Positions 1 to 55,698 of a stretch of DNA of 55,698 bases are shown piece after piece (the stretch's first letter is position 1; the number at the start of each line of letters is the position of its first letter). The notes beneath the pieces were generated by a model, which was given only the letters and a program-made list of their open reading frames with translations, searched no databases and had not been told where the DNA came from. Source of the DNA: Chloroflexaceae bacterium (lineage in GTDB: Bacteria; Chloroflexota; Chloroflexia; Chloroflexales; Chloroflexaceae); assembly GCA_028282325.1 (NCBI GenBank), contig JANQID010000028.1, positions 1 through 55,698 of the forward strand, given 5' to 3'. Made by a program: the position numbers and the translations under genes.

Positions 1-183
1 TGGGCCCGCACCACACGCGCGGCCCACGCCGACAAAACGCTTGACACATGATTGCTTCGGTTCGCGCTTTCGTGGTCTTGACAAAGGGGCCAAGCATACC
101 AGTACGCCTATGCTGGAGCATCTGTAGGAGCGTGTGGCTATACGCACATGCGTTTGTAAAATCTTCCGTTCCGCATCAAGATG

Positions 184-192
184 TGCTATAGT
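184..192 (+). promoter_or_regulatory. Extended -10 promoter element of cassette 1
   Basis: TGCTATAGT has the TGnTATAAT layout of an extended -10 element. It lies about 28 bases before the first ATG of the toxin-antitoxin pair. Near-identical elements stand at the same place in four later cassettes, which supports it. No clear -35 box is visible. Confidence 0.5.
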
Positions 193-219
193 GCAGGTAT
201 CGCAAGAAAGGAATACATC

Positions 220-435
220 ATGACGACAACGACCGCATACCGTGAACAAGTTCTTCGTGAAGTCAATGCGCTTCCCGAGGAATATTTACCCTACCTGCTC
301 CAACTCGTCCAAACCTTCCGTGATAGTGTCACGCTGAAGCCTGCAGCCGCAAGTCTCCAGCAGGGATGGCATGAGGCGCGCACGCAGGATGTCACGCCGA
401 TCCATGAGCTTTGGGATGGAATAGATGTCGCCTAA
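220..435 (+). CDS. Small antitoxin-like protein of a RelE-type pair
   Basis: This 71-residue acidic protein (starts MTTTTAYREQVL) is the likely antitoxin of the pair formed with the next gene. I chose the ATG at 220 because a purine-rich AGAAAGGA lies just upstream and the extra codons of the longer frame overlap the promoter. Residues 5-35 look like an amphipathic helix (REQVLREVNALPEEYLPYLLQ), as in small antitoxins that start with a helix able to dimerise. The C-terminus ends in DVTPIHELWDGIDVA, a plausible toxin-wrapping tail. Its stop codon lies inside the toxin gene, so the two are translationally coupled. The function is inferred from size, position and overlap. I do not recognise a named antitoxin family. 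Confidence 0.6.
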   Translation: MTTTTAYREQVLREVNALPEEYLPYLLQLVQTFRDSVTLKPAAASLQQGWHEARTQDVTPIHELWDGIDVA

Positions 436-847
436 CGATGATTCGCTTTCTCCATACGCCGTCTTTTTTACCGGTGAATTTAAACGAAATCTCCGCCAAT
501 TAGCCAAAAAGTATCGGCGTATTAAAACAGATATCCAGCCCCTGTTGACCGATCTTGAAGCGGGAAAGACGCCGGGTGATCAGATTCCTGGCCTCGACGT
601 GATTATCTATAAAGTGCGCACCCGGAATTCGGATAGCGCCAAAGGAAAAAGCGGAGGTTATCGTATTATCTACCAGAAAACAGCCGAATTGACAGTCATT
701 CTTATTACCATATACTCAAAAACAGAGCAAGCAGATATATCACTAAGCGAAATACGAGCGATTATTACAGCCTATGAACGTGTGCATACATCTGAAAAAG
801 ATGAAACAAACAACTTAACAGAGGAGGGCGGAGAGAAAAACGATTAA
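425..847 (+). CDS. RelE/ParE-superfamily toxin-like protein
   Basis: This 140-residue protein resembles the RelE/HigB-like branch of ribosome-dependent mRNA interferases. After a short leader it has FTGEFKRNLRQLAKKYRRI (a basic helix), then a beta-rich part with KVRTRNSDSAKGKSGGYRIIY and VILITIYSKTEQADIS. The SGGYRIIY and IYSKTE segments are typical of this family. The C-terminal 25 residues are a charged tail that is longer than usual. The gene overlaps the upstream antitoxin-like ORF by 11 bases and has no separate ribosome-binding site in the gap, as expected of a coupled toxin. The frame is open and no inactivating change is visible, unlike several other toxins in this array. The substrate cannot be deduced from sequence. 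Confidence 0.75.
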   Translation: MSPNDDSLSPYAVFFTGEFKRNLRQLAKKYRRIKTDIQPLLTDLEAGKTPGDQIPGLDVIIYKVRTRNSDSAKGKSGGYRIIYQKTAELTVILITIYSKTEQADISLSEIRAIITAYERVHTSEKDETNNLTEEGGEKND

Positions 848-933
848 CATAAATTATCGACATATCTAGTGATATATGCCGTTAGTGTGATGAATGTGCG
901 ACCTATCAAGTAGCAAGCTTGTCATCTCTTTCT

Positions 934-1105
934 TGCGTTGTTGCATGAACCATTTCTTAACCAAAATTTAGAGATGGTTCCCCACCTGACCCATTTCTTG
1001 CACAGATTCTCTTACACGCTGATATAGATTAGGCTGATCCCGATGCAGGTATTCCCCACTTGACCTCAAAAATCGTGGTTAAAATTTGGTTTATGCAACA
1101 ACGCC
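934..1105. mobile_element. IS903/IS5-like MITE (172 bp, no transposase)
   Basis: The ends form an imperfect inverted repeat of about 30 bases. The core GCGTTGTTGCATGAACCA at 935-952 is answered by TGGTTTATGCAACAACGC at 1087-1104 (one mismatch). The element is flanked by a 9-base direct repeat, TCTCTTTCT, at 925-933 and 1106-1114, which is the duplication length known for the IS903 group of the IS5 family. No ORF lies inside. It sits between the toxin and the attC site of cassette 1. Together with the attC this explains the roughly 540-base stretch without genes from 848 to 1386. The family assignment rests on my memory of terminal-repeat style. Confidence 0.7.
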
Positions 1106-1123
1106 TCTCTTTCTAGGTCAGTC

Positions 1124-1257
1124 GCCCAACAATCGCATGCAGTACGCCGCCGCTGGCGCGGCCCGTAACCTAGCAGTTTTTTACAATGGTGTCGTGTGCC
1201 GTTCGCCGTGCCATTTAGCGAAGCTGCCAGTGGCGCGCCTGAAGCGGAGCATTGGGC
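1124..1257 (+). repeat. attC-like site 1 (integron cassette boundary)
   Basis: It starts with GCCCAAC (RYYYAAC, R'' box) and ends with ATTGGGC where the consensus wants GTTRRRY. The G-to-A change at the first base of the R' box may impair recombination. The 134-base length and inner sequence match sites 2 and 3: an early CGCCGCTGGCGCGGCC part, and later parts such as GTGTGCCG and GAAGCTGCCAG. Confidence 0.75.
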
Positions 1258-1332
1258 CGCGCTCAGCCCGTACGCAGTTCGCTCCAACTTTGTACATGGC
1301 ACCTGTCGAATGAAGAATGTCTGAGCGAAGTA

Positions 1333-1341
1333 TGCTATAAT
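1333..1341 (+). promoter_or_regulatory. Extended -10 promoter element of cassette 2
   Basis: TGCTATAAT is a perfect extended -10 element 46 bases before the DUF433 start. No clear -35 was seen, as is usual for extended -10 promoters. Confidence 0.6.
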
Positions 1342-1386
1342 GCAAGCATGAACAGATCACGACTGTAAGATGAGGTGAGGTGAATT

Positions 1387-1659
1387 ATGACGACCACAGC
1401 CCATCGCTACATTGTGCGTGACGCAAGTATCTTGCAGGGTGAACCAATTATTGTGCATACGCGCACCCCGATTCGCGCCATTGTGGAGCTTTGGCGGCAG
1501 GGGATGGCACCCGAAATGATGCCCCGGTCCCTCCCACATCTCACGCTCGCCCAGATTTTTGATGCGTTGAGCTACTATAGCGATAACCAGGACGAGATCA
1601 ACGCGTATATCGAACGGAACCGTATTCCGGATGATTTGATAGACCCCCTGGTGCGCTAG
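1387..1659 (+). CDS. DUF433-domain antitoxin-like protein
   Basis: This 90-residue protein has the DUF433 layout. An N-terminal segment [30 protein letters not shown] is followed by a helix-turn-helix-like part ([26 protein letters not shown]) and a tail with [16 protein letters not shown]433 proteins are commonly encoded just before a DUF5615 PIN-like protein, and the pair is widely treated as a toxin-antitoxin module with DUF433 as the DNA-binding antitoxin. Here the ATG at 1387 follows a GAGGTGA purine stretch, and the downstream DUF5615 gene begins two bases after the stop. The antitoxin is intact although its partner is broken. The functional assignment is inferred from family association. 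Confidence 0.8.
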
Positions 1660-1660
1660 C

Positions 1661-2009
1661 GTGAAACTTTTTATTGACCTCTATACCGATGAGGATGTCG
1701 ATGTCCTCGTCGCCGATCTGCTGCGTGGGCGTGGCTTTGATGTCCTCACTCACCACACGCGAGGCGCAGCAGTTAGGTCGGAACGATGCCGACCAATTGG
1801 CGTATGCGACCGCAGCACAACGAGCCTTTGTGACCCATAACCGCGCAGATTTTGAAGCGCTTGGGTAGACATACCTCGAATCAGGGCAGACGCATTATGG
1901 GATCATCATTGCTATTCGCCGACCGCCCGCTCAGATCGTTGAGCGACTCCTCCGCATCCTCAACGCGGTGACGTCCGATGAGCTGATCAATCAAACCCGC
2001 TACATCTGA
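1661..2009 (+). pseudogene. DUF5615 PIN-like toxin, inactivated twice
   Basis: Reading from GTG at 1661 gives VKLFIDLYTDEDVDVLVADL and then GRGFDVLT, the N-terminus of a DUF5615 PIN-like protein with its early acidic residues. A tandem CTCA duplication (1745-1748 and 1749-1752) shifts the frame. The next part, EAQQLGRNDADQLAYATAAQ and VTHNRADFEALG, continues 4 bases out of register. An in-frame TAG at 1866-1868, probably from CAG, then stops translation before YLESGQTHYGIII and the C-terminus ending NQTRYI at 2009. Undoing both changes gives a full-length protein of about 115 residues. The paired DUF433 antitoxin is intact. Confidence 0.8.
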
Positions 2010-2111
2010 TCGGCAGTTGCAGTGCACCAGATGGAGCTTGCGTGAGAAAGGCCAACGCGCCACACGAACGCTGTATATCCGCACGCACCCAGCCCGTAAC
2101 GTCCGCGCAGT

Positions 2112-2152
2112 GATCCTGATCGCCGGGTGTAGCGATCCTGATCGCCGGGTGT
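2112..2152. repeat. Short tandem duplication (19 bp, twice)
   Basis: GATCCTGATCGCCGGGTGT occurs at 2112-2130 and again at 2134-2152, with three bases between. It lies in the non-coding stretch between the broken DUF5615 gene and attC site 2. I see no gene in 2010-2227. Confidence 0.7.
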
Positions 2153-2227
2153 GTCGAAAAATACCTAGTTGCGTATCGGCTTTGCACACGGCAATCAAGT
2201 ACATGCCCGTCACTCATCTAATCCCCG

Positions 2228-2360
2228 GCCCAACAGTGCACTCTAGCCGACGCCGCTGGCACGGCCCTGAACCTGGCATTTGTTTACGAAGCCGTCGTAT
2301 GCTGTCAGCTGTGCCATCTGTCGAAGCTGCCAGCAGCGCAGGTGAAGCGTGGCGTTGGGC
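2228..2360 (+). repeat. attC-like site 2
   Basis: It begins with GCCCAAC and ends with GTTGGGC, both perfect matches to RYYYAAC and GTTRRRY and complementary to each other. It is 133 bases long, and its inner part (GCCGACGCCGCTGGCACGG, later CGAAGCTGCCAGCAGCG) resembles sites 1 and 3. Confidence 0.85.
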
Positions 2361-2432
2361 GGCTGCCTCTCTCCCTCTACCCTCATTCGGCTCGGCCACT
2401 TCAAGCCAGTCGCACAAGAACACAAACAATCG

Positions 2433-2441
2433 TGCTATAAT
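2433..2441 (+). promoter_or_regulatory. Extended -10 promoter element of cassette 3
   Basis: TGCTATAAT, identical to that of cassette 2, lies 35 bases before the DUF4160 start codon. Confidence 0.6.
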
Positions 2442-2475
2442 CATGGCTATTGTATCCGTCGATCGTGAGTCAGCA

Positions 2476-2955
2476 ATGCCAACGGCTCTGCGCATTGGGC
2501 CCTACCGCTTCTACTCGTATGACTGCCAGGAACCGCGTCATATGCATGTTGACCGGGATCGCTACACCTGCAAACTCTGGCTTGACCCGACGGTCATCAT
2601 CGCGCTCACCTTTGATAGTGCAGAGGGCGTTTCGGGATTTTTCTATGGCATTCCAATCAGGAATAGAACAAGCGGGCGGCTGCCGTAGTTGAACGCTGCC
2701 CGATGTTGGTGGCGCGCCCCGGTGGTTTTCGTGCCTTCCTTGACCGGATGAGGATGGAAAACCACACCAGTTGTCGCAAATCAGGCCGGGAAAAATCCAA
2801 TACCCTCCCAAACACTATCGAAAGGTGAGATCGCGGACAATCATGGCTATAGTCGGCGCGAGTTACGGGAGATTGAGCGGCTCGCCCTTGAGCATCTGGA
2901 GGAGTTACGTCGTGCCTGGGATGTATTCTGCACCGACAGTTCCGGACAGCCCTAA
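2476..2955 (+). pseudogene. DUF4160 gene interrupted by a MITE
   Basis: From ATG 2476 the frame reads MPTALRIGPYRFYSYDCQEP then RHMHVDRDRYTCKLWLDPT, the diagnostic N-terminal half of DUF4160 proteins. Homology stops at codon 43 because a 225-base element is inserted. After the element the original frame resumes as DNHGYSRRELREIERLALEH through CTDSSGQP and a stop at 2953-2955. Deleting 2605-2835 (element plus one target-site copy) restores a continuous 82-residue protein. DUF4160 genes are commonly followed by DUF2442 genes, as here, and the pair behaves like a toxin-antitoxin module in genome context. No activity can be deduced. Confidence 0.85.
2605..2829. mobile_element. MITE-like insertion with 6-bp target duplication
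   Basis: The left end CTCACCTTTGATAGTG (2605-2620) is the near-exact inverse of the right end CACTATCGAAAGGTGAG (2813-2829), with one extra base. The similarity extends inward to a shared GGATTTTTC. ATCGCG is duplicated at 2599-2604 and 2830-2835. No transposase ORF is inside. It splits a DUF4160 gene precisely. The parental IS family is not recognised. Confidence 0.85.
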
Positions 2956-3229
2956 GGCCGTCGCGGTCACCGTAACTGAGGACACCCTCAGCGTCGATCT
3001 CGCTGACGGACGCACGATAGCGGTGCCCCTTGGGTGGTATCCACGCCTCGTGTATGGAACGCCCATGGAGCGGGCGAATGTCCAGATTGCGGGTGCCGGC
3101 CAGGGATTGCACTGGCCTGATTTAGATGAGGATATCGGCGTCGAAGGACTGCTCCTCGGCAAGAAGTCGACGGAGAGTGCGCAGTCGTTCGCCCAGTGGC
3201 TTGCCCGCCGCCGTCAGGGGGCCTCGTGA
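2921..3229 (+). CDS. DUF2442-domain protein
   Basis: This 102-residue protein carries the DUF2442 pattern: AVAVTVTEDTLSVDLADGRTI, then VPLGWYPRLVYGTPMERAN and a closing GLHWPDLDEDIGVEGLLLGK. The start at 2921 lies inside the end of the DUF4160 frame, a 35-base overlap, so the two were translationally coupled before the upstream gene was interrupted. DUF2442 members are short proteins often paired with DUF4160 and sometimes fused to DNA-binding domains, which suggests an antitoxin-like or regulatory role (inference). The tail KSTESAQSFAQWLARRRQGAS is basic. The MITE upstream probably reduces its coupled translation, and no independent ribosome-binding site is obvious. Confidence 0.8.
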   Translation: MYSAPTVPDSPKAVAVTVTEDTLSVDLADGRTIAVPLGWYPRLVYGTPMERANVQIAGAGQGLHWPDLDEDIGVEGLLLGKKSTESAQSFAQWLARRRQGAS

Positions 3230-3320
3230 GCCTGTGGGCGATGCGACGCTACACGCCTACGCGATCTCGCTCTCTATGCGGTGGCCACGCAGAACGTAGT
3301 GATGCCTTGTCAACGTGGCC

Positions 3321-3453
3321 GCCCAACATCGGCTCGCAGCGGACGCCGCTGGCGCGACCCGCAACCTGGCGGTTTCTTGCAACGTCGGTGTGTGCTGCCA
3401 GCCGTGCCGTCTACACAACCCGCCCGCCGCGCCGCTAAAGCCCGGCGTTGGGC
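3321..3453 (+). repeat. attC-like site 3
   Basis: GCCCAAC at 3321-3327 and GTTGGGC at 3447-3453 are perfect R'' and R' boxes, 133 bases end to end. The inner ATCGGCTCGCAGCGGACGCC, GCAACCTGGCGGTTT and GTGTGCTGCCAGCCGTGCC segments align with sites 1 and 2. Confidence 0.85.
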
Positions 3454-3667
3454 GGTGGCACTACGATCACGGTTGAGCCACCCGATATACCCATGCCGGA
3501 CAGAAGAATGCCCTGCCGATCGGGACACATCGACGCGCAGCGCAGGAGAACCATCGATCCAGAACGCTCAAACCGGATACGATCAGTGCAGTGCCGATCA
3601 ACAGCCATCGACGCGGAGCGGAGGAACATCGTCGGCCACGTACGATATGGCACCTTGGTCAGAGATC

Positions 3668-3676
3668 GGCTATAGT
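3668..3676 (+). promoter_or_regulatory. -10 promoter element of cassette 4
   Basis: GGCTATAGT is a variant of the TGCTATAAT element of the other cassettes. It lies 31 bases before the antitoxin ATG at 3707, which also has a strong GGAAGGAGG ribosome-binding site. Confidence 0.5.
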
Positions 3677-3706
3677 ATACGGAACATCGTTCGGAAGGAG
3701 GTTGCG

Positions 3707-3934
3707 ATGAGTGAGCCGATGATCGCGATTGAGTTTCAGACCCGCATCAAGGACGGCGCCATTGAAATCCCTCGGGAGTATCGTGACCAGCTTTCTGGCA
3801 CGGTACGCGTCATTATTTTACGAACCGAATCGTCGAAGACGAGTAAAATTATCGAGCGCGTGCTCAAAGATCCGATCCACGATCCCGCATTTGCGCCATT
3901 GCGCCGTGATGATGTGTATAATCGCCAAGGGTAG
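3707..3934 (+). CDS. Antitoxin-like protein of a PIN toxin pair
   Basis: This 75-residue protein starts MSEPMIAIEFQTRIKDGAIE and continues IPREYRDQLSGTVRVIILR. This resembles a small AbrB/MazE-like beta-barrel N-terminus (IKDGAIEIPREY). The remainder (SSKTSKIIERVLKDPIHDPA) is like the extended C-terminus of an antitoxin that wraps its toxin. The ATG at 3707 follows GGAAGGAGG at ideal spacing. A PIN-domain gene follows 38 bases after the stop. The assignment as a VapB-type antitoxin is from size, fold-like pattern and pairing, and the precise family is not certain. Confidence 0.75.
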   Translation: MSEPMIAIEFQTRIKDGAIEIPREYRDQLSGTVRVIILRTESSKTSKIIERVLKDPIHDPAFAPLRRDDVYNRQG

Positions 3935-3972
3935 CATTGGGCTATGGGCCTCTTTATCGTATGGTGTATCGT

Positions 3973-4401
3973 ATGACGGGAAGCACAACGCATACACCTG
4001 CATTTCTCGATACGAATATCTGGTTGTATGCGTTTATCTCCGGACAAGATCCAGTCAAAGCGCAGAAAGCACAGGACGTGATTGCGGGAACGCACCCGCT
4101 CTTCCTTAGCAACCAGGTGATCAACGAGGTTTGCACCAATCTCATCCGCAAAGAACGCACGCCCGAAGCGGACATTCGTGACTTCATCGATGATTTCTAT
4201 GCGCTGTATCATGTCATTGACCTGGATCATGCGCAATTAATCACCGCGTCGGATCTGCGCACGCGCTATGCACTCTCCTATTGGGATAGTCTCATCATCG
4301 CAAGCGCCCTCCAGAGCGAGGTGCCAACGCTGTACTCGGAAGATATGCAGCATCACCTCGTCATTGATCAGAAGCTACGTATTGTCAATCCTTTTGTGTG
4401 A
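3973..4401 (+). CDS. PIN-domain (VapC-like) ribonuclease toxin
   Basis: This 142-residue protein begins MTGSTTHTPAFLDTNIWLYA. DTN is the first conserved acidic motif of PIN nucleases. SNQVINEVCTNLIRKE supplies the second conserved acid, and YALSYWDSLIIASALQSEVP the third (SYWDSLI). The C-terminal TLYSEDMQHHLVIDQKLRIVNPF matches the fourth (EDM). All Mg2+-binding acids appear present and the frame is clean, so it may be active. PIN toxins of VapC type cleave tRNA or rRNA. The frame is open upstream to an ATG at 3937, but 3973 gives the family's usual short leader. It pairs with the preceding antitoxin-like gene inside one cassette. Confidence 0.85.
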   Translation: MTGSTTHTPAFLDTNIWLYAFISGQDPVKAQKAQDVIAGTHPLFLSNQVINEVCTNLIRKERTPEADIRDFIDDFYALYHVIDLDHAQLITASDLRTRYALSYWDSLIIASALQSEVPTLYSEDMQHHLVIDQKLRIVNPFV

Positions 4402-4455
4402 AAAAACGTATTCCAATAACCTGTATTTGCTGTAATACTTTACAACCCCCTCGCC

Positions 4456-4500
4456 GCCCAACATCGCTCGCAGCGGCGCGCCTGAAGCTGAGCGTTGGAC
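4456..4500 (+). repeat. attC-like site 4 (45-bp minimal form)
   Basis: GCCCAAC at 4456-4462 and GTTGGAC at 4494-4500 fit the consensus boxes. An inner CGCTC/GAGCG pair fits the L''/L' boxes. It matches the two ends of the long sites (compare site 1: GCGCGCCTGAAGCGGAGC) with the middle missing, as if internally deleted. Confidence 0.7.
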
Positions 4501-4534
4501 GGTGCTCCATTACAGCCCTACTTGCCGGATGCCA

Positions 4535-4543
4535 TGCTACAAT
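4535..4543 (+). promoter_or_regulatory. Extended -10 promoter element of cassette 5
   Basis: TGCTACAAT, 45 bases before the DUF433 start, has the same layout and position as in cassettes 1 to 4. Confidence 0.5.
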
Positions 4544-4587
4544 GATGCCACGAGCAAAGCGGGTTGTATACGGAAGAGAGTAGGCCG

Positions 4588-4917
4588 ATGAGTACGCTTC
4601 AGGATGTAGCGCAGATTCTGTCCCAACTCACGCGCGCCGAGAAAGCGCAAGTGCTCCAGTGGATCGTCCGTGATTTGGCAGATGCGTTTCCCGGAATAGA
4701 TAGTACCCCGGATGTGCTTGGCGGCGAAGCCCGAATCGTACGCACGCGCATTCCTGTGTGGGTGCTGGTGCAAGCGCGTCGGCTTGGTGCGACCGAGGCA
4801 GACTTGCTGCGCAGCTATCCCACCCTCCGCGCCGAAGACCTCACGAATGCCTGGGCGTATGCCCGTGTCCACCAAGACGAGATCGACCAGCAGATCCTTG
4901 AGAACGAGACTGCCTAA
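4588..4917 (+). CDS. DUF433-domain antitoxin-like protein
   Basis: This 109-residue protein has an N-terminal helix pair (MSTLQDVAQILSQLTRAEKA) typical of longer DUF433 antitoxins. The DUF433 core follows, with GGEARIVRTRIPVWVLVQAR, RLGATEADLLRSYPTLRAED, and the tail YARVHQDEIDQQILENE. The start at 4588 follows GAAGAGAGTAGG. The DUF5615 gene begins two bases after the stop, giving the canonical antitoxin-first pair. The sequence is well diverged from the DUF433 protein of cassette 2, so the two cassettes are not a recent duplication. DNA binding and neutralisation are inferred from the family context. Confidence 0.85.
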   Translation: MSTLQDVAQILSQLTRAEKAQVLQWIVRDLADAFPGIDSTPDVLGGEARIVRTRIPVWVLVQARRLGATEADLLRSYPTLRAEDLTNAWAYARVHQDEIDQQILENETA

Positions 4918-4919
4918 CG

Positions 4920-5258
4920 ATGGCCCAACTCTACGCCAATGAGAACTTTCCTCTGCCAGTGGTGGAGGAGCTGCGCCGCTTCGGTCACGATGTCTTGACG
5001 ACCTACGAAAGTGGCCGGGCGGGAATCGCCATTCCGGATGACGAGGTGTTAACGTTCAGCATTGCCGAAAAACGAGTTCTTCTGACGATCAATCGTAAAC
5101 ACTTCATTCGCTTGCATCGCCAGAAACCGGATCATACAGGTATCATTGTCTGCACGTTCGATATCGATTTTGCAGCATTAGGGCAGCGTATTCACACTGC
5201 TTTAGCCGCACAGCCGGATATGAATGGCCAGCTCATCCGTATCAATCGTTCAGGATAA
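4920..5258 (+). CDS. DUF5615 PIN-like toxin
   Basis: This 112-residue protein is a complete DUF5615 (PIN-like, Mut7-C-related) protein. It starts MAQLYANENFPLPVVEELRR with the early acidic/Asn pair. It then has GHDVLTTYESGRAGIAIPDD, followed by LLTINRKHFIRLHRQKPDHT and GIIVCTFDIDFAALGQRI. The conserved acidic positions (E8, D41/D42) and the TxNRKHF motif are present, in contrast to the double-mutant copy in cassette 2. These proteins are predicted RNases in type II toxin-antitoxin pairs. There are only 2 bases between the antitoxin stop and this ATG, so coexpression is certain. No attC with a good R'' box follows it. Confidence 0.85.
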   Translation: MAQLYANENFPLPVVEELRRFGHDVLTTYESGRAGIAIPDDEVLTFSIAEKRVLLTINRKHFIRLHRQKPDHTGIIVCTFDIDFAALGQRIHTALAAQPDMNGQLIRINRSG

Positions 5259-5364
5259 TAATTGACAACCCTTGACTAACTATGAGATGAAGCTGTCCGG
5301 CCGTGGTGCTCGTCGGGCCACATGGGTTCGTGGTAGGCTGGCCCGGAGGCGGCGAAGCGCGGGT

Positions 5365-5420
5365 CTGAAGAGGCCGGCAGCTTATCGCTTGTATGCTCCG
5401 CTGCGCTCCGCGCATTGGGC
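5365..5420 (+). repeat. Degenerate attC-like remnant (site 5)
   Basis: Only the right half is recognisable. GGCCGGCAGC and CCGCTGCGCTCCGCGC lead to ATTGGGC at 5414-5420, the same G-to-A altered R' box as site 1. No RYYYAAC partner box was found upstream. It sits where a cassette boundary is expected between cassettes 5 and 6. Confidence 0.4.
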
Positions 5421-5553
5421 GTCAAAATCCATCACACTACTTGCCAGATACATACTTTGCTGTAAATATATCCGCTATCAACCAGGAGCATTACCGCCTG
5501 CGCCGACGGATGATCGATTGGCATTTCTACCTCTCACCGTGTATCATACAAGT

Positions 5554-6028
5554 ATGAAAGTACCACATTGATACATCCGTCCTGGGTGGCTGCTTCGATG
5601 CAGAATTTGCCCTGTGGTCGAATGCACTCATGCAGGACTTCTGGTTGGGTCGCCTCAAGCCCGTCGTGTCGGAGTTACGTGAGACCGAGCTGGCGGACGC
5701 GCCGACGGAGGTTCAGGACATGTACCGTGACCTGCTCACCATCGAACCTGAGAGCATTGCACTCACCGACGAGGTGTTTGCCCTCGCCGATGGCTACCAG
5801 CAACGCGGTATATTAACGCCCAAGTATTATGACGATGGCGTCCATATTGCGCTGGCCACGATCGCTGAAGTCGATCTCGTGGTGAGTTGGAATTTCAAAC
5901 ACATCGTTCACTTCGATAAGATTCGGCGGTTCAATGCCGTAAACCTGGAACAAGGCTACAAGCCATTAGCGATCTATTCCCCCCGTGAGGTTGCCAGCTA
6001 TGAGGAAGACAACACTGAAAACGCTTGA
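5554..6028 (+). pseudogene. PIN-domain (VapC-like) toxin with +1 frameshift
   Basis: ATG AAA GTA at 5554 should run into HIDTSVLGGCFDAEFALWSN, a PIN N-terminus. One extra C at 5563-5564 puts a TGA six codons in. After the shift the frame is open to 6028: MQDFWLGRLKPVVSELRETE, then TDEVFALADGYQQRGILTP, YDDGVHIALATIAEVDLVVS and WNFKHIVHFDKIRRFNAVN. The PIN acids (DTS, SELRETE, DDGVH) and the WNFKH motif are intact. A single C deletion restores a protein of about 157 residues. It could be a real inactivation or a sequencing error at the CC pair. The gene order is toxin first, antitoxin second. Confidence 0.75.
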
Positions 6029-6185
6029 GATGACGCGGCAGATTCGGGATGCCCATTACGAACGCCTCAAAGAGAAAAGCCTCGCAGAGCGCATCGCCTT
6101 CTACCGTGCCAAAGCGCGTGCGTTTCGAAAGAACGTCGATGCCGGATCGCAAGAACAGCAGCGCACCGTGAGTAAACTGGCATAA
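6000..6185 (+). CDS. Small antitoxin downstream of the PIN gene
   Basis: This 61-residue basic protein (MRKTTLKTLEMTRQIRDAHY, then ERLKEKSLAERIAFYRAKAR) overlaps the 3' end of the PIN gene by 29 bases. Short, highly charged helical proteins ending in a similar IAFYRAKAR-type motif are frequent partners directly after PIN genes of the DTSVLGGCFD subtype. The role as antitoxin is inferred from this position and size. The start at 6000 is the first internal ATG inside the coupled overlap. An alternative in-frame ATG at 5985 would add five residues. Confidence 0.7.
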   Translation: MRKTTLKTLEMTRQIRDAHYERLKEKSLAERIAFYRAKARAFRKNVDAGSQEQQRTVSKLA

Positions 6186-6218
6186 TGCTGCCAAATGGAG
6201 CGCAGCGGCGAGATTGCC

Positions 6219-6346
6219 GCCCAACATCGCTTGCACCTGACTCGCTTTGATCGGGCTTCTTTGAGAGATTGTCTCACTCGAAAGCTGTACCGCCTGGGAA
6301 TGGCTGGTGGCAACCTGCCGCGCGCAGGTAAAGCTTGTCGTTGGGT
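6219..6346 (+). repeat. attC-like site 6
   Basis: It runs from GCCCAAC at 6219-6225 to GTTGGGT at 6340-6346, both within the consensus, 128 bases. The first part (ATCGCTTGCACCTGACTCGC) resembles the other sites, but the middle (AGAGATTGTCTCACTC) is different, as expected of variable attC cores. Confidence 0.8.
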
Positions 6347-6442
6347 GGCTTAACTTCGAGATGAAAATAACCCTAAAGGGGGCGTATTATTATTGTGTAT
6401 ACATAAAATCGGAAAGACACTTGAGAACGTTAATATCAAATT

Positions 6443-8200
6443 ATGAAATTCTCCAATACCAGTAATTTAAGTAAATGTGTAACCTCGATTATCATCTCAA
6501 TTTTGATAGTAGTTGGGTTTGTTGTATTATGGGGTTGGTTTGTTGAATATGAAAGAATAGTAATTCTCATAGATGGGTTTCCATCTATGAAGGCGAATAC
6601 AGCTATTTGCTTTATTTTGCTAGGAATGGGGCTGCTGGTTCGATTACGCAGAAATAAATCGTGGGCAACCATAATCGCGCTAACAACCGTTCTGATTTCT
6701 GGTCTGACTATTTTTGAATATGCGACCAAGAGCAATTTCGGCATTGACCAGTTGGTTGTAAAAGATCCCTGGAGCGGCATTTATCCAGGACGTATGTCAA
6801 TTGGAACAGCAATTGCATTTTTTCTTAGCGGAGTATTGATATACGTTATGGATTCGTGGCCAGACGAACGACCATATTTATTCGATATCTTTTTGATTCT
6901 CACATTGTCTGGGCCTTTGTTTGCCGTATTTGCATATATATATTCTCCCAGTGATTTATTTGGGACACGTGTGTTTTCCACAATGTCTTTACATACAGCT
7001 ATCGGTTTTATATTATTTCTTGTTGGCATCGCGATTAATGCTGGTGGGAGTTGTTCTGCCGGGTTGCTTGTAAGACCTACACTTGCAGGAAAGCGATTTC
7101 GATTTCTGTTACCGCAAGTTTTGCTGTTGCCTTTGGTTCTTGGTTGGGTATTAGAGCGTGTAATAATAGGTGGACGAATTACTCCGTCTCTAGGTATCCC
7201 AATTTTCTCAGTTATCGTAGCTTTAATAATCATCATATCTTTGTCTTGGAGTGCGCAACGCGATGATGAATGGAGCACAAAACTAGAAATTGAGCGTCAG
7301 GCTCGATCAGACATTGAAACAAAGATGAATATGGTTTTGGATTTAGCTGGAGATGCTGTTCTACTTGTAGCGCAGAATGGTACGATTCTATATTTGAACT
7401 CGGGCGCAGAGCGTATTCTAGGTTATTCAGCAGTGGAATTAAGAAGCAAAAATATATCCATGCTTATTCCAGCCAGACTGCATGCCCGTCACGAAAACCA
7501 CATGAAAACATTTATTGAATCAGTAGAGACTTCACGGATTCATAATAACCCTCTTCATATGGTTGCACTCCACAAAAACGGAAATGAGTTGCCGGTGATG
7601 ATTACAATAACCAAACGAGTAGTAGGAAAAGAACTGCTGGTTGCTGCGATAATAAAAGATGCATCATTTGTAAAAAGGCAGATAGATACACTAAATGAGA
7701 AGGCTCATTTTGATGCCCTTACAGGCATTCGTAATCGTCGTAGTTTTGAAGAGCGGATTAATGCGATGAAACTCAGCAAGCAGCGAAAATATGATGGTTT
7801 AGCAATACTGATGATGGATATCGATTACTTCAAAAAAATTAATGATACATGGGGGCATGATATCGGTGACGAAGTATTGCAAGGGTTTGCTATTCGGGTG
7901 AATAGTTGTTTGCGTCACACAGATGAATTATATCGTTATGGTGGAGAAGAATTCGTAGTTATTGCGAACACGCTTGAATTAGGCGAAGCGAACGACTTGG
8001 CTGAACGCATTTGTAATCGGGTAAGGGCAACCCCCATAATAAGTGAGGAGGTCGAGATAACTATAACTTGCAGTGTTGGCATTGGAGTTCCACTGAAGGG
8101 TGAGAAAGATATTTTCCCTGCGCTAGAGCGGGCTGATAAAGCATTGTATAGAGCCAAAGAGAGCGGAAGAAATCGTGTTGTTTATGATAGCTTATCGTAA
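6443..8200 (+). CDS. Membrane-anchored PAS-GGDEF diguanylate cyclase (cassette gene)
   Basis: This 585-residue protein has about seven hydrophobic segments in residues 1-275. A PAS domain follows at roughly 285-395 (starting NMVLDLAGDAVLLVAQNGTI, with LNSGAERILGYSAVEL). The C-terminal GGDEF domain lies at about 415-580. The active-site motif is RYGGEEF, preceded five residues upstream by RHTD, a fit to the RxxD inhibitory site. DIDYFKKINDTWGHDIGDE and the end KALYRAKESGRNRV are standard. It should make cyclic di-GMP from GTP at the membrane, tuned by its sensory parts. The gene is clearly AT-rich compared with flanking DNA and is bounded by attC sites 6 and 7, which argues for acquisition as a single cassette. 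Homology extends over the full length and no frameshift is visible. Confidence 0.9.
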   Translation: MKFSNTSNLSKCVTSIIISILIVVGFVVLWGWFVEYERIVILIDGFPSMKANTAICFILLGMGLLVRLRRNKSWATIIALTTVLISGLTIFEYATKSNFGIDQLVVKDPWSGIYPGRMSIGTAIAFFLSGVLIYVMDSWPDERPYLFDIFLILTLSGPLFAVFAYIYSPSDLFGTRVFSTMSLHTAIGFILFLVGIAINAGGSCSAGLLVRPTLAGKRFRFLLPQVLLLPLVLGWVLERVIIGGRITPSLGIPIFSVIVALIIIISLSWSAQRDDEWSTKLEIERQARSDIETKMNMVLDLAGDAVLLVAQNGTILYLNSGAERILGYSAVELRSKNISMLIPARLHARHENHMKTFIESVETSRIHNNPLHMVALHKNGNELPVMITITKRVVGKELLVAAIIKDASFVKRQIDTLNEKAHFDALTGIRNRRSFEERINAMKLSKQRKYDGLAILMMDIDYFKKINDTWGHDIGDEVLQGFAIRVNSCLRHTDELYRYGGEEFVVIANTLELGEANDLAERICNRVRATPIISEEVEITITCSVGIGVPLKGEKDIFPALERADKALYRAKESGRNRVVYDSLS

Positions 8201-8213
8201 GACACTTAACGCC

Positions 8214-8338
8214 ACCCAACCCCGCGTAAACTTAGACCGGGCTTATGCCCGAGGGTAAGCGGCGCGAAAAATCACGATTGCAACAAGCAAAGGTTGTATC
8301 GGGTTTACACCGCCCGGCTGGTTACGCCCCCGTTGGGC
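8214..8338 (+). repeat. attC-like site 7
   Basis: It runs from ACCCAAC (8214-8220) to GTTGGGC (8332-8338), 125 bases. Inside the R boxes, GCGTAAAC near the left end faces GGTTACGC near the right end. This gives an L''/L' pair with one unpaired A, the hallmark extrahelical base of attC. It is the best structural example in the window. Confidence 0.85.
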
Positions 8339-8414
8339 GTCTCAGAGAGATAGGCCTTAATCTGACCAGGTATGATTTACTAGGATGACCTGTTTCTATG
8401 GGAGGATATGAAGA

Positions 8415-8735
8415 ATGATGCACATAGGAGTGGTCCACTATCGTATAAGATCCACCGGCAATGCTTTTGATGCAGTGTGGCATACCACTAGCTCGAGTAC
8501 AAAGGAAACTGGGACTGGTATAGCAGAGGGGGACACATCAAATGGTTTTCCCGGTAAGTACATTATTACGTATTTTGGGTCAGACGGCAGTGAGGTCGGC
8601 AATTTTGAACTGACAATAGAAAAAACCGGTCCCATATACAACCTTTCCTGGAACAAGGATGGGGAACAGTTATATGCAGGAGTAGGGATTGATACTGCTG
8701 AAGGGATGGCGGCCGGGTTCAGGAAGGTTGAATAA
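8415..8735 (+). CDS. Hypothetical cassette protein
   Basis: This 106-residue protein is not recognised. It is predicted mostly beta: HIGVVHYRIRSTGNAFDAVW, then GEGDTSNGFPGKYIITYF-like text (real: GDTSNGFPGKYIITYFGSDG), NFELTIEKTGPIYNLSWNKD, and GVGIDTAEGMAAGFRKVE at the end. The alternation of polar and hydrophobic residues and the Gly-rich turns suggest a small beta-sandwich or barrel. A GGGAGG purine block (8400-8405) precedes the ATG at 8415, and a second ATG follows directly. It is the last gene of the array, after attC site 7, and no attC can be seen behind it. No signal peptide is evident. Confidence 0.65.
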   Translation: MMHIGVVHYRIRSTGNAFDAVWHTTSSSTKETGTGIAEGDTSNGFPGKYIITYFGSDGSEVGNFELTIEKTGPIYNLSWNKDGEQLYAGVGIDTAEGMAAGFRKVE

Positions 8736-8784
8736 TTGGCTCACGCTCATCCTCAGCTAGTATATAAGATGTCGGAGTTGCGCT

Positions 8785-9120
8785 AGTTGCAAATAGTGAT
8801 GGCGTGGGTGTTGTGGAAGCCGTCGGCGCGGGTGTTCCTGTGTCGCGTGTCGGCGAACGTGTCTGGCTCTGGAATGGCCAGTGGCGCCGTGCTTTCGGTA
8901 CTGCGGCGGAGTTCATTGCAATTGCAATGCCCCAGGATCAGGCCGTGCCACTGCCAGAGCATCTCATCTCGGGTTCGAAACTGGTGCGGCACTCGGCATA
9001 CCGGCATTGACTGCATACCACTGGGTCGCGTGTTCTTGCCACGGCCTCGGGCGAGGCCAGCTTCGAGGCGGCACGTTCTGCCGGCGCTGAGGGGCGTAGA
9101 GAATCTCGACGCGCCCGGTT
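8785..9120 (+). pseudogene. Fragment of a zinc-less MDR quinone oxidoreductase
   Basis: One frame reads ANSDGVGVVEAVGAGVPVSR, GERVWLWNGQWRRAFGTAAE, then PQDQAVPLPEHL. This is the N-terminal half of an NADPH:quinone oxidoreductase / alcohol dehydrogenase-like protein. A frameshift near 8985 moves the following ALGIPALTAYHW into another frame, and later bits (ASFEAARSAGAE) are again shifted. The N-terminal 55 or so residues and the Rossmann half are missing. It is a decayed gene at the right end of the cassette array. It explains the stretch between 8736 and 9141. Confidence 0.75.
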
Positions 9121-9141
9121 TCCAGCAGCGAGGAGTTCTAT

Positions 9142-9558
9142 CTACGGGCGGCGCGTCAGGATCACCACGGGAATGACGCGCGTTGCTTTGCGCTGATAGT
9201 CGGCAAAGCCGGTATACTGCGCCGCTACCTTTGCGTAAAGCTGCGTACGCTCCGGTTCCACAGCCACCGTGGCCCGCGCGGCAAAGTGCTCGGTCCCGAC
9301 TTCCACCTGAACCTCCGGGTTGGCGACAAGGTTGTGATACCAGGCAGGATGTGTCGGCGCTCCCGCTTTTGACGCGATGACGATGTACCGATCGCCATCG
9401 GCCATATACGCCAACGGGTTGACGCGCGGTAATCCACTTTTGGCGCCAGTCGTGTGCAGCAGAAGGAGGGTCATATTCGCAAACGGACCGCCGACCTTGC
9501 CATTGTTCGTCCGGAATTCCTCGATAATCGTTTTATTCCACTCGTTGACATCGCTCAT
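9142..9558 (-). CDS. Deazaflavin (F420)-dependent nitroreductase-family protein
   Basis: This 138-residue protein belongs to the Ddn/split-barrel family of F420H2-dependent reductases. It begins MSDVNEWNKTIIEEFRTNNG, then has VGGPFANMTLLLLHTTGAKS, RVNPLAYMADGDRYIVIASK and AGAPTHPAWYHNLVANPEVQ. The GAKSGLPRVNPL and PTHPAWYHNL motifs are the family signature for binding deazaflavin cofactor. Members reduce nitroaromatics, quinones or other small molecules. The ATG at 9558 fits the normal family start, while the frame extends ten codons further. It belongs with the F420 biosynthesis genes of this window functionally. It stands alone between a pseudogene and gltB. The substrate is unknown. Confidence 0.88.
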   Translation of the reverse strand: MSDVNEWNKTIIEEFRTNNGKVGGPFANMTLLLLHTTGAKSGLPRVNPLAYMADGDRYIVIASKAGAPTHPAWYHNLVANPEVQVEVGTEHFAARATVAVEPERTQLYAKVAAQYTGFADYQRKATRVIPVVILTRRP

Positions 9559-9738
9559 ATAAAGCCCCAAATGTACTGCACCTGACAATATTTACATACC
9601 TACAAAACTTATAGAGCGATCAGAGGCGCTTTGGGCGGAGTGCGGCAGCTTGATGTCGCACTTGCAGGATCATAGCTTCCGCACTCCAGCATATGTCCAT
9701 ACTTTATGTTATCGCTCTATGAAACATGTACGAACTGG

Positions 9739-9811
9739 CTTTTGCCTTTCGCCTTTTGCCTTTCGCCTTTCGCCTTTCGCCTCTCGCCTTTCGCCTTTTG
9801 CCTTTTGCCTT
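9739..9811. repeat. Heptamer tandem repeat (TTTCGCC/TTTTGCC)n
   Basis: About ten copies of a 7-base unit, mainly TTTCGCC with TTTTGCC and CTCTCGCC variants, lie immediately behind the gltB stop codon. Read on the minus strand it is GGCAAAAGGCGAAA-like. It has no spacers and is not a CRISPR array. Confidence 0.9.
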
Positions 9812-9815
9812 GACA

Positions 9816-12800
9816 CTAGGCCGCCACCGGTTCCTGGCTCGAACTTGCCGGCATATCTGCTTCGTCCTCAACCGGGGCGACGCTTGGCGCCAGTTCGCGC
9901 GGCAGCACTCGCCAGAACCGATCGCGGTACGCTTCCCAATCGGCCAGGATCTCCCTGGCGTAGGGGCTGCCTGTCAGCTCCAGGTGGCGCTCGACCAAAC
10001 CGCGCACCCGCTTTGCATCCACATTGTTCAACCGATCAAGCTGCACCAATTGCGGATTGTAATATACTTCCAGCTTGTCCGCCACATCCAGCACATAGGC
10101 CACGCCGCCGGTCATACCGGCGCCGAAGTTGCGTCCGGTCGGACCCAGCACGACAACAGCGCCGCCGGTCATATACTCGCAGCCGTGATCGCCGACCCCC
10201 TCAACGACGGCAACAGCGCCGCTATTCCGCACGGCAAAGCGTTCGCCCACCTGGCCAGCGGCGTATAACTCACCACCTGTTGCGCCATAGAGCAGCGTAT
10301 TTCCGGCGATAATGTTGTCGCGCCAGACGAACTGGGTGTAGTCGTGCGGTTTGATGACGATCATGCCGCCGGACATGCCTTTGCCCACATAGTCGTTCGC
10401 ATCGCCGGTCAGGAACAAGTCCATGCCCGGAGCGTTGAAGACACCGAAACTCTGCCCGGCGTAACCCTGGAAGTTGATACGAATGGAGCCAGGTGGCAAG
10501 CCCGCCTCACTGTAGCGCTTGCCGATTGCGCCGGCCAGCCGCGCGCTCACCGACCGATCGCAGTTGTTGATCGTATAGTTCAACTCGACCGATCCACGAC
10601 TTTCCAAAGCTTCTCTGGCATCCTCCACGATGCGATCATTCAGCGTTTCAATGGGCGGGAGCAGATTGCACTGACCATTGTGGCGGATCTCATGGCCTTC
10701 GGTGCCGTATAGCTCGCCGGTTGCCAGCACGGGCGCCAGATCGATCAAGTCGGCGGTAGCAACGCCGCTCTCCTTCTGGCGCAGCAGGTCGGTTCGACCG
10801 ACGGCTTCATCGAGCGAACGCATGCCCAGCGACGCTAGCACCTCACGCACTTCCTGGGCGATATAGCGGAAGAACGCCATCACCATTTCCGGCGTACCGA
10901 TAAAGTGTTTGCGCAATTCCGCCCTCTGGGTGGCTATGCCGACCGGGCAGGTATTAGAATGGCACACCCGCGCCATCACGCATCCTTCGGCAATCAACGC
11001 GGTGGTGCCAAAGGAGTACTCATCGGCGCCCAACAATGCCGCTAACACCACATCACGTCCGGTGCGCAGACCGCCGTCGGTGCGCAGGCGTACCCGACCC
11101 CGCAGGCCGTTCAACACCAACGTCTGCTGGGTCTCGGCCAGTCCCAACTCCCAGGGGATGCCCGCATTCTTGATGCTGCTCAGCGGCGAGGCGCCGGTTC
11201 CGCCCGAATGCCCGCTGATCAAGATGACGTCGGAGTATCCTTTCGCGACGCCGGCCGCAATCGTGCCGACTCCGGCCGTCGCCACCAGCTTCACCGATAC
11301 ATACCCACCGTCGTTCACTTGCTTGAGGTCGTAGATAAGCTGGGCCAAGTCTTCAATGCTGTAGATGTCGTGGTGCGGCGGCGGGCTAATCAGCGAAACG
11401 CCAGGCGTAGTATGCCGGATCGACGCGATTTCTTCATTGACTTTGTGGCCGGGGAGTTGCCCGCCTTCGCCGGGCTTGCTGCCCTGGGCCATCTTGATCT
11501 GCAACTCCAATGCGCTGGCGAGATAGGCCGCTGTGACACCGAAGCGTCCCGAAGCAACCTGCTTGATCTTGCTGTTGCGTTCGTCTTTGTAGCGCTCGGC
11601 GTCTTCACCGCCTTCGCCGCTGTTGCTCATACCGCCGATGCGGTTCATCGCGACGGCCAGCGTCGAGTGCGACTCGCTGCTGGTGCTGCCGTGGCTCATC
11701 GCCGCGGTGCTGAAACGACTTACGATAGCCTCGATTGGCTCAACCTCGTCGAGCGGTATCGACGGCCCGACGGGGATCATCTTCAGCAGATCGCGCAGAT
11801 CCGTCGGCGGGCGTGAATGTACCAGGTCGGCGTATTTGCGATAGAGCGCGTATCCCTCCGGCGACATCGTCGTGAGGTTATCGTCGTTCAGCGCGTGCGG
11901 ACTGCGCACCGCCTTATGCAGCGCCTGCACCACCTTCGGGCTGAGCGAGTGATACTCGCCGCCGCGCTTGAACTTGTAGAAACCGGGCGTAGGCAGATCA
12001 AGCGTTTCGTTCAGCTCAAAACCGAAAGCCCGCTCGTGACGCGCCTGCATATCCTGCGCCAGCTTGGGATAGCTAATGCCGCCAACCCGCGACGGCGTGC
12101 CGGTAAAGCACGTATCGATCAGATTCTGATCCAGCCCAATCGCCTCGAAGATTTGTGCCCCGCAGTAACTATCCAGCGTGGAGATGCCCATCTTGGACAT
12201 AATCTTCAGGATGCCCTTCTCAACCGCCTTGATGAAATTGCGCTCGGCTTCGACAACCAGCGTGGCGGTGCGGCGGTCTTCGTCTTCATCGATGTGCGCC
12301 CCGGTTCCATTGGTTGATGTCTGTCGGTGCGCATCGTGCGCGCTGCGCTCAACGGCGATCTGATAGACGCTCTCCAGCGCCAGATACGGATTGATTGCCT
12401 CGGCGCCATATCCGGCCAGACAGGCGAAATGGTGAACTTCGCGCGGCTCGCCGCTCTCCACAATCAGACTCAAACCGCTGCGCCAACTGGTTCGGATCAA
12501 GTGATGGTGAACGGCGCCGAGCGCCAGCAACGACGGGATCGGCGCGTGGTTCTCATCGACGCCCCGGTCGCTGATGATCAGGATTGTCGCTCCGTCGCGG
12601 GCGGCGTTCTCGGCTTCCAGGCGTAGCCGATCCACAGCCTGCTCCAGGGTATCGGGACGGTTGCCGCCGATCGCAGCCAGGGCATTCAGCGTGGTCGTGC
12701 GCAATAGCGGATCGTCATTGTCGCGAATCCTGGCCAATTGCGCGTCGGTCAAGATGGGCGATTGCAGGCGAACGAGATGTGCGTGTTCCGGCGTCTCCTC

Positions 12801-14477
12801 CAGAACATCGAGGCGCTTGCCCAGGCTGATGCCTAGAGACATCACCAGCGTTTCGCGGAGCGGGTCGATCGGCGGGTTGGTAACTTCCGCGAAGCGTTGC
12901 TTGAAGAATTGGAAGAGCGGACGACCCAGCTCGATCTGGGTAAAGACCGCCGCCGGCGTATCGTCGCCCATCGACCCGACCGGCTCCTGGCCGTTGGTCA
13001 GCATAGGTCGCAGGATGACATTCAACTCCTCGTGCGTATAGCCAAACGCCATCTGCTGGGCGCTGAGTTCAATGGGATCGATTTCAGGAGTGCTATCGGA
13101 GGGGTCGCGTTCGATGCCGCTTCTTGCCATTTGTAGATGCTGTTCCACCCACTCAAGATACGGTTGGCGCGTGGCCAGCATTTCCTTAAGCTCTTCGTTG
13201 GCATAGACGTGTCCGACAGCTGTGTCCACCGCGATCATCTGGCCGGGGCCAAGCTTGCCTTTCTGCACGACGCGGCGCTCATCAACCGGGATGGCGCCGA
13301 CCTCGCTGCCGCTGACCACCAGGCCATCGTCGGTGATCAGGTAGCGGGCCGGGCGCAGGCCGTTGCGATCCAGCGCGGTGCCGACGATGCGTCCATCGGT
13401 GAACGACAGGGCCGCCGGGCCGTCCCAGGGTTCCATCAGACAGGCGTGGTATTGATAAAACGCACGGAGATCGGGATCGATATCCGGCAAGTGCTCCCAG
13501 GCTTCGGGCGCCATCATCGTGATGGCGTGGCGAATATCGCGCCCGCCCATCACCAGCAGCTCCAGCGCGTTATCCACCATACCCGAGTCGCTCCCGCTTT
13601 CGTCGAGCACGGGTGCGATGTGCGACACCGGCTCGTCGCCTTTGCCGGCGGGCGATGGAAAGCGCAGCGTTTTCTCGCGCGCACGCATCCAGTTGATGTT
13701 GCCTTGCAGCGTGTTAATTTCGCCGTTGTGCGACAGCATACGGAAAGGCTGAGCACGTTCCCAGGCGGGGAATGTATTTGTCGAATAGCGCTGATGGTAA
13801 ACCGCCAGGGCCGTCGTATAGTCGGGATCGCGTAGATCGAGATAGAAATCGGCCAGGTGCGAACCCAGCATCAGACCTTTGTAAACGACCGTTCGCGACG
13901 ATAGCGAGGGAATGTACGCCGGCAACTGCTGCTTGCAAAATGCGGCCTCCATCTGTTTGCGAGCCAGATACAGCGTGTGCTCGTAGGCGTCGGCGTCCAG
14001 GTTCTCCGGGCGGGCGATCATCACCTGCTGAATGTGCGGCTTGTCCGCCAGCGCGCGCTGTCCGAGCGCGTCATCGTCGGTGAGCACTTCGCGCCAGCCG
14101 AGAACGCGAAGGCCGTGATCTTCCAGCGACGCGACGATGATGCGGCGACTCGCTTCGGCGGCGGCATCATCGCGAGGAAGGAACAGCATGCCCAACGCCA
14201 GATCATCGGCGGCGACGGAGATATTGCGCTGTGCCAACTCGCGGAGCAGCAGGGCGCGGGGAAGCTGGGTCAGCACTCCTGCTCCATCGCCGGTCTTAGC
14301 GTCATCGGCGACCGCACCACGATGTTCGAGATTCCCTAGAGCGATCAACGCCATTGCGAGAATGTCGTGGTCAGGTCGCCCATTGATGTTTGCTACGAAA
14401 CCGATGCCGCAGCCGTCATGCTCGAACCAGGGGTCATACATTGTACGTTGGAGAATGCTCTGTGCAGGAATTTGCAT
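9816..14477 (-). CDS. gltB: Glutamate synthase, large subunit
   Basis: GltB converts 2-oxoglutarate and glutamine to two glutamates. The protein of 1553 residues has the full order of domains. A class II glutamine amidotransferase comes first, whose catalytic Cys is in DGCGIGFVANINGRPDH. The central domain, the FMN-binding synthase domain with the 3Fe-4S cysteines in CVMARVCHSNTCPVGIATQ, and a C-terminal GXGXG helix with GMTGGVAYVLD follow. The Cys becomes the N-terminus after processing of about 22 residues. I prefer ATG 14477 (MQIPAQ). A TTG at 14501 is possible. No small subunit gltD is adjacent. The 5' leader of about 380 bases holds two terminator-like hairpins, so attenuation is plausible. 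A heptamer repeat follows the stop. Confidence 0.97.
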   Translation of the reverse strand: MQIPAQSILQRTMYDPWFEHDGCGIGFVANINGRPDHDILAMALIALGNLEHRGAVADDAKTGDGAGVLTQLPRALLLRELAQRNISVAADDLALGMLFLPRDDAAAEASRRIIVASLEDHGLRVLGWREVLTDDDALGQRALADKPHIQQVMIARPENLDADAYEHTLYLARKQMEAAFCKQQLPAYIPSLSSRTVVYKGLMLGSHLADFYLDLRDPDYTTALAVYHQRYSTNTFPAWERAQPFRMLSHNGEINTLQGNINWMRAREKTLRFPSPAGKGDEPVSHIAPVLDESGSDSGMVDNALELLVMGGRDIRHAITMMAPEAWEHLPDIDPDLRAFYQYHACLMEPWDGPAALSFTDGRIVGTALDRNGLRPARYLITDDGLVVSGSEVGAIPVDERRVVQKGKLGPGQMIAVDTAVGHVYANEELKEMLATRQPYLEWVEQHLQMARSGIERDPSDSTPEIDPIELSAQQMAFGYTHEELNVILRPMLTNGQEPVGSMGDDTPAAVFTQIELGRPLFQFFKQRFAEVTNPPIDPLRETLVMSLGISLGKRLDVLEETPEHAHLVRLQSPILTDAQLARIRDNDDPLLRTTTLNALAAIGGNRPDTLEQAVDRLRLEAENAARDGATILIISDRGVDENHAPIPSLLALGAVHHHLIRTSWRSGLSLIVESGEPREVHHFACLAGYGAEAINPYLALESVYQIAVERSAHDAHRQTSTNGTGAHIDEDEDRRTATLVVEAERNFIKAVEKGILKIMSKMGISTLDSYCGAQIFEAIGLDQNLIDTCFTGTPSRVGGISYPKLAQDMQARHERAFGFELNETLDLPTPGFYKFKRGGEYHSLSPKVVQALHKAVRSPHALNDDNLTTMSPEGYALYRKYADLVHSRPPTDLRDLLKMIPVGPSIPLDEVEPIEAIVSRFSTAAMSHGSTSSESHSTLAVAMNRIGGMSNSGEGGEDAERYKDERNSKIKQVASGRFGVTAAYLASALELQIKMAQGSKPGEGGQLPGHKVNEEIASIRHTTPGVSLISPPPHHDIYSIEDLAQLIYDLKQVNDGGYVSVKLVATAGVGTIAAGVAKGYSDVILISGHSGGTGASPLSSIKNAGIPWELGLAETQQTLVLNGLRGRVRLRTDGGLRTGRDVVLAALLGADEYSFGTTALIAEGCVMARVCHSNTCPVGIATQRAELRKHFIGTPEMVMAFFRYIAQEVREVLASLGMRSLDEAVGRTDLLRQKESGVATADLIDLAPVLATGELYGTEGHEIRHNGQCNLLPPIETLNDRIVEDAREALESRGSVELNYTINNCDRSVSARLAGAIGKRYSEAGLPPGSIRINFQGYAGQSFGVFNAPGMDLFLTGDANDYVGKGMSGGMIVIKPHDYTQFVWRDNIIAGNTLLYGATGGELYAAGQVGERFAVRNSGAVAVVEGVGDHGCEYMTGGAVVVLGPTGRNFGAGMTGGVAYVLDVADKLEVYYNPQLVQLDRLNNVDAKRVRGLVERHLELTGSPYAREILADWEAYRDRFWRVLPRELAPSVAPVEDEADMPASSSQEPVAA

Positions 14478-14525
14478 AACCGTCTTAATCCTAGATTTCA
14501 AATATGATATTGATATGGAAGATAC

Positions 14526-14566
14526 AAAAACTCGCCCAATATGCCTCGATTTTGAGGAAGGGCGAG
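14526..14566 (-). terminator. Terminator-like hairpin 2 in the gltB leader
   Basis: On the minus strand CTCGCCC pairs with GGGCGAG, with an inner CCTC/GAGG pair, and is followed by TTTTT. It ends about 49 bases before the gltB ATG, between the promoter and the gene. Confidence 0.65.
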
Positions 14567-14612
14567 CGTCATTGTCTCTGGGCTTATCCGCTGTAGGGGC
14601 GGCTTTGTGTAT

Positions 14613-14642
14613 ATAAAAAGCCTCGCTGTGTATTAAGCGAGG
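14613..14642 (-). terminator. Terminator-like hairpin 1 in the gltB leader
   Basis: On the minus strand CCTCGCT, an 8-base loop and AGCGAGG are followed by CTTTTTATAT, a textbook intrinsic terminator. It lies inside the gltB leader about 220 bases after the likely transcription start. Confidence 0.7.
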
Positions 14643-14659
14643 TTGTAGATATCTTCCGT

Positions 14660-14675
14660 ATCACAGCGCTGTGAT
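14660..14675. promoter_or_regulatory. Perfect 16-bp palindrome in the gltB leader
   Basis: ATCACAGCGCTGTGAT is a perfect dyad. It lies just upstream (on the minus strand) of terminator hairpin 1. It could be a regulator operator or an RNA hairpin. Confidence 0.45.
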
Positions 14676-14863
14676 GGGGCGACGTGTATCGACAGAACAA
14701 GGCGCTGTCAATATTCTCGACGTGATATCTGACTCCCGATGAATTGTGACGCTGCTGAATGTTGTACGAGGGGCGGAACTTTGCCAACAACGCCTTGACG
14801 GAAGCGCCTTCGCGATATGATGTACCGAATTTAATCGCTATCAGGGTTCGGGTATATAGTATG

Positions 14864-14893
14864 AATATACTATGAGACGCGGGTTTTTGTCAA
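14864..14893 (-). promoter_or_regulatory. Sigma70-type promoter for the gltB leader
   Basis: The minus strand carries TTGACA (14888-14893), an 18-base spacer and TATATT (14864-14869). Transcription would start near 14857, leaving a leader of about 380 bases before gltB. The stretch 14502-15017 otherwise holds no gene. Confidence 0.65.
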
Positions 14894-15017
14894 GCAAGGT
14901 TAGATAGTATGCACAGCTACGCGTGATCGGGCGTCGGCGATAGCGTGTAAGGTGCTTTTTTGTGATAGGCATGGCGCCACCGCATCATTGGGCATTGTCT
15001 GCTACAATACATTCGCC

Positions 15018-16439
15018 ATGAAAATGCCACGCATCGCCTATTGCTCGCCCGTCAATCCTGCACCGTCCGGTATATCCGATTACAGCGAGGAGTTGTTACC
15101 GTATCTCGGCCAGTATGCCGATGTGACGCTCTATCTTGACGATGGCTTGCGCCCGGATAACCCGAACCTGGCACGTTATCTTGAGATGCGACCGTTGCGG
15201 CGTCTGGAGCGCGATCAGCGTCGCCGCCCCTACGATGCGATTGTGTATCACATCGGCAATAGCCCGGCTCACGCCGGCATATGGCGGGTTGCCCAACGCA
15301 TGCCGGGAGTGATCGCTATGCACGATTTCGTGCTGCATCATTTTATGCTCTGGTATGCGGCGAATGTTCAGCATGACGTTCAGCGCTATGTGCAGGCGAT
15401 GGCAGATCGCTATGGCGATATGGGCGCGCACGTCGCCGAGTTGATGATCCGCGGGAGGTTCGTCGATGCGGCATTCGATTTCCCATGCAGCGAGCCGGTG
15501 GTGATGGCGGCACGCGGCATTATCACGCATAGTCGCTATGTGCAAGAACGCGTTCTGACGCTGCGCCCGGAGGCGCCGACGGCGGTCGTGCCCATGGGCG
15601 TGCCGCTGCCGCCAGAAATTCCGCGTGCAGCAGCGCGGATGCGGCGCGGGTTGTCGCAGAGCGCGTTGATTCTGGCAAGCTTTGGGCATATCAATGCGTA
15701 TAAACGCCTCGATCCGGCGCTGCGTGCGCTGGTCGCGCTCCGCGAGGAGTATCCCAACCTGCGCTACATTCTGGTCGGCAGCGTATCGCCCAATTTTGAC
15801 CTGCAGGGCCTGGTGCGACGAATGGGACTGGAATCGGTCGTCGAGATCACCGGCTATGTGTCACGGGCTGCGTTTGAGGATTACGTCGCCGCAGCCGATG
15901 TCTGCCTCAATCTGCGCTTTCCAACCGCCGGCGAAACTAGCGCCAGCCTGCTGCGATTGCTGGGCGCCGGTCGCCCCACCCTGGTCAGTACGACGGGTGC
16001 GTTCGCCGAGCTGCCGCCCGGCGTGGTCGCCCAGGTTGATGTTGACGCTGCCGAGGGCGATCTGATCCTGGCCTATTGTCGCTTGCTGACTCGATGCCCC
16101 GACCTGGCCGAAGCGATGGGGACGCTGGCGCGCGAATATGTGGCGCGCGAGCATACGCTTGATCGTGCCGCACAGGGGTATGTGCGTTTCCTGGCGCGGC
16201 TGTATGGCTGGCCGGTGGTGCAGCGACAACGCGCTGCGCCGTTGTGGTCGCCGGAATCGGTCGCCGATGCTGCGCCTGCCGCGCCGCCTGCGTCGCCGAA
16301 CGCCACGCCTGCGCCGACGCTTGATCCGCGTGTGGCAGCAATCGCCCGTGTGCTGGCCGAGCTAGGCGTCGACGAACGTGACGAAGCGTTATTGCGTTTC
16401 GTGGCTGAGCGCATGGTCGAATCGGCTTTAATTGATTAA
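15018..16439 (+). CDS. GT4-family glycosyltransferase
   Basis: This 473-residue protein is a GT-B fold, family 4 type, sugar-nucleotide-dependent glycosyltransferase. The N-terminal domain starts [20 protein letters not shown], the usual donor/acceptor loop GISDYSEEL. The C-terminal domain has [40 protein letters not shown] and [20 protein letters not shown], and the donor-binding glutamate region [20 protein letters not shown]. After residue about 405 there is a Pro/Ala-rich linker and a short helical tail. The ATG at 15018 stands ten bases after a TACAAT -10-like box, so the transcript may have almost no leader. Substrate and product are unknown. Roles in cell-wall or exopolysaccharide synthesis are usual for the family. 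Confidence 0.88.
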
Positions 16440-16467
16440 CACGCTTGTAAATCTTGAGGAACGAGTG

Positions 16468-19014
16468 ATGGCCGAGCAAAAACTTACCCTGTCCGTTACC
16501 GGAATGACCTGTGCATCCTGCGCAACCCGCGTGACGCAAGCGCTCAACAAACAGGCTGGCGTTACCGAGGCCAGCGTTAACGTAGCCAGCGAGCAAGCGG
16601 CGATCGTCTTCGATCCGACGTTGGTCAAGCCCGGTGCACTGATCGGCGCTGTCGAGCGGGCCGGGTATGGCGTCATTGCGGATCAGATCGAGCTCCCCAT
16701 CACCGGGATGACCTGCGCGTCGTGTTCGGCCCGTGTGGCAAAAGCGTTGAACAAAACGCCCGGCGTGCTGGAAGTCAACGTCAATCTGGCGAGCGAGCAG
16801 GCGACCGTGACCTATCTTCCAGCAACGACGGGATGGAGCGAACTGAAAGCTACGGTCGAGCGCGCCGGATATGGGGTGATCGAAACCACCGCCGCCGATA
16901 CCACCGCCGTCGAGGATGTCGAGACGGCGGCGCGCGCCCGCGAACTGGCCGACAAGCGCCGCAAGCTGTTCGTTGGTCTGGCGTTGAGTCTGCCACTGTT
17001 CATCCTCTCGATGGCGCGTGACTTCGGGGTGATCGCGCCCTGGTTGATCGACGCCAGGTTGGCCGGGAGCGCCTATCCCGCCGGCGCCGACTTGCTCAAC
17101 TGGCTGTTTCTGGCTCTGGCAACGCCGGTGCAGTTTTACAGCGGGCGCGACTACTACATTCACACTTGGAAAGCGCTCCGCAACCGCGCCGCGAATATGG
17201 ACACGCTAGTCGTGACGGGTTCATCGGCGGCCTATTTCTACAGCCTGGCGTTGCTGCTGTCGGGTCGCGCCGGACATGTCTATTTCGAGACCGCCGCGAT
17301 GATCATCACGCTAATTCTGGTGGGCAAGTATCTGGAGGCGCGGGCCAAAAGCCAGACCAACGCGGCAATCAAGACGCTCATCGGTTTGCAGCCGACGACA
17401 GCCCGCGTGCTGCGCAGCGGCGACGAACGCGATGTGCCGATCGCCGAGGTGCGCAAAGGCGACATCGTGATCGTGCGGCCGGGAGAGAAGATACCGGTTG
17501 ACGGCGTGATCGTCGGCGGGCGCTCCAGCGTGGACGAGAGCATGGTGACCGGCGAAAGCATCCCAGTTGAGAAGAACGAGGGCGACACGGTAATCGGCGC
17601 GACGATCAACGGCAGCGGGAGCTTCCAGTTTCGCGCCGTGCATGTTGGCAAAGAGACCGCGCTGGCCCAGATCATCAAGCTGGTGCAGCAGGCCCAGGGC
17701 AGTCGCGCACCGGTACAGAGCCTGGTCGATAAGGTCGCCGAGATTTTTGTGCCGGCTGTCATTGTTGTTGCGCTGCTGACGTTCCTGGGCTGGTTCTTTA
17801 TCGGTGGCGTCGGGTTTACGAGCGCGCTGGTCTTCGCAGTAGCCGTGCTGGTGATCGCCTGCCCGTGCGCGTTGGGCCTGGCGACGCCAACGGCGATTAT
17901 GGTGGGAACGGGCGTGGGCGCCGAGCATGGCATTCTGATCAAGAATGCCGAGAGCCTGGAGCGAGCCGGATCGATCACGACGGTGGTGTTTGACAAAACC
18001 GGAACGATTACCGAGGGCAAGCCATCCGTGACCGATATTGTCGTCGAATCCCGTCGAGCAGAGCCAGCGCTTGCCGCCAGCGCGTTTGCACACGCGCAAC
18101 CGGAAGCCCTCGCCGCTGGCGATCAGCCTTCCGACGCCGCGGATTCACTGCTGCATCTGGCTGCGTCCGCCGAACGAGGCAGCGAACACCCGTTAGGAGA
18201 GGCGATTGTCCGGGCGGCGCGCGAACGTGGTTTGACGCTCTCGCAACCACACGACTTCGCTGCCATTGCCGGGCATGGGATTGCCGCACAGGTTGATGGT
18301 TGCGCTGTGCTGCTCGGCTCGCTCCGGCTGATGCGCGAGCGCCAGGTTGCGCTACGTGATGTCGAGCGCGATGTGGAGCGCTTGCAGGGCGAGGGCAAAA
18401 CGACGATGATTGTCGCCGCCGACGGCGAAGCGTTGGGCGTCATTGCCGTGGCCGATCCGATCAAGCCGACCTCGCGCGAAGCGGTGGAAATGTTGCATCG
18501 CCAGGGGATCGATGTGGTGATGCTGACCGGCGACAATCGGCGCACCGCCGCCGCTATCGCGCGCCAAGTCGGCGTCGAACAGGTGCACGCCGACGTGTTG
18601 CCGCAAGATAAATCCGCCGAAGTGCAACGGCTGCAACAGGCTGGGCGCATTGTGGCGATGGTCGGCGACGGCATCAACGACGCGCCGGCTCTGGCCCAGG
18701 CCGACGTAGGTATCGCTATCGGCGCCGGAACGGATGTGGCAATGGAAACTGCCGCCGTCACCCTCATGCGCGGTGATCTGCGCAGCGTCCCCCAGACGAT
18801 TATGTTAAGTCTTCGCACGCTGCGCACGATCAAGTGGAATCTCTTCTGGGCCTTCATCTACAACGTGATCGGCATTCCCATCGCTGCTGGTGTGCTCTAC
18901 CCGCTCTTTGGCTGGCAACTGAGTCCGATCATCGCGGCGGCGGCGATGGCGCTAAGCTCAGTCTTCGTGGTGACAAATTCGTTGCGGCTACGCGGCGTAC
19001 GGCTCGCTGGCTAG
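16468..19014 (+). CDS. copA: Copper-translocating P1B-type ATPase
   Basis: This 848-residue protein exports Cu(I) (or Ag(I)) using ATP. It has two N-terminal heavy-metal domains with GMTCASC at about residues 11-17 and 79-85, then eight predicted membrane helices. The actuator motif TGES is in [15 protein letters not shown]. The membrane metal site CPC is in [16 protein letters not shown]. The phosphorylation motif DKTGTIT, the nucleotide-site HP in [11 protein letters not shown], and [15 protein letters not shown] are all present. An insertion of about 30 residues lies between the phosphorylation site and the HP motif. I chose ATG 16468 because GAGGA lies upstream and the frame start at 16432 is within the preceding gene's end. 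It is separated from the preceding gene by only 28 bases and may be cotranscribed with it. No copper-sensing regulator is adjacent. Confidence 0.95.
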
Positions 19015-19108
19015 ACGCCGTCCGCTGCGTTGCGCAACGGTTCCCGGTTTGCTAAAATCCTGATCGAGACGAGCGACGCCCTGTTCAAACAGGTTCTTTA
19101 AGAGACAC

Positions 19109-19141
19109 AGGCCTGGCAGTCATTCAAGGATTGCCAGGCCT
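19109..19141 (+). terminator. Hairpin after copA
   Basis: AGGCCTGGCA and TGCCAGGCCT form a perfect 10-base stem with a 13-base loop, 95 bases behind the copA stop. There is no T-run, so it may act as an imperfect terminator or an RNA end structure. Confidence 0.5.
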
Positions 19142-19201
19142 CCGGCTACGCATATTGTACAGACCGATGTGCCCACGTAGTGTTAAGGAAGGAGCGATAG
19201 T

Positions 19202-20011
19202 ATGGTTATGCAATCAGCCACAGCGACGACGCAAGAAGAAGCCCTGGTGCTGCGAGCCGATCGCGGCGGTGTCGCCACATTGACCCTCAACCGGCCACGC
19301 CAGTTCAACGCCCTGTCCGAAGAAATGCTGGACGCATTACAACGCGAGTTGGATAACATTGCCGGCGACCCGACGGCTCGTGTTGTGGTGATCGCAGCGA
19401 ACGGACGCGCCTTTTGCGCCGGTCACGATCTCAAGCAGATGCGCGCAAATCCCGACGAGTCGTATTACAGCGATCTCTTCAATACGTGCAGTCGTATGAT
19501 GCTAACGATCACCCGTATGCCGCAGCCTGTCATCGCCCGAGTCCACGGACTGACGACCGCGGCGGGAGCACAACTGGTGGCGGCGTGCGATCTAGCAGTT
19601 GCGGCAGATACAGTCCAATTCGCCACGTCGGGCATTCGCTTCGGGCTCTTCTGCTCAACGCCGGGGGTGACGGTGAGCCGCAACGTCGCGCGCAAACCGG
19701 CGCTCGAGCTACTGCTCACCGGCGAGTTCATCGATGCGCAAACGGCGGTCGCGCAGGGGTTGATCAACCGGGCGGTTCCCGCCGACCAGTTGGACGCAGC
19801 GGTGCAAGAACTGGCGGACTCGATCATCGCCAAATCCGCTGTCGCTATCGCCATCGGCAAGCAGACGTTCTACCAGCAAATTGAAATGAGTATGGAGGAG
19901 GCGTATAGCCATGCCAGCGCGGCGATGGCGTGCAATATGATGACCGAAGACGCAGCTGAGGGAATCGACGCATTCTTGGAGAAACGCACGCCGCAGTGGA
20001 AGCATCGCTAG
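19202..20011 (+). CDS. Enoyl-CoA hydratase/isomerase family protein (ECHDC3-like)
   Basis: This 269-residue protein is a complete crotonase-fold protein. It starts MVMQSATATTQEEALVLRAD. The first oxyanion-hole loop is in GRAFCAGHDLKQMRANPDES, and the second in RVHGLTTAAGAQLVAACDLA, followed by TVQFATSGIRFGLFCSTPGV. The FCAGHDLKQM and GLFCSTPGV text resembles the ECHDC3 branch, in which the usual catalytic Glu pair of enoyl-CoA hydratase is not conserved. The exact reaction is therefore uncertain. An AAGGAAGGAGC ribosome-binding site stands just before the start. It is flanked by a hairpin on the left and is probably transcribed alone. The stretch 20012-20230 has no gene. Confidence 0.88.
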   Translation: MVMQSATATTQEEALVLRADRGGVATLTLNRPRQFNALSEEMLDALQRELDNIAGDPTARVVVIAANGRAFCAGHDLKQMRANPDESYYSDLFNTCSRMMLTITRMPQPVIARVHGLTTAAGAQLVAACDLAVAADTVQFATSGIRFGLFCSTPGVTVSRNVARKPALELLLTGEFIDAQTAVAQGLINRAVPADQLDAAVQELADSIIAKSAVAIAIGKQTFYQQIEMSMEEAYSHASAAMACNMMTEDAAEGIDAFLEKRTPQWKHR

Positions 20012-20230
20012 GACGCCGGTAGCGTATGCTCGCAGCTTGCGGTTTTCACGTTCTGAGTAGCGCCGAAGCTCAGCGGAGGCGCGTATCGAAGGGTGCTGAG
20101 ATACGCGACGCCAGATCATACGCTATCAACTTAGCAGTGCGCAGGTCAAGCCTCCGGTTCGATACGGCTGTCGCCTGCTCACCATACGGCCTGACCTCTT
20201 CAGCACGAACAGACGTCCGCTTAAGTCCTG

Positions 20231-21211
20231 TCAGTGAAGTTTCGACAACACCTGTTCGCCGAACGCTTTGATAAACTGCGACTGGTTGCGTCCGACGTTG
20301 TGGATATGGATCTCGTCGAATCCCAGTTCGAGAAAGCCCTGCAAGTGGGCGCGATGCTCATCGAGATCGGTCGAAATCAGCACCCGGCCAGTGAAGTTTT
20401 CCGGTCGCACCAGCTTCGCCATCGCTGCAAAATCCTCCGGCGAGCGAATATCCTGCTTGGGAAAGTTCATCCCGCCGTTGGGCCACTCGGTGATGGCATT
20501 CTGCAACGCCTCTTCGTAAGTCTCGGCCCACGAGACGTGCAATTGCAGCAGTTTGGGCATGTTATCAGGGTTTTTGCCCGCCGCACGGGCGCCATCCGCA
20601 AAGTTGTCGAGAATGCCGCGCAGCTTCTCGTGGCTGGCGCCGGGAGTGATCAACCCATCGCAGGTTTTGCCCGCCCACTTCAACGTCTGGGGACCGGTCG
20701 CCGCGATATAGATTGGCAACGGCTTTTCAGGCAGCGTCCAGAGGCGCACTTTGTTCATTTTGAAGTATCGCCCGCGATAACGCACGGCTTTTCCGCTCAA
20801 CAGCCGCTGAATAATCTCGACCGCCTCTTGCAGCATCTCGAAGCGCACCAGCGGGTCGGGCCACTCGCCAGCGACGACATTCTCATTCAACAACTCGCCG
20901 CTCCCCAGCCCAAGCCAGAAGCGACCGGAAAACATCGCGGCGAGCGTCGCCGCCGCTTGCGCGATCACCGAGGGATGGAAGCGAAACGTCGGGCAGGTGA
21001 CGCCGGGGCCGAACGAGTGACCGGTTCGCCCGCCAAGCGCACCCATCCAGCTATATACGTAAGCGTTGTGTCCTTGCTGCGGAACCCACGGCTGAAAATG
21101 GTCGGCGGCCATCACGCCGCGAAAGCCATATTGTTCGGCGAGAATGCAGTAGTCAAGCAGCTCGTTCGGGTGAAACTGCTCCAGCGCAGCAGCGTATCCG
21201 ATCGTTGCCAT
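20231..21211 (-). CDS. F420-dependent LLM-class oxidoreductase (TIGR03557-like)
   Basis: This 326-residue luciferase-like TIM-barrel protein is of the F420-dependent glucose-6-phosphate dehydrogenase-like group. Notable parts are EQFHPNELLDYCILAEQYGF, RGVMAADHFQPWVPQQGHNA, FGPGVTCPTFRFHPSVIAQA, FWLGLGSGELLNENVVAGEW and PIYIAATGPQTLKWAGKTCD. The start at 21211 follows AAAGGAGTG at ideal spacing, and the frame extends 16 codons upstream without a good ribosome-binding site. It probably oxidises or reduces a small molecule with F420, and the true substrate is unknown. It is close to the F420 genes of the window but not in their operon. The length matches the family. Confidence 0.9.
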   Translation of the reverse strand: MATIGYAAALEQFHPNELLDYCILAEQYGFRGVMAADHFQPWVPQQGHNAYVYSWMGALGGRTGHSFGPGVTCPTFRFHPSVIAQAAATLAAMFSGRFWLGLGSGELLNENVVAGEWPDPLVRFEMLQEAVEIIQRLLSGKAVRYRGRYFKMNKVRLWTLPEKPLPIYIAATGPQTLKWAGKTCDGLITPGASHEKLRGILDNFADGARAAGKNPDNMPKLLQLHVSWAETYEEALQNAITEWPNGGMNFPKQDIRSPEDFAAMAKLVRPENFTGRVLISTDLDEHRAHLQGFLELGFDEIHIHNVGRNQSQFIKAFGEQVLSKLH

Positions 21212-21403
21212 CTCACACTCCTTTGTTGCTATGAAATGAGCGCCATCAGTTATATCCACGGCGCGATAAGTGTAGCTACCCTTTTCATGATACCAGAGGC
21301 GTGTGAAGATACGTGCCTCTATATGCAGACCGAAAACGGGCGCGCAGAGAATGTATAGGCGTGCGTAGCGATCAGAGCGTCAGGGAAATGCGGAGAACGA
21401 GCG

Positions 21404-23053
21404 TCATGACGTTCGTTCTCGCATCGATAGGGTGTTATCATTCCAGATAATCACACGGTTGCGACCGCCGTTTTTAGCGTTGTAAAGTGCGTTGTCCGCT
21501 GCATAGAGCAAAGCGTCGATCGTAGCGCCATGATTTGGAAACACAGCTATGCCAAGAGATAACGTCGCTCGCACCTCTTGCATTCCGTAGCCGATGCGCA
21601 GCGCTTCAGCGCCTTTCCGCCAGATTTCGGCACGCTGACAGGCGGTTTCCAGCGAGGCGCCGGGCATAATCACGAGAAACTCTTCGCCGCCATAGCGGCA
21701 AACCACGTCTTGTTGCCTGACATATGCCTTAATCAATCCCGCCAGGGCTTGCAGCATCATATCGCCGGCCTTGTGGCCGAATGTATCGTTAAGCTGTTTA
21801 AAGTAATCGATATCTATCATCGCCACGCTGATCGGTTGATTTTCGCGCGTTGCACGCGCCAATTCGCGCTCTAGCGTTTCCTCCATATAACGCCGGTTGA
21901 ACAGATTGGTCAATGGATCGCGGGTGGCCTGTTCACGCAACTGCATATGCAGGAATTCGATCTCAACCAGTTGCTGGCGTAGCTGCTCGTTTGTCTGGCA
22001 CGCCTCGAATTCGGCGTTCCGACGCTGCGTAATGTCGCGCAGCACGATCAATTGCCCGGTCGTGCGGCGGTTGTGTGCGTCGTGCAGCGGCGAGATGCGC
22101 AGGTCGATGTAGCGGGGAGCAGCCTGGCAGCCAACTTGGATTTCTATGTGCGAATTGTTTACCGCACGATAGCGCTCCATAACGTCAGGCCAGGCGGCGA
22201 ATACGTTTGAGGCTCGTTCGCCAACAAGACGATCATTAATGCGACCCAACATCGAGCGGGCGGATGGGTTAATATCCACAATGCGATCATGTATGTCTAC
22301 CACGATTACCCCATCGGACATATGCTCGACGAGGGCGTGCCGCGCGATAGGAACCAGGTCAAGGAGACGATGGCGGAAGATACCCCATCCCAACACCAGG
22401 CCGCTGACCGCAAAAGCCGGCGGGGTGAGGTCTAATCCGGGGATCGGGCTCAACCCGGCAAGGTAGATTACATTGCTAAGCCAGGGAATGATCGAGCCAA
22501 TGATGATGCTCACCGATTGGCTGCGGTAGAGATCCTGCGAATGCAATGCGAAGCAGAGTAGGCGCAGGGAGCCAATCAACAGCAAGATGTAGCTAAACAC
22601 CGTAAAGATCCAGAACCAGAGACCGTGATCGTAAACGAGTATTTCGCTGGCAACTCCGAGGTTGGGCGTAATGTGCTCCCAGATCAGTCCATGCTGTTCA
22701 TTTGTGGCGACCAGGACCAAGGTAACTGCCGGCATGATCGACAGCAACGCAATGTTCTGTCGGGTTATCCATTTGTCGAGATGCGTATATTTGAGAACAA
22801 AGAGCAGCCAGAAGACCGGCAAGCTGGCGATGCCGAGGTATTCGGTTTTTGCCCAGAATATCTTTGCCGAAACTTCTACCGCGGCGCCTTCAAACGCGCG
22901 CCCGATGGTCCATACAGCAATAGCCAGCATCGCCAGCATAAATATAATGCTGGCACTTCTGCGTCTGCGCTGCCACGCGATGATTGCCATAGCGACGGCA
23001 ATGCCTGCGGATATCAGCATCACGACAGCGATTGGAGTGTAGTGTAGTGTCAT
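21404..23053 (-). CDS. 7TM-PAS-GGDEF diguanylate cyclase
   Basis: This 549-residue protein starts MTLHYTPIAVVMLISAGIAV and has seven hydrophobic segments in residues 1-220, like the 7TM histidine-kinase N-terminal sensor. A PAS-like part follows at about 225-340 (MSDGVIVVDIHDRIVDINPS), then a short coiled coil, then GGDEF at about 380-540. The active site is RYGGEEF with the RxxD inhibitory site RQQD five residues upstream. DIDYFKQLNDTFGHKAGDMM and DNALYNAKNGGRNRV are standard. It should make cyclic di-GMP. ATG 23053 is preferred over the TTG at 23062. It is unrelated in its N-terminus to the cassette-borne GGDEF protein, so the window holds two independent cyclases. Confidence 0.92.
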   Translation of the reverse strand: MTLHYTPIAVVMLISAGIAVAMAIIAWQRRRRSASIIFMLAMLAIAVWTIGRAFEGAAVEVSAKIFWAKTEYLGIASLPVFWLLFVLKYTHLDKWITRQNIALLSIMPAVTLVLVATNEQHGLIWEHITPNLGVASEILVYDHGLWFWIFTVFSYILLLIGSLRLLCFALHSQDLYRSQSVSIIIGSIIPWLSNVIYLAGLSPIPGLDLTPPAFAVSGLVLGWGIFRHRLLDLVPIARHALVEHMSDGVIVVDIHDRIVDINPSARSMLGRINDRLVGERASNVFAAWPDVMERYRAVNNSHIEIQVGCQAAPRYIDLRISPLHDAHNRRTTGQLIVLRDITQRRNAEFEACQTNEQLRQQLVEIEFLHMQLREQATRDPLTNLFNRRYMEETLERELARATRENQPISVAMIDIDYFKQLNDTFGHKAGDMMLQALAGLIKAYVRQQDVVCRYGGEEFLVIMPGASLETACQRAEIWRKGAEALRIGYGMQEVRATLSLGIAVFPNHGATIDALLYAADNALYNAKNGGRNRVIIWNDNTLSMRERTS

Positions 23054-23184
23054 ATACGGCAATTTTGGATGTACTGGTCTATATTGAATGTATCAGGTTT
23101 TAAACTACAGTATATGATCACACATACCAGCACGTTAATTTATCATCAAAAAATTGTTACATGCTGGGTGACAACAGTGTGATG

Positions 23185-23853
23185 CTATGCGGCGCGGGAG
23201 GAAACGCCTAAGCTCAAAAGAATGCGCTGGGCGTGTGTGCGCGGCGTCAGTTGCGCCAGTGCGTAGAGGTCGGCGGGGATATCGATATCGCGTTCCAGGC
23301 CGGGGGAATGTGCGAGGCGAACCGGCAGGCCGCGGCTGTGCGCCGATTGCTGGTGAAGCGCCAAGCTGTCAGGGCCAAAGCGAAAAGGCAGGGCGAGCGG
23401 GGGGTGCGCCAGCAGCGCGTTTGTTCCGCCGTCGCGCGACGGGGCGAGAACCACGCCCGGCTCATCGGGCAGCAGGCTCGCCAGCATATCAATGTCGGAC
23501 GGCGTAACCAGCGGCACATCGGCGGGCAATACAAGCGTAGCGGCGGCGCCATCGGCGGCGGCTTGCGTGGCGGCCTGGGTAAGCGCGCCATTCAGATCGG
23601 GGCTATGATCGAGCCAGGCCAGCGCGCCAACCTGCTGCGCGATTGTGATCGCATCCGGGTCGCGGCTGATGACGGCGATCCTGGCAATTGAGCGCGCGTT
23701 GCGGAGCGCGGTCAGCACATCGGTAAGCATCGCCAGAGCCAGTGCACGCCGACCATCGGATGTCAGGAACCCGGACAGGCGTGTTTTGGCATATTGCAGA
23801 TCTTTTACCGGCACAATAGCGTAGATCCGGCGTGGTGCGGGACGTGGTTCCAT
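23185..23853 (-). CDS. cofC: 2-phospho-L-lactate (or phosphoenolpyruvate) guanylyltransferase
   Basis: CofC/FbiD activates the phospho-acid with GTP to make the donor used by CofD, the first committed step of F420 synthesis. The 222-residue protein has the expected parts: IYAIVPVKDLQYAKTRLSGF near the start, VISRDPDAITIAQQVGALAW, LVLPADVPLVTPSDIDMLAS with the metal-site PADVP, and VVLAPSRDGGTNALLAHPP. It ends near ERDIDIPADLYALAQL as usual. The ORF begins 6 bases after the cofD stop, so it is the last gene of the minus-strand operon. Which substrate (2-phospholactate or PEP) is used cannot be read from the sequence. Confidence 0.93.
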   Translation of the reverse strand: MEPRPAPRRIYAIVPVKDLQYAKTRLSGFLTSDGRRALALAMLTDVLTALRNARSIARIAVISRDPDAITIAQQVGALAWLDHSPDLNGALTQAATQAAADGAAATLVLPADVPLVTPSDIDMLASLLPDEPGVVLAPSRDGGTNALLAHPPLALPFRFGPDSLALHQQSAHSRGLPVRLAHSPGLERDIDIPADLYALAQLTPRTHAQRILLSLGVSSRAA

Positions 23854-23859
23854 AACGGG

Positions 23860-24783
23860 TTATACGTGGCGGCGGAGCGCGACGCGCGCCAGATGCGCTT
23901 TTTTCTCCATGCTGCTCATTATCGTGTCGGTGACAATAGCGCGTATGCCCAGCGCTTCGACGGCGGGCTTGAGTTCGGCGTCCTGCTCATCGATAATCAG
24001 CACGTCGAGGAAGTCGCGATAGGCCTGCGCGATGCCGGTCGCCGAAACTTCCAGCCCGGATGCGCGCATCAGCGGGGCCGCCGGGCCTTTGATCGGCGCG
24101 CCGCCCACGATCGGGCTAACCGCGACGATCGGCGCGCGGGTTGCGTGCAATGCCTCGCGCACGCCGGGCAGCGCCAGTATCGGGCCGATGCTGACGATCG
24201 GGTTGCTCGGCGCGACCAGGATAACCTCGGCCTCGGCGATGGCGCTCAACACGCCCGGCGCTGGCAGCGCTTGCTCGATGCCCGCGAAGCGTACGCCCCG
24301 AACCTCATCGGCGGCGCGGCGACGCACGAAATATTCCTCGAAGTGCATATCGCCTTCCGCGGTGATGACGTGCGTCGGCACGGGCTGGTCGCTCATCGGC
24401 AAAACCCGCACGCTCACACCCAGCGCCTGCCGAATGCGGTCGGTGATCTCACTGAGCGCAATCCCCTGACCCAGCAGCGCTGTGCGATGAATATGCAGCG
24501 CCAGGTCGCGGTCGCCGAGCTTGAACCAGGTCGGCGCACCGAGGCGGCCGAGCCAGGTCAGACATTCGGTGGTATCACCGGCAATGCCCCAGCCTTGCTC
24601 GCGGTCAATCTCGTCGGCAAGCGTGCAAATCACAATGTCGAGATCGGGCGAAATGTGCAGCCCATGGAGTATGAAATCATCGCCCGTGTTGACAATGGCT
24701 GTGATGGAATCCGGCGGCGCGACCTGCACCAGTCCTTCGAGAAAACGCGCCGCGCCGACGCCGCCGGCGAGTGTGACAATCAT
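23860..24783 (-). CDS. cofD: 2-phospho-L-lactate transferase
   Basis: CofD/FbiA transfers the phospho-acid to Fo and makes F420-0 (or dehydro-F420-0). The 307-residue protein starts MIVTLAGGVGAARFLEGLVQ with the glycine-rich N-terminus of the family. NTGDDFILHGLHISPDLDIV holds the NTGDD motif that binds metal and substrate. TWFKLGDRDLALHIHRTALL and VILVAPSNPIVSIGPILALP are also characteristic. ATG 24783 follows AGGAG at 9 bases. The frame extends 19 codons upstream to 24840. It is followed by cofC after 6 bases and preceded by an acetyltransferase in the same operon. Confidence 0.95.
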   Translation of the reverse strand: MIVTLAGGVGAARFLEGLVQVAPPDSITAIVNTGDDFILHGLHISPDLDIVICTLADEIDREQGWGIAGDTTECLTWLGRLGAPTWFKLGDRDLALHIHRTALLGQGIALSEITDRIRQALGVSVRVLPMSDQPVPTHVITAEGDMHFEEYFVRRRAADEVRGVRFAGIEQALPAPGVLSAIAEAEVILVAPSNPIVSIGPILALPGVREALHATRAPIVAVSPIVGGAPIKGPAAPLMRASGLEVSATGIAQAYRDFLDVLIIDEQDAELKPAVEALGIRAIVTDTIMSSMEKKAHLARVALRRHV

Positions 24784-24841
24784 CAGGTTGCTCCTGGAAT
24801 ACGTGTCAAGAACGGGATCACCAATGTCTATCCAGTACATA

Positions 24842-26029
24842 TTAGAACATATCCGGCGTCCAGGGTCGAGGGCCGGCCAGCGCCAGACTCGCCAGTGTCA
24901 GGTGCGACTCTGGCGCTTCGATCTTACCGACCATCCGCGCCTCGAAGGGCGTCAGGTGGCCGCTGTAGATCGCCGCCAGCGTGCGCACATCGATGCGGAT
25001 ATGTCCCTCGCCGCCAGGTTGCGTCTCGGCGCGACCGTCGGCGATAGAGATCGTGAAGCGCCCGTTGTTCCATGGCAACACGTCGTCGAAGACTTCCAGC
25101 TGCAGTTCAGCAGTGACGCCGGGGCAATAGCCGCGAGCGGCGAACGCCGCCGGTACATCAACAAGGCGCAGCATCAGGTCGAACGAGCGCGTGCTCTGCT
25201 GGGCTTGCTCGGCGTTCGCGAACGTCAGCAAATCGAGCGGCGCGCCGATCCATTGCATCTTGTCCAACACCGAGCGATGGTCGGCGAGCAGCGTGAGAAT
25301 GCGCTCGGTCGCCGCCGCGCTCAACGCGCAGACATCGTGCACGATCAGCGGTTTGGGCGGCTGGTTGGGTACAAACGTACTTTGCAAAAAGATGACATAC
25401 CCTTCGGGTTGGCCGTCGCGGAGCACGAGAAATTTGTGCGCGGTCTGCTCGCGAGGTTCTAGGTAGTTGCGCCACATCATATCGGGCCGATCGAGATTGC
25501 CTGCCGCATTGCGCGCCCGCTGCGCATACACCTGGCGCAGGATTCGCTCATCGGCAGCTTCGACCGCAACCGCGTCGATGGTGCGCTCGCGCGCGTTGAT
25601 CGCATCGAGGCGCATTTCATACATCGTGCGGGTCGAGGCGCGCTCGAAGCCGGTCTTGCGGTAGAACGCCGTCGTCGCCGGGTAGAGCGCGGCCAGCGGA
25701 TAGTTCGCAGCGTGCAGTTCTTCCAGCGTCCGGCGCAGCATCGTCATACCAACATGGCTGCCGCGATATTCCGGCGCGACACCGACAGCGGTGATGCCGG
25801 CAGTGCGCACGCTTACGCCGCCAAACCACATACCCATCGGAATGAAGGCGATGCCGGATGCCAAACGACCTTTCTTGCGCACGGCGCGCACATACTCGAC
25901 GCCGATGTCTCGGAGCCAGCGGTGCATACTGCCGTCAGCAAAGAGCAACGCCTGGCCGAGCAGGGTTGCCAGCGGGTCGAAATCGTCATCGAAGATCGGG
26001 CCATACTCAATATCGGTGCGTTCGCTCAT
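24842..26029 (-). CDS. Eis-like GNAT N-acetyltransferase
   Basis: This 395-residue protein has the three-part layout of the Eis family. A GNAT domain (GVAPEYRGSHVGMTMLRRTL is the acetyl-CoA loop, then ALYPATTAFYRKTGFERAST) is followed by a second, degenerate GNAT domain and a C-terminal SCP2-like domain (ENGRFTISIADGRAETQPGG is close to NGRFTISIADGRAETQPGG; the end is LTPFEARMVGKIEAPESHLT). Eis proteins acetylate amines of diverse compounds. It lies between the nitroreductase and cofD of the F420 operon, 58 bases before cofD, so it is probably cotranscribed. Why an acetyltransferase belongs there is unknown. It may be a coincidental passenger or may act on a related metabolite. Confidence 0.85.
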   Translation of the reverse strand: MSERTDIEYGPIFDDDFDPLATLLGQALLFADGSMHRWLRDIGVEYVRAVRKKGRLASGIAFIPMGMWFGGVSVRTAGITAVGVAPEYRGSHVGMTMLRRTLEELHAANYPLAALYPATTAFYRKTGFERASTRTMYEMRLDAINARERTIDAVAVEAADERILRQVYAQRARNAAGNLDRPDMMWRNYLEPREQTAHKFLVLRDGQPEGYVIFLQSTFVPNQPPKPLIVHDVCALSAAATERILTLLADHRSVLDKMQWIGAPLDLLTFANAEQAQQSTRSFDLMLRLVDVPAAFAARGYCPGVTAELQLEVFDDVLPWNNGRFTISIADGRAETQPGGEGHIRIDVRTLAAIYSGHLTPFEARMVGKIEAPESHLTLASLALAGPRPWTPDMF

Positions 26030-26117
26030 TAATTGCTCGCTTTCAACGTCTAGAGCTTCAGAGTCCTCGATAGAAGGTGTGCAGCCGATCCCGTGCCCCC
26101 AGTTTGCTTGCTGTCGA

Positions 26118-26720
26118 TCAATCGCAACGAATGGTCAATGCCTCCAACGACATGCGCGGACGACGCACCGGGTCTTTCGCGGCATAGCCAAACGTCAGCA
26201 GCGCATGGGGGATGAGCGTTGCATCGAGGCCAACCGCGGCGCGCGTGGCGGCGGGACAGAACAGCGGCGCACACATCCAGCCGCCGTCAAGCCCCAGGCT
26301 ATAGGCTGTCAGCAGCATATTTTGCGCCGCGCAGCCCAGGCTCTGAACAGCCATCGTCGTCTCGGCGGCCTGACGCTCGGCATCGGGATAACGATCCAGG
26401 TCTGCGAGATAGAGACAGAGGATCACGATGGCCGGAGCGCCGATGATGCGTTGATGCGATTTTTCCTGGCGGATCGCGATCATTGCTGCGTCTTGGCCGT
26501 CGAGGGCGAGTTGTCGCCGCCACTCATCGCCCATCGCGGCGGCCAGACGTTCTTTCGTGGCGCTCTGCGTGACGACGGCGAAGCGCCAGGGTTGGCGGCC
26601 ATGGGGCGAGGGCGCCCAGCGTCCCGCTTCGAGGATCTGGTCAAGCGTATCGGGCGGCACTGCGCGCGGCTGATACCAACGCACCGAACGCCGACCGGAG
26701 ATGATCTGCGATATATCCAT
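26118..26720 (-). CDS. Nitroreductase, like the C-terminal domain of FbiB
   Basis: This 200-residue FMN-dependent nitroreductase-fold protein starts MDISQIISGRRSVRWYQPRA and has APSPHGRQPWRFAVVTQSAT and QSLGCAAQNMLLTAYSLGLD. The GRRSVR, PSPHGRQPW and LGCAAQNMLL motifs bind FMN. In mycobacteria, FbiB is a fusion of a CofE-like ligase with a nitroreductase-like domain that reduces dehydro-F420-0. Here the cofE gene lies directly upstream in the operon, so this gene plausibly supplies that reduction as a separate protein. That role is inferred from position and fold and would imply a PEP-based F420 pathway. The gap to cofE is 117 bases. Confidence 0.8.
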   Translation of the reverse strand: MDISQIISGRRSVRWYQPRAVPPDTLDQILEAGRWAPSPHGRQPWRFAVVTQSATKERLAAAMGDEWRRQLALDGQDAAMIAIRQEKSHQRIIGAPAIVILCLYLADLDRYPDAERQAAETTMAVQSLGCAAQNMLLTAYSLGLDGGWMCAPLFCPAATRAAVGLDATLIPHALLTFGYAAKDPVRRPRMSLEALTIRCD

Positions 26721-26837
26721 TTCAGATAGGATTGCTCTATCGGCGGGCAGCCATTCATTTTCAGCGTAAGCGTATGCAACAGCGGCTTTGGCCGACTGCG
26801 CCGAAAACGTTCTCTATGAATTGTACTATAGCTCCGC

Positions 26838-27593
26838 CTACCGGAACAAATCACGCTCTGGATCGCGGATCAACTGCCGCGCGCTGCTCTCGGCGGGGGT
26901 ATAGGCGAAACCGCGGATAATCGCTGCCGGAATGCCGTCGATCTTGCCCATCACCAGCTCGGCGGCGCTCGCCAGTTCGTCACCGACGGCGATCAGGCTG
27001 GCTTGCATCGTATAGCCGTAGGGATCGACGACCCCCGCATAATCGACGAGCGGGTCGATCCCCGCGACGCCGATCGCGATATTGATCTGGCCCTCGCGCC
27101 AGGGCCGCCCGATCGTGTCGGAGATGATCACCGCGACCGTAACGCCGGTTTGCTTGCGTATGGCGGCACGCAGTTGCGCCGCGCTGCGGTCAGAATCTTC
27201 GGGAAGCAGCGTGACGATCTGCCCGCCGGCGACGTTCGACTCGTCAACGCCGGCGTTGGCGCAGATCAGGCCATGCTGCGTTTCGGTGATCAATACGCCG
27301 CGATCCATCTTGACGATCCGGCGGCTCTCACGCAGGACAATCTCCACGTAGCGCACGTCTTTGCGGCTTTGAGCCGCAGCAATGCGCGCAAAGTCGGACG
27401 GCTCGACGGTGATCGGGTCGACGAAACGCCCCTCGGCTTTGGAGACAATCTTCTGGGTGACGATCAGCACGTCGTCGCGTTCGAGCTTCTGGCCGTGCTG
27501 ACTCAACGCAGCGAGGATCAGCGCGGCGAGGTCGTCGCCGGGGCCAACTTCGCCGATCCCACACACCGGTATAATGCGCAACTCGTTTGGCAT
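26838..27593 (-). CDS. cofE: Coenzyme F420-0:L-glutamate ligase
   Basis: CofE adds glutamate residues to F420-0 using GTP. The 251-residue protein starts MPNELRIIPVCGIGEVGPGD. It then has VLIVTQKIVSKAEGRFVDPI, the metal- and GTP-binding segment LICANAGVDESNVAGGQIVT, and VAVIISDTIGRPWREGQINI followed by GVAGIDPLVDYAGVVDPYG. The ANAGVDESN and SDTIGRPWREG motifs are specific to CofE. ATG 27593 with AGGAAG upstream is preferred, although the frame is open to 27866. It is the first F420 gene of the operon. The nitroreductase follows, giving a split FbiB arrangement. cofG and cofH are not in the window. Confidence 0.94.
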   Translation of the reverse strand: MPNELRIIPVCGIGEVGPGDDLAALILAALSQHGQKLERDDVLIVTQKIVSKAEGRFVDPITVEPSDFARIAAAQSRKDVRYVEIVLRESRRIVKMDRGVLITETQHGLICANAGVDESNVAGGQIVTLLPEDSDRSAAQLRAAIRKQTGVTVAVIISDTIGRPWREGQINIAIGVAGIDPLVDYAGVVDPYGYTMQASLIAVGDELASAAELVMGKIDGIPAAIIRGFAYTPAESSARQLIRDPERDLFR

Positions 27594-27750
27594 AACATTT
27601 CTTCCTGAATAACCGGGTTCGAACGGTGCAAAAACGGGAGCTGACGCGCATTCAGATCGCGCCGCTCCCGTTCTATCGCAGAGGGCGACGGCATCGCGCG
27701 TCGTAACCCTGCCCCGATTGACGATCCTCGCATAAGGAGCGTTCTGCCGA

Positions 27751-28614
27751 CTACAGATACTTGCCCGCAATAAGCTGCAACCGCTCGCGTGCCGCCGCCG
27801 GAATGACGCTCCGGTCGGTGATGATCGATGTCGCCAGCGCATTGTGGGCCGGGCTTTCGAAGCCATCGCCGATCAACGGTATAACCTCGCGAACCACCTG
27901 CTGTGAGAGCTTGGCGTTCGCATGCAGCACCTTCACGATCATATCGACTGTGACCGAGTCGTGATCGGGGTGCCAGCAATCGTAATCAGTCACCATCGCC
28001 AGCATACCATAGGCGATTTCAGCCTCGCGCGCCAGCTTGGCTTCGGGCAGCGCCGTCATACCGATCAGATCGTGGCCGCGGCGGCGGTTCTCTTCACTCT
28101 CGGCGATCGTTGAGAATTGCGGGCCTTCCATACACACGTAGGTTCCGCCTTTATGCACGGTTGCGCCGGCTGTCTGCGCAGCCGCGTACAGCCGATCGCT
28201 CAACTGCGTGCAGAATGGCTTGTCGAACGCGATATGCGCAACGACGCCTTCGCCGAAGAACGACGCCAGGCGATTGCCCTTGGTGCGGTCAAACAGTTGG
28301 TCGGGAACGACGATATGGCCGGGGACGTACTCCTCGCGCAGGCTGCCAACCGCGCTCACGGCGATCAGATATTGGACGCCGAGCTGTTTGAATCCATACA
28401 CATTCGCCCGGCTAGGCACTTCAGTCGGCGAGAAGCGATGCCCGCGTCCATGGCGCGGCAGAAAAGCGACCCGTTTGCCCGACAGCGTGCCGATGACATA
28501 GGCGTCGCTTGGGTCGCCAAATGGCGTTTCCAGACGCACTTCCTCGATATCCTCCAGCCCTTCCATAGCGTACAGACCGCTGCCGCCGATCACTCCAATG
28601 GTCGCCTGGGACAT
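27751..28614 (-). CDS. mtnP: S-methyl-5'-thioadenosine phosphorylase
   Basis: This 287-residue protein phosphorolyses methylthioadenosine to adenine and methylthioribose 1-phosphate in methionine salvage. It starts MSQATIGVIGGSGLYAMEGL, which has the phosphate-binding GGSGLY. AFLPRHGRGHRFSPTEVPSR, a VSAVGSL segment, YVCMEGPQFSTIAESEENRR and DLIGMTALPEAKLAREAEIA are all MtnP signatures (the MTALPEA motif distinguishes it from purine nucleoside phosphorylase). The length is usual. It lies 157 bases upstream of cofE on the same strand and might be cotranscribed, though the gap is large enough for a separate promoter. Confidence 0.94.
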   Translation of the reverse strand: MSQATIGVIGGSGLYAMEGLEDIEEVRLETPFGDPSDAYVIGTLSGKRVAFLPRHGRGHRFSPTEVPSRANVYGFKQLGVQYLIAVSAVGSLREEYVPGHIVVPDQLFDRTKGNRLASFFGEGVVAHIAFDKPFCTQLSDRLYAAAQTAGATVHKGGTYVCMEGPQFSTIAESEENRRRGHDLIGMTALPEAKLAREAEIAYGMLAMVTDYDCWHPDHDSVTVDMIVKVLHANAKLSQQVVREVIPLIGDGFESPAHNALATSIITDRSVIPAAARERLQLIAGKYL

Positions 28615-28733
28615 ACTCCGCTCCTTGAGTCTTCATTACTCGCCGCTCGTATGAGATGCACGAGAGTATAGCGCAAGGGCGGCTTGACTGCAACATCTTT
28701 GGTGCAGCGTTGTCGATCCTGTCCGGCGTAAAG

Positions 28734-28761
28734 TTGCAATCAGCACCGCTAGTGATACAAT
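28734..28761 (+). promoter_or_regulatory. Possible promoter for the alpha/beta hydrolase gene
   Basis: TTGCAA (28734-28739), a 16-base spacer and TACAAT (28756-28761) lie in the 319-base divergent gap between mtnP and the next gene. No other feature is seen in 28615-28933. Confidence 0.4.
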
Positions 28762-28933
28762 GTAACCTATCCGTTCCTGGTTCTCTATCGACGGCTATCG
28801 TAAGATCCTCGATGTTTATTCTGTCTCGTACATCTAGATATGAGGTGTTGCGCGGCGTGCGTTATGCTGCGTCATCTACCTTATCTTATTCGACAGCTAC
28901 CCGTACCCGATGCATTGAAAAAGGGAGGCAACG

Positions 28934-30004
28934 ATGATTCATCCTCCGCTTCTGGAAGGCTTATCGGCGACAACGGTGCAAACTTCGCGCTTGAACACGC
29001 ATATCATTTCTGCAGGACCGGAAAACGGCGACCCGGTGATTTTTATTCACGGCAACGGCGCGTCGGCGCGCTCCTTTGAAGAATTGCTGACGGCGCTGCC
29101 GGGCCGCTTTCGCGGCATCGCGCTTGATCTGCGCGGCTATGGTCGTTCCGAGGCCGCGCCGGTGGACGCAACCCGTGGCGTGCGCGACTTTAGCGACGAT
29201 CTGCACGCGCTGATCGAGACGCTCGACCTGCCCCGGCCTCACCTGGTCGGTTGGTCGCTCGGCGGCAGCACAGCGATGCAATACGCAATCGATTTCCCCA
29301 ACGACGTGGCGTCGCTGACGCTGATCGCGCCCGGTTCGCCCTATGGCTTCGGCGGCACGCACGATCTCGACGGTACGCCAAACAACCCGGAGTTTTCTGG
29401 AACCGGCGCTGGCCTGACGAATCCGGAGTTTCTCCAACGACTACAAGACGGCGACCGCAGCGAAGAGAGTCCTGTCTCGCCGCGCAACGTAGTGCGGGGC
29501 TGGTTCAATCCGCCGTTTCGCCCGCCGCGCGAGGATGTGTGGGTCGATGAGCTGTTGCGGATGACGGTCGGGCCCGATCATTTTCCCGGCGACTCGACGC
29601 CGAGCAGCTTCTGGCCGGGCGTCGCGCCGGGCGCCCGCGGCGTTAACAACGCGCTTTCGCCGAAATACTACAACCTGAGCAGCTTCGCCCAGATCACTCC
29701 ACGCCCGCCTGTGCTATGGGCGCGCGGCGACGCCGATATGCTGATTTCCGACAAATCCACCCGCGACGTCGCCATCCTGGGAATGATGGGGCTGTTTCCC
29801 GATTGGCCCGGCCCGGAGATCTATCCGCCCCAGCCAATGGTGAGCCAGACACAGGCGGTGCTTGATCGCTATCAAGCCAACGGCGGTGTCTATCGCGAAA
29901 TCGTCTTCGCCGAATGCGGGCATGCACCGCATGTCGAGAAGCCCGAAGAATTTCAAGCGGCGCTCTTTGCATTTCTGGACGAGGCCGCAACTGCCGCAAG
30001 CTGA
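28934..30004 (+). CDS. Alpha/beta-fold hydrolase
   Basis: This 356-residue protein belongs to the alpha/beta hydrolase superfamily. The oxyanion loop is in VIFIHGNGASARSFEELLTA, followed by FRGIALDLRGYGRSEAAPVD. The nucleophile elbow is GWSLGG (Ser near residue 111) in HLVGWSLGGSTAMQYAIDFP. A lid of about 100 residues follows, with aromatic and proline-rich sequence. The late acid is probably in LWARGDADMLISDKSTRDVA and the His in VFAECGHAPHVEKPEEFQAA. The catalytic triad is therefore complete. The substrate is unknown. AAGGGAGG stands before ATG 28934. A second, distantly related hydrolase and an acyl-CoA synthetase follow on the same strand. Confidence 0.85.
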   Translation: MIHPPLLEGLSATTVQTSRLNTHIISAGPENGDPVIFIHGNGASARSFEELLTALPGRFRGIALDLRGYGRSEAAPVDATRGVRDFSDDLHALIETLDLPRPHLVGWSLGGSTAMQYAIDFPNDVASLTLIAPGSPYGFGGTHDLDGTPNNPEFSGTGAGLTNPEFLQRLQDGDRSEESPVSPRNVVRGWFNPPFRPPREDVWVDELLRMTVGPDHFPGDSTPSSFWPGVAPGARGVNNALSPKYYNLSSFAQITPRPPVLWARGDADMLISDKSTRDVAILGMMGLFPDWPGPEIYPPQPMVSQTQAVLDRYQANGGVYREIVFAECGHAPHVEKPEEFQAALFAFLDEAATAAS

Positions 30005-30153
30005 TAAGTTCGCGTAGCGGCGCTTGTTTGACCTGACGCCAGATCCGGCACGGTTTTAACATCCGCTGGATCTGGCAACCCAGGCTATCGGTCAGACGAG
30101 CTATGACCGGTTTTGATCGACCAAACGATTTCCCTGTTGCAAAGGAGCACATA

Positions 30154-31008
30154 ATGGCGATTAATCGTTTTATCGAAACGAACGGCATTTGCTTGCATTG
30201 CCTCGATCATCCTGGCGACGAGCCGTTGCTAATCCTGATGCCGGGATTGACGGCCAATTGCCATGCGTTCGATGGGTTGATCCACGCCGGATTAAGCCCG
30301 CGCTTTCGGGCGTTGACGATCGATCTGCGCGGGCGCGGCGAAAGCGACAAGCCGGAGGAAGGCTATCGCATGGCCGATCACGCGGCGGATGTGATCGGAC
30401 TGATGGACGAACTAGGCATCGAGAACGCAATATTGGGCGGCCACTCCTTCGGCGGCTTGCTGACGATGTATATGGCCGCGCACTATCCTGATCGGTTCAC
30501 GTGCCTGGTAATTATTGACGCGGCATTGGCGGCGGCAAGCGTACGCACCCGCGAGCAGATCCAGCCTGCGTTGGCGCGTCTGGGCCAGGTATTGCCTTCG
30601 TGGGACGCCTATATCGAGATGATCAAGCAGGCTCCCTACTATCACGGCTGGACATGGGATCCGATAATCGAGAACTATTATCGGGCGGATGTGGAAATCT
30701 ATCCCGACGGAACCGTGCAGGCACGGGCGCGCCCGGAGCACATCGCGGCGGCGATGGATGGCGTGCTGGCCGAGGATTGGCATGCGTTGACGGCGGCAGT
30801 GCAACAGCCCGCGTTGCTATTGCAGGCGCCCGGCCCGTTCGGGCCGTCCGGAGCGCCGCCGGTTGTGTCGTTGGAGCAGGCCAAGGAAACCGCGCACGCG
30901 TTGGTCAATTGCCGTCTCGTCAGCATTCCCGGCAACCATATGACGATCATGTTCGGCGAAGGCGCAACGCACGCGGTTGAAGCGATAGCCGGGTTTGTGC
31001 AGGAGTGA
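30154..31008 (+). CDS. Alpha/beta-fold hydrolase
   Basis: This 284-residue protein is an alpha/beta hydrolase with LLILMPGLTANCHAFDGLIH (oxyanion region), FRALTIDLRGRGESDKPEEG, and the nucleophile elbow GGHSFGG in ENAILGGHSFGGLLTMYMAA. The catalytic Asp is probably in the segment ALLLQAPGPFGPSG, where the usual Asp is not obvious, and the His is in VSIPGNHMTIMFGEGATHAV. Because the acid residue is unclear, catalysis is less certain than for its neighbour. I chose the ATG at 30154 with AAAGGAGC upstream, rather than 30103. It may act with the neighbouring hydrolase or the synthetase, but no pathway can be named. Confidence 0.8.
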   Translation: MAINRFIETNGICLHCLDHPGDEPLLILMPGLTANCHAFDGLIHAGLSPRFRALTIDLRGRGESDKPEEGYRMADHAADVIGLMDELGIENAILGGHSFGGLLTMYMAAHYPDRFTCLVIIDAALAAASVRTREQIQPALARLGQVLPSWDAYIEMIKQAPYYHGWTWDPIIENYYRADVEIYPDGTVQARARPEHIAAAMDGVLAEDWHALTAAVQQPALLLQAPGPFGPSGAPPVVSLEQAKETAHALVNCRLVSIPGNHMTIMFGEGATHAVEAIAGFVQE

Positions 31009-31049
31009 CGACGGCAACGAGCGGCGAGCGCTAGGAGACTGTCTAAAAA

Positions 31050-31146
31050 GACTGGGCCAGTCTCAAAACTGGCATAGTATTGAACGTCTGAGCGCAATTT
31101 CCGGCGAAGCCTTCGGCGCACGTTTTTCTGGAAGACTGGCCCAATC
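31050..31146. repeat. Inverted repeats before the acyl-CoA synthetase
   Basis: GACTGGGCCAGTCT at 31050-31063 is answered by AGACTGGCCCAATC at 31133-31146, with 13 of 14 bases complementary. The first copy contains a palindrome of its own (GACTGG-G-CCAGTC). The 97-base unit has no ORF. It could be a small mobile relic or a regulatory structure. Confidence 0.45.
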
Positions 31147-31244
31147 TGCTCAGGTGCGGCGCGATAGGCTTTGCAAAGGTATAATCTCCTTTCATCGCGC
31201 CTGGCGCGTTTACACTAGCATTGTTTGACGTCTGGGAGGCTATT

Positions 31245-32780
31245 ATGTATATCGGCGACTGGCTGGGCAAACGCGACCTACTCACGCCTGACAGGCTGGC
31301 GTTGGTTGATGACGCGACCGGATCGCGCTATACCTATCGTCAGCTCAACGAGCGGGCCAACCGCCTCGCCAATCAACTACGCCATCGCTTCCAAGTGCGC
31401 AAAGGCGACCGGATCACGATATTGGCCAAGAACCGGATTGAATATCTTGATGTCTTCTTCGCTACGGGCAAATTGGGCGCGATCCTGGCGCCGCTCAACT
31501 GGCGCCTGGTGGCACGCGAACTGGCCTATATGATCAACGACAGCGGACCGCGTCTGCTCATCGTCGGGCCAGAGTTTGCGGCGACGGCTGCGGAATTGCG
31601 CACCGAAACGTCCGTCGATCAGGTGATTGCGTTGAGCGGAGCCGAACCCACACTGGCCGAGCGCCTCGGCGCGGTTGACTACGACGATCTCGTCGCCGGG
31701 GGCGATGCAACGCCGGTTTCCGAGACGGTCGATATGGAAGACCCGCACCTGATCCTCTACACCTCGGGCACGACCGGGCGACCCAAAGGCGCGATCTTGC
31801 CGCACCGCGTGTTGGTCTGGAACTCGATCAATACCAATGTCGGCTGGGATTTGCACGGCGACGACGTCAGCATCATCCATACGCCGTTTTTTCACACCGG
31901 CGGCATCAATGTGTTGACATTACCGATCTTTCACGTGGGCGGGACGATGGTGTTGATGCACGAGTGGGATCCGGTGCGTTGCCTGGAGTTGATCGAGCGC
32001 GAGGGGGTAACGGTCTTCTTCGCGATTCCAACGATGTTCCAGATGCTGCTCGACGCGCCGAGTTTCGCGACGACCGATTTTTCCAGCGTGCGCTTTTTCA
32101 TTTCCGGCGGCGCGCCCTGTCCCGTGCCGATGATCCGCGCCTATCAGAAACGCGATATTCCCTTTCGCCAGGGCTACGGCCTGACCGAGGTGTCGGTCAA
32201 CTGTTTTACGCTCAACCCGGAGGACGCCATTCGCAAGGCTGGTTCGGTCGGGCGGCCGATTTTCCACCTCGATGCGCGGCTGGTCGATGAACGCGGCAAC
32301 GATGTGGAGCCGGGCGGGGTCGGCGAGTTGTGGCTGCGCGGCCCGACGGTCTGCGCGGGCTATTGGAACAAGCCGGACGCGACCGCCGCCGCGATCACCG
32401 ATGGCTGGTTTCACACCGGCGATATGGCGCGGGTGGACGAGGAAGGCTATTACTTCATCGTCGATCGCAAGAAAGATCTGTTCATCTCCGGCGGCGAGAA
32501 TGTCTATCCGGCGGAGGTTGAGCACGCGATCTATGATCATCCCGCCGTGGCCGAATGCGCTGTGATCGGCGTCCCCGACCCGAAATGGGGCGAGGTGGGG
32601 CGGGCGTTGGTGGTGACACGACCGGGGGCGCAGTTGAGCGAGGCGGTGTTGATCGCGCACTGCCGCGAACGACTGGCACGTTACAAAGTGCCCAAGTCGG
32701 TGGTGTTCCTGGACGAACTGCCGCGAACATCCAGCGGCAAGGTGTTCAAGCCGCAACTGCGCGAGCGCTATGGGGCATAA
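31245..32780 (+). CDS. AMP-forming acyl-CoA synthetase (FadD-like)
   Basis: This 511-residue ANL-superfamily enzyme activates a carboxylic acid with ATP and CoA. The P-loop motif is LILYTSGTTGRPKGAILPHR. ISGGAPCPVPMIRAYQKRDI and RQGYGLTEVSVNCFTLNPED carry the adenylate-binding GYGLTE. GWFHTGDMARVDEEGYYFIV and VDRKKDLFISGGENVYPAEV hold the hinge Asp, and the catalytic Lys lies in PRTSSGKVFKPQL. All motifs are intact. The best start is ATG 31245 with GGGAGGC upstream. The substrate (fatty or aromatic acid) cannot be told. It follows two hydrolases on the same strand but is separated from them by 236 bases. Confidence 0.9.
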   Translation: MYIGDWLGKRDLLTPDRLALVDDATGSRYTYRQLNERANRLANQLRHRFQVRKGDRITILAKNRIEYLDVFFATGKLGAILAPLNWRLVARELAYMINDSGPRLLIVGPEFAATAAELRTETSVDQVIALSGAEPTLAERLGAVDYDDLVAGGDATPVSETVDMEDPHLILYTSGTTGRPKGAILPHRVLVWNSINTNVGWDLHGDDVSIIHTPFFHTGGINVLTLPIFHVGGTMVLMHEWDPVRCLELIEREGVTVFFAIPTMFQMLLDAPSFATTDFSSVRFFISGGAPCPVPMIRAYQKRDIPFRQGYGLTEVSVNCFTLNPEDAIRKAGSVGRPIFHLDARLVDERGNDVEPGGVGELWLRGPTVCAGYWNKPDATAAAITDGWFHTGDMARVDEEGYYFIVDRKKDLFISGGENVYPAEVEHAIYDHPAVAECAVIGVPDPKWGEVGRALVVTRPGAQLSEAVLIAHCRERLARYKVPKSVVFLDELPRTSSGKVFKPQLRERYGA

Positions 32781-32813
32781 GACGTAGGGGTTGTGCGCAA
32801 TCCTGAGTAGTGT

Positions 32814-33264
32814 GCAGCGCGTATCGAAGGGCGCTTCCCCGACTTCGAGCGCATCCTGCCCAAACAGTGCGCCACCCGCGCCGTGCTCGACGTGCGCGAA
32901 CTGAGCCGGGCGGTGGAGCTGGCCGGGCTGATCGCCGGTGTCAGTCAGAACGTGGTCAAGCTCAGCCTGAACCCGACCGAGAACGGCCAACCCGGCACGC
33001 TGCTGCTCAGCGCCAACGCCGCCGGGATCGGCGAGAACACCGGCACCGTCGATAGCGAGGTCAGCGGCGAGGGCGGCCAGATCGCCCTCAACGTCAAGTA
33101 CCTCGGCGAAGCGCTGACCGTCATCGGCACGCCGCAGGTCGCTTTTGAGATGGTCACCGCCCAGGCAGGCGCCGGGCGTGCTGCGTCCGGTCGGGCAGAA
33201 CCATGGCCTGAGCAACGTCGCAGGCGGCTACGTCCACCTGATCATGCCGATGGCGCTGCGCTAG
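32814..33264 (+). pseudogene. Fragment of a DNA polymerase III beta-clamp gene
   Basis: The frame gives RIEGRFPDFERILPKQCATR and VLDVRELSRAVELAGLIAGV, followed by the clamp-like IALNVKYLGEALTVIGTPQV. After a frame change near 33170 it continues PGVLRPVGQNHGLSNVAGGY and VHLIMPMALR with a stop. These are the central and C-terminal parts of DnaN, ending in the usual MPMR-like motif. The N-terminal half is missing. It is not the housekeeping clamp gene but a truncated, frameshifted extra copy of the kind found in mobile or plasmid-like regions. It stands at the left border of the defence island. Confidence 0.8.
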
Positions 33265-33358
33265 CACCCCGGCGACCACAACCAGCGACGAGCACCAGCA
33301 CGAACCCTGGCGAGGCAATCCCTTCGCCGGGGTTCACTGCATCATTAAGAGGACAACG

Positions 33359-34025
33359 ATGCGCTACACGCAAGAGACCATGCTCGACCGCAGCGCTGAG
33401 CTGCCGGCCCAGCCGATACCGACAACCACGAGCACACGCCGCTGCCGCCAGGCCGGATCACAGACCCTGGCCAAGGGCCCTACGCGAAGCGCTGGAGCCC
33501 TACGTCGATCTGCGCAAGCTGCGCCGGCTGGCCGCACACGGCGGCAACCTGCAGGAAGCGCTGATTACCGGTGCCGTACCGGAGGACGTGCAAGCCATGA
33601 TCACCTTCGTCGCCGAGCTACTGCGCCCGGTCGGACGCGACCAGGTCAAGAGCCTGGCCGACGCCGCGGCCTTCCTGATGGCGCGCATGGGCCTGCTCGA
33701 CCAGGAAGAGATCTGGACCATGCTCCTCAACACCAAAAACTACGTCATCAAGATCCACCGCGTCTACCAGGGCAACCTCAACTCGTCGATGGTGCGGATC
33801 GGCGCGGTCTTCCGCGAGGCGCTCAAGCTCAACGCGGCGGACCTGATCGTTTGCCATAATCACCCCAGCGGCTCGGTCGACGCCTCCCCTGAGGATATCC
33901 TCGTGACGAGACAAATCGTCGAGGCCGGCAAGCTACTGGATGTAGAAGTGCTTGACCACCTGATTTTATCGAAAGGAGTCTGGCTCTCAATGAGAGAGCG
34001 AGGATTGGGCTTTGGAACGAGCTAG
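33359..34025 (+). pseudogene. RadC-like JAB-domain gene with degraded 5' end
   Basis: From about 33497 a single frame reads ALREALEPYVDLRKLRRLAA and onward. The RadC/JAB domain follows: LLDQEEIWTMLLNTKNYVIK, NLNSSMVRIGAVFREALKLN and IVCHNHPSGSVDASPEDILV, then DVEVLDHLILSKGVWLSMRE. The metal-binding HNHPSG and downstream acid are intact. Upstream, a plausible start (MRYTQETMLDRSAELPAQP at 33359) is in another frame, so at least one shift separates it from the domain. The intact part might still be translated from an internal start. RadC-type proteins are frequent in mobile and defence regions, and their biochemical role is unresolved. It follows a dnaN fragment. Confidence 0.75.
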
Positions 34026-34037
34026 ACGATGATGCAA

Positions 34038-34069
34038 ACGCCGCGGTGGCCTCAGGGCTGCCGCGGCGT
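34038..34069 (+). terminator. Terminator-like hairpin after the radC-like gene
   Basis: ACGCCGCGG and CCGCGGCGT form a perfect 9-base stem, followed by GTGGTATTTTGTTG, a weak T-rich stretch. It lies between convergent genes. Confidence 0.6.
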
Positions 34070-34107
34070 GTGGTATTTTGTTGTGCGAGAACCATCAGCA
34101 GGGATGA

Positions 34108-34620
34108 TCAGCGCAACGCGTTCGTCCACGCAGCGCGTTTGTCCGCGTACGTTTTAGCTGCATTGGCCGGGCTGGACGAGGGTAGCTGAACGTACTCCAG
34201 GTTGGGTCGCAGAGTACGAACCCTGGCTGCGACGTGCGTATCGTATAGGTCTTTCGCCTTCTTGCCATTGAAACACACCCGACGAATGTGGTGGTGGCTG
34301 GCGAAAAACGTTTCGAAGTCGTTCGGCACTACCGATGTATCATCAATGTCCGAATCGAGGCTTGACTCGCGTGTGCAGTACTGAATGACGTCCCACAGCG
34401 CGATCCGGGCGGTATGGAGAGTCACCAGGCGCTCCTCGTACGCAGCCTCGGGATGCACGCCAAGTATGTCCGCAAGGAGCCGCCAGAAGAGGTTTCTCGG
34501 ATGCGCATAGTACCGACCGGTGGCAATCGAGGCCTTGCCTGGCATTGTGCCAAGAATGACGATTTCGGCGGCTTCCGCGCTAATCGGTGGAAAGCTATGA
34601 ACGTACGGTGGCAAGGTCAT
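34108..34620 (-). CDS. DNA-deoxyinosine glycosylase (uracil-DNA glycosylase superfamily)
   Basis: This 170-residue protein is of the family that removes hypoxanthine from DNA. It starts MTLPPYVHSFPPISAEAAEI. VILGTMPGKASIATGRYYAH is the superfamily motif A region. RNLFWRLLADILGVHPEAAY, LVTLHTARIALWDVIQYCTR and RVCFNGKKAKDLYDTHVAAR follow, and the C-terminal LPSSSPANAAKTYADKRAAW holds the SSSPAN motif that plays the HPSP role in this family. The start at 34620 follows GGAGGAG closely, although the frame remains open to 34797. It stands alone and is convergent with the radC remnant. The role is base-excision repair. Confidence 0.88.
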   Translation of the reverse strand: MTLPPYVHSFPPISAEAAEIVILGTMPGKASIATGRYYAHPRNLFWRLLADILGVHPEAAYEERLVTLHTARIALWDVIQYCTRESSLDSDIDDTSVVPNDFETFFASHHHIRRVCFNGKKAKDLYDTHVAARVRTLRPNLEYVQLPSSSPANAAKTYADKRAAWTNALR

Positions 34621-34753
34621 CAGAAACTCCTCCAAAACCTGGCCGCTGAGTGCGAAGCGCTGCTCCAGCACTGCGATGACAGCGCCCAGATCGGCGCATC
34701 CACCGCACAGCACGATTCGGATGACCATCGGTACGCAGTGCGTGGTTCGAGTG

Positions 34754-35143
34754 CTACCCGATCCAGTCCTCGAGTGTGAGATCGGGTACCCGCTCAAAGT
34801 GGCGGGTGTTGTGGGTCACCAACGGTACCCCCCGACTCACGGCAGTTGCGGCAATCTAGAGGTCGGCATCCGCAAGGCGTTCACCACGGCGTTCCAGCAT
34901 CGTCTTCAGTGTGCCAAAGCGATGTGCCGCTGTGTCGTCATAGGCGACGATGCTGATTGTTGCCAGGAGCGTGTCCAACTCCAGCAACTTCTCAGCCGGA
35001 CGCGCTGAGCGTTCTGCGCCGTACACCAGTTCACCAACGCTAATGGCCGTGATCGCCAGTTCCTCGTCGGGCGTGACGTGATCCCGCAGATCAAGCGTCC
35101 CGCGCAGCACGGCGATCCAGTGATCGCTGTCCAGGATCTTCAT
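34754..35143 (-). pseudogene. vapC: VapC-like PIN toxin with an in-frame nonsense mutation
   Basis: Translation from 35143 gives MKILDSDHWIAVLRGTLDLR, LAITAISVGELVYGAERSAR (second acid) and LKTMLERRGERLADADL, and then meets TAG at 34856-34858. Beyond the stop the same frame continues IAATAVSRGVPLVTHNTRHF ERVPDLTLEDWIG to a stop at 34754. CAG to TAG (one base) would give the normal ADADLQIAATA of VapC. The truncated protein lacks the last conserved acid region and THNTRHF motif, so it should be inactive. It overlaps the vapB-like gene by 4 bases. Confidence 0.85.
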
Positions 35144-35484
35144 AGCTCTGGGGCTGGCCGATCCGGCTGACTGGCCCGGTCCGCTGCGATCTGTGCGGCA
35201 AGATCATCCGTCGCGGCATCGTCGCGCCAGAGGCCGAATGCAGCCATCGCCGGATGCACCTCACCTTGTTCGATGGCATCGAGCAACTGTTCGTCCTGGC
35301 CCAGCACCGCCGCAAGCCGACGTGCCACACGCGCATTGCGTTCCAACTGGTGCAACTCGTCGGCACCGATGAGCACGGCGACCGGGCGCTCCCGGCGCTG
35401 GATCAGAATGCGCTCCCCGGCTGTCACCCGCGACAGGAGTTCGGAGAGGCGGTTTTTGGCATCAGCAACATTGACCGTCTCCAT
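35140..35484 (-). CDS. vapB: Phd/YefM-family antitoxin (VapB-type)
   Basis: This 114-residue antitoxin starts METVNVADAKNRLSELLSRV and TAGERILIQRRERPVAVLIG, the Phd/YefM DNA-binding fold. The tail from residue 50 on (ELHQLERNARVARRLAAVLG, then AMAAFGLWRDDAATDDLAAQ) is the toxin-binding part. AGGAGG lies before ATG 35484. A 23-base palindrome straddles the upstream promoter region, a likely autoregulatory operator. It overlaps the downstream PIN gene, which has a stop mutation, so this antitoxin may now act alone as a repressor of its own promoter. Confidence 0.88.
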   Translation of the reverse strand: METVNVADAKNRLSELLSRVTAGERILIQRRERPVAVLIGADELHQLERNARVARRLAAVLGQDEQLLDAIEQGEVHPAMAAFGLWRDDAATDDLAAQIAADRASQPDRPAPEL

Positions 35485-35502
35485 GGCACCTCCTTGCTAG
35501 TC

Positions 35503-35525
35503 ATAATGACCAATAAGGTCATTAT
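35503..35525 (-). promoter_or_regulatory. Palindromic operator of the vapBC-like operon
   Basis: ATAATGACC-AATAA-GGTCATTAT is a perfect dyad with 9-base arms, 19 bases before the antitoxin start. Such dyads are the usual binding site of the antitoxin or toxin-antitoxin complex. Confidence 0.75.
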
Positions 35526-35621
35526 ACGTACACGTACCAGCAATGGCAACGAGGAGATCGCCTGTGGTGCAACGCGTGCAGCAGTTCATGTGGTCGTGAG
35601 CGTGTGGCTGGGATGGATGAA

Positions 35622-35882
35622 CTATCCGAAGGTTGCAGGCCGTTCCCTTTCTTGCTCCGATCCGGCCTGCGTCTCAGCCATCGACTTTCGCAGATGAGCG
35701 GCATTGGCCAGATTCGCGAGCAAGTAGCGCGTCTCCTGCCAGGATGTGTATTCGTCGAGCGGAACCAGCACAACTTGCTGGCCAGATTCGAGGACGACAA
35801 TCGTTGGTTGGGCATCGTCCAGCACCTGCTCAACCAGGTGCTCCAGATCCTGCTGCGCCTTTTTCAATGTCACTGCCTGCAT
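35622..35882 (-). CDS. Orphan Phd/YefM-like antitoxin
   Basis: This 86-residue protein starts MQAVTLKKAQQDLEHLVEQV and continues LDDAQPTIVVLESGQQVVLV PLDEYTSWQETRYLL. This is the Phd/YefM N-terminal fold, in which the usual arginine-rich beta strand reads IVVLESGQQVVLVPLDEY. I prefer the ATG at 35882 over a longer open frame. No toxin gene can be found behind it on the same strand; only short uninterpretable frames lie at 35500-35620. It therefore appears to be a solitary antitoxin, perhaps a relic. The hemerythrin-like gene lies on the opposite strand just upstream. Confidence 0.75.
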   Translation of the reverse strand: MQAVTLKKAQQDLEHLVEQVLDDAQPTIVVLESGQQVVLVPLDEYTSWQETRYLLANLANAAHLRKSMAETQAGSEQERERPATFG

Positions 35883-35938
35883 ACGCCCTACTTCGCTCCA
35901 ATCTGGTGTTGCCGTGCTGATCCTGGTATCATGCTCGC

Positions 35939-36433
35939 ATGAAACGACACCCTGGCCTGGTGCCACTGTCACATGATCATCGCCAGATACTGTTCACCGC
36001 GCAACTGCTGAAATATGGCGTCACCCGCTACAAGGACGCTCCAACCAGTGTGCCGGAGAAGCTGGCATACGCACGCCAGGCGGCCACGACCCAGATCCTG
36101 CCGCATATCGAGCGTGAAGAACTCCTGCTCTTCCCCGCTATCACCACTTATGACAGCGAGGTCGATGCGCTGATCGGCACATTGCAGGCCGAGCATCGCC
36201 GGATTGCGGCGTTATGCACGGTTCTCGCCGATGAGCAGCACGACCCTGCGCTGATCGAAGCTCAGCTTGATGAGCTTGGGATCCTCCTCGAAACCCACGT
36301 GCGGACGGAAGAACGCCACCTGTTTCAGCGCCTGCAACAGGTTCTGCCCGATCAAGCTATCACCGCCATCGGTGAGCGCTGGCGTGCCGACGGTGATGGT
36401 GCGATCTGTGTTGGTTTACCCAGCAAGGCATAA
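35939..36433 (+). CDS. Hemerythrin-like HHE-domain protein
   Basis: This 164-residue helical protein probably binds a di-iron centre. It starts MKRHPGLVPLSHDHRQILFT, with the first His motif (SHDHRQIL). ILPHIEREELLLFPAITTYD carries the HxxxE/EE motif, IGTLQAEHRRIAALCTVLAD the next HxxxE-like helix, and LLETHVRTEERHLFQRLQQV the last H..E pair. All four helices with His/Glu ligands are visible. Such proteins bind oxygen, nitric oxide or iron and act in redox stress, but the role here is unknown. It starts at ATG 35939 near the end of an opposite-strand antitoxin's leader and has no operon partner. Confidence 0.85.
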   Translation: MKRHPGLVPLSHDHRQILFTAQLLKYGVTRYKDAPTSVPEKLAYARQAATTQILPHIEREELLLFPAITTYDSEVDALIGTLQAEHRRIAALCTVLADEQHDPALIEAQLDELGILLETHVRTEERHLFQRLQQVLPDQAITAIGERWRADGDGAICVGLPSKA

Positions 36434-36458
36434 GCCTGCGTTGTGGCGAGCGCAGCGG

Positions 36459-36610
36459 CTATTCCGCACTGTCGTCGGCGTGCGCATGCGTGGTCAGCCA
36501 TGACCGCAGTTTATCGAGACTGTCGATGTCGAGGAGTGCATCGCCCAGATTCAGCAGTCGGGGCTGATCCAGGGCCGTGATCTGCGCCTGGTCTTCCTCT
36601 CTCCTACCGT
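36459..36610 (-). pseudogene. DUF4351-domain remnant
   Basis: The minus strand gives RREEDQAQITALDQPRLLNL followed by GDALLDIDSLDKLRSWLTTH and a stop. This resembles DUF4351, the C-terminal domain of Rpn-type (PD-(D/E)XK) transposon-related proteins. The nuclease part is absent. It is a short remnant in the gap between two plus-strand genes. Confidence 0.6.
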
Positions 36611-36746
36611 ATTCGACAACTCCTGCTGGCATCGACGACCAAAGCAGAGCCGGACTGGTTCTCTTGCTCACTTGCTGCTATACTGCGAAACATACGTTCG
36701 CTCTCGATGCACAACACGCATCGACGTACCGAAAGACAGGCTGGCG

Positions 36747-37205
36747 ATGACAACCCCTCGCGCCTACATTGGCCGCTTTGAGCATCACCTGCGCGATGTC
36801 GCTGCGGAGTATCGGACGCTGACCCAGGAAGACGAGCAGGTGGGAAAGCTGCTGATCGGTCGGCAACAGTACCGGCACGGGGTCTACTTCCTAGTGCAGG
36901 CGATGGAGAAGTATGTGCGGAGCACGATCTTCGGGCTGGTCAATCCGAACACGGCCTATTTCCGCCAGCGCATCCTGACGCACAACCTTGATGATCTCCT
37001 GGCGTTCCTGCGGGAGATCGTCTGTGGCAATGTCGAGCTACGTGAGCAGATACGGCTGCAGATGCAGGATCATGTGCTTGGCAGAGTCAAGTTCGGCGCC
37101 TTGCACAACGATCTTCGCTATCCGAAGTTCGATGAACGGCGCGGCTCATACTTCGTACTCCAGGTTGAGCGCAAAGATGCTGATACGGTTTATGCTCGGC
37201 TGTAA
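36747..37205 (+). CDS. HEPN-like protein of unknown function
   Basis: This 152-residue, largely helical protein starts MTTPRAYIGRFEHHLRDVAA. It includes LIGRQQYRHGVYFLVQAMEK and YVRSTIFGLVNPNTAYFRQR, which resemble HEPN-domain helices (Q-HGVYFLVQAMEK-Y). HNLDDLLAFLREIVCGNVEL and GALHNDLRYPKFDERRGSYF follow. The HNDLRYP segment is at the place of the usual H-containing end of the fold, but I do not see the canonical R-x4-6-H catalytic motif. It may be a non-catalytic HEPN of the type that binds nucleotides, or part of a lost toxin pair. I do not assign a function. The start at 36747 is chosen from an ATG behind a purine stretch. Confidence 0.6.
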   Translation: MTTPRAYIGRFEHHLRDVAAEYRTLTQEDEQVGKLLIGRQQYRHGVYFLVQAMEKYVRSTIFGLVNPNTAYFRQRILTHNLDDLLAFLREIVCGNVELREQIRLQMQDHVLGRVKFGALHNDLRYPKFDERRGSYFVLQVERKDADTVYARL

Positions 37206-37285
37206 ACGCTGAAGCAGTTCTTGCGTGATATTCATCATTTGAGAAGCTAAGGATACCTGCTATTCCGGAGGCTTTAGGTAGCAGG

Positions 37286-38437
37286 TCAATCTATGTTTAT
37301 CCTCAGTGCTGGGACATAGGCATGCTTTGAGTTCTCATACTCATAAATGATAAAGGGGGTGTCCAGAGACTTGATGTGACGTCCAAACTCAATTGCCATT
37401 GGCGCCGGAATTGCCGCAAAGACATGTATCACCTTGCGCGCATAATGGGCATCCCTAAGAGCGACAACAGCATTGCGCACTTCATAGCTAAAAAGCTCCA
37501 ACCGTTTTCGTGACCGTAGAAAATCCCGACCGGGCTCTCGTGCGCGAATTTCGTATATACAAGGCTCAGCACCAACTGTCTGGGCAACCAGTTCATGACT
37601 CACGAGCCCGCTAATTGAAAATACCAATACAACAGGGCGCTCAGTGGTGGCTTGCTCAGCCACTCTCACAATCTCATAAAAAGCCTGAGCCTCTTCATCT
37701 TCCTTCCACGTCCAGCTCTGAGTATCCCGATGGCGCTGATACAATTCTATGCGTTGAGCATCGCCCAAGCACCGACCAGTATGAACGAGCAGTGGTATCG
37801 GCGCAATGGCAAACACCGATAACGATGAAGCTCGTGTGACGCCAGCGCGTCGAGAAAGAACGTCTTGTATTTGTTGGGTTATGCTCCGCTCCATAAGTGC
37901 GAAAAACCCTTCTCCCTCAGCAGGAAGACGCGAACCACTCAGGTCAATGACCGTTGGGTTTTCATCAACCGGGAATTTTGGCTGTATTGCTCGGTGTGCA
38001 TCAACTGGATCGATGATGACATCGTGGCCATCAACAGATACTTGGAGAATGAGAACCTGTGTCTGCATATCCTCCGCGTGAGCGGTTGCTAAACGAACAC
38101 GGCGTTCATGCTCGTGTTTGAAGTCCAGCAGCAATTCCTCAAGGTAGGCTGATACCTGCGCCTTATCGTCGATCAGCTTGCCATGATCCCGACATGTCAG
38201 CATCAGGTTTCGGATATCTATTTCCAGTTGTTTTGAGCGAACAGGATGGCCTCGTGGCCCATCCGGACTAAATGACACAATGTGCGAAATAACCCCTAAA
38301 TTTGAGCGTTGTTGGGTTAGTTCATCCTTGTAGAGCAGCCTATTGCATCCACGAAATTGGCAGCGTCCAGCTGCTCTTGCCCAAAGCTCACATTGCACAT
38401 TTAGAGGAATAGCTGGTCGTTTGCGAGGCTTTTCCAT
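37286..38437 (-). CDS. cap5: CBASS effector Cap5: HNH nuclease-SAVED fusion
   Basis: Cap5 cleaves double-stranded DNA when its SAVED domain binds the cyclic nucleotide made by the CD-NTase, so that the infected cell dies. This 383-residue protein has an N-terminal HNH domain: RCQFRGCNRLLYKDELTQQR, GVISHIVSFSPDGPRGHPVR, and NLMLTCRDHGKLIDDKAQVS with the last His. The C-terminal half contains RPVVLVFSISGLVSHELVAQ, ELFSYEVRNAVVALRDAHYA and VIHVFAAIPAPMAIEFGRHI, the SAVED core. Length and order match known Cap5. It is the last gene of the CBASS operon, 7 bases behind cap3. Confidence 0.92.
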   Translation of the reverse strand: MEKPRKRPAIPLNVQCELWARAAGRCQFRGCNRLLYKDELTQQRSNLGVISHIVSFSPDGPRGHPVRSKQLEIDIRNLMLTCRDHGKLIDDKAQVSAYLEELLLDFKHEHERRVRLATAHAEDMQTQVLILQVSVDGHDVIIDPVDAHRAIQPKFPVDENPTVIDLSGSRLPAEGEGFFALMERSITQQIQDVLSRRAGVTRASSLSVFAIAPIPLLVHTGRCLGDAQRIELYQRHRDTQSWTWKEDEEAQAFYEIVRVAEQATTERPVVLVFSISGLVSHELVAQTVGAEPCIYEIRAREPGRDFLRSRKRLELFSYEVRNAVVALRDAHYARKVIHVFAAIPAPMAIEFGRHIKSLDTPFIIYEYENSKHAYVPALRINID

Positions 38438-38444
38438 GCGGTGC

Positions 38445-38942
38445 CTATCTTTGGATCAATGATAACGGTACAATGCCCCCATCGCGTCGACCTTCCCAGG
38501 CAGATGTGTGCTTGGTGCCGACGATGACAAAGAAGATCGGCTCGGAGTACTGATCACTTATCAGACGACGTTGCCAGTCAGTCCAATCAACGGCTGAAGG
38601 GGTAGGGATGGGTTCGGGGTGTGTGTGCCATTCTCCCAGATACGTACACGTCCCGTTACTTGTCCGCCAGGCCTCATCGATTATTGCCTGATGCCGTCGC
38701 TGAGCACGAAAAAATCTTACTCGCGCCCGTCTATCGCCGGAAAGCGGCGTCGTAATGTCATCGACAATTATGGCGCTGCCGTCGCGAAGATGCCGTCCCA
38801 AGAGAACCCCACCAGCTTCTGCCATGTGCATCTCGCTCTGTTGAAAGCGCTGCATGATCAACCAGACAGGCACGCTAATCTCGAAGTGAAAGCCACCAGG
38901 TCGAACAAACGTATATGGCCACATTGATCGATCGGAACTCAT
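38445..38942 (-). CDS. cap3: CBASS Cap3: JAMM/JAB isopeptidase
   Basis: This 165-residue metalloprotease of the MPN/JAB fold is the partner of Cap2. Cap3 cleaves CD-NTase-protein conjugates. The catalytic Glu is likely in MHMAEAGGVLLGRHL, and the zinc motif is HTHPEPIPTPSAVD (H-x-H-P-x6-S-x2-D) in TYLGEWHTHPEPIPTPSAVD. It starts at ATG 38942, overlapping the cap2 stop by 4 bases, so translation is coupled. The frame extends 13 codons further upstream inside cap2. All catalytic residues appear intact. Confidence 0.92.
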   Translation of the reverse strand: MSSDRSMWPYTFVRPGGFHFEISVPVWLIMQRFQQSEMHMAEAGGVLLGRHLRDGSAIIVDDITTPLSGDRRARVRFFRAQRRHQAIIDEAWRTSNGTCTYLGEWHTHPEPIPTPSAVDWTDWQRRLISDQYSEPIFFVIVGTKHTSAWEGRRDGGIVPLSLIQR

Positions 38943-40684
38943 GCCTCTACCTTGATTGACATCACCCGACAGATAGGGCAATCGTCGCTCGCAAAGTGAG
39001 TTTCTAGCTGTTCAAGCTTGTCCAGACTCAATTGATAGCGTGCGGACAGCTTAAAACCTTCTGCCGTAAATGCCGCGCTGTCACCCTTCCACGAACGAAT
39101 ACGATTTTCCTGAACTCGTGTTTGCATCGTATCGATGGCCAACCGTGATGCAAGTTGAGCCGTTTGTACAGCATCCAACGAGCCATAGGGTGTATACAGG
39201 TTATGACAGCCAGCGATGGAGCGTCGAAAAACCTGCCCAGGAGCAGCAAAAGATGCGCGATTATGCAAATGATCTTCTGCTTCTGATCGGGAATATAAAC
39301 ACTCAAAGCAGCCTGAAGATCCGTTCAAACCGGTCAAGACTGCATGGCCACCAATACCATAGGGTTCAACCCAGGCAAAGATGACAGGAGGTCCATTAAT
39401 AGTCTGCCGCACCTGCTCGTTCAAGTCTAGCTCGGATGTAGGATTACCCATTGCAGAGATGGTCAAGTCATACGTGTATAAATTTACCGTACGGGAACCG
39501 ACAAGTTGTTCTATTGTTCCGACGAAAGACTCGGCTTTCGAAAAAGGCAGTTGGGCGCGTAGTGCTCGTTTCAGGGCAACAGCCTTTTCAACTCCCCAAT
39601 AACTCCTACCCAAGACATGCCGATATGTGTTCTCTGATTCTAGCTTATCGGGGTCAACCAGGTGCAAATGATCGACACCTGCCCGCGATAGTTCAAATGC
39701 AATATGCCCACCTACTGCACCACAACCAATCAACAGCACACGTTTCTCGCCCAAATCTCGCTGTCCTCCACCCCGCTGCACGAGATACTGCCTGTCACGT
39801 CGGAATATAATGATTGGCGTGATCGCACTTGCCGTGCCGGCATCGGCAAGAGGGTGCCGCTCACCAAGTTCTTCGAAGCGAACACCGAAAAGGGCCGCGT
39901 CACCGGATGGGCGAGGCAGTCGCGCAATCAAAAACTGATGGGAATAGGAACGCTTGTCGAGAAGGTCTTCCAAAAGCCCACGGTGTTCTGCTGAGCAATG
40001 GCTTAACAGCCGCCGTATACCATCAGTGCCCCAAAACGATGGCTCCGATTGTGGCGGTAGTAGCAAGGTGCCTGGCGAAAGTGGAAGGTACAGTGCCGGG
40101 CAGGCAGTCCAGGGTCCTTGATCAGCGGGAGTGTTGGGGATATACGGAATCTGAGCAGCATGGTGAGCGATGCGGAGCCCAGGCTGGGCCTTGGCACTGG
40201 TGCCAACGAATACTTCAGTCACTTGGTCGAGAGCGAGGAGATCGAGATTTGCAAGAGCCAGAACAGGTCTATTCAGCCTGGCCCAATACACCTCGAACTC
40301 ATCCACGAAGTCGTGTCGGTTTTCACCACTGACACCTTCTAGCAGGGTTCGCTGTACGTGGCTGAAACACTCGCGCACAACATCAAGTGGTCGGCGTCGA
40401 TCGAAGATGATCCCCTCCGCTTCAAGGAAGCAGACGACGCCCTCTGAATCGATATGTGGGATGAGTCCAAGTGCATCCTTCGGGTGCAGGAAAAATTTGG
40501 GCAGGTGGTTGTTCCACATAGGATCAACGTTGACGGCTATCCCGACCGAATGCCCCGCAATGTCGACCCTTCCAGCAACCGCAAGTGCTCCGCTATTGAG
40601 CTTGATCTGGCGAGGTTGGCGTAATAATCCAGCCTGTTCGATATCCCAAAGGAGCTTGCTGCGCCAGATGTTGATGTCAGCCAT
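38939..40684 (-). CDS. cap2: CBASS Cap2: ubiquitin E1-E2-like conjugating enzyme
   Basis: Cap2 attaches the CD-NTase C-terminus to target proteins and primes cyclic-nucleotide production. This 581-residue protein has an E2-like N-terminal domain whose catalytic Cys probably lies in HIDSEGVVCFLEAEG (residue about 115). The E1/ThiF domain starts with KRVLLIGCGAVGGHIAFELS, followed by HLHLVDPDKLESENTYRHVL. Two CxxC pairs (CFEC and CPIC) should bind zinc. The likely E1 Cys is in SIAGCHNLYTPYGSLD. I chose ATG 40684; an upstream frame to 40834 overlaps the cdn gene. The cdn stop lies four bases before it. Confidence 0.92.
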   Translation of the reverse strand: MADINIWRSKLLWDIEQAGLLRQPRQIKLNSGALAVAGRVDIAGHSVGIAVNVDPMWNNHLPKFFLHPKDALGLIPHIDSEGVVCFLEAEGIIFDRRRPLDVVRECFSHVQRTLLEGVSGENRHDFVDEFEVYWARLNRPVLALANLDLLALDQVTEVFVGTSAKAQPGLRIAHHAAQIPYIPNTPADQGPWTACPALYLPLSPGTLLLPPQSEPSFWGTDGIRRLLSHCSAEHRGLLEDLLDKRSYSHQFLIARLPRPSGDAALFGVRFEELGERHPLADAGTASAITPIIIFRRDRQYLVQRGGGQRDLGEKRVLLIGCGAVGGHIAFELSRAGVDHLHLVDPDKLESENTYRHVLGRSYWGVEKAVALKRALRAQLPFSKAESFVGTIEQLVGSRTVNLYTYDLTISAMGNPTSELDLNEQVRQTINGPPVIFAWVEPYGIGGHAVLTGLNGSSGCFECLYSRSEAEDHLHNRASFAAPGQVFRRSIAGCHNLYTPYGSLDAVQTAQLASRLAIDTMQTRVQENRIRSWKGDSAAFTAEGFKLSARYQLSLDKLEQLETHFASDDCPICRVMSIKVEA

Positions 40685-40688
40685 AACT

Positions 40689-41747
40689 CTATGCACTGTT
40701 CCCCGAAGATGTGATTGCTGGCGGGTGAACTGACGCCGTTTCCTGCTTCTCAGGCACAGGGAAGTCCTTTCCGAACACCATCTGGAGCCGCTCGCAAGCT
40801 GCTCGTGTATCAGCCACCCCCTCAGCATACACAAGGGCGTCTTTCAGCACTGTCATCTTGTCCTTGAGTGTGCGCATCTGTCTTGCCGTCATTCGATCGA
40901 AGACGTCATTCCAGGGTTCGATAGGTAGCTTTACAATCAGCCGCTCGACATATGCCTTCTCGTCCTCGTCATAGACCAACTGGAAGCTGGCCAAGACAAC
41001 CTCAACGAGCTCACGCATCGCTCGCAAATCATTGTGCTTGTTGGCGAAGGCATCAGTATATCTTGGTTGGAAGTGATAGTAGGTGAGGAGTGTAAGACCG
41101 ATTCCATTAGGTGCTGAAGCGCCTCCGGCAGTGAAATTAACTACCTTCCACCGCTTCCAGTAGCGAATAACTCGGCGGAACTGCTTGCGATCCTCAGCGC
41201 CAGGGAACTTATCGAAAATTGTATCGCTCAGCTGTTGTGGATTGGAGACCTCCCAATAGCGATTCTCCGGCAATGAGTGCTGCTTGCCTTTAGCGTGATA
41301 GGATTTGCCGTCAGTATTCATGCTCGATTCTGAGTAGACCGCTACATCGACATGGTAGAGCGGTTCATCATTACAGCTGTAGAACACTGTAACGCAGGAG
41401 CGCCGTAGTTCGACTCGATTCGTATGTCCATCAAGTGCTTCGAAGACGCGCTCCTTAAGCTTAACAGGATCGGGCCATTCAGTAATACTCACAAGAAAGT
41501 AAAGACCCTGATCGATATCATAATCCCCATCCAATGGCTTTGTTCCCGTGTCCATCTCATAACTTCCCTGATCAAGGAAGTAATATTCAGGACATATCTC
41601 ATTATACTTCTTGAACACAACAGGCAGATTCGCCTTGAGCTTCCGACGGATGATATCACGCTTCTCCCGAAGGGTTGCGTTCTCTTCAAACCTGCCGAGA
41701 CGAATAGTGTCGTTGAATTGCTCGAACTGCATCTGCACATTCGCCAT
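40689..41747 (-). CDS. CBASS CD-NTase (cyclic oligonucleotide synthase)
   Basis: This 352-residue protein is a cGAS/DncV-like nucleotidyltransferase. The active site is visible as YFLDQGSYEMDTGTKPLDGD with YDIDQGLYFLV: the GS motif, then the D-x-D pair DYDID. The third catalytic Asp is in LYHVDVAVYSES. RQFRRVIRYWKRWKVVNFTA and GIGLTLLTYYHFQPRY are helical-core parts common to this superfamily. The C-terminus is a flexible tail ending SSGNSA. A terminal Ala or Gly is what Cap2 would join to targets. GGAGG precedes ATG 41747. The clade and exact product (a cyclic di- or trinucleotide) are not determined; clade G is possible because those partner with Cap5. Confidence 0.9.
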   Translation of the reverse strand: MANVQMQFEQFNDTIRLGRFEENATLREKRDIIRRKLKANLPVVFKKYNEICPEYYFLDQGSYEMDTGTKPLDGDYDIDQGLYFLVSITEWPDPVKLKERVFEALDGHTNRVELRRSCVTVFYSCNDEPLYHVDVAVYSESSMNTDGKSYHAKGKQHSLPENRYWEVSNPQQLSDTIFDKFPGAEDRKQFRRVIRYWKRWKVVNFTAGGASAPNGIGLTLLTYYHFQPRYTDAFANKHNDLRAMRELVEVVLASFQLVYDEDEKAYVERLIVKLPIEPWNDVFDRMTARQMRTLKDKMTVLKDALVYAEGVADTRAACERLQMVFGKDFPVPEKQETASVHPPAITSSGNSA

Positions 41748-41791
41748 GCTAAACCTCCAGCTAAAGGGTCTTCCCCTGAACCCTTTCCGAG

Positions 41792-41842
41792 CGAAATTTC
41801 GTCCCGAGCGAAATTGTAGCACAGCCAGCGTATTTTTGTCAA
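41792..41842 (-). promoter_or_regulatory. Sigma70 promoter of the CBASS operon
   Basis: The minus strand carries TTGACA (41837-41842), an 18-base spacer and TACAAT (41813-41818), a near-consensus promoter. The palindrome CGAAATTTCG (41792-41801) lies over the expected transcription start, and CGAGCGAAATT occurs twice, so a repressor site is plausible. Confidence 0.75.
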
Positions 41843-41862
41843 GGCGCAATTTCAGATCAATA

Positions 41863-41879
41863 TTTCGTCATTGACGAAA
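41863..41879. promoter_or_regulatory. Perfect operator-like dyad between CBASS and its XRE gene
   Basis: TTTCGTCA-T-TGACGAAA is a perfect inverted repeat with a one-base centre. It overlaps the -35 (TTGACG, 41871-41876) of a plus-strand promoter with TATAAGAT near 41892, serving the XRE gene. It also abuts the CBASS promoter. It is a natural binding site for the XRE regulator. Confidence 0.7.
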
Positions 41880-41966
41880 CCTCAAACCTCGTATAAGATG
41901 TTATCGTGCTTGCATTCCGACTCCACATATAAACAAACGTTCGATTATTGATATGGGCTAGGTGCA

Positions 41967-42365
41967 ATGATGCAACTTGGTGCACGCCTCCGACAGTTAC
42001 GTAAGCAACATCGGTTGACCTTGGTCGATCTGGGTGAACAGACGAAGCTTTCTGTCTCATTTCTTTCTGAAATTGAGCGCGAGCAGACAAACCCTTCCCT
42101 CGAAACGCTTGAGAAGATAGGGAAGTGTTATGATCTGACCGTTAATCAACTTTTGGAAGGTGTTGATCTTGGAGGAAGCGGATCAAACGTCATATACCCA
42201 CCAGGGCTTGCGGCTTTTCTTGATGAGGCTCGCAGCTCCCCCGACTTTGATGAAAGCGTTGTAGAGTTAATGCTAAAAGTTGAGCAACGCTCGATTCGTC
42301 GTGCTGAAACGGTAGAAGACTGGAAGAGGTTTTACTATTCTTTGAAGACAATTATTGGCGGATGA
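41967..42365 (+). CDS. XRE-family repressor, CapH-like
   Basis: This 132-residue protein has a clear helix-turn-helix in MMQLGARLRQLRKQHRLTLV and DLGEQTKLSVSFLSEIEREQ, then TNPSLETLEKIGKCYDLTVN. A C-terminal helical region (SPDFDESVVELMLKVEQRSI and EDWKRFYYSLKTIIGG) probably makes dimers. It is divergent from the CD-NTase gene, with operator-like repeats between. CapH is the published HTH repressor of some CBASS operons, and CapP is an ImmA/IrrE-type peptidase that cleaves CapH after DNA damage. Identity with CapH is inferred from position, size and the peptidase neighbour. Confidence 0.78.
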   Translation: MMQLGARLRQLRKQHRLTLVDLGEQTKLSVSFLSEIEREQTNPSLETLEKIGKCYDLTVNQLLEGVDLGGSGSNVIYPPGLAAFLDEARSSPDFDESVVELMLKVEQRSIRRAETVEDWKRFYYSLKTIIGG

Positions 42366-42369
42366 CCAT

Positions 42370-43260
42370 TCAATCGCTCAGGGCGTCAAATAGACCCATC
42401 TGCTGGCTGGAATGTATGAGCGGAGGAGACACATTGAAGACTGCAAATACCTTGCCTTTCAAAAAACATGCCTCGCAATCAACCTCCCATCGGGTTTGGC
42501 TTCGAAACGGGATCGTATCCCGTCCTTTGATGTGTTCTCTTTGATGATAGGCTATTGCGATTATGTGCTCTTTGGATATTCTTGTATGCCGAGCAATGGA
42601 GTATTTCGTTATACTCGGTGATTGTGCGGTATAGCATACATACAGACCAGGCGACCCCTGAGGATTTTCGAACAAAAGGTTAGAAGGTACTTGTGCCTCT
42701 TTCCTGCGTGATGGCAGACCATACTCACATACGACAATATGGCATTGATGTGTGGCACAGTGAGCCATTTGGATAGCGATAGCTATCTTTGAGGCGGGGT
42801 AAGTTTCCTCAAGCCGCTCAATATGCGCAATACTAAAGCCATGATTTGTCAAAAAATGATGCAAATCCTGCATTGGGATCATGAATTCTGCAGCGCCGAA
42901 GTTACAGTAGGTTTCCACGACTCTCTTCAATTCTTGATTGCCTTGTGCGTATTCGTGAAGGAATGAATAAAGTAGTGCATCTTCGCGGATTAGATGATGA
43001 GAGACCTCATGAAAGAATGTGAAGTTCAGTCGGTCGCTATCGCTCACGCGAGGATCAAGGACAATAAGACGTCTGTCAGGAATATACTGGCCCTCATCGA
43101 AGTCGAGTGCAACTTCACGAACTTCAAGGCCTAAATGTTTGGCAATAGGGTCATCAATTCCACTGTAGTGTGGGTGGTGATTCAGGTTTAACTCTCGTTT
43201 TACTTGGGTGATAAGATCTCGTAATCGCTTTCGTGCCTGGGCTTCTGTCTCAATGTTCAC
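42370..43260 (-). CDS. ImmA/IrrE-family metallopeptidase, CapP-like
   Basis: This 296-residue protein has the zinc motif HEVSHHL (HExxH) in FHEVSHHLIREDALLYSFLH, followed by a helix with the third ligand in YCNFGAAEFMIPMQDLHHFL (the Glu in AAEFM). The N-terminus carries LGLEVREVALDFDEGQYIPD and LIVLDPRVSDSDRLNFTFFH, standard for the family. The rest (residues 170-296) is a cysteine- and histidine-containing region that might sense a signal, as in IrrE or CapP. It starts with GTG at 43260 behind GGAGG. It ends 4 bases from the end of the XRE gene, on the opposite strand, which is an unusual layout for CapH-CapP. Confidence 0.85.
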   Translation of the reverse strand: MNIETEAQARKRLRDLITQVKRELNLNHHPHYSGIDDPIAKHLGLEVREVALDFDEGQYIPDRRLIVLDPRVSDSDRLNFTFFHEVSHHLIREDALLYSFLHEYAQGNQELKRVVETYCNFGAAEFMIPMQDLHHFLTNHGFSIAHIERLEETYPASKIAIAIQMAHCATHQCHIVVCEYGLPSRRKEAQVPSNLLFENPQGSPGLYVCYTAQSPSITKYSIARHTRISKEHIIAIAYHQREHIKGRDTIPFRSQTRWEVDCEACFLKGKVFAVFNVSPPLIHSSQQMGLFDALSD

Positions 43261-43423
43261 GGCTAGCTCCCTCCTGAGTCCCGCCCTAAATTGCGTTCTA
43301 CGACCAATGATACAGGTGCGTAATTGACAATTTTCTTAGATCGCTTGACGACGCGGATTCAGCAGCTATCATGGCATGGTCTATAATGCATCAAGATGGT
43401 GTTAAGCGCAACGGGCCACATGT

Positions 43424-43735
43424 ATGAAGTCAGCTCGCCTCCAACTTAGCCCGGACTTTCCCGACTTGATCGCGCGGACCGGGCTCTCGCAGCGCGCCTT
43501 TGCGCGCCGCGCTGGAGTGAGCTTTTCGACGATTATGGGCCTGATGCATCCGGAGATCCATCCCGGCCGGCGCGGTGGGATGCAGCGCCGTACCGCCTGG
43601 CTGCTGTCCAACGCCTACGCGGAGTTGGTCGGAGTTGATGCCGATACTGCCTTCCGCACGCTGATTGTGGAGCGTGCTGGTGAGATCTCGGCAGGGCCAT
43701 ATATTGAGGGCCTTACCGAGCCAGGAAACCAATGA
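43424..43735 (+). CDS. HTH-domain protein, first gene of the helicase operon
   Basis: This 103-residue protein has one helix-turn-helix: SPDFPDLIARTGLSQRAFAR and RAGVSFSTIMGLMHPEIHPG. A basic stretch follows (GRRGGMQRRTAWLLSNAYAE), then a C-terminal part LVGVDADTAFRTLIVERAGE. XRE-like proteins of this form either regulate or are components of the systems they precede. Its stop codon overlaps the helicase start as ATGA (43732), so it is translationally coupled. I therefore infer a role in the module rather than an independent regulator. ImmA/IrrE is divergent from it, 163 bases away. Confidence 0.75.
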   Translation: MKSARLQLSPDFPDLIARTGLSQRAFARRAGVSFSTIMGLMHPEIHPGRRGGMQRRTAWLLSNAYAELVGVDADTAFRTLIVERAGEISAGPYIEGLTEPGNQ

Positions 43736-46596
43736 CTCTCACAGCTTATCACTCCAAGTACTACGCATATCATTTGACCAGGCGTCTGCCGGCGGGAAGC
43801 GATGAGCGATTGACTGGTGCAGTTGCTAGCGCTCAAGTCGATCTTAACCCGCATCAGGTCGATGCTGCACTATTCGCATTTAAGTCGCCGTTGTCCAAAG
43901 GTGCTTTGCTGGCTGACGAGGTGGGCCTTGGAAAGACTATCGAAGCTGGGCTTGTCCTGTCACAGAAAATTGCTGAGGGAAATCGCCACATTTTAGTTAT
44001 CACCCCCTCTAACCTGCGCAAACAGTGGTATCAGGAGTTGACCGAGAAGTTTTTTCTGCGCTGTCGGATTTTAGAGACAAAATCTTACAATGCTGCCGTC
44101 CAGCAAGGTAACGCCAATCCTTTCAAGGCTCGTGACATTATCATTTGCTCGTATGAGTTTGCACGAAGCAAATCAGAAGACATTCGCCAGATACCCTGGA
44201 ATATTGTTGTTATCGATGAAGCTCACCGCCTGCGCAATGTCTACAAACCCGGCAATGTCACTGCCAATACGTTGCGGCAGACGCTGGTTGGTAGGCATAA
44301 GCTTCTGCTGACCGCCACTCCGCTTCAGAACTCACTTCTGGAACTCTATGGCCTCGTTAGTTTTATTGACGAACATGCCTTTGGTGATCTCAAGAGTTTC
44401 CGCAACCAGTTTGTTAATCTGAACCAGGAGCAGGTCTTCCAGACCCTCAAGACGCGCTTGAAGCCGATCTGCCATCGCACCTTGCGTCGTCAGGTCACTG
44501 CACATGTGCCTTACACGCAGCGGCTGCCGATTGTTCAGGAATTTACGCCTGAAGAGAGCGAAGACCAACTCTACGAACTTGTCTCTGAGTATCTCAGGCG
44601 CCCAGACCTTCAGGCTCTTCCTGCCAGCCAGCGTTCGCTCATTACACTCGTCCTGCGTAAGCTGCTTGCCTCCTCGACATTTGCGATTGCCGGTGCCCTT
44701 ACCTCCATCTCAAACCGGCTCAAGGCTAAGCTCCAGCAACATAGCCCAGACGAGCCATTAGAGGAGGAACTCGATAGCGATTATGAGGCCCTCGACGAGA
44801 CCGCAGAAGAGTGGCCTGAGGACGATACACCGTCGCTGAGCAATGCTGATCGTCAAGCCATCGAGCGCGAGATAGCTGATCTTGATGTATTTGTCGGCCT
44901 TGCCACTGCAATTTACCAGAATGCAAAAGGTTCTGCGCTCCTTACCGCACTGAGTGAGGCGTTTACGAAAGCGCGTGAACTCGGTGCTGCTGAGAAGGCG
45001 ATTATTTTCACTGAGTCGCGACGAACCCAGGATTACTTGCTACGCCTCCTCGCCGATAGTCCCTACGCCGAAGGGATTGTGCTGTTCAACGGCTCCAACA
45101 GTGACGAGCGTTCACGCAAGATCTATACAGAGTGGTTTGAGCGTTACAAAGGTACTGATCGTGTTACCGGATCGCGTGCTGCTGATATGCGCTCTGCGCT
45201 TGTCGATTACTTTCGCGATCAAGGCCGGATTATGATCGCGACTGAGGCGGGGGCAGAAGGAATTAACCTGCAATTCTGCTCGCTCGTGGTCAATTACGAC
45301 CTGCCGTGGAACCCACAACGCATCGAGCAACGCATCGGTCGCTGCCATCGCTATGGCCAGAAGCACGATGTTGTTGTCGTCAACTTCATCAACCGCAAGA
45401 ATGCGGCTGATCGGCGGGTCTTTGAACTCCTTTCTGAGAAATTTAAACTTTTCGAGGGCGTGTTCGGCGCCAGCGACGAGGTACTTGGTGCAATTGGGTC
45501 GGGTGTTGACTTCGAGAAGCGGATTGCAGAGATTTATCAACGCTGTCGTCGACCAGAGGAAATACAGGAAGCGTTTGACCAGATTCAACGTGAATTGAGT
45601 GTTGAGATTAATGCATCGATGACCCGCACGCGGCAGCGGTTGCTTGAGAACTTTGACGATGAGGTGCGCGAAAAGCTCCGCATCCGGGGTGAAACCTCAA
45701 AAGAATTCCTCTCACGCTATGAGCGGTTGTTGCTTGACATCGCACGTTTTGAGTTACATGATCATGCTCGCTTCTTGGGTAACATGCGTTTCGAGTTGCA
45801 CGATCAACCCTTTCCAGAAGTAGCGGCTAAGATTCCTCTCGGTCAATATAAATTGCCACGGCACGAAGGTGAAGCCCACCTCTTTCGGCTCAACCATCCA
45901 TTAACTGAAGCGATTCTAGACCGGGCAAAAAGCCGAACCCTGCCGCCGGCAGCAATCGTCTTTTCATACGACCAATACCATGGGAAGATCACTCAGCTTG
46001 AACCGTTTATCGGTCAGTCGGGCTGGCTGACACTTTCACTGTTTAGCATTGAGTCGTCTGAGCAAGCCGAAGATCATCTTGTGGTGACCGCAGTCACTGA
46101 TGCTGGTACTGCGGTTGATGCGAAACTTGCCGAGCGCATATTTGACATTCCCGGCAACAGCACGTTTCTTGACCCCGACACAAACCCAGGTTCCCTTCAA
46201 GACGTACTCGCACACAGGCTTCAACAGCAGACAGGTATCATTCAGAGTGATATTTCCGAGCGTAATGCAAAGTTCTTCGAGGCCGAGACGATAAAACTGG
46301 ATGGCTGGGCCGATGATTTGAAGAGCGGTATTGAACGCGAGATTAAAGAACTCGATCGCCAGATCAAAGAGGCTCGGCGTGCCGCCTCAGCTGCCTTGAC
46401 CCTTGAAGAAAAACTCGCTGGTCAGAAACAAGTGAAAGCGCTCGAACTCCAGCGCAACCAGAAGCGCCGGTCACTCTTCGATGCACAGGACGAGATTGAT
46501 CAGCAGCTTGAGGCTTTGATTGCTGAGGCCGAGGCCAAGCTTAATCAGACAACGCACCTGGAAACACTTTTTACCACTCGGTGGGTACTACAATGA
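43732..46596 (+). CDS. SNF2/RapA-like DEAD-box helicase of a defence module
   Basis: This 954-residue superfamily 2 helicase carries motif I LLADEVGLGKTIEAGLVLSQ (residues about 59-78), Ia ILVITPSNLRKQWYQEL, II VVIDEAHRLRNV, III LLTATPLQNSLLELYGLVSF, V MIATEAGAEGINLQFCSLVV and VI QRIGRCHRYGQKHDVVVVNF. It is close in layout to RapA and to DrmD-like helicases. Acidic linkers lie around residue 340-375 (DEPLEEELDSDYEALDETAE). The C-terminus (860-945) is a strong coiled coil (EIKELDRQIKEARRAASAAL). It probably translocates on double-stranded DNA. It overlaps the gene before and the short ORF behind by ATGA. Confidence 0.93.
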   Translation: MTLTAYHSKYYAYHLTRRLPAGSDERLTGAVASAQVDLNPHQVDAALFAFKSPLSKGALLADEVGLGKTIEAGLVLSQKIAEGNRHILVITPSNLRKQWYQELTEKFFLRCRILETKSYNAAVQQGNANPFKARDIIICSYEFARSKSEDIRQIPWNIVVIDEAHRLRNVYKPGNVTANTLRQTLVGRHKLLLTATPLQNSLLELYGLVSFIDEHAFGDLKSFRNQFVNLNQEQVFQTLKTRLKPICHRTLRRQVTAHVPYTQRLPIVQEFTPEESEDQLYELVSEYLRRPDLQALPASQRSLITLVLRKLLASSTFAIAGALTSISNRLKAKLQQHSPDEPLEEELDSDYEALDETAEEWPEDDTPSLSNADRQAIEREIADLDVFVGLATAIYQNAKGSALLTALSEAFTKARELGAAEKAIIFTESRRTQDYLLRLLADSPYAEGIVLFNGSNSDERSRKIYTEWFERYKGTDRVTGSRAADMRSALVDYFRDQGRIMIATEAGAEGINLQFCSLVVNYDLPWNPQRIEQRIGRCHRYGQKHDVVVVNFINRKNAADRRVFELLSEKFKLFEGVFGASDEVLGAIGSGVDFEKRIAEIYQRCRRPEEIQEAFDQIQRELSVEINASMTRTRQRLLENFDDEVREKLRIRGETSKEFLSRYERLLLDIARFELHDHARFLGNMRFELHDQPFPEVAAKIPLGQYKLPRHEGEAHLFRLNHPLTEAILDRAKSRTLPPAAIVFSYDQYHGKITQLEPFIGQSGWLTLSLFSIESSEQAEDHLVVTAVTDAGTAVDAKLAERIFDIPGNSTFLDPDTNPGSLQDVLAHRLQQQTGIIQSDISERNAKFFEAETIKLDGWADDLKSGIEREIKELDRQIKEARRAASAALTLEEKLAGQKQVKALELQRNQKRRSLFDAQDEIDQQLEALIAEAEAKLNQTTHLETLFTTRWVLQ

Positions 46597-46703
46597 TTAT
46601 GGAAGATCCATATTTAGCTCTACCGGCGATTGTAAACTCTTACGTGATGCGCTTCTCGCCAATCTTGCCGCCTCTTAACCCTAAGGACCTTGATTATGAA
46701 TGA
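46593..46703 (+). CDS. 36-codon ORF bridging helicase and next gene
   Basis: ATG at 46593 overlaps the helicase stop as ATGA, and the frame runs 36 codons (MIMEDPYLALPAIVNSYVMR, then FSPILPPLNPKDLDYE) to TGA at 46701-46703. That stop in turn overlaps the start of the next gene (46696) by 8 bases. The composition is non-random: a hydrophobic centre between acidic ends. A purely accidental ORF would be unlikely to begin and end exactly at both junctions. It could be a real small component or a coupling peptide that lets ribosomes carry on. I cannot name a family. It should be conserved in related loci if real. Confidence 0.5.
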   Translation: MIMEDPYLALPAIVNSYVMRFSPILPPLNPKDLDYE

Positions 46704-46890
46704 GTCAACTAATTCGGAGTCCCCCGCGCAGATCCTTGCTCGCCAGATCGTCGAGCGATTGGTTGAGGAGCGCCTGATTAGTGCCAAGACGGCGGGGAAG
46801 CTACAACAACAACTGGCTGCCGGGAAACTCCGTCCTGAGGATTGGCGCCTGCCAATCGAACTCGGCCCTGAGCAGGAGGCTCAATCATGA
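46696..46890 (+). CDS. Small protein (64 aa) of the helicase-ATPase module
   Basis: This 64-residue protein starts MNESTNSESPAQILARQIVE and continues RLVEERLISAKTAGKLQQQL AAGKLRPEDWRLPIEL. The middle is one long amphipathic helix pair, and the protein is charged. It overlaps the ATPase gene by ATGA (46887) and is coupled to the small ORF upstream. By position it could be a middle or accessory component that links helicase and ATPase, as small proteins do in other SMC-based defence systems. No known domain is recognised. I prefer ATG 46696 to the TTG at 46690, with AAGGA ten bases upstream. Confidence 0.7.
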   Translation: MNESTNSESPAQILARQIVERLVEERLISAKTAGKLQQQLAAGKLRPEDWRLPIELGPEQEAQS

Positions 46891-49196
46891 TCAGCACCTC
46901 TTTGACGAAGTTGACAATCTCGCATCTGCGCGGAGCAGTCGGCTCATTTGAGCTGTCTTTCGAGAAGGGGAAGAAGCTCACAATTATTTATGGCGAAAAT
47001 GGCACCGGGAAATCGACGATCTGCGATGCACTGGAGTTTCTGGGTAAGGGCAAGATCGGCTCACTCGATAATCGCGGTCTGGGTAGTAAGACCACCCGTT
47101 ACTGGAGTAGTGTTAATAAGGAACCTTCCGATATCTCGGTTGTTCTCGACGCCGCCGGCGTTGAGTGTCGCGCCGTTATGGACAAGAACAATGTGATCGC
47201 CGATCCGCCCGACGCACGCCCGCGGGTTGAAGTATTGCGCCGCAGCCAGATTCTGGCCCTCCTGGAAGCAGCTCCTGCAGACCGTTACGCTGCGATCAGC
47301 CGCTTTATCGATGTCTCACCTATCGAAACCGCCGAGAATGCGCTGCGCGCCCTGATCAAGGATCTGAACGTCGTCAGCAATGACGCTGCAACACGCATTT
47401 CGGAGAACCTTGAGACGATCGATCAGTTCTGGCAGACCGCCGGTTCTCCGGGCGCACATGCGCTCGGATGGGCAGAAACGGAGACCCAGCGCAATAGTAG
47501 TGCGAATGACCCTGAGCTTGATGCGCTCCGTACACTTCAGACTGCTTACGGACAGTTAACCAGTTATCCAGCTCGGATCGCGAAGGCCGAGGATGCTGTG
47601 CTCCTGGCTGAGGAAGCAGCGGCTGCCGCAGAGCAGCAGGTTCAATCGAGCATGAGCACTGCCGCAACCGATGCCGCCGAGCTTGTTGCGCTCCTTCAGG
47701 CCGCCCGTTCGTATCTAGGCGTCCATCAAAACCCCGAAGTATGTCCGGTGTGCGAGCGGCCCGAAGGTTCGCAAGACCTCGATGAGCGATTGAACCAGCG
47801 GCTCCAGGCCTTTGCGATGGTTCAGCAGGCTCAAAGCGTTCAGTCCGGCGCCGCAGACCGGTTGCAACGCGCGATCCAGCAACGCGACATCATTCTCGAA
47901 CAACTGGCGCAAGATGTGGCAAATTTTGGACAAGCCTGTACCCAGTTCGCCTGGTCGCCCGATATTGCGCTGCCCGATACGCAGCCTCCGGCCTCCGCAA
48001 CCGATCTGGCAGTATGGCTCGCCGCAACGGAAGCGCTACCGGATCGCTGGAATGCGGCAGAGAGCACGCGTCAGGATCACCGGCAGTTCCTGACGACGTT
48101 GAAGAGCGCCCTGAATACCTACAACGAAAATCTGCAAAGCCAGGCAGAACTGAATACGCTGCTCCCAAATTTGCAACGTGCCCTGGAGATCGTTGAGGAA
48201 GAGCGCAAGGCATTTATCGATGCTATCCTCAGCCAGATTGCCGATGAGGTAGGGCGACTCTATGAGGCTGTCCATCCCGGCGAGGGGCTGAATAAGATCC
48301 GGCTTGAACTCGATGCGGCCAAGCGGGCCTCGCTGGATATCGCCACCAGTTTTGCCGGGCAGAGCGGGCCGCCGCAGGCCTACTTCAGCCAGTCCCATCT
48401 CGACACCCTGGGTCTCTGCGTGTTCCTTGCTCTTGCGAATCTGGATACCCCCGCCAATACCATCCTCGTGCTTGATGATGTGCTGGCCAGCGTCGATGAG
48501 CCGCACGTTGATCGATTGATCAGTATGTTGTACGATGAGTCGCTGAAGTTCCGGCACTGCATTATTACGACCCATTATGGCCCGTGGCGCCATAAGCTGC
48601 GCTGGGGTTGGCTGAAGAATAACCAGTGCCAGTTCGTCGAGCTTTCGCGCTGGTCGACAACCTCAGGTATCTCGGTCATCCGGAGTGTGCCTGAGGTGGA
48701 GCGCCTGCAGGCGCTGCTCGCCGACCCGGCGCCTGATCTGCAGGCGATCTCGTCGAAGGCCGGCGTGATTCTGGAGGCCGCGTTGGATTTCTTGACTCAG
48801 CTGTATGAGTGTTCGGTGCCGCGCAAGCCAGAGCCACGCTATACGCTCGGCGAGCTGCTTCCATCTGTGAAGAGTAAGCTGCGCAAGAACCTGCGCGTCG
48901 AAGTGCAGGAGATCGGCACAGACAAACTACCCGTCTATAAAGTTGTGTATTTAGAGCCGGTATTGAACGAACTCGAACGGATCATGCAGACGCGCAATGT
49001 GATGGGTGCGCACTTCAATGCGATCTCCTTCGATCTGCATGATGCCGACGCACTCCTGTTTGGCCAGAAGGTGCTGGAATTGATCGAGGCGCTCGTCGAT
49101 CCCGTCGCCGGCTGGCCGCGCAATGGAAAATCCGGTTCCTACTGGGCCAATGCCAGCGAGACTCGTCGCCTGCATCCGCTGAAGCAACCTGCGTGA
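46887..49196 (+). CDS. SMC/Rad50-like ATPase with C-terminal HEPN-like motif
   Basis: This 769-residue AAA/ABC-class ATPase has Walker A IIYGENGTGKSTICDALEFL (residues 34-53). Coiled-coil arms run from about 180 to 440 with a CPVCERPEG zinc-hook at about 284. Walker B and D-loop lie in NTILVLDDVLASVDEPHVDR (about 520-540), after a signature-like FAGQSG-QAYFSQSHLDTLGL. The last 180 residues form a separate helical domain (LEAALDFLTQLYECSVPRKP and LERIMQTRNVMGAHFNAISF). RNVMGAH (R703-x5-H709) fits the HEPN ribonuclease motif (R-x4-6-H). ATPase-hook-HEPN is the general build of RloC and PrrC anticodon nucleases, to which this seems analogous. It starts by ATGA overlap with the gene before. Confidence 0.85.
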   Translation: MISTSLTKLTISHLRGAVGSFELSFEKGKKLTIIYGENGTGKSTICDALEFLGKGKIGSLDNRGLGSKTTRYWSSVNKEPSDISVVLDAAGVECRAVMDKNNVIADPPDARPRVEVLRRSQILALLEAAPADRYAAISRFIDVSPIETAENALRALIKDLNVVSNDAATRISENLETIDQFWQTAGSPGAHALGWAETETQRNSSANDPELDALRTLQTAYGQLTSYPARIAKAEDAVLLAEEAAAAAEQQVQSSMSTAATDAAELVALLQAARSYLGVHQNPEVCPVCERPEGSQDLDERLNQRLQAFAMVQQAQSVQSGAADRLQRAIQQRDIILEQLAQDVANFGQACTQFAWSPDIALPDTQPPASATDLAVWLAATEALPDRWNAAESTRQDHRQFLTTLKSALNTYNENLQSQAELNTLLPNLQRALEIVEEERKAFIDAILSQIADEVGRLYEAVHPGEGLNKIRLELDAAKRASLDIATSFAGQSGPPQAYFSQSHLDTLGLCVFLALANLDTPANTILVLDDVLASVDEPHVDRLISMLYDESLKFRHCIITTHYGPWRHKLRWGWLKNNQCQFVELSRWSTTSGISVIRSVPEVERLQALLADPAPDLQAISSKAGVILEAALDFLTQLYECSVPRKPEPRYTLGELLPSVKSKLRKNLRVEVQEIGTDKLPVYKVVYLEPVLNELERIMQTRNVMGAHFNAISFDLHDADALLFGQKVLELIEALVDPVAGWPRNGKSGSYWANASETRRLHPLKQPA

Positions 49197-49225
49197 GCCA
49201 TACGTTTCGATGTATCATAGGACAT

Positions 49226-49257
49226 GGTTCGCCGTTACTTGACAGTTCCGGCGAACC
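49226..49257. terminator. Hairpin after the ATPase gene
   Basis: GGTTCGCCG at 49226-49234 pairs with CGGCGAACC at 49249-49257. It is the first of two hairpins that separate the SMC operon from the MNT-HEPN operon. Confidence 0.55.
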
Positions 49258-49277
49258 GCAACACGGTCGGAAAGGGA

Positions 49278-49324
49278 GGTGTTTGTCAGTTTTTTCGGCG
49301 GAGCCGAAAAAACTGACAAACACC
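49278..49324. terminator. Long perfect hairpin, likely bidirectional terminator
   Basis: Two perfectly complementary 22-base arms (49278-49299 and 49303-49324) are joined by a 3-base loop, with TTTTTT and AAAAAA inside. The flanks (AAAGGGA/TCCCCTTT) extend the pairing with few mismatches. A stem this long and clean is unusual and could terminate transcripts or act as an RNA processing or replication-related structure. Confidence 0.65.
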
Positions 49325-49379
49325 ATTCCCCTTTCTGAAACCTTGTCTAGTTTGGTATCGCATGGGTGAGGAGTAATCG

Positions 49380-49670
49380 ATGAATGCATCCCGGGCGCTA
49401 GAGATATTGGCACAGGTCAAGCCTATTCTGGTCGAACGCTACGGAGTCACGCGACTGGCTCTCTTTGGCTCAACTGTACGCGATGCAGCGCGCCCTGCAA
49501 GCGATATTGATATTCTGGTGGGCTTCGATGGCCCCGCCACCTCGGCGCGCTACTTTGGGGTGCAGTTCTACCTGGAAGATCGGTTCGGCTGCCCAATCGA
49601 TCTGGTGACTGAGAAAGCGTTACGGGCCGAGCTGCGCCCAACGATCGAGAAGGAAGCCATGTATGTCTGA
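49380..49670 (+). CDS. mntA: MNT nucleotidyltransferase (MntA-like antitoxin)
   Basis: This 96-residue minimal nucleotidyltransferase starts MNASRALEILAQVKPILVER. It has the GSxxR motif in RLALFGSTVRDAARPASDID and then DIDILVGFDG (D-x-D). FYLEDRFGCPIDLVTEKALR brings the third acid. MntA proteins neutralise the HEPN toxin HepT by adding AMP units to it. Catalytic residues are intact. It overlaps the HEPN gene by 8 bases, with the antitoxin gene first. It lies 183 bases behind the ATPase gene, separated by two hairpins, so it begins a new operon. Confidence 0.9.
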   Translation: MNASRALEILAQVKPILVERYGVTRLALFGSTVRDAARPASDIDILVGFDGPATSARYFGVQFYLEDRFGCPIDLVTEKALRAELRPTIEKEAMYV

Positions 49671-50016
49671 CTCTGCGCAGCGCCCCTGGGGCTTTTACCT
49701 CGACGATATGATCGGCTTTGCCGAAAAAGCGCTGGCATATACCGCCAATCTCGACCAGGCTGGTTTTGTTGCCAGTGCGTTGCACTACGACGCAACCCTG
49801 CGCAACCTGGAGCTGATCGGTGAGGCCGCAACCCGTATCCCCACGGCAGTGCGTGATGCGAACCCGCAGATCCCGTGGCGGCTGGTGATCGCCACGCGTA
49901 ACCGCCTCATCCACGGCTATCTCGGCATCGACAACGACACGCTCTGGAGCATCATCCAGGATGATCTGCCTGCGTTGCTGCCTCAGCTCCGTGCGTTGAA
50001 AGACACTTTAGTATGA
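49663..50016 (+). CDS. hepT: HEPN ribonuclease toxin (HepT/DUF86-like)
   Basis: This 117-residue HEPN protein carries the DUF86 layout: DDMIGFAEKALAYTANLDQA, DATLRNLELIGEAATRIPTA and VIATRNRLIHGYLGIDNDTL. RNRLIHGY is the catalytic R-x4-H motif with the following Y that MntA modifies. It should cleave RNA when free and be AMPylated by the MNT partner. Its last codons overlap the start of the methyltransferase gene as ATGA (50013), so toxin, antitoxin and mod were translated as a unit. No inactivating change is seen. Confidence 0.9.
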   Translation: MSDSAQRPWGFYLDDMIGFAEKALAYTANLDQAGFVASALHYDATLRNLELIGEAATRIPTAVRDANPQIPWRLVIATRNRLIHGYLGIDNDTLWSIIQDDLPALLPQLRALKDTLV

Positions 50017-51726
50017 CTACGAAGCAGAAACTCGAACTCACCTGGATCGGCAAAGACCAACGCCCCCGCCTTGAGCCCCGCATCCTGCTCCCCGACCAGA
50101 CGCTGAGTTACCACGCCGCCCAGCGTGTCGGCGCTGACGATATCTTCGACAATATGCTCATCCAGGGCGATAACCTGCTGGCCCTCAAGGCGCTGGAGGC
50201 CGAGTTCACCGGCAAGGTAAAGTGTGTTTTCATCGACCCGCCCTATAACACCGGCAGCGCTTTCACCCACTACGACGACGGCGTCGCTCTGGCTCTCCTT
50301 GATGCGTGACCGGCTGGAGCTCATCTGGAAGCTCCTCTCAAACGATGGCTCGCTCTGGATCACAATTGACGATAACGAGGCCCATTATTTGAAGGTTATG
50401 GCAGATGAAATATTTGGACGCAGTAACTTCATTGCGACCTGCGTTTGGGAGAAGGATAAAGGTGGTCGTGGTGATGCAGATATATCTTTGTCCCATGACA
50501 ATATACTTGTCTATGCACGCAATCGCGATACCTGGTCAAATACGAGAAATCTAATGCCTCGCTCAGAAACCCAGCTTGGACGATTTAAGAACCCGGATAA
50601 CGATCCTCGCGGTCCTTGGCGTCAAGGAGATGATGGAACTGCGAAGAGCGGCACAGAAAAGCAAAGATTTCCTGTTCAACTACCTTCCGGTAGAATTGTC
50701 ACTCCACCTCCTGGAAGGTATTGGGCTTTTTCGCCACAAACACTGGAAAAGTCCCGTGAAGAAGGAAGGGCGTATTTTGGGGCTGATGGTGATCGCTTGC
50801 CAATCATCAAGCGCTACTTGAGTGAAGTACGAGAAGGTGTTGCTCCTCGTACTTGGTGGTCAGCAGACGAGGTTGGTACAAATCAACAGGCCAAGCGTGA
50901 CCATTTGAATAAGCTTCTACTTGATATCGAACCGTTTGCTACACCTAAACCTGAAGGTCTCATTCATAGAATTTTGTACATCGCTACTAACCCCGGCGAT
51001 CTCGTCCTAGATTCCTTTGCCGGTAGCGGTACCACCGGCGCAGTCGCGCACAAGATGGGCCGACGCTGGATTATGGTCGAACTGGGCGATCACGCGGTAA
51101 CACATATCGTGCCGCGGCTGCGCAAGGTGATCGACGGCGAAGATCCCGGTGGGGTGACGAAGGCGACCGATTGGCAGGGTGGTGGCGGCTTCCGCTTCTA
51201 TTGGTTGGCGCCCTCGCTGTTGGAGAAGGATCGCTGGGGGCGCTGGGTGATCAACAAAGAGTACAACGGGGCCATGCTGGCTGAGGCGCTCTGTAAGCTG
51301 GAGGGCTTCACTTATGCGCCAAGCGACACCTTCTACTGGCAGCACGGCCACTCTACCGAGCGCGACTTCATCTACGTCACCACCGCAAGCCTGAGCCACG
51401 TGCAGCTTCAGCAGCTCTCCGACGAGGTTGGGCCAGAGCAGACGCTGCTGGTGCTCTGCGCGGCCTTCCGCAGCGACGGCGAGTTTCCCAATCTCACCGT
51501 CAAGCGCATCCCGCTGCACGTGCTCAACCGCTGCGAGTGGGGCAAAGACGACCACTCGCTACGGGTGGAGAGCCTGCCAAAGGCGCCAGGGAAGCCGGTG
51601 CAAATGGGGCTGTTCGGAGGAGACTCACGCGAAGACGCGAAGGCGCGAAGGCCTAGAAGGGACGATGTCGCACGCGAAGGCCTGGAAGGGACGATGTCGC
51701 ACGCGAAGACGCGAAGGCGTGAATAG
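50013..51726 (+). pseudogene. Type III restriction system methyltransferase (mod), frameshifted
   Basis: The first frame (50013-50309) gives FDNMLIQGDNLLALKALEAE and FIDPPYNTGSAFTHYDDGV, the catalytic DPPYNTG of a beta-class DNA adenine methyltransferase, and then ends. The other frame takes over at SLWLSLMRDRLELIWKLLSN and runs through WITIDDNEAHYLKVMADEIF and the SAM motif DSFAGSGTTGAVAHKMGRRW. Family members have about three more residues (typically EHS) between the two halves. An 8-base deletion near 50286 explains both that gap and the frame change. The middle (target recognition part, about 50430-50990) is AT-richer. The end runs into tandem repeats. As it stands no full Mod is made. 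Confidence 0.85.
51626..51719. repeat. Tandem repeat at the mod 3' end / left flank of GxxExxY
   Basis: Units with ACGCGAAGRCGCGAAG and GAAGGGACGATGTCGCACGC occur two to three times. The right flank (52125-52150) carries CTTCGCGCCTTCGCGT, the inverse of part of the left. Similar CGCGAAG-type blocks flank GxxExxY genes in other genomes as I recall. They run into the last codons of mod. Confidence 0.75.
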
Positions 51727-51729
51727 GGG

Positions 51730-52188
51730 ATGACCATGCCACAAATGGACATTGAAGCGCTTGCACGAGTGGTTGTCGATTGTGGGTTCAAGGTCCATAC
51801 TGGGCTCGGGCCAGGATTGCTCGAATCGGTGTATGAAGTTGTGCTGGCACATACCATCGAGCAGCGCGGACTGCATGTGCAGCGACAGTGTCCGGTGCCC
51901 ATCGAGTTTGAGGGCATAACCTTCGCGGAAGGGTTTCGCGCCGATTTGCTGATTGAAGGCCGCCTGCTGGTTGAGCTGAAATCCGTCGAACAGCTCGCGC
52001 CGGTTCACAGCAAACAGGTGCTCACCTACCTGCGCCTGCTGTGTCTCCCGCTTGGGTTGTTGATCAACTTCGGCGCCCCGACCTTTAAAGCCGGCATCAA
52101 ACGCATTGTCAACAGCCACACCGACTTCGCGGCTTCGCGCCTTCGCGTGCATCAAGCCGCCTCTCACCATGCCGAGGACAAGGAATGA
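51730..52188 (+). CDS. GxxExxY-family protein
   Basis: This 152-residue protein is a complete GxxExxY-family member. GPGLLESVYEVVLAHTIEQR holds the family motif (G-LL-E-SV-Y). It continues GLHVQRQCPVPIEFEGITFA and GFRADLLIEGRLLVELKSVE, which resembles a PD-(D/E)XK-like core (D..E-K), and LLCLPLGLLINFGAPTFKAG. The biochemical role is unknown. The last 20 residues (SRLRVHQAASHHAEDKE) are the translated repeat, not family sequence. Its stop overlaps the res start as ATGA. It is flanked by inverted copies of a repeat and lies between mod and res, where no such gene is expected, which suggests insertion as a unit. Confidence 0.88.
   Translation: MTMPQMDIEALARVVVDCGFKVHTGLGPGLLESVYEVVLAHTIEQRGLHVQRQCPVPIEFEGITFAEGFRADLLIEGRLLVELKSVEQLAPVHSKQVLTYLRLLCLPLGLLINFGAPTFKAGIKRIVNSHTDFAASRLRVHQAASHHAEDKE
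52125..52150. repeat. Right-flank repeat of the GxxExxY unit
   Basis: CTTCGCGGCTTCGCGCC TTCGCGT (52125-52148) inverts ACGCGAAGGCGCGAAG of the left flank. It lies inside the GxxExxY coding frame. Confidence 0.75.
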
Positions 52189-54878
52189 ACCGTCATGTCA
52201 ACACCATCGCCGGCCGCCTGAGCCTCCGCCCTCCGCAGCGCCGATCGCTGGAGATTCTTGATCGGATCACCGAGCTTGTGCCGCTGAAGGAACGTGGTGA
52301 GCCGGGTCAGATTCTTGAGGTGCTGCGCAGCGAGTTTTCTTCCCTGAGCGACTTCGAGCGCGAATTCCCCTCAATCTGCTTTGCCCTCGCCACCGGCGTC
52401 GGCAAAACGCGGCTGATGGGCGCGTTCATCAGCTACCTACACCTGGCCCACGGCATCGACAACTTCTTTGTGCTGGCGCCCAACCTGACGATCTATAACA
52501 AACTGATCGCCGACTTTACACCAAACACACCGAAATATGTTTTCAAAGGCATCGCGGAGTTCGCCGTTCAGGCGCCGGAAATCATCACCGGCGATAACTA
52601 TGAGTCGCGAGCGCGTACACTTTTCGACGAATTGGTGCGCTGCAAGATCAACATCTTCAATATCTCGAAGATCAACAGCGAGGTGCGCGGGGGTAAGTCG
52701 CCACGGATCAAGCGCCTCTCCGAGTATATCGGCGACAGCTACTTCAACTACCTTGCCGAACTGCCGGACCTCGTGTTGCTGATGGATGAGTCCCACCGCT
52801 ACCGGGCCAGCGCCGGGATTCGCGCGATCAACGAACTCAAGCCGATCCTGGGGCTGGAGCTAACAGCGACACCCTATGTAGAGACCAGTCGCGGGGCGCT
52901 GCCCTTCAAAAACGTGATCTATGATTACCCGCTCAGCAAGGCGATGGCCGATGGCTTCGTGAAAGAGCCTGCCGTCGTCACCCGCAAAGATTTCAACCCG
53001 GCGGGAATGTCGCCCGAGGAGATCGAGCGGCTGAAGCTCGAGGACGGCATCCGCCTCCACGAGAGCGTGAAGGTTGAGCTGGAAACCTACGCCCGCGAAA
53101 CCGGCAACCCGATTGTGAAGCCGTTCCTCCTGGTGATCGCTCGCGACACCAGCCATGCCGGCCAGCTGCTCGCCCAGATCCAATCGGACAGCTTTTTTGA
53201 TGGGCGATACAAAAACAAGGCGATCCAGGTCGACTCCAGCAGGAGCGGCGCAGAGGAAGAGGAGATGATCGCCCGGTTGCTCAAAGTCGAGCAGACCGAA
53301 GAGCCTACCGAGATCGTGATCCACGTCAACATGCTCAAAGAGGGCTGGGACGTGACAAATCTCTATACAATCGTCCCACTCCGGGCCGCAAACGCACGCA
53401 TCTTGATCGAGCAGTCGATCGGTCGTGGCCTGCGACTGCCGTATGGTAAACGGACGGGAGTGAGTGCGGTTGATCGGCTCAACATCGTCGCCCATGATCG
53501 CTTTCAGGAGATCATCGACGAGGCGAACCGGCCTGACTCAGCGATCCGTGTGGCTTCGGTGGTGCTGGACAACGCTCAGCTCAGCCAGCGCACAAACACG
53601 GTTGTCTCACAGCCAAACGTCGCAGCTCGGCTCGGCTTGCAGCCGGCTCAGGTCACCGGGACTACCCGTGTCGCACCTCAAGCCGAGCAGCCAGCCTTTG
53701 CGAAGCCCGAGGAACAACACATCGCGCAGATTGCTTACCAGGTCATTCGTAATCTGGAGAACCAGCCGCAGAAATTGCCGACCATCGAGCATCTGCGGCG
53801 TCCGGAGACGCAGGCGGAAATTGTCCGGAAAGTGGAAGAGCAAACCAGGCCGGCACAGCTGGCTCTTGATGGCCTCGACGTCCAACCTGACGTTGCAGCG
53901 ATTGTCGCCCAGACAGTGGAACTTGTCACCCAGCAGACGATCGGTATCCCGCGGATCCTGGTTGTGCCGACCGGTGAGGTGCGCTCGGGTTTTCGCCCAT
54001 TCACCCTCGACCTCACGACGTTGAACTACCCATCACCCTCCGACGAACTATGGGCCCAGCATCTGCGCACGGGGCAGCGCGACATCATTGCGATGAGCGC
54101 GGGCAGCGCCGAAGAGTCGCGGTTGGAAGATTACGTCGTGAGCGGGTTGATCGACTTCGACGATATCTCGTACGACGATCACGCCGAGTTACTGTACGAG
54201 CTTGCAGAGCAGACCGTCAATCACTTTCGCACGTATCTTTCTGAAGACGATGTCCGTAGAGTGCTGCGCTTGTACCAGCGGGAGATTGCGCGCTTCATCC
54301 ACACGCAGATGCAGGCCCACTCCTGGGAAGAGGCGACCGGCTACGAAGCAATTGTCAGCAAAAGCTTTACCGAACTCAAACCCAGCGCCTACACTCAGGC
54401 GATCAACGAACAGCCAATGAGCTACACCGTATCGCCGCAGGATAAGAGCAACATGGGACGCTACCTCTTCGGTGGATTCACGCGCTGCCTCTACCCCATG
54501 CAGAAGTTTGAATCCGACCCTGAACGGCGCCTCGCCGTTATTCTGGACCGAGACGCGCTCAAGTGGTTTCGACCTGCGCGTGGGCAGTTTCACATCTTCT
54601 ACAAAGACGGCGCCGATCAGCACGAGTATCAGCCGGACTTCGTCGCCGAGGCGGAAGATGCAATCTATATGCTGGAGTCGAAGGCGAGCAACAAGTTGGA
54701 CGACCCCGTTGTCCTGGCCAAGCGCGATGCGGCGCTGGAATGGTGCGCCCACACAACCGAGTTTGCCGCCGAGAACGGCGGGAAGCCATGGCGCTACGTG
54801 CTAATTCCGCACGATGTCATTGCCGACAACATGACCCTGGCCGGCCTTGTTCAGTTCTATGGCGTGAAGCAAAAGTAA
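52185..54878 (+). CDS. Type III restriction enzyme Res subunit (helicase-nuclease)
   Basis: This 897-residue protein has a superfamily 2 helicase: Walker A in ICFALATGVGKTRLMGAFIS (residues about 65-84), motif II VLLMDESHRYRASAGIRAIN, motif III LGLELTATPYVETSRGALPF, and motifs V/VI in VIHVNMLKEGWDVTNLYTIV and ARILIEQSIGRGLRLPYGKR. The C-terminal PD-(D/E)XK nuclease reads EYQPDFVAEAEDAIYMLESK. Res cleaves DNA only with Mod, after translocation or sliding between head-to-head sites. All motifs are intact, although the mod gene is frameshifted. It begins by ATGA overlap with the GxxExxY gene, with GAGGACAAGGA as ribosome-binding site. Confidence 0.93.
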   Translation: MNRHVNTIAGRLSLRPPQRRSLEILDRITELVPLKERGEPGQILEVLRSEFSSLSDFEREFPSICFALATGVGKTRLMGAFISYLHLAHGIDNFFVLAPNLTIYNKLIADFTPNTPKYVFKGIAEFAVQAPEIITGDNYESRARTLFDELVRCKINIFNISKINSEVRGGKSPRIKRLSEYIGDSYFNYLAELPDLVLLMDESHRYRASAGIRAINELKPILGLELTATPYVETSRGALPFKNVIYDYPLSKAMADGFVKEPAVVTRKDFNPAGMSPEEIERLKLEDGIRLHESVKVELETYARETGNPIVKPFLLVIARDTSHAGQLLAQIQSDSFFDGRYKNKAIQVDSSRSGAEEEEMIARLLKVEQTEEPTEIVIHVNMLKEGWDVTNLYTIVPLRAANARILIEQSIGRGLRLPYGKRTGVSAVDRLNIVAHDRFQEIIDEANRPDSAIRVASVVLDNAQLSQRTNTVVSQPNVAARLGLQPAQVTGTTRVAPQAEQPAFAKPEEQHIAQIAYQVIRNLENQPQKLPTIEHLRRPETQAEIVRKVEEQTRPAQLALDGLDVQPDVAAIVAQTVELVTQQTIGIPRILVVPTGEVRSGFRPFTLDLTTLNYPSPSDELWAQHLRTGQRDIIAMSAGSAEESRLEDYVVSGLIDFDDISYDDHAELLYELAEQTVNHFRTYLSEDDVRRVLRLYQREIARFIHTQMQAHSWEEATGYEAIVSKSFTELKPSAYTQAINEQPMSYTVSPQDKSNMGRYLFGGFTRCLYPMQKFESDPERRLAVILDRDALKWFRPARGQFHIFYKDGADQHEYQPDFVAEAEDAIYMLESKASNKLDDPVVLAKRDAALEWCAHTTEFAAENGGKPWRYVLIPHDVIADNMTLAGLVQFYGVKQK

Positions 54879-54950
54879 CGCGACGGCGACTTTGTCTTAT
54901 CCGGTCGGTGTTCCGTCGCACATTCTGGAAGCTACAGGTGGTACACGCGA

Positions 54951-55050
54951 TGGCAAACGACGATGCCGTAGCCGAAAATCTGACCACCGTCACTATTACC
55001 ACTGATGGGGCCACACGAGGCAACCCTGGACCTGGAGGCTGGGCAGCGTC
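54951..55050 (+). pseudogene. N-terminal fragment of an RNase HI-like gene
   Basis: ATG at 54951 opens MANDDAVAENLTTVTITTDG followed by ATRGNPGPGGWAA, the first strand and GNPGPGGWA loop of RNase HI. The usual first catalytic Asp is present (TTDG). After that the sequence becomes SRPTRSC and no further RNase H residues are visible, so only the first 30 or so residues remain. It lies at the right edge of the defence island and may mark an insertion scar. Confidence 0.6.
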
Positions 55051-55499
55051 TCGTCCGACCAGATCCTGCCGACGCTCTCGCCCGGCATCAATGTGCTCAC
55101 GATCCACCCACGCTACTTCAGCTTCTACGTCTTTTTGCTCGGCGAGTACTGGCGTCGCGACCTGCCGCGCAGCGCGGAGGCGTTCTCACGCTTCTACCGG
55201 CCACAGGAGTGCATCTTCTCGATTGGCGTAAACCTCTGTGAGCAGCCCGATCATGATCGGGTAACAACCATTGTCGGTGCACAGAAGACCGAGGGTCTTG
55301 CCAGGCAAGCAGTGCCAACGTACGAGGCTTCAACGTCCCGGCGATGCTGGCGCTGCTCGCGCTGGCCTACCTCCGCTTCGGCATTCCCGCACGCTGGCTC
55401 GAACCGGATTGGCCGATCGCCCAGATGGGCACCGATGGCCGCCTGAGCCTCGACGGCTTCGTCAAGAGCTTGCATCACCGCCTCACACGCCAGGCGCTC
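55048..55499 (+). pseudogene. Decayed gene of unknown family
   Basis: Reading frames together give SSDQILPTLSPGINVLTIHP and RYFSFYVFLLGEYWRRDLPR SAEAFSRFYRPQECIFSIGV. After frame changes they give NVPAMLALLALAYLRFGIPA RWLEPDWPIAQMGTDGRLSL and DGFVKSLHHRLTRQ. The first part is a tidy protein sequence with aromatic helices, but no family is recognised. At least one frameshift lies near 55335. It ends exactly where the biotinyl-domain homology on the minus strand begins, a junction between two unrelated gene pieces. The stretch has no other gene. Confidence 0.5.
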
Positions 55500-55698
55500 A
55501 CCATTGCCCTCCTCCAACTCCACCAACGTCACCCCGCCGGCAACGGTCGCGCCGCTGGCGAAAGGCAGGCGCTTCACCACCCCCGCGTGCGACGCGGTAA
55601 TCGTGTGCTCCATCTTCATCGCTTCCATCACCAGCAGCGGCTGGCCTTCCTCGACAAGCTGGCCCTCGCGCACCATCACGCTGATCAATGTGCCGGGC
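55251..55698 (-). CDS. Biotinyl domain of a carboxylase, partial, cut by window edge
   Basis: The frame reads in from beyond the right edge: PGTLISVMVREGQLVEEGQP, then LLVMEAMKMEHTITASHAGV with the biotin-accepting Lys in EAMKMEH, and FASGATVAGGVTLVELEE. This is the C-terminal BCCP domain of an acyl-CoA or pyruvate-type carboxylase subunit. Family homology ends at about 55505. The remaining open frame to 55251 is antisense to the decayed plus-strand gene and is not family sequence. The true stop may have been lost, leaving a protein with an alien tail of about 85 residues. The N-terminal biotin carboxylase part lies outside the window. Confidence 0.8.
   Translation of the reverse strand, partial: PGTLISVMVREGQLVEEGQPLLVMEAMKMEHTITASHAGVVKRLPFASGATVAGGVTLVELEEGNGERLACEAVMQALDEAVEAQAAIGAHLGDRPIRFEPACGNAEAEVGQREQRQHRRDVEASYVGTACLARPSVFCAPTMVVTRS

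Follow-up and report, generated by a model that had tools for sequence, protein, structure and literature searches.

Gene content and order of the operon

The window, by which we mean the whole 55,698-nt stretch of Chloroflexaceae DNA that was analysed, carries a run of forward-strand genes that begins with a small HTH gene (43424..43735; 103 aa, Xre-like, probably a regulator). Its product gave weak HTH_31 and HTH_3 matches that fell below the cut-off, and it is not conserved, as elsewhere the position is occupied by other small DNA-binding ORFs or by none. The genes that follow encode a SNF2/RapA-type translocase of 954 aa (43732..46596), a 36-aa ORF (46593..46703), a 64-aa small protein whose gene overlaps the start of the next one (46696..46890), and a 769-aa SMC/Rad50-like ABC ATPase with a zinc hook and a C-terminal HEPN-like domain (46887..49196). 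A previous, sequence-only reading had described these five ORFs as linked by small overlaps, and their coordinates bear this out, with adjacent frames sharing 4 to 8 bases. The five genes are real and were for the most part read correctly, but the end of the unit had been placed wrongly at 49196; it runs to 54878.

Between the ATPase gene and the MNT gene downstream lies a perfect 22-nt inverted repeat with a 3-nt loop (49278..49324, forward strand), which occurs as a single copy genome-wide and is a probable transcription terminator. An MNT nucleotidyltransferase (49380-49670, forward strand; PF01909) and a HepT HEPN protein (49663-50016, forward strand; PF01934) form accessory toxin-antitoxin cargo, and a pair 68% and 72% identical to them occupies the same place in locus L023. 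The remaining genes, also on the forward strand, specify Mod, a type III-like DNA methyltransferase (50013..51726; PDLC03636, PF01555), an accessory GxxExxY-type PDDEXK_3 protein (51730..52188; PF13366, 1.4e-37) and Res, a type III restriction helicase-nuclease of 897 aa (52185..54878; PF04851) that matches PDLC03648 with 713 bits and contains a PD-x-ESK motif near its C-terminus. The window's Mod is frameshifted, being split near 50290 into ORFs 50013-50309 and 50224-51726 with codons of intact relatives missing; profile PDLC03636 scored 525 bits on the second fragment and 700 bits on the intact Mod of L003. The L023 Mod is also frameshifted, at another position. The frameshifts in these two SMC-bearing loci represent assembly errors, decay or phase variation, and the window's copy of the operon may be inactive unless its break is an assembly error.

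Full-length homologues of the ATPase, with 43-55% identity, were found in five other genomes (L001-L005), and these share with the window the order SNF2, small protein, SMC-like ATPase, accessories, Mod and Res. The SNF2 proteins of these five loci are 65-70% identical to that of the window (split over two frames in L004), and Mod and Res are intact in the same operon of each. The gene set therefore does recur in other genomes, with the 64-aa protein, ATPase and SNF2 found together in L001-L004 and L023, and with SNF2, the ATPase and a weaker small protein at the same position in L005. The proposal that these genes form a defence-type module is supported. They lie in a SNF2-containing type III-like R-M operon and are the front half of this larger, probably anti-phage operon that combines SNF2 with a type III-like R-M pair.

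A CBASS operon adjoins, mainly on the reverse strand (window 37286-43260). It encodes a SAVED-HNH-type effector (37286-38437), a JAB protein (38445-38981), an E1-E2 protein (38939-40834) and a cyclase (40689-41849), and it also contains an HTH gene (41967-42365) and a CapP-like peptidase gene (42370-43260), of which the former may be the CapH partner of the latter.

Two small proteins had been proposed to lie between SNF2 and the ATPase, and one of them stands: the 64-aa protein is a conserved partner of the ATPase. The idea of a second conserved small protein was rejected for the 36-aa ORF, as no relatives carry a counterpart, and this ORF is probably not a conserved gene. The 64-aa protein shows 54% identity in L001, where a 58-aa homologue begins right after the SNF2 stop, and about 30% in L002-L004; in all members of the close ATPase family a small ORF (~60 aa) lies directly 5' of the ATPase gene and overlaps it. 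On Bacteroidota plasmids (L008-L010), distant stand-alone ATPases also have a similar small ORF in front of them, and haloarchaeal ATPases are preceded by short ORFs without clear similarity. Since small ORFs also precede these stand-alone and haloarchaeal ATPases, the small gene and the SMC gene together look like a mobile two-gene unit. A haloarchaeal BREX-5 locus (L011, 13814-16478) has a small ORF and a distant ATPase relative (23% identity) between PglX and PglZ.

The SMC-like ATPase and its C-terminal domain

The motifs that had been picked out in the ATPase were all confirmed. These are a Walker A motif (GENGTGKST, residues 36-44, 46992..47018), which is kept in A1; a zinc hook (CPVC, residues 286-289, 47742..47753), with CPxC present in 7/7 close relatives; a Walker B motif (LVLDD, residues 527-531, extending as LVLDDV to residue 532, 48465..48482), in which the DD is invariant and which is followed by the D-loop SVDEPH; and R703-x5-H709 (all on the forward strand). 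In Pfam the protein matched generic SMC/AAA models only, and in PADLOC its best named SMC match was the LmuB profile PDLC03859 (83 bits, E 6.9e-24). A model of the whole ATPase (pLDDT 70.7, pTM 0.50) comprises an ABC head (roughly residues 1-130 plus 500-590), a pair of long coiled-coil arms that join at CPVC 286-289 and, starting near residue 600, a C-terminal domain, and its structural matches were SMC and Rad50 heads with Z of 17-19.6.

All relatives of the ATPase with more than 40% identity were found inside SNF2-Mod-Res loci at the same position. In a sample of 398 genomes from the phylum of L003, the close family was present in three, with SNF2 adjoining each time, and the same sample held two remote relatives (24%) with no SNF2, Mod or Res nearby. 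The stand-alone and haloarchaeal relatives, at 23-32% identity, were kept separate from the close family. A scan of IMG/VR found no ATPase relatives in viral contigs.

The C-terminal domain, about residues 598-740 (48678..49106, forward strand), contains a probable RNase motif, R703-N-V-M-G-A-H709 (48993..49013, forward strand), of which the R, N, G, A and H are invariant; R-N-x-x-G-A-H is found in 11/11 ATPase homologues, down to about 28% identity, and fits the HEPN R-x4-6-H motif. When modelled alone with AF2 the domain gave a pLDDT of 77.9 and a pTM of 0.79, and upon structural re-alignment its 17 best matches were mostly HepT, MNT-HEPN, Csm6, HI0074 and ST0689, with Z of 5.1-7.8 and none at 8 or above. 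Foldseek with the domain model gave no significant match, HEPN included, and Pfam and PDB sequence profiles likewise gave nothing significant for the domain, with no HEPN family profile matching. The earlier assignment of this domain to HEPN is supported by the R-x5-H motif together with a predicted fold that mostly matches HEPN structures, and we regard the domain as likely to be HEPN. Judged by its motif, it probably cuts RNA.

A SNF2-Mod-Res core with interchangeable cargo

The translocase had been described as a helicase with SF2 motifs, and DEVGLGKT, DEAH, TAT, TEAGAEG and QRIGRCHR are all present. It matched Pfam SNF2-rel_dom (3.9e-39), and its best named model was that of the DISARM protein DrmD_b (NF038318), with 703.5 bits against a cut-off of 950; NF038317 gave 262 bits against a cut-off of 610.

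We surveyed 41 SNF2 loci with tblastn, requiring Mod and Res to lie in the same orientation as SNF2 and no more than about 7 kb downstream of it. Both were found downstream of SNF2 in every locus with enough flanking sequence (34/34). Six of the other seven (L023, L024, L026, L034, L042 and L048) end at contig ends, with Mod still visible in three, and the seventh, L021, has Mod with an annotated DEAD/DEAH helicase next to it, just past the stretch first fetched. Among the 41 loci examined, none of those with enough sequence had SNF2 without the Mod/Res pair. Relatives of SNF2 and Res were found in 51 and 27 plasmid records, respectively, largely the same records, and the SNF2-Mod-Res core is present on conjugative plasmids of enterobacteria. 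A SNF2 relative also occurs in 19 of the 398 sampled genomes of L003's phylum and in 8 of 400 sampled from the window's phylum, the window's own genome included.

As judged from these neighbourhoods, SNF2 is part of an R-M core. This runs counter to the idea that the partner of the ATPase is a RapA/DrmD-like translocase on its own, with no restriction enzyme; because a type III-like Mod/Res follows SNF2 in every testable relative, the ATPase instead sits inside an R-M operon, as do PrrC and some RloC. In a SNF2 tree the window's protein clusters with proteobacterial sequences and away from the members of its own phylum (L041-L047), a placement that suggests horizontal transfer.

Across genomes, the space between SNF2 and Mod is, by its gene content, a slot with interchangeable cargo. 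The small protein and SMC-HEPN ATPase occupy it in the window, L001-L005, L023 and L024. AIPR is found there in L015, L022, L031, L032 and L033, and lies 3' of the ATPase in L003 and L004. L025 carries a full-length Dsr2 (a SIR2-type anti-phage protein, 478 bits) at 5687-9259, L017 an AAA ATPase with DUF4276, and L014 an Abi-family gene, and inspection by eye added DUF262-like genes (L043-L045), OLD-like ATPases (L041, L042) and AlbA-like genes (L036, L037). There is no large gene in the slot of L016, L018, L020, L027-L030, L035, L038-L040, L046 or L047. RhuM-like genes occur 5' of AIPR in L033 and between Mod and Res in L001, L038, L043, L044 and L047. The partners in the slot include known or likely abortive effectors, for example full-length Dsr2 and AIPR.

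When 12 cargo classes were placed on the SNF2 tree (40 rows), at least 18 changes were needed. The SMC loci make up one well-supported group of eight with L022, which has AIPR there instead; this tree shows the SMC cargo as a single lineage in which AIPR has replaced it once. The view of the five genes as a separate new system has to be given up, as SNF2 is part of the R-M core and the small protein and ATPase are one of several exchangeable cargoes. A second cargo site is suggested by L039, L027 and L020, where different large CPxC ATPases (764-838 aa) are encoded immediately 3' of Res or next to it; their layout is alike, but we rejected them as members of the family, as the similarity is confined to the ATPase motifs.

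Proposed function and comparison with known systems

Gene order, conservation, cargo exchange, motifs and predicted folds lead us to propose a two-tier defence operon, to which we give about an even chance, with R-M acting first and the SMC-HEPN ATPase with its small protein second; its defence activity, RNase activity, trigger and silencing contact are what we infer. The first line would consist of the SNF2 translocase and the type III-like Mod/Res, such that self DNA is methylated and unmodified DNA is cut. The second would be the small protein and the SMC-HEPN ATPase, carried as cargo in the SNF2-Mod slot. The ATPase would dimerize via its heads and zinc hook and be kept silent by the R-M/SNF2 complex, by the small partner, or by both, until a phage inhibitor blocked the R-M enzyme or DNA ends or damaged DNA engaged the Rad50-like head. 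The HEPN domain (R703/H709) would then be released to cut cellular RNA, perhaps tRNA, and translation and phage growth would stop. By analogy, the SMC-HEPN ATPase probably works like PrrC/RloC, serving as an RNase that is coupled to an R-M enzyme and backs it up. Relatives of the pair of small protein and ATPase are also found away from R-M loci, so control may not require R-M.

We suggest more tentatively that SNF2-Mod-Res could be a distinct restriction class whose SNF2 motor is an obligatory subunit that doubles as the switch for any effector in the slot, be it SMC-HEPN, Dsr2, AIPR, DUF262 or OLD-like ATPases; if so, unrelated second-line effectors plug into one common SNF2-based trigger. 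The core is fairly common and is found on enterobacterial conjugative plasmids, so whether a single R-M core governs exchangeable abortive effectors can be asked in laboratory E. coli. Our results also suggest that a single operon may come out of annotation tools in pieces, as "type III R-M", "DrmD" and orphan genes.

The ATPase might instead be an autonomous Lamassu-like sensor that alone detects DNA ends or structures in replicating phages or plasmids and fires its HEPN domain, with the R-M operon only a ride. The LmuB profile as its best named SMC match, and the distant small-ATPase pairs found alone on Bacteroidota plasmids and in the haloarchaeal BREX-5 locus, are in keeping with this, yet the confinement of all close relatives to one position within SNF2-Mod-Res suggests coupling, and we regard an autonomous sensor as rather unlikely. 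An addiction-type toxin-antitoxin pair, in which the small protein is the antitoxin of an SMC-HEPN toxin and the two together mainly stabilise the R-M operon or its plasmid, with phage defence secondary, seems improbable. Although the small gene comes first and overlaps its partner, as in many toxin-antitoxin pairs, and although an MNT/HepT pair adjoins and the Deinococcus locus holds a VapC-type toxin gene in this same stretch, an ABC ATPase of 769 aa that bears a zinc hook would be an unusual toxin, and the long-arm ATPases of defence systems to which it is related serve as DNA sensors (PMC10586767).

Even less probable is a non-catalytic accessory that tethers or loops DNA for the SNF2/Res motors, with the C-terminal domain as a binding module. 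The ATPase does adjoin SNF2, and SMC-like clamps handle DNA; however, most SNF2-Mod-Res loci are without the ATPase, and so the core does not need it, and all 11 homologues retain both R and H of the catalytic-type motif.

The two-tier reading invites comparison with RloC and PrrC, and the likeness to them that had been noted is supported by the Rad50-like head, zinc hook, C-terminal HEPN-like domain and R-M setting. RloC and the window ATPase have in common a Rad50-like ABC head, coiled coils with a CxxC zinc hook and a C-terminal nuclease domain of HEPN class, predicted in the case of the window ATPase, and they are of comparable size (658-897 aa and 769 aa). Pfam AAA_13, which we take to be the model associated with PrrC/RloC, reached only 23.9 bits on the window ATPase (cut-off 36), over residues 26-57 (the P-loop) only. 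PrrC, and RloC in a minority of cases, are encoded within R-M loci of type I or III (PMC2610378, 2008 for RloC), and the RloC nuclease triad is R-x3-E-x36-52-H (PMC2610378). This triad is absent from the C-terminal part of all 11 homologues, which have R-x5-H in its place, and unlike RloC the window ATPase has a dedicated small partner and a fixed place between SNF2 and Mod. With the triad absent and the AAA_13 match below cut-off, we rejected membership in RloC.

The earlier statement that DISARM, Lamassu and BREX do not fit holds, each failing on a defining feature. As in Lamassu, the ATPase is SMC/Rad50-like, of similar size, with a CPxC hook and an LmuB profile match. Lamassu needs a separate LmuA, however, and the LmuB Walker B is described as an E-to-Q form (PMC10586767), whereas the window ATPase has a HEPN-like domain fused to it and LDD as its Walker B, and none of the genes annotated in the operon is of the LmuA type. 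The resemblance to DISARM lies in a DrmD relative adjoining a DNA methyltransferase, with a Res subunit present instead of DISARM genes; the DrmD match is below the family cut-off, DrmA, DrmB and DrmC are absent among the operon's genes, and MZB (DrmB-type) matches lie on other contigs only. PglX/BrxX and PglZ are absent among the annotated genes of the operon, excluding BREX, and the ARMADA/YprA system has a different gene set.

Mod and Res are strong matches to type III profiles, but unlike in type III R-M a SNF2 translocase is always 5' of Mod in the surveyed loci, the two being separated by the cargo slot. The HEPN RNase that forms a second line within an R-M operon is a theme of Anantharaman et al. 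2013 (PMC3710099), and the parts of that paper available to us name RloC-like ABC-HEPN, RhuM and DOC as neighbours in such operons and contain neither SNF2-Mod-Res with an SMC-HEPN and small-protein pair nor cargo exchange at a fixed slot. We found no description of SNF2-Mod-Res with a cargo slot, or of the ATPase-HEPN family with its small partner, in the open-access literature searched, and one may exist elsewhere. Both the core with its slot and the ATPase-HEPN family with its partner look new, and if the proposal is true, the PrrC/RloC idea would come to cover a new type of enzyme as well as a new family of ATPase-HEPN proteins.
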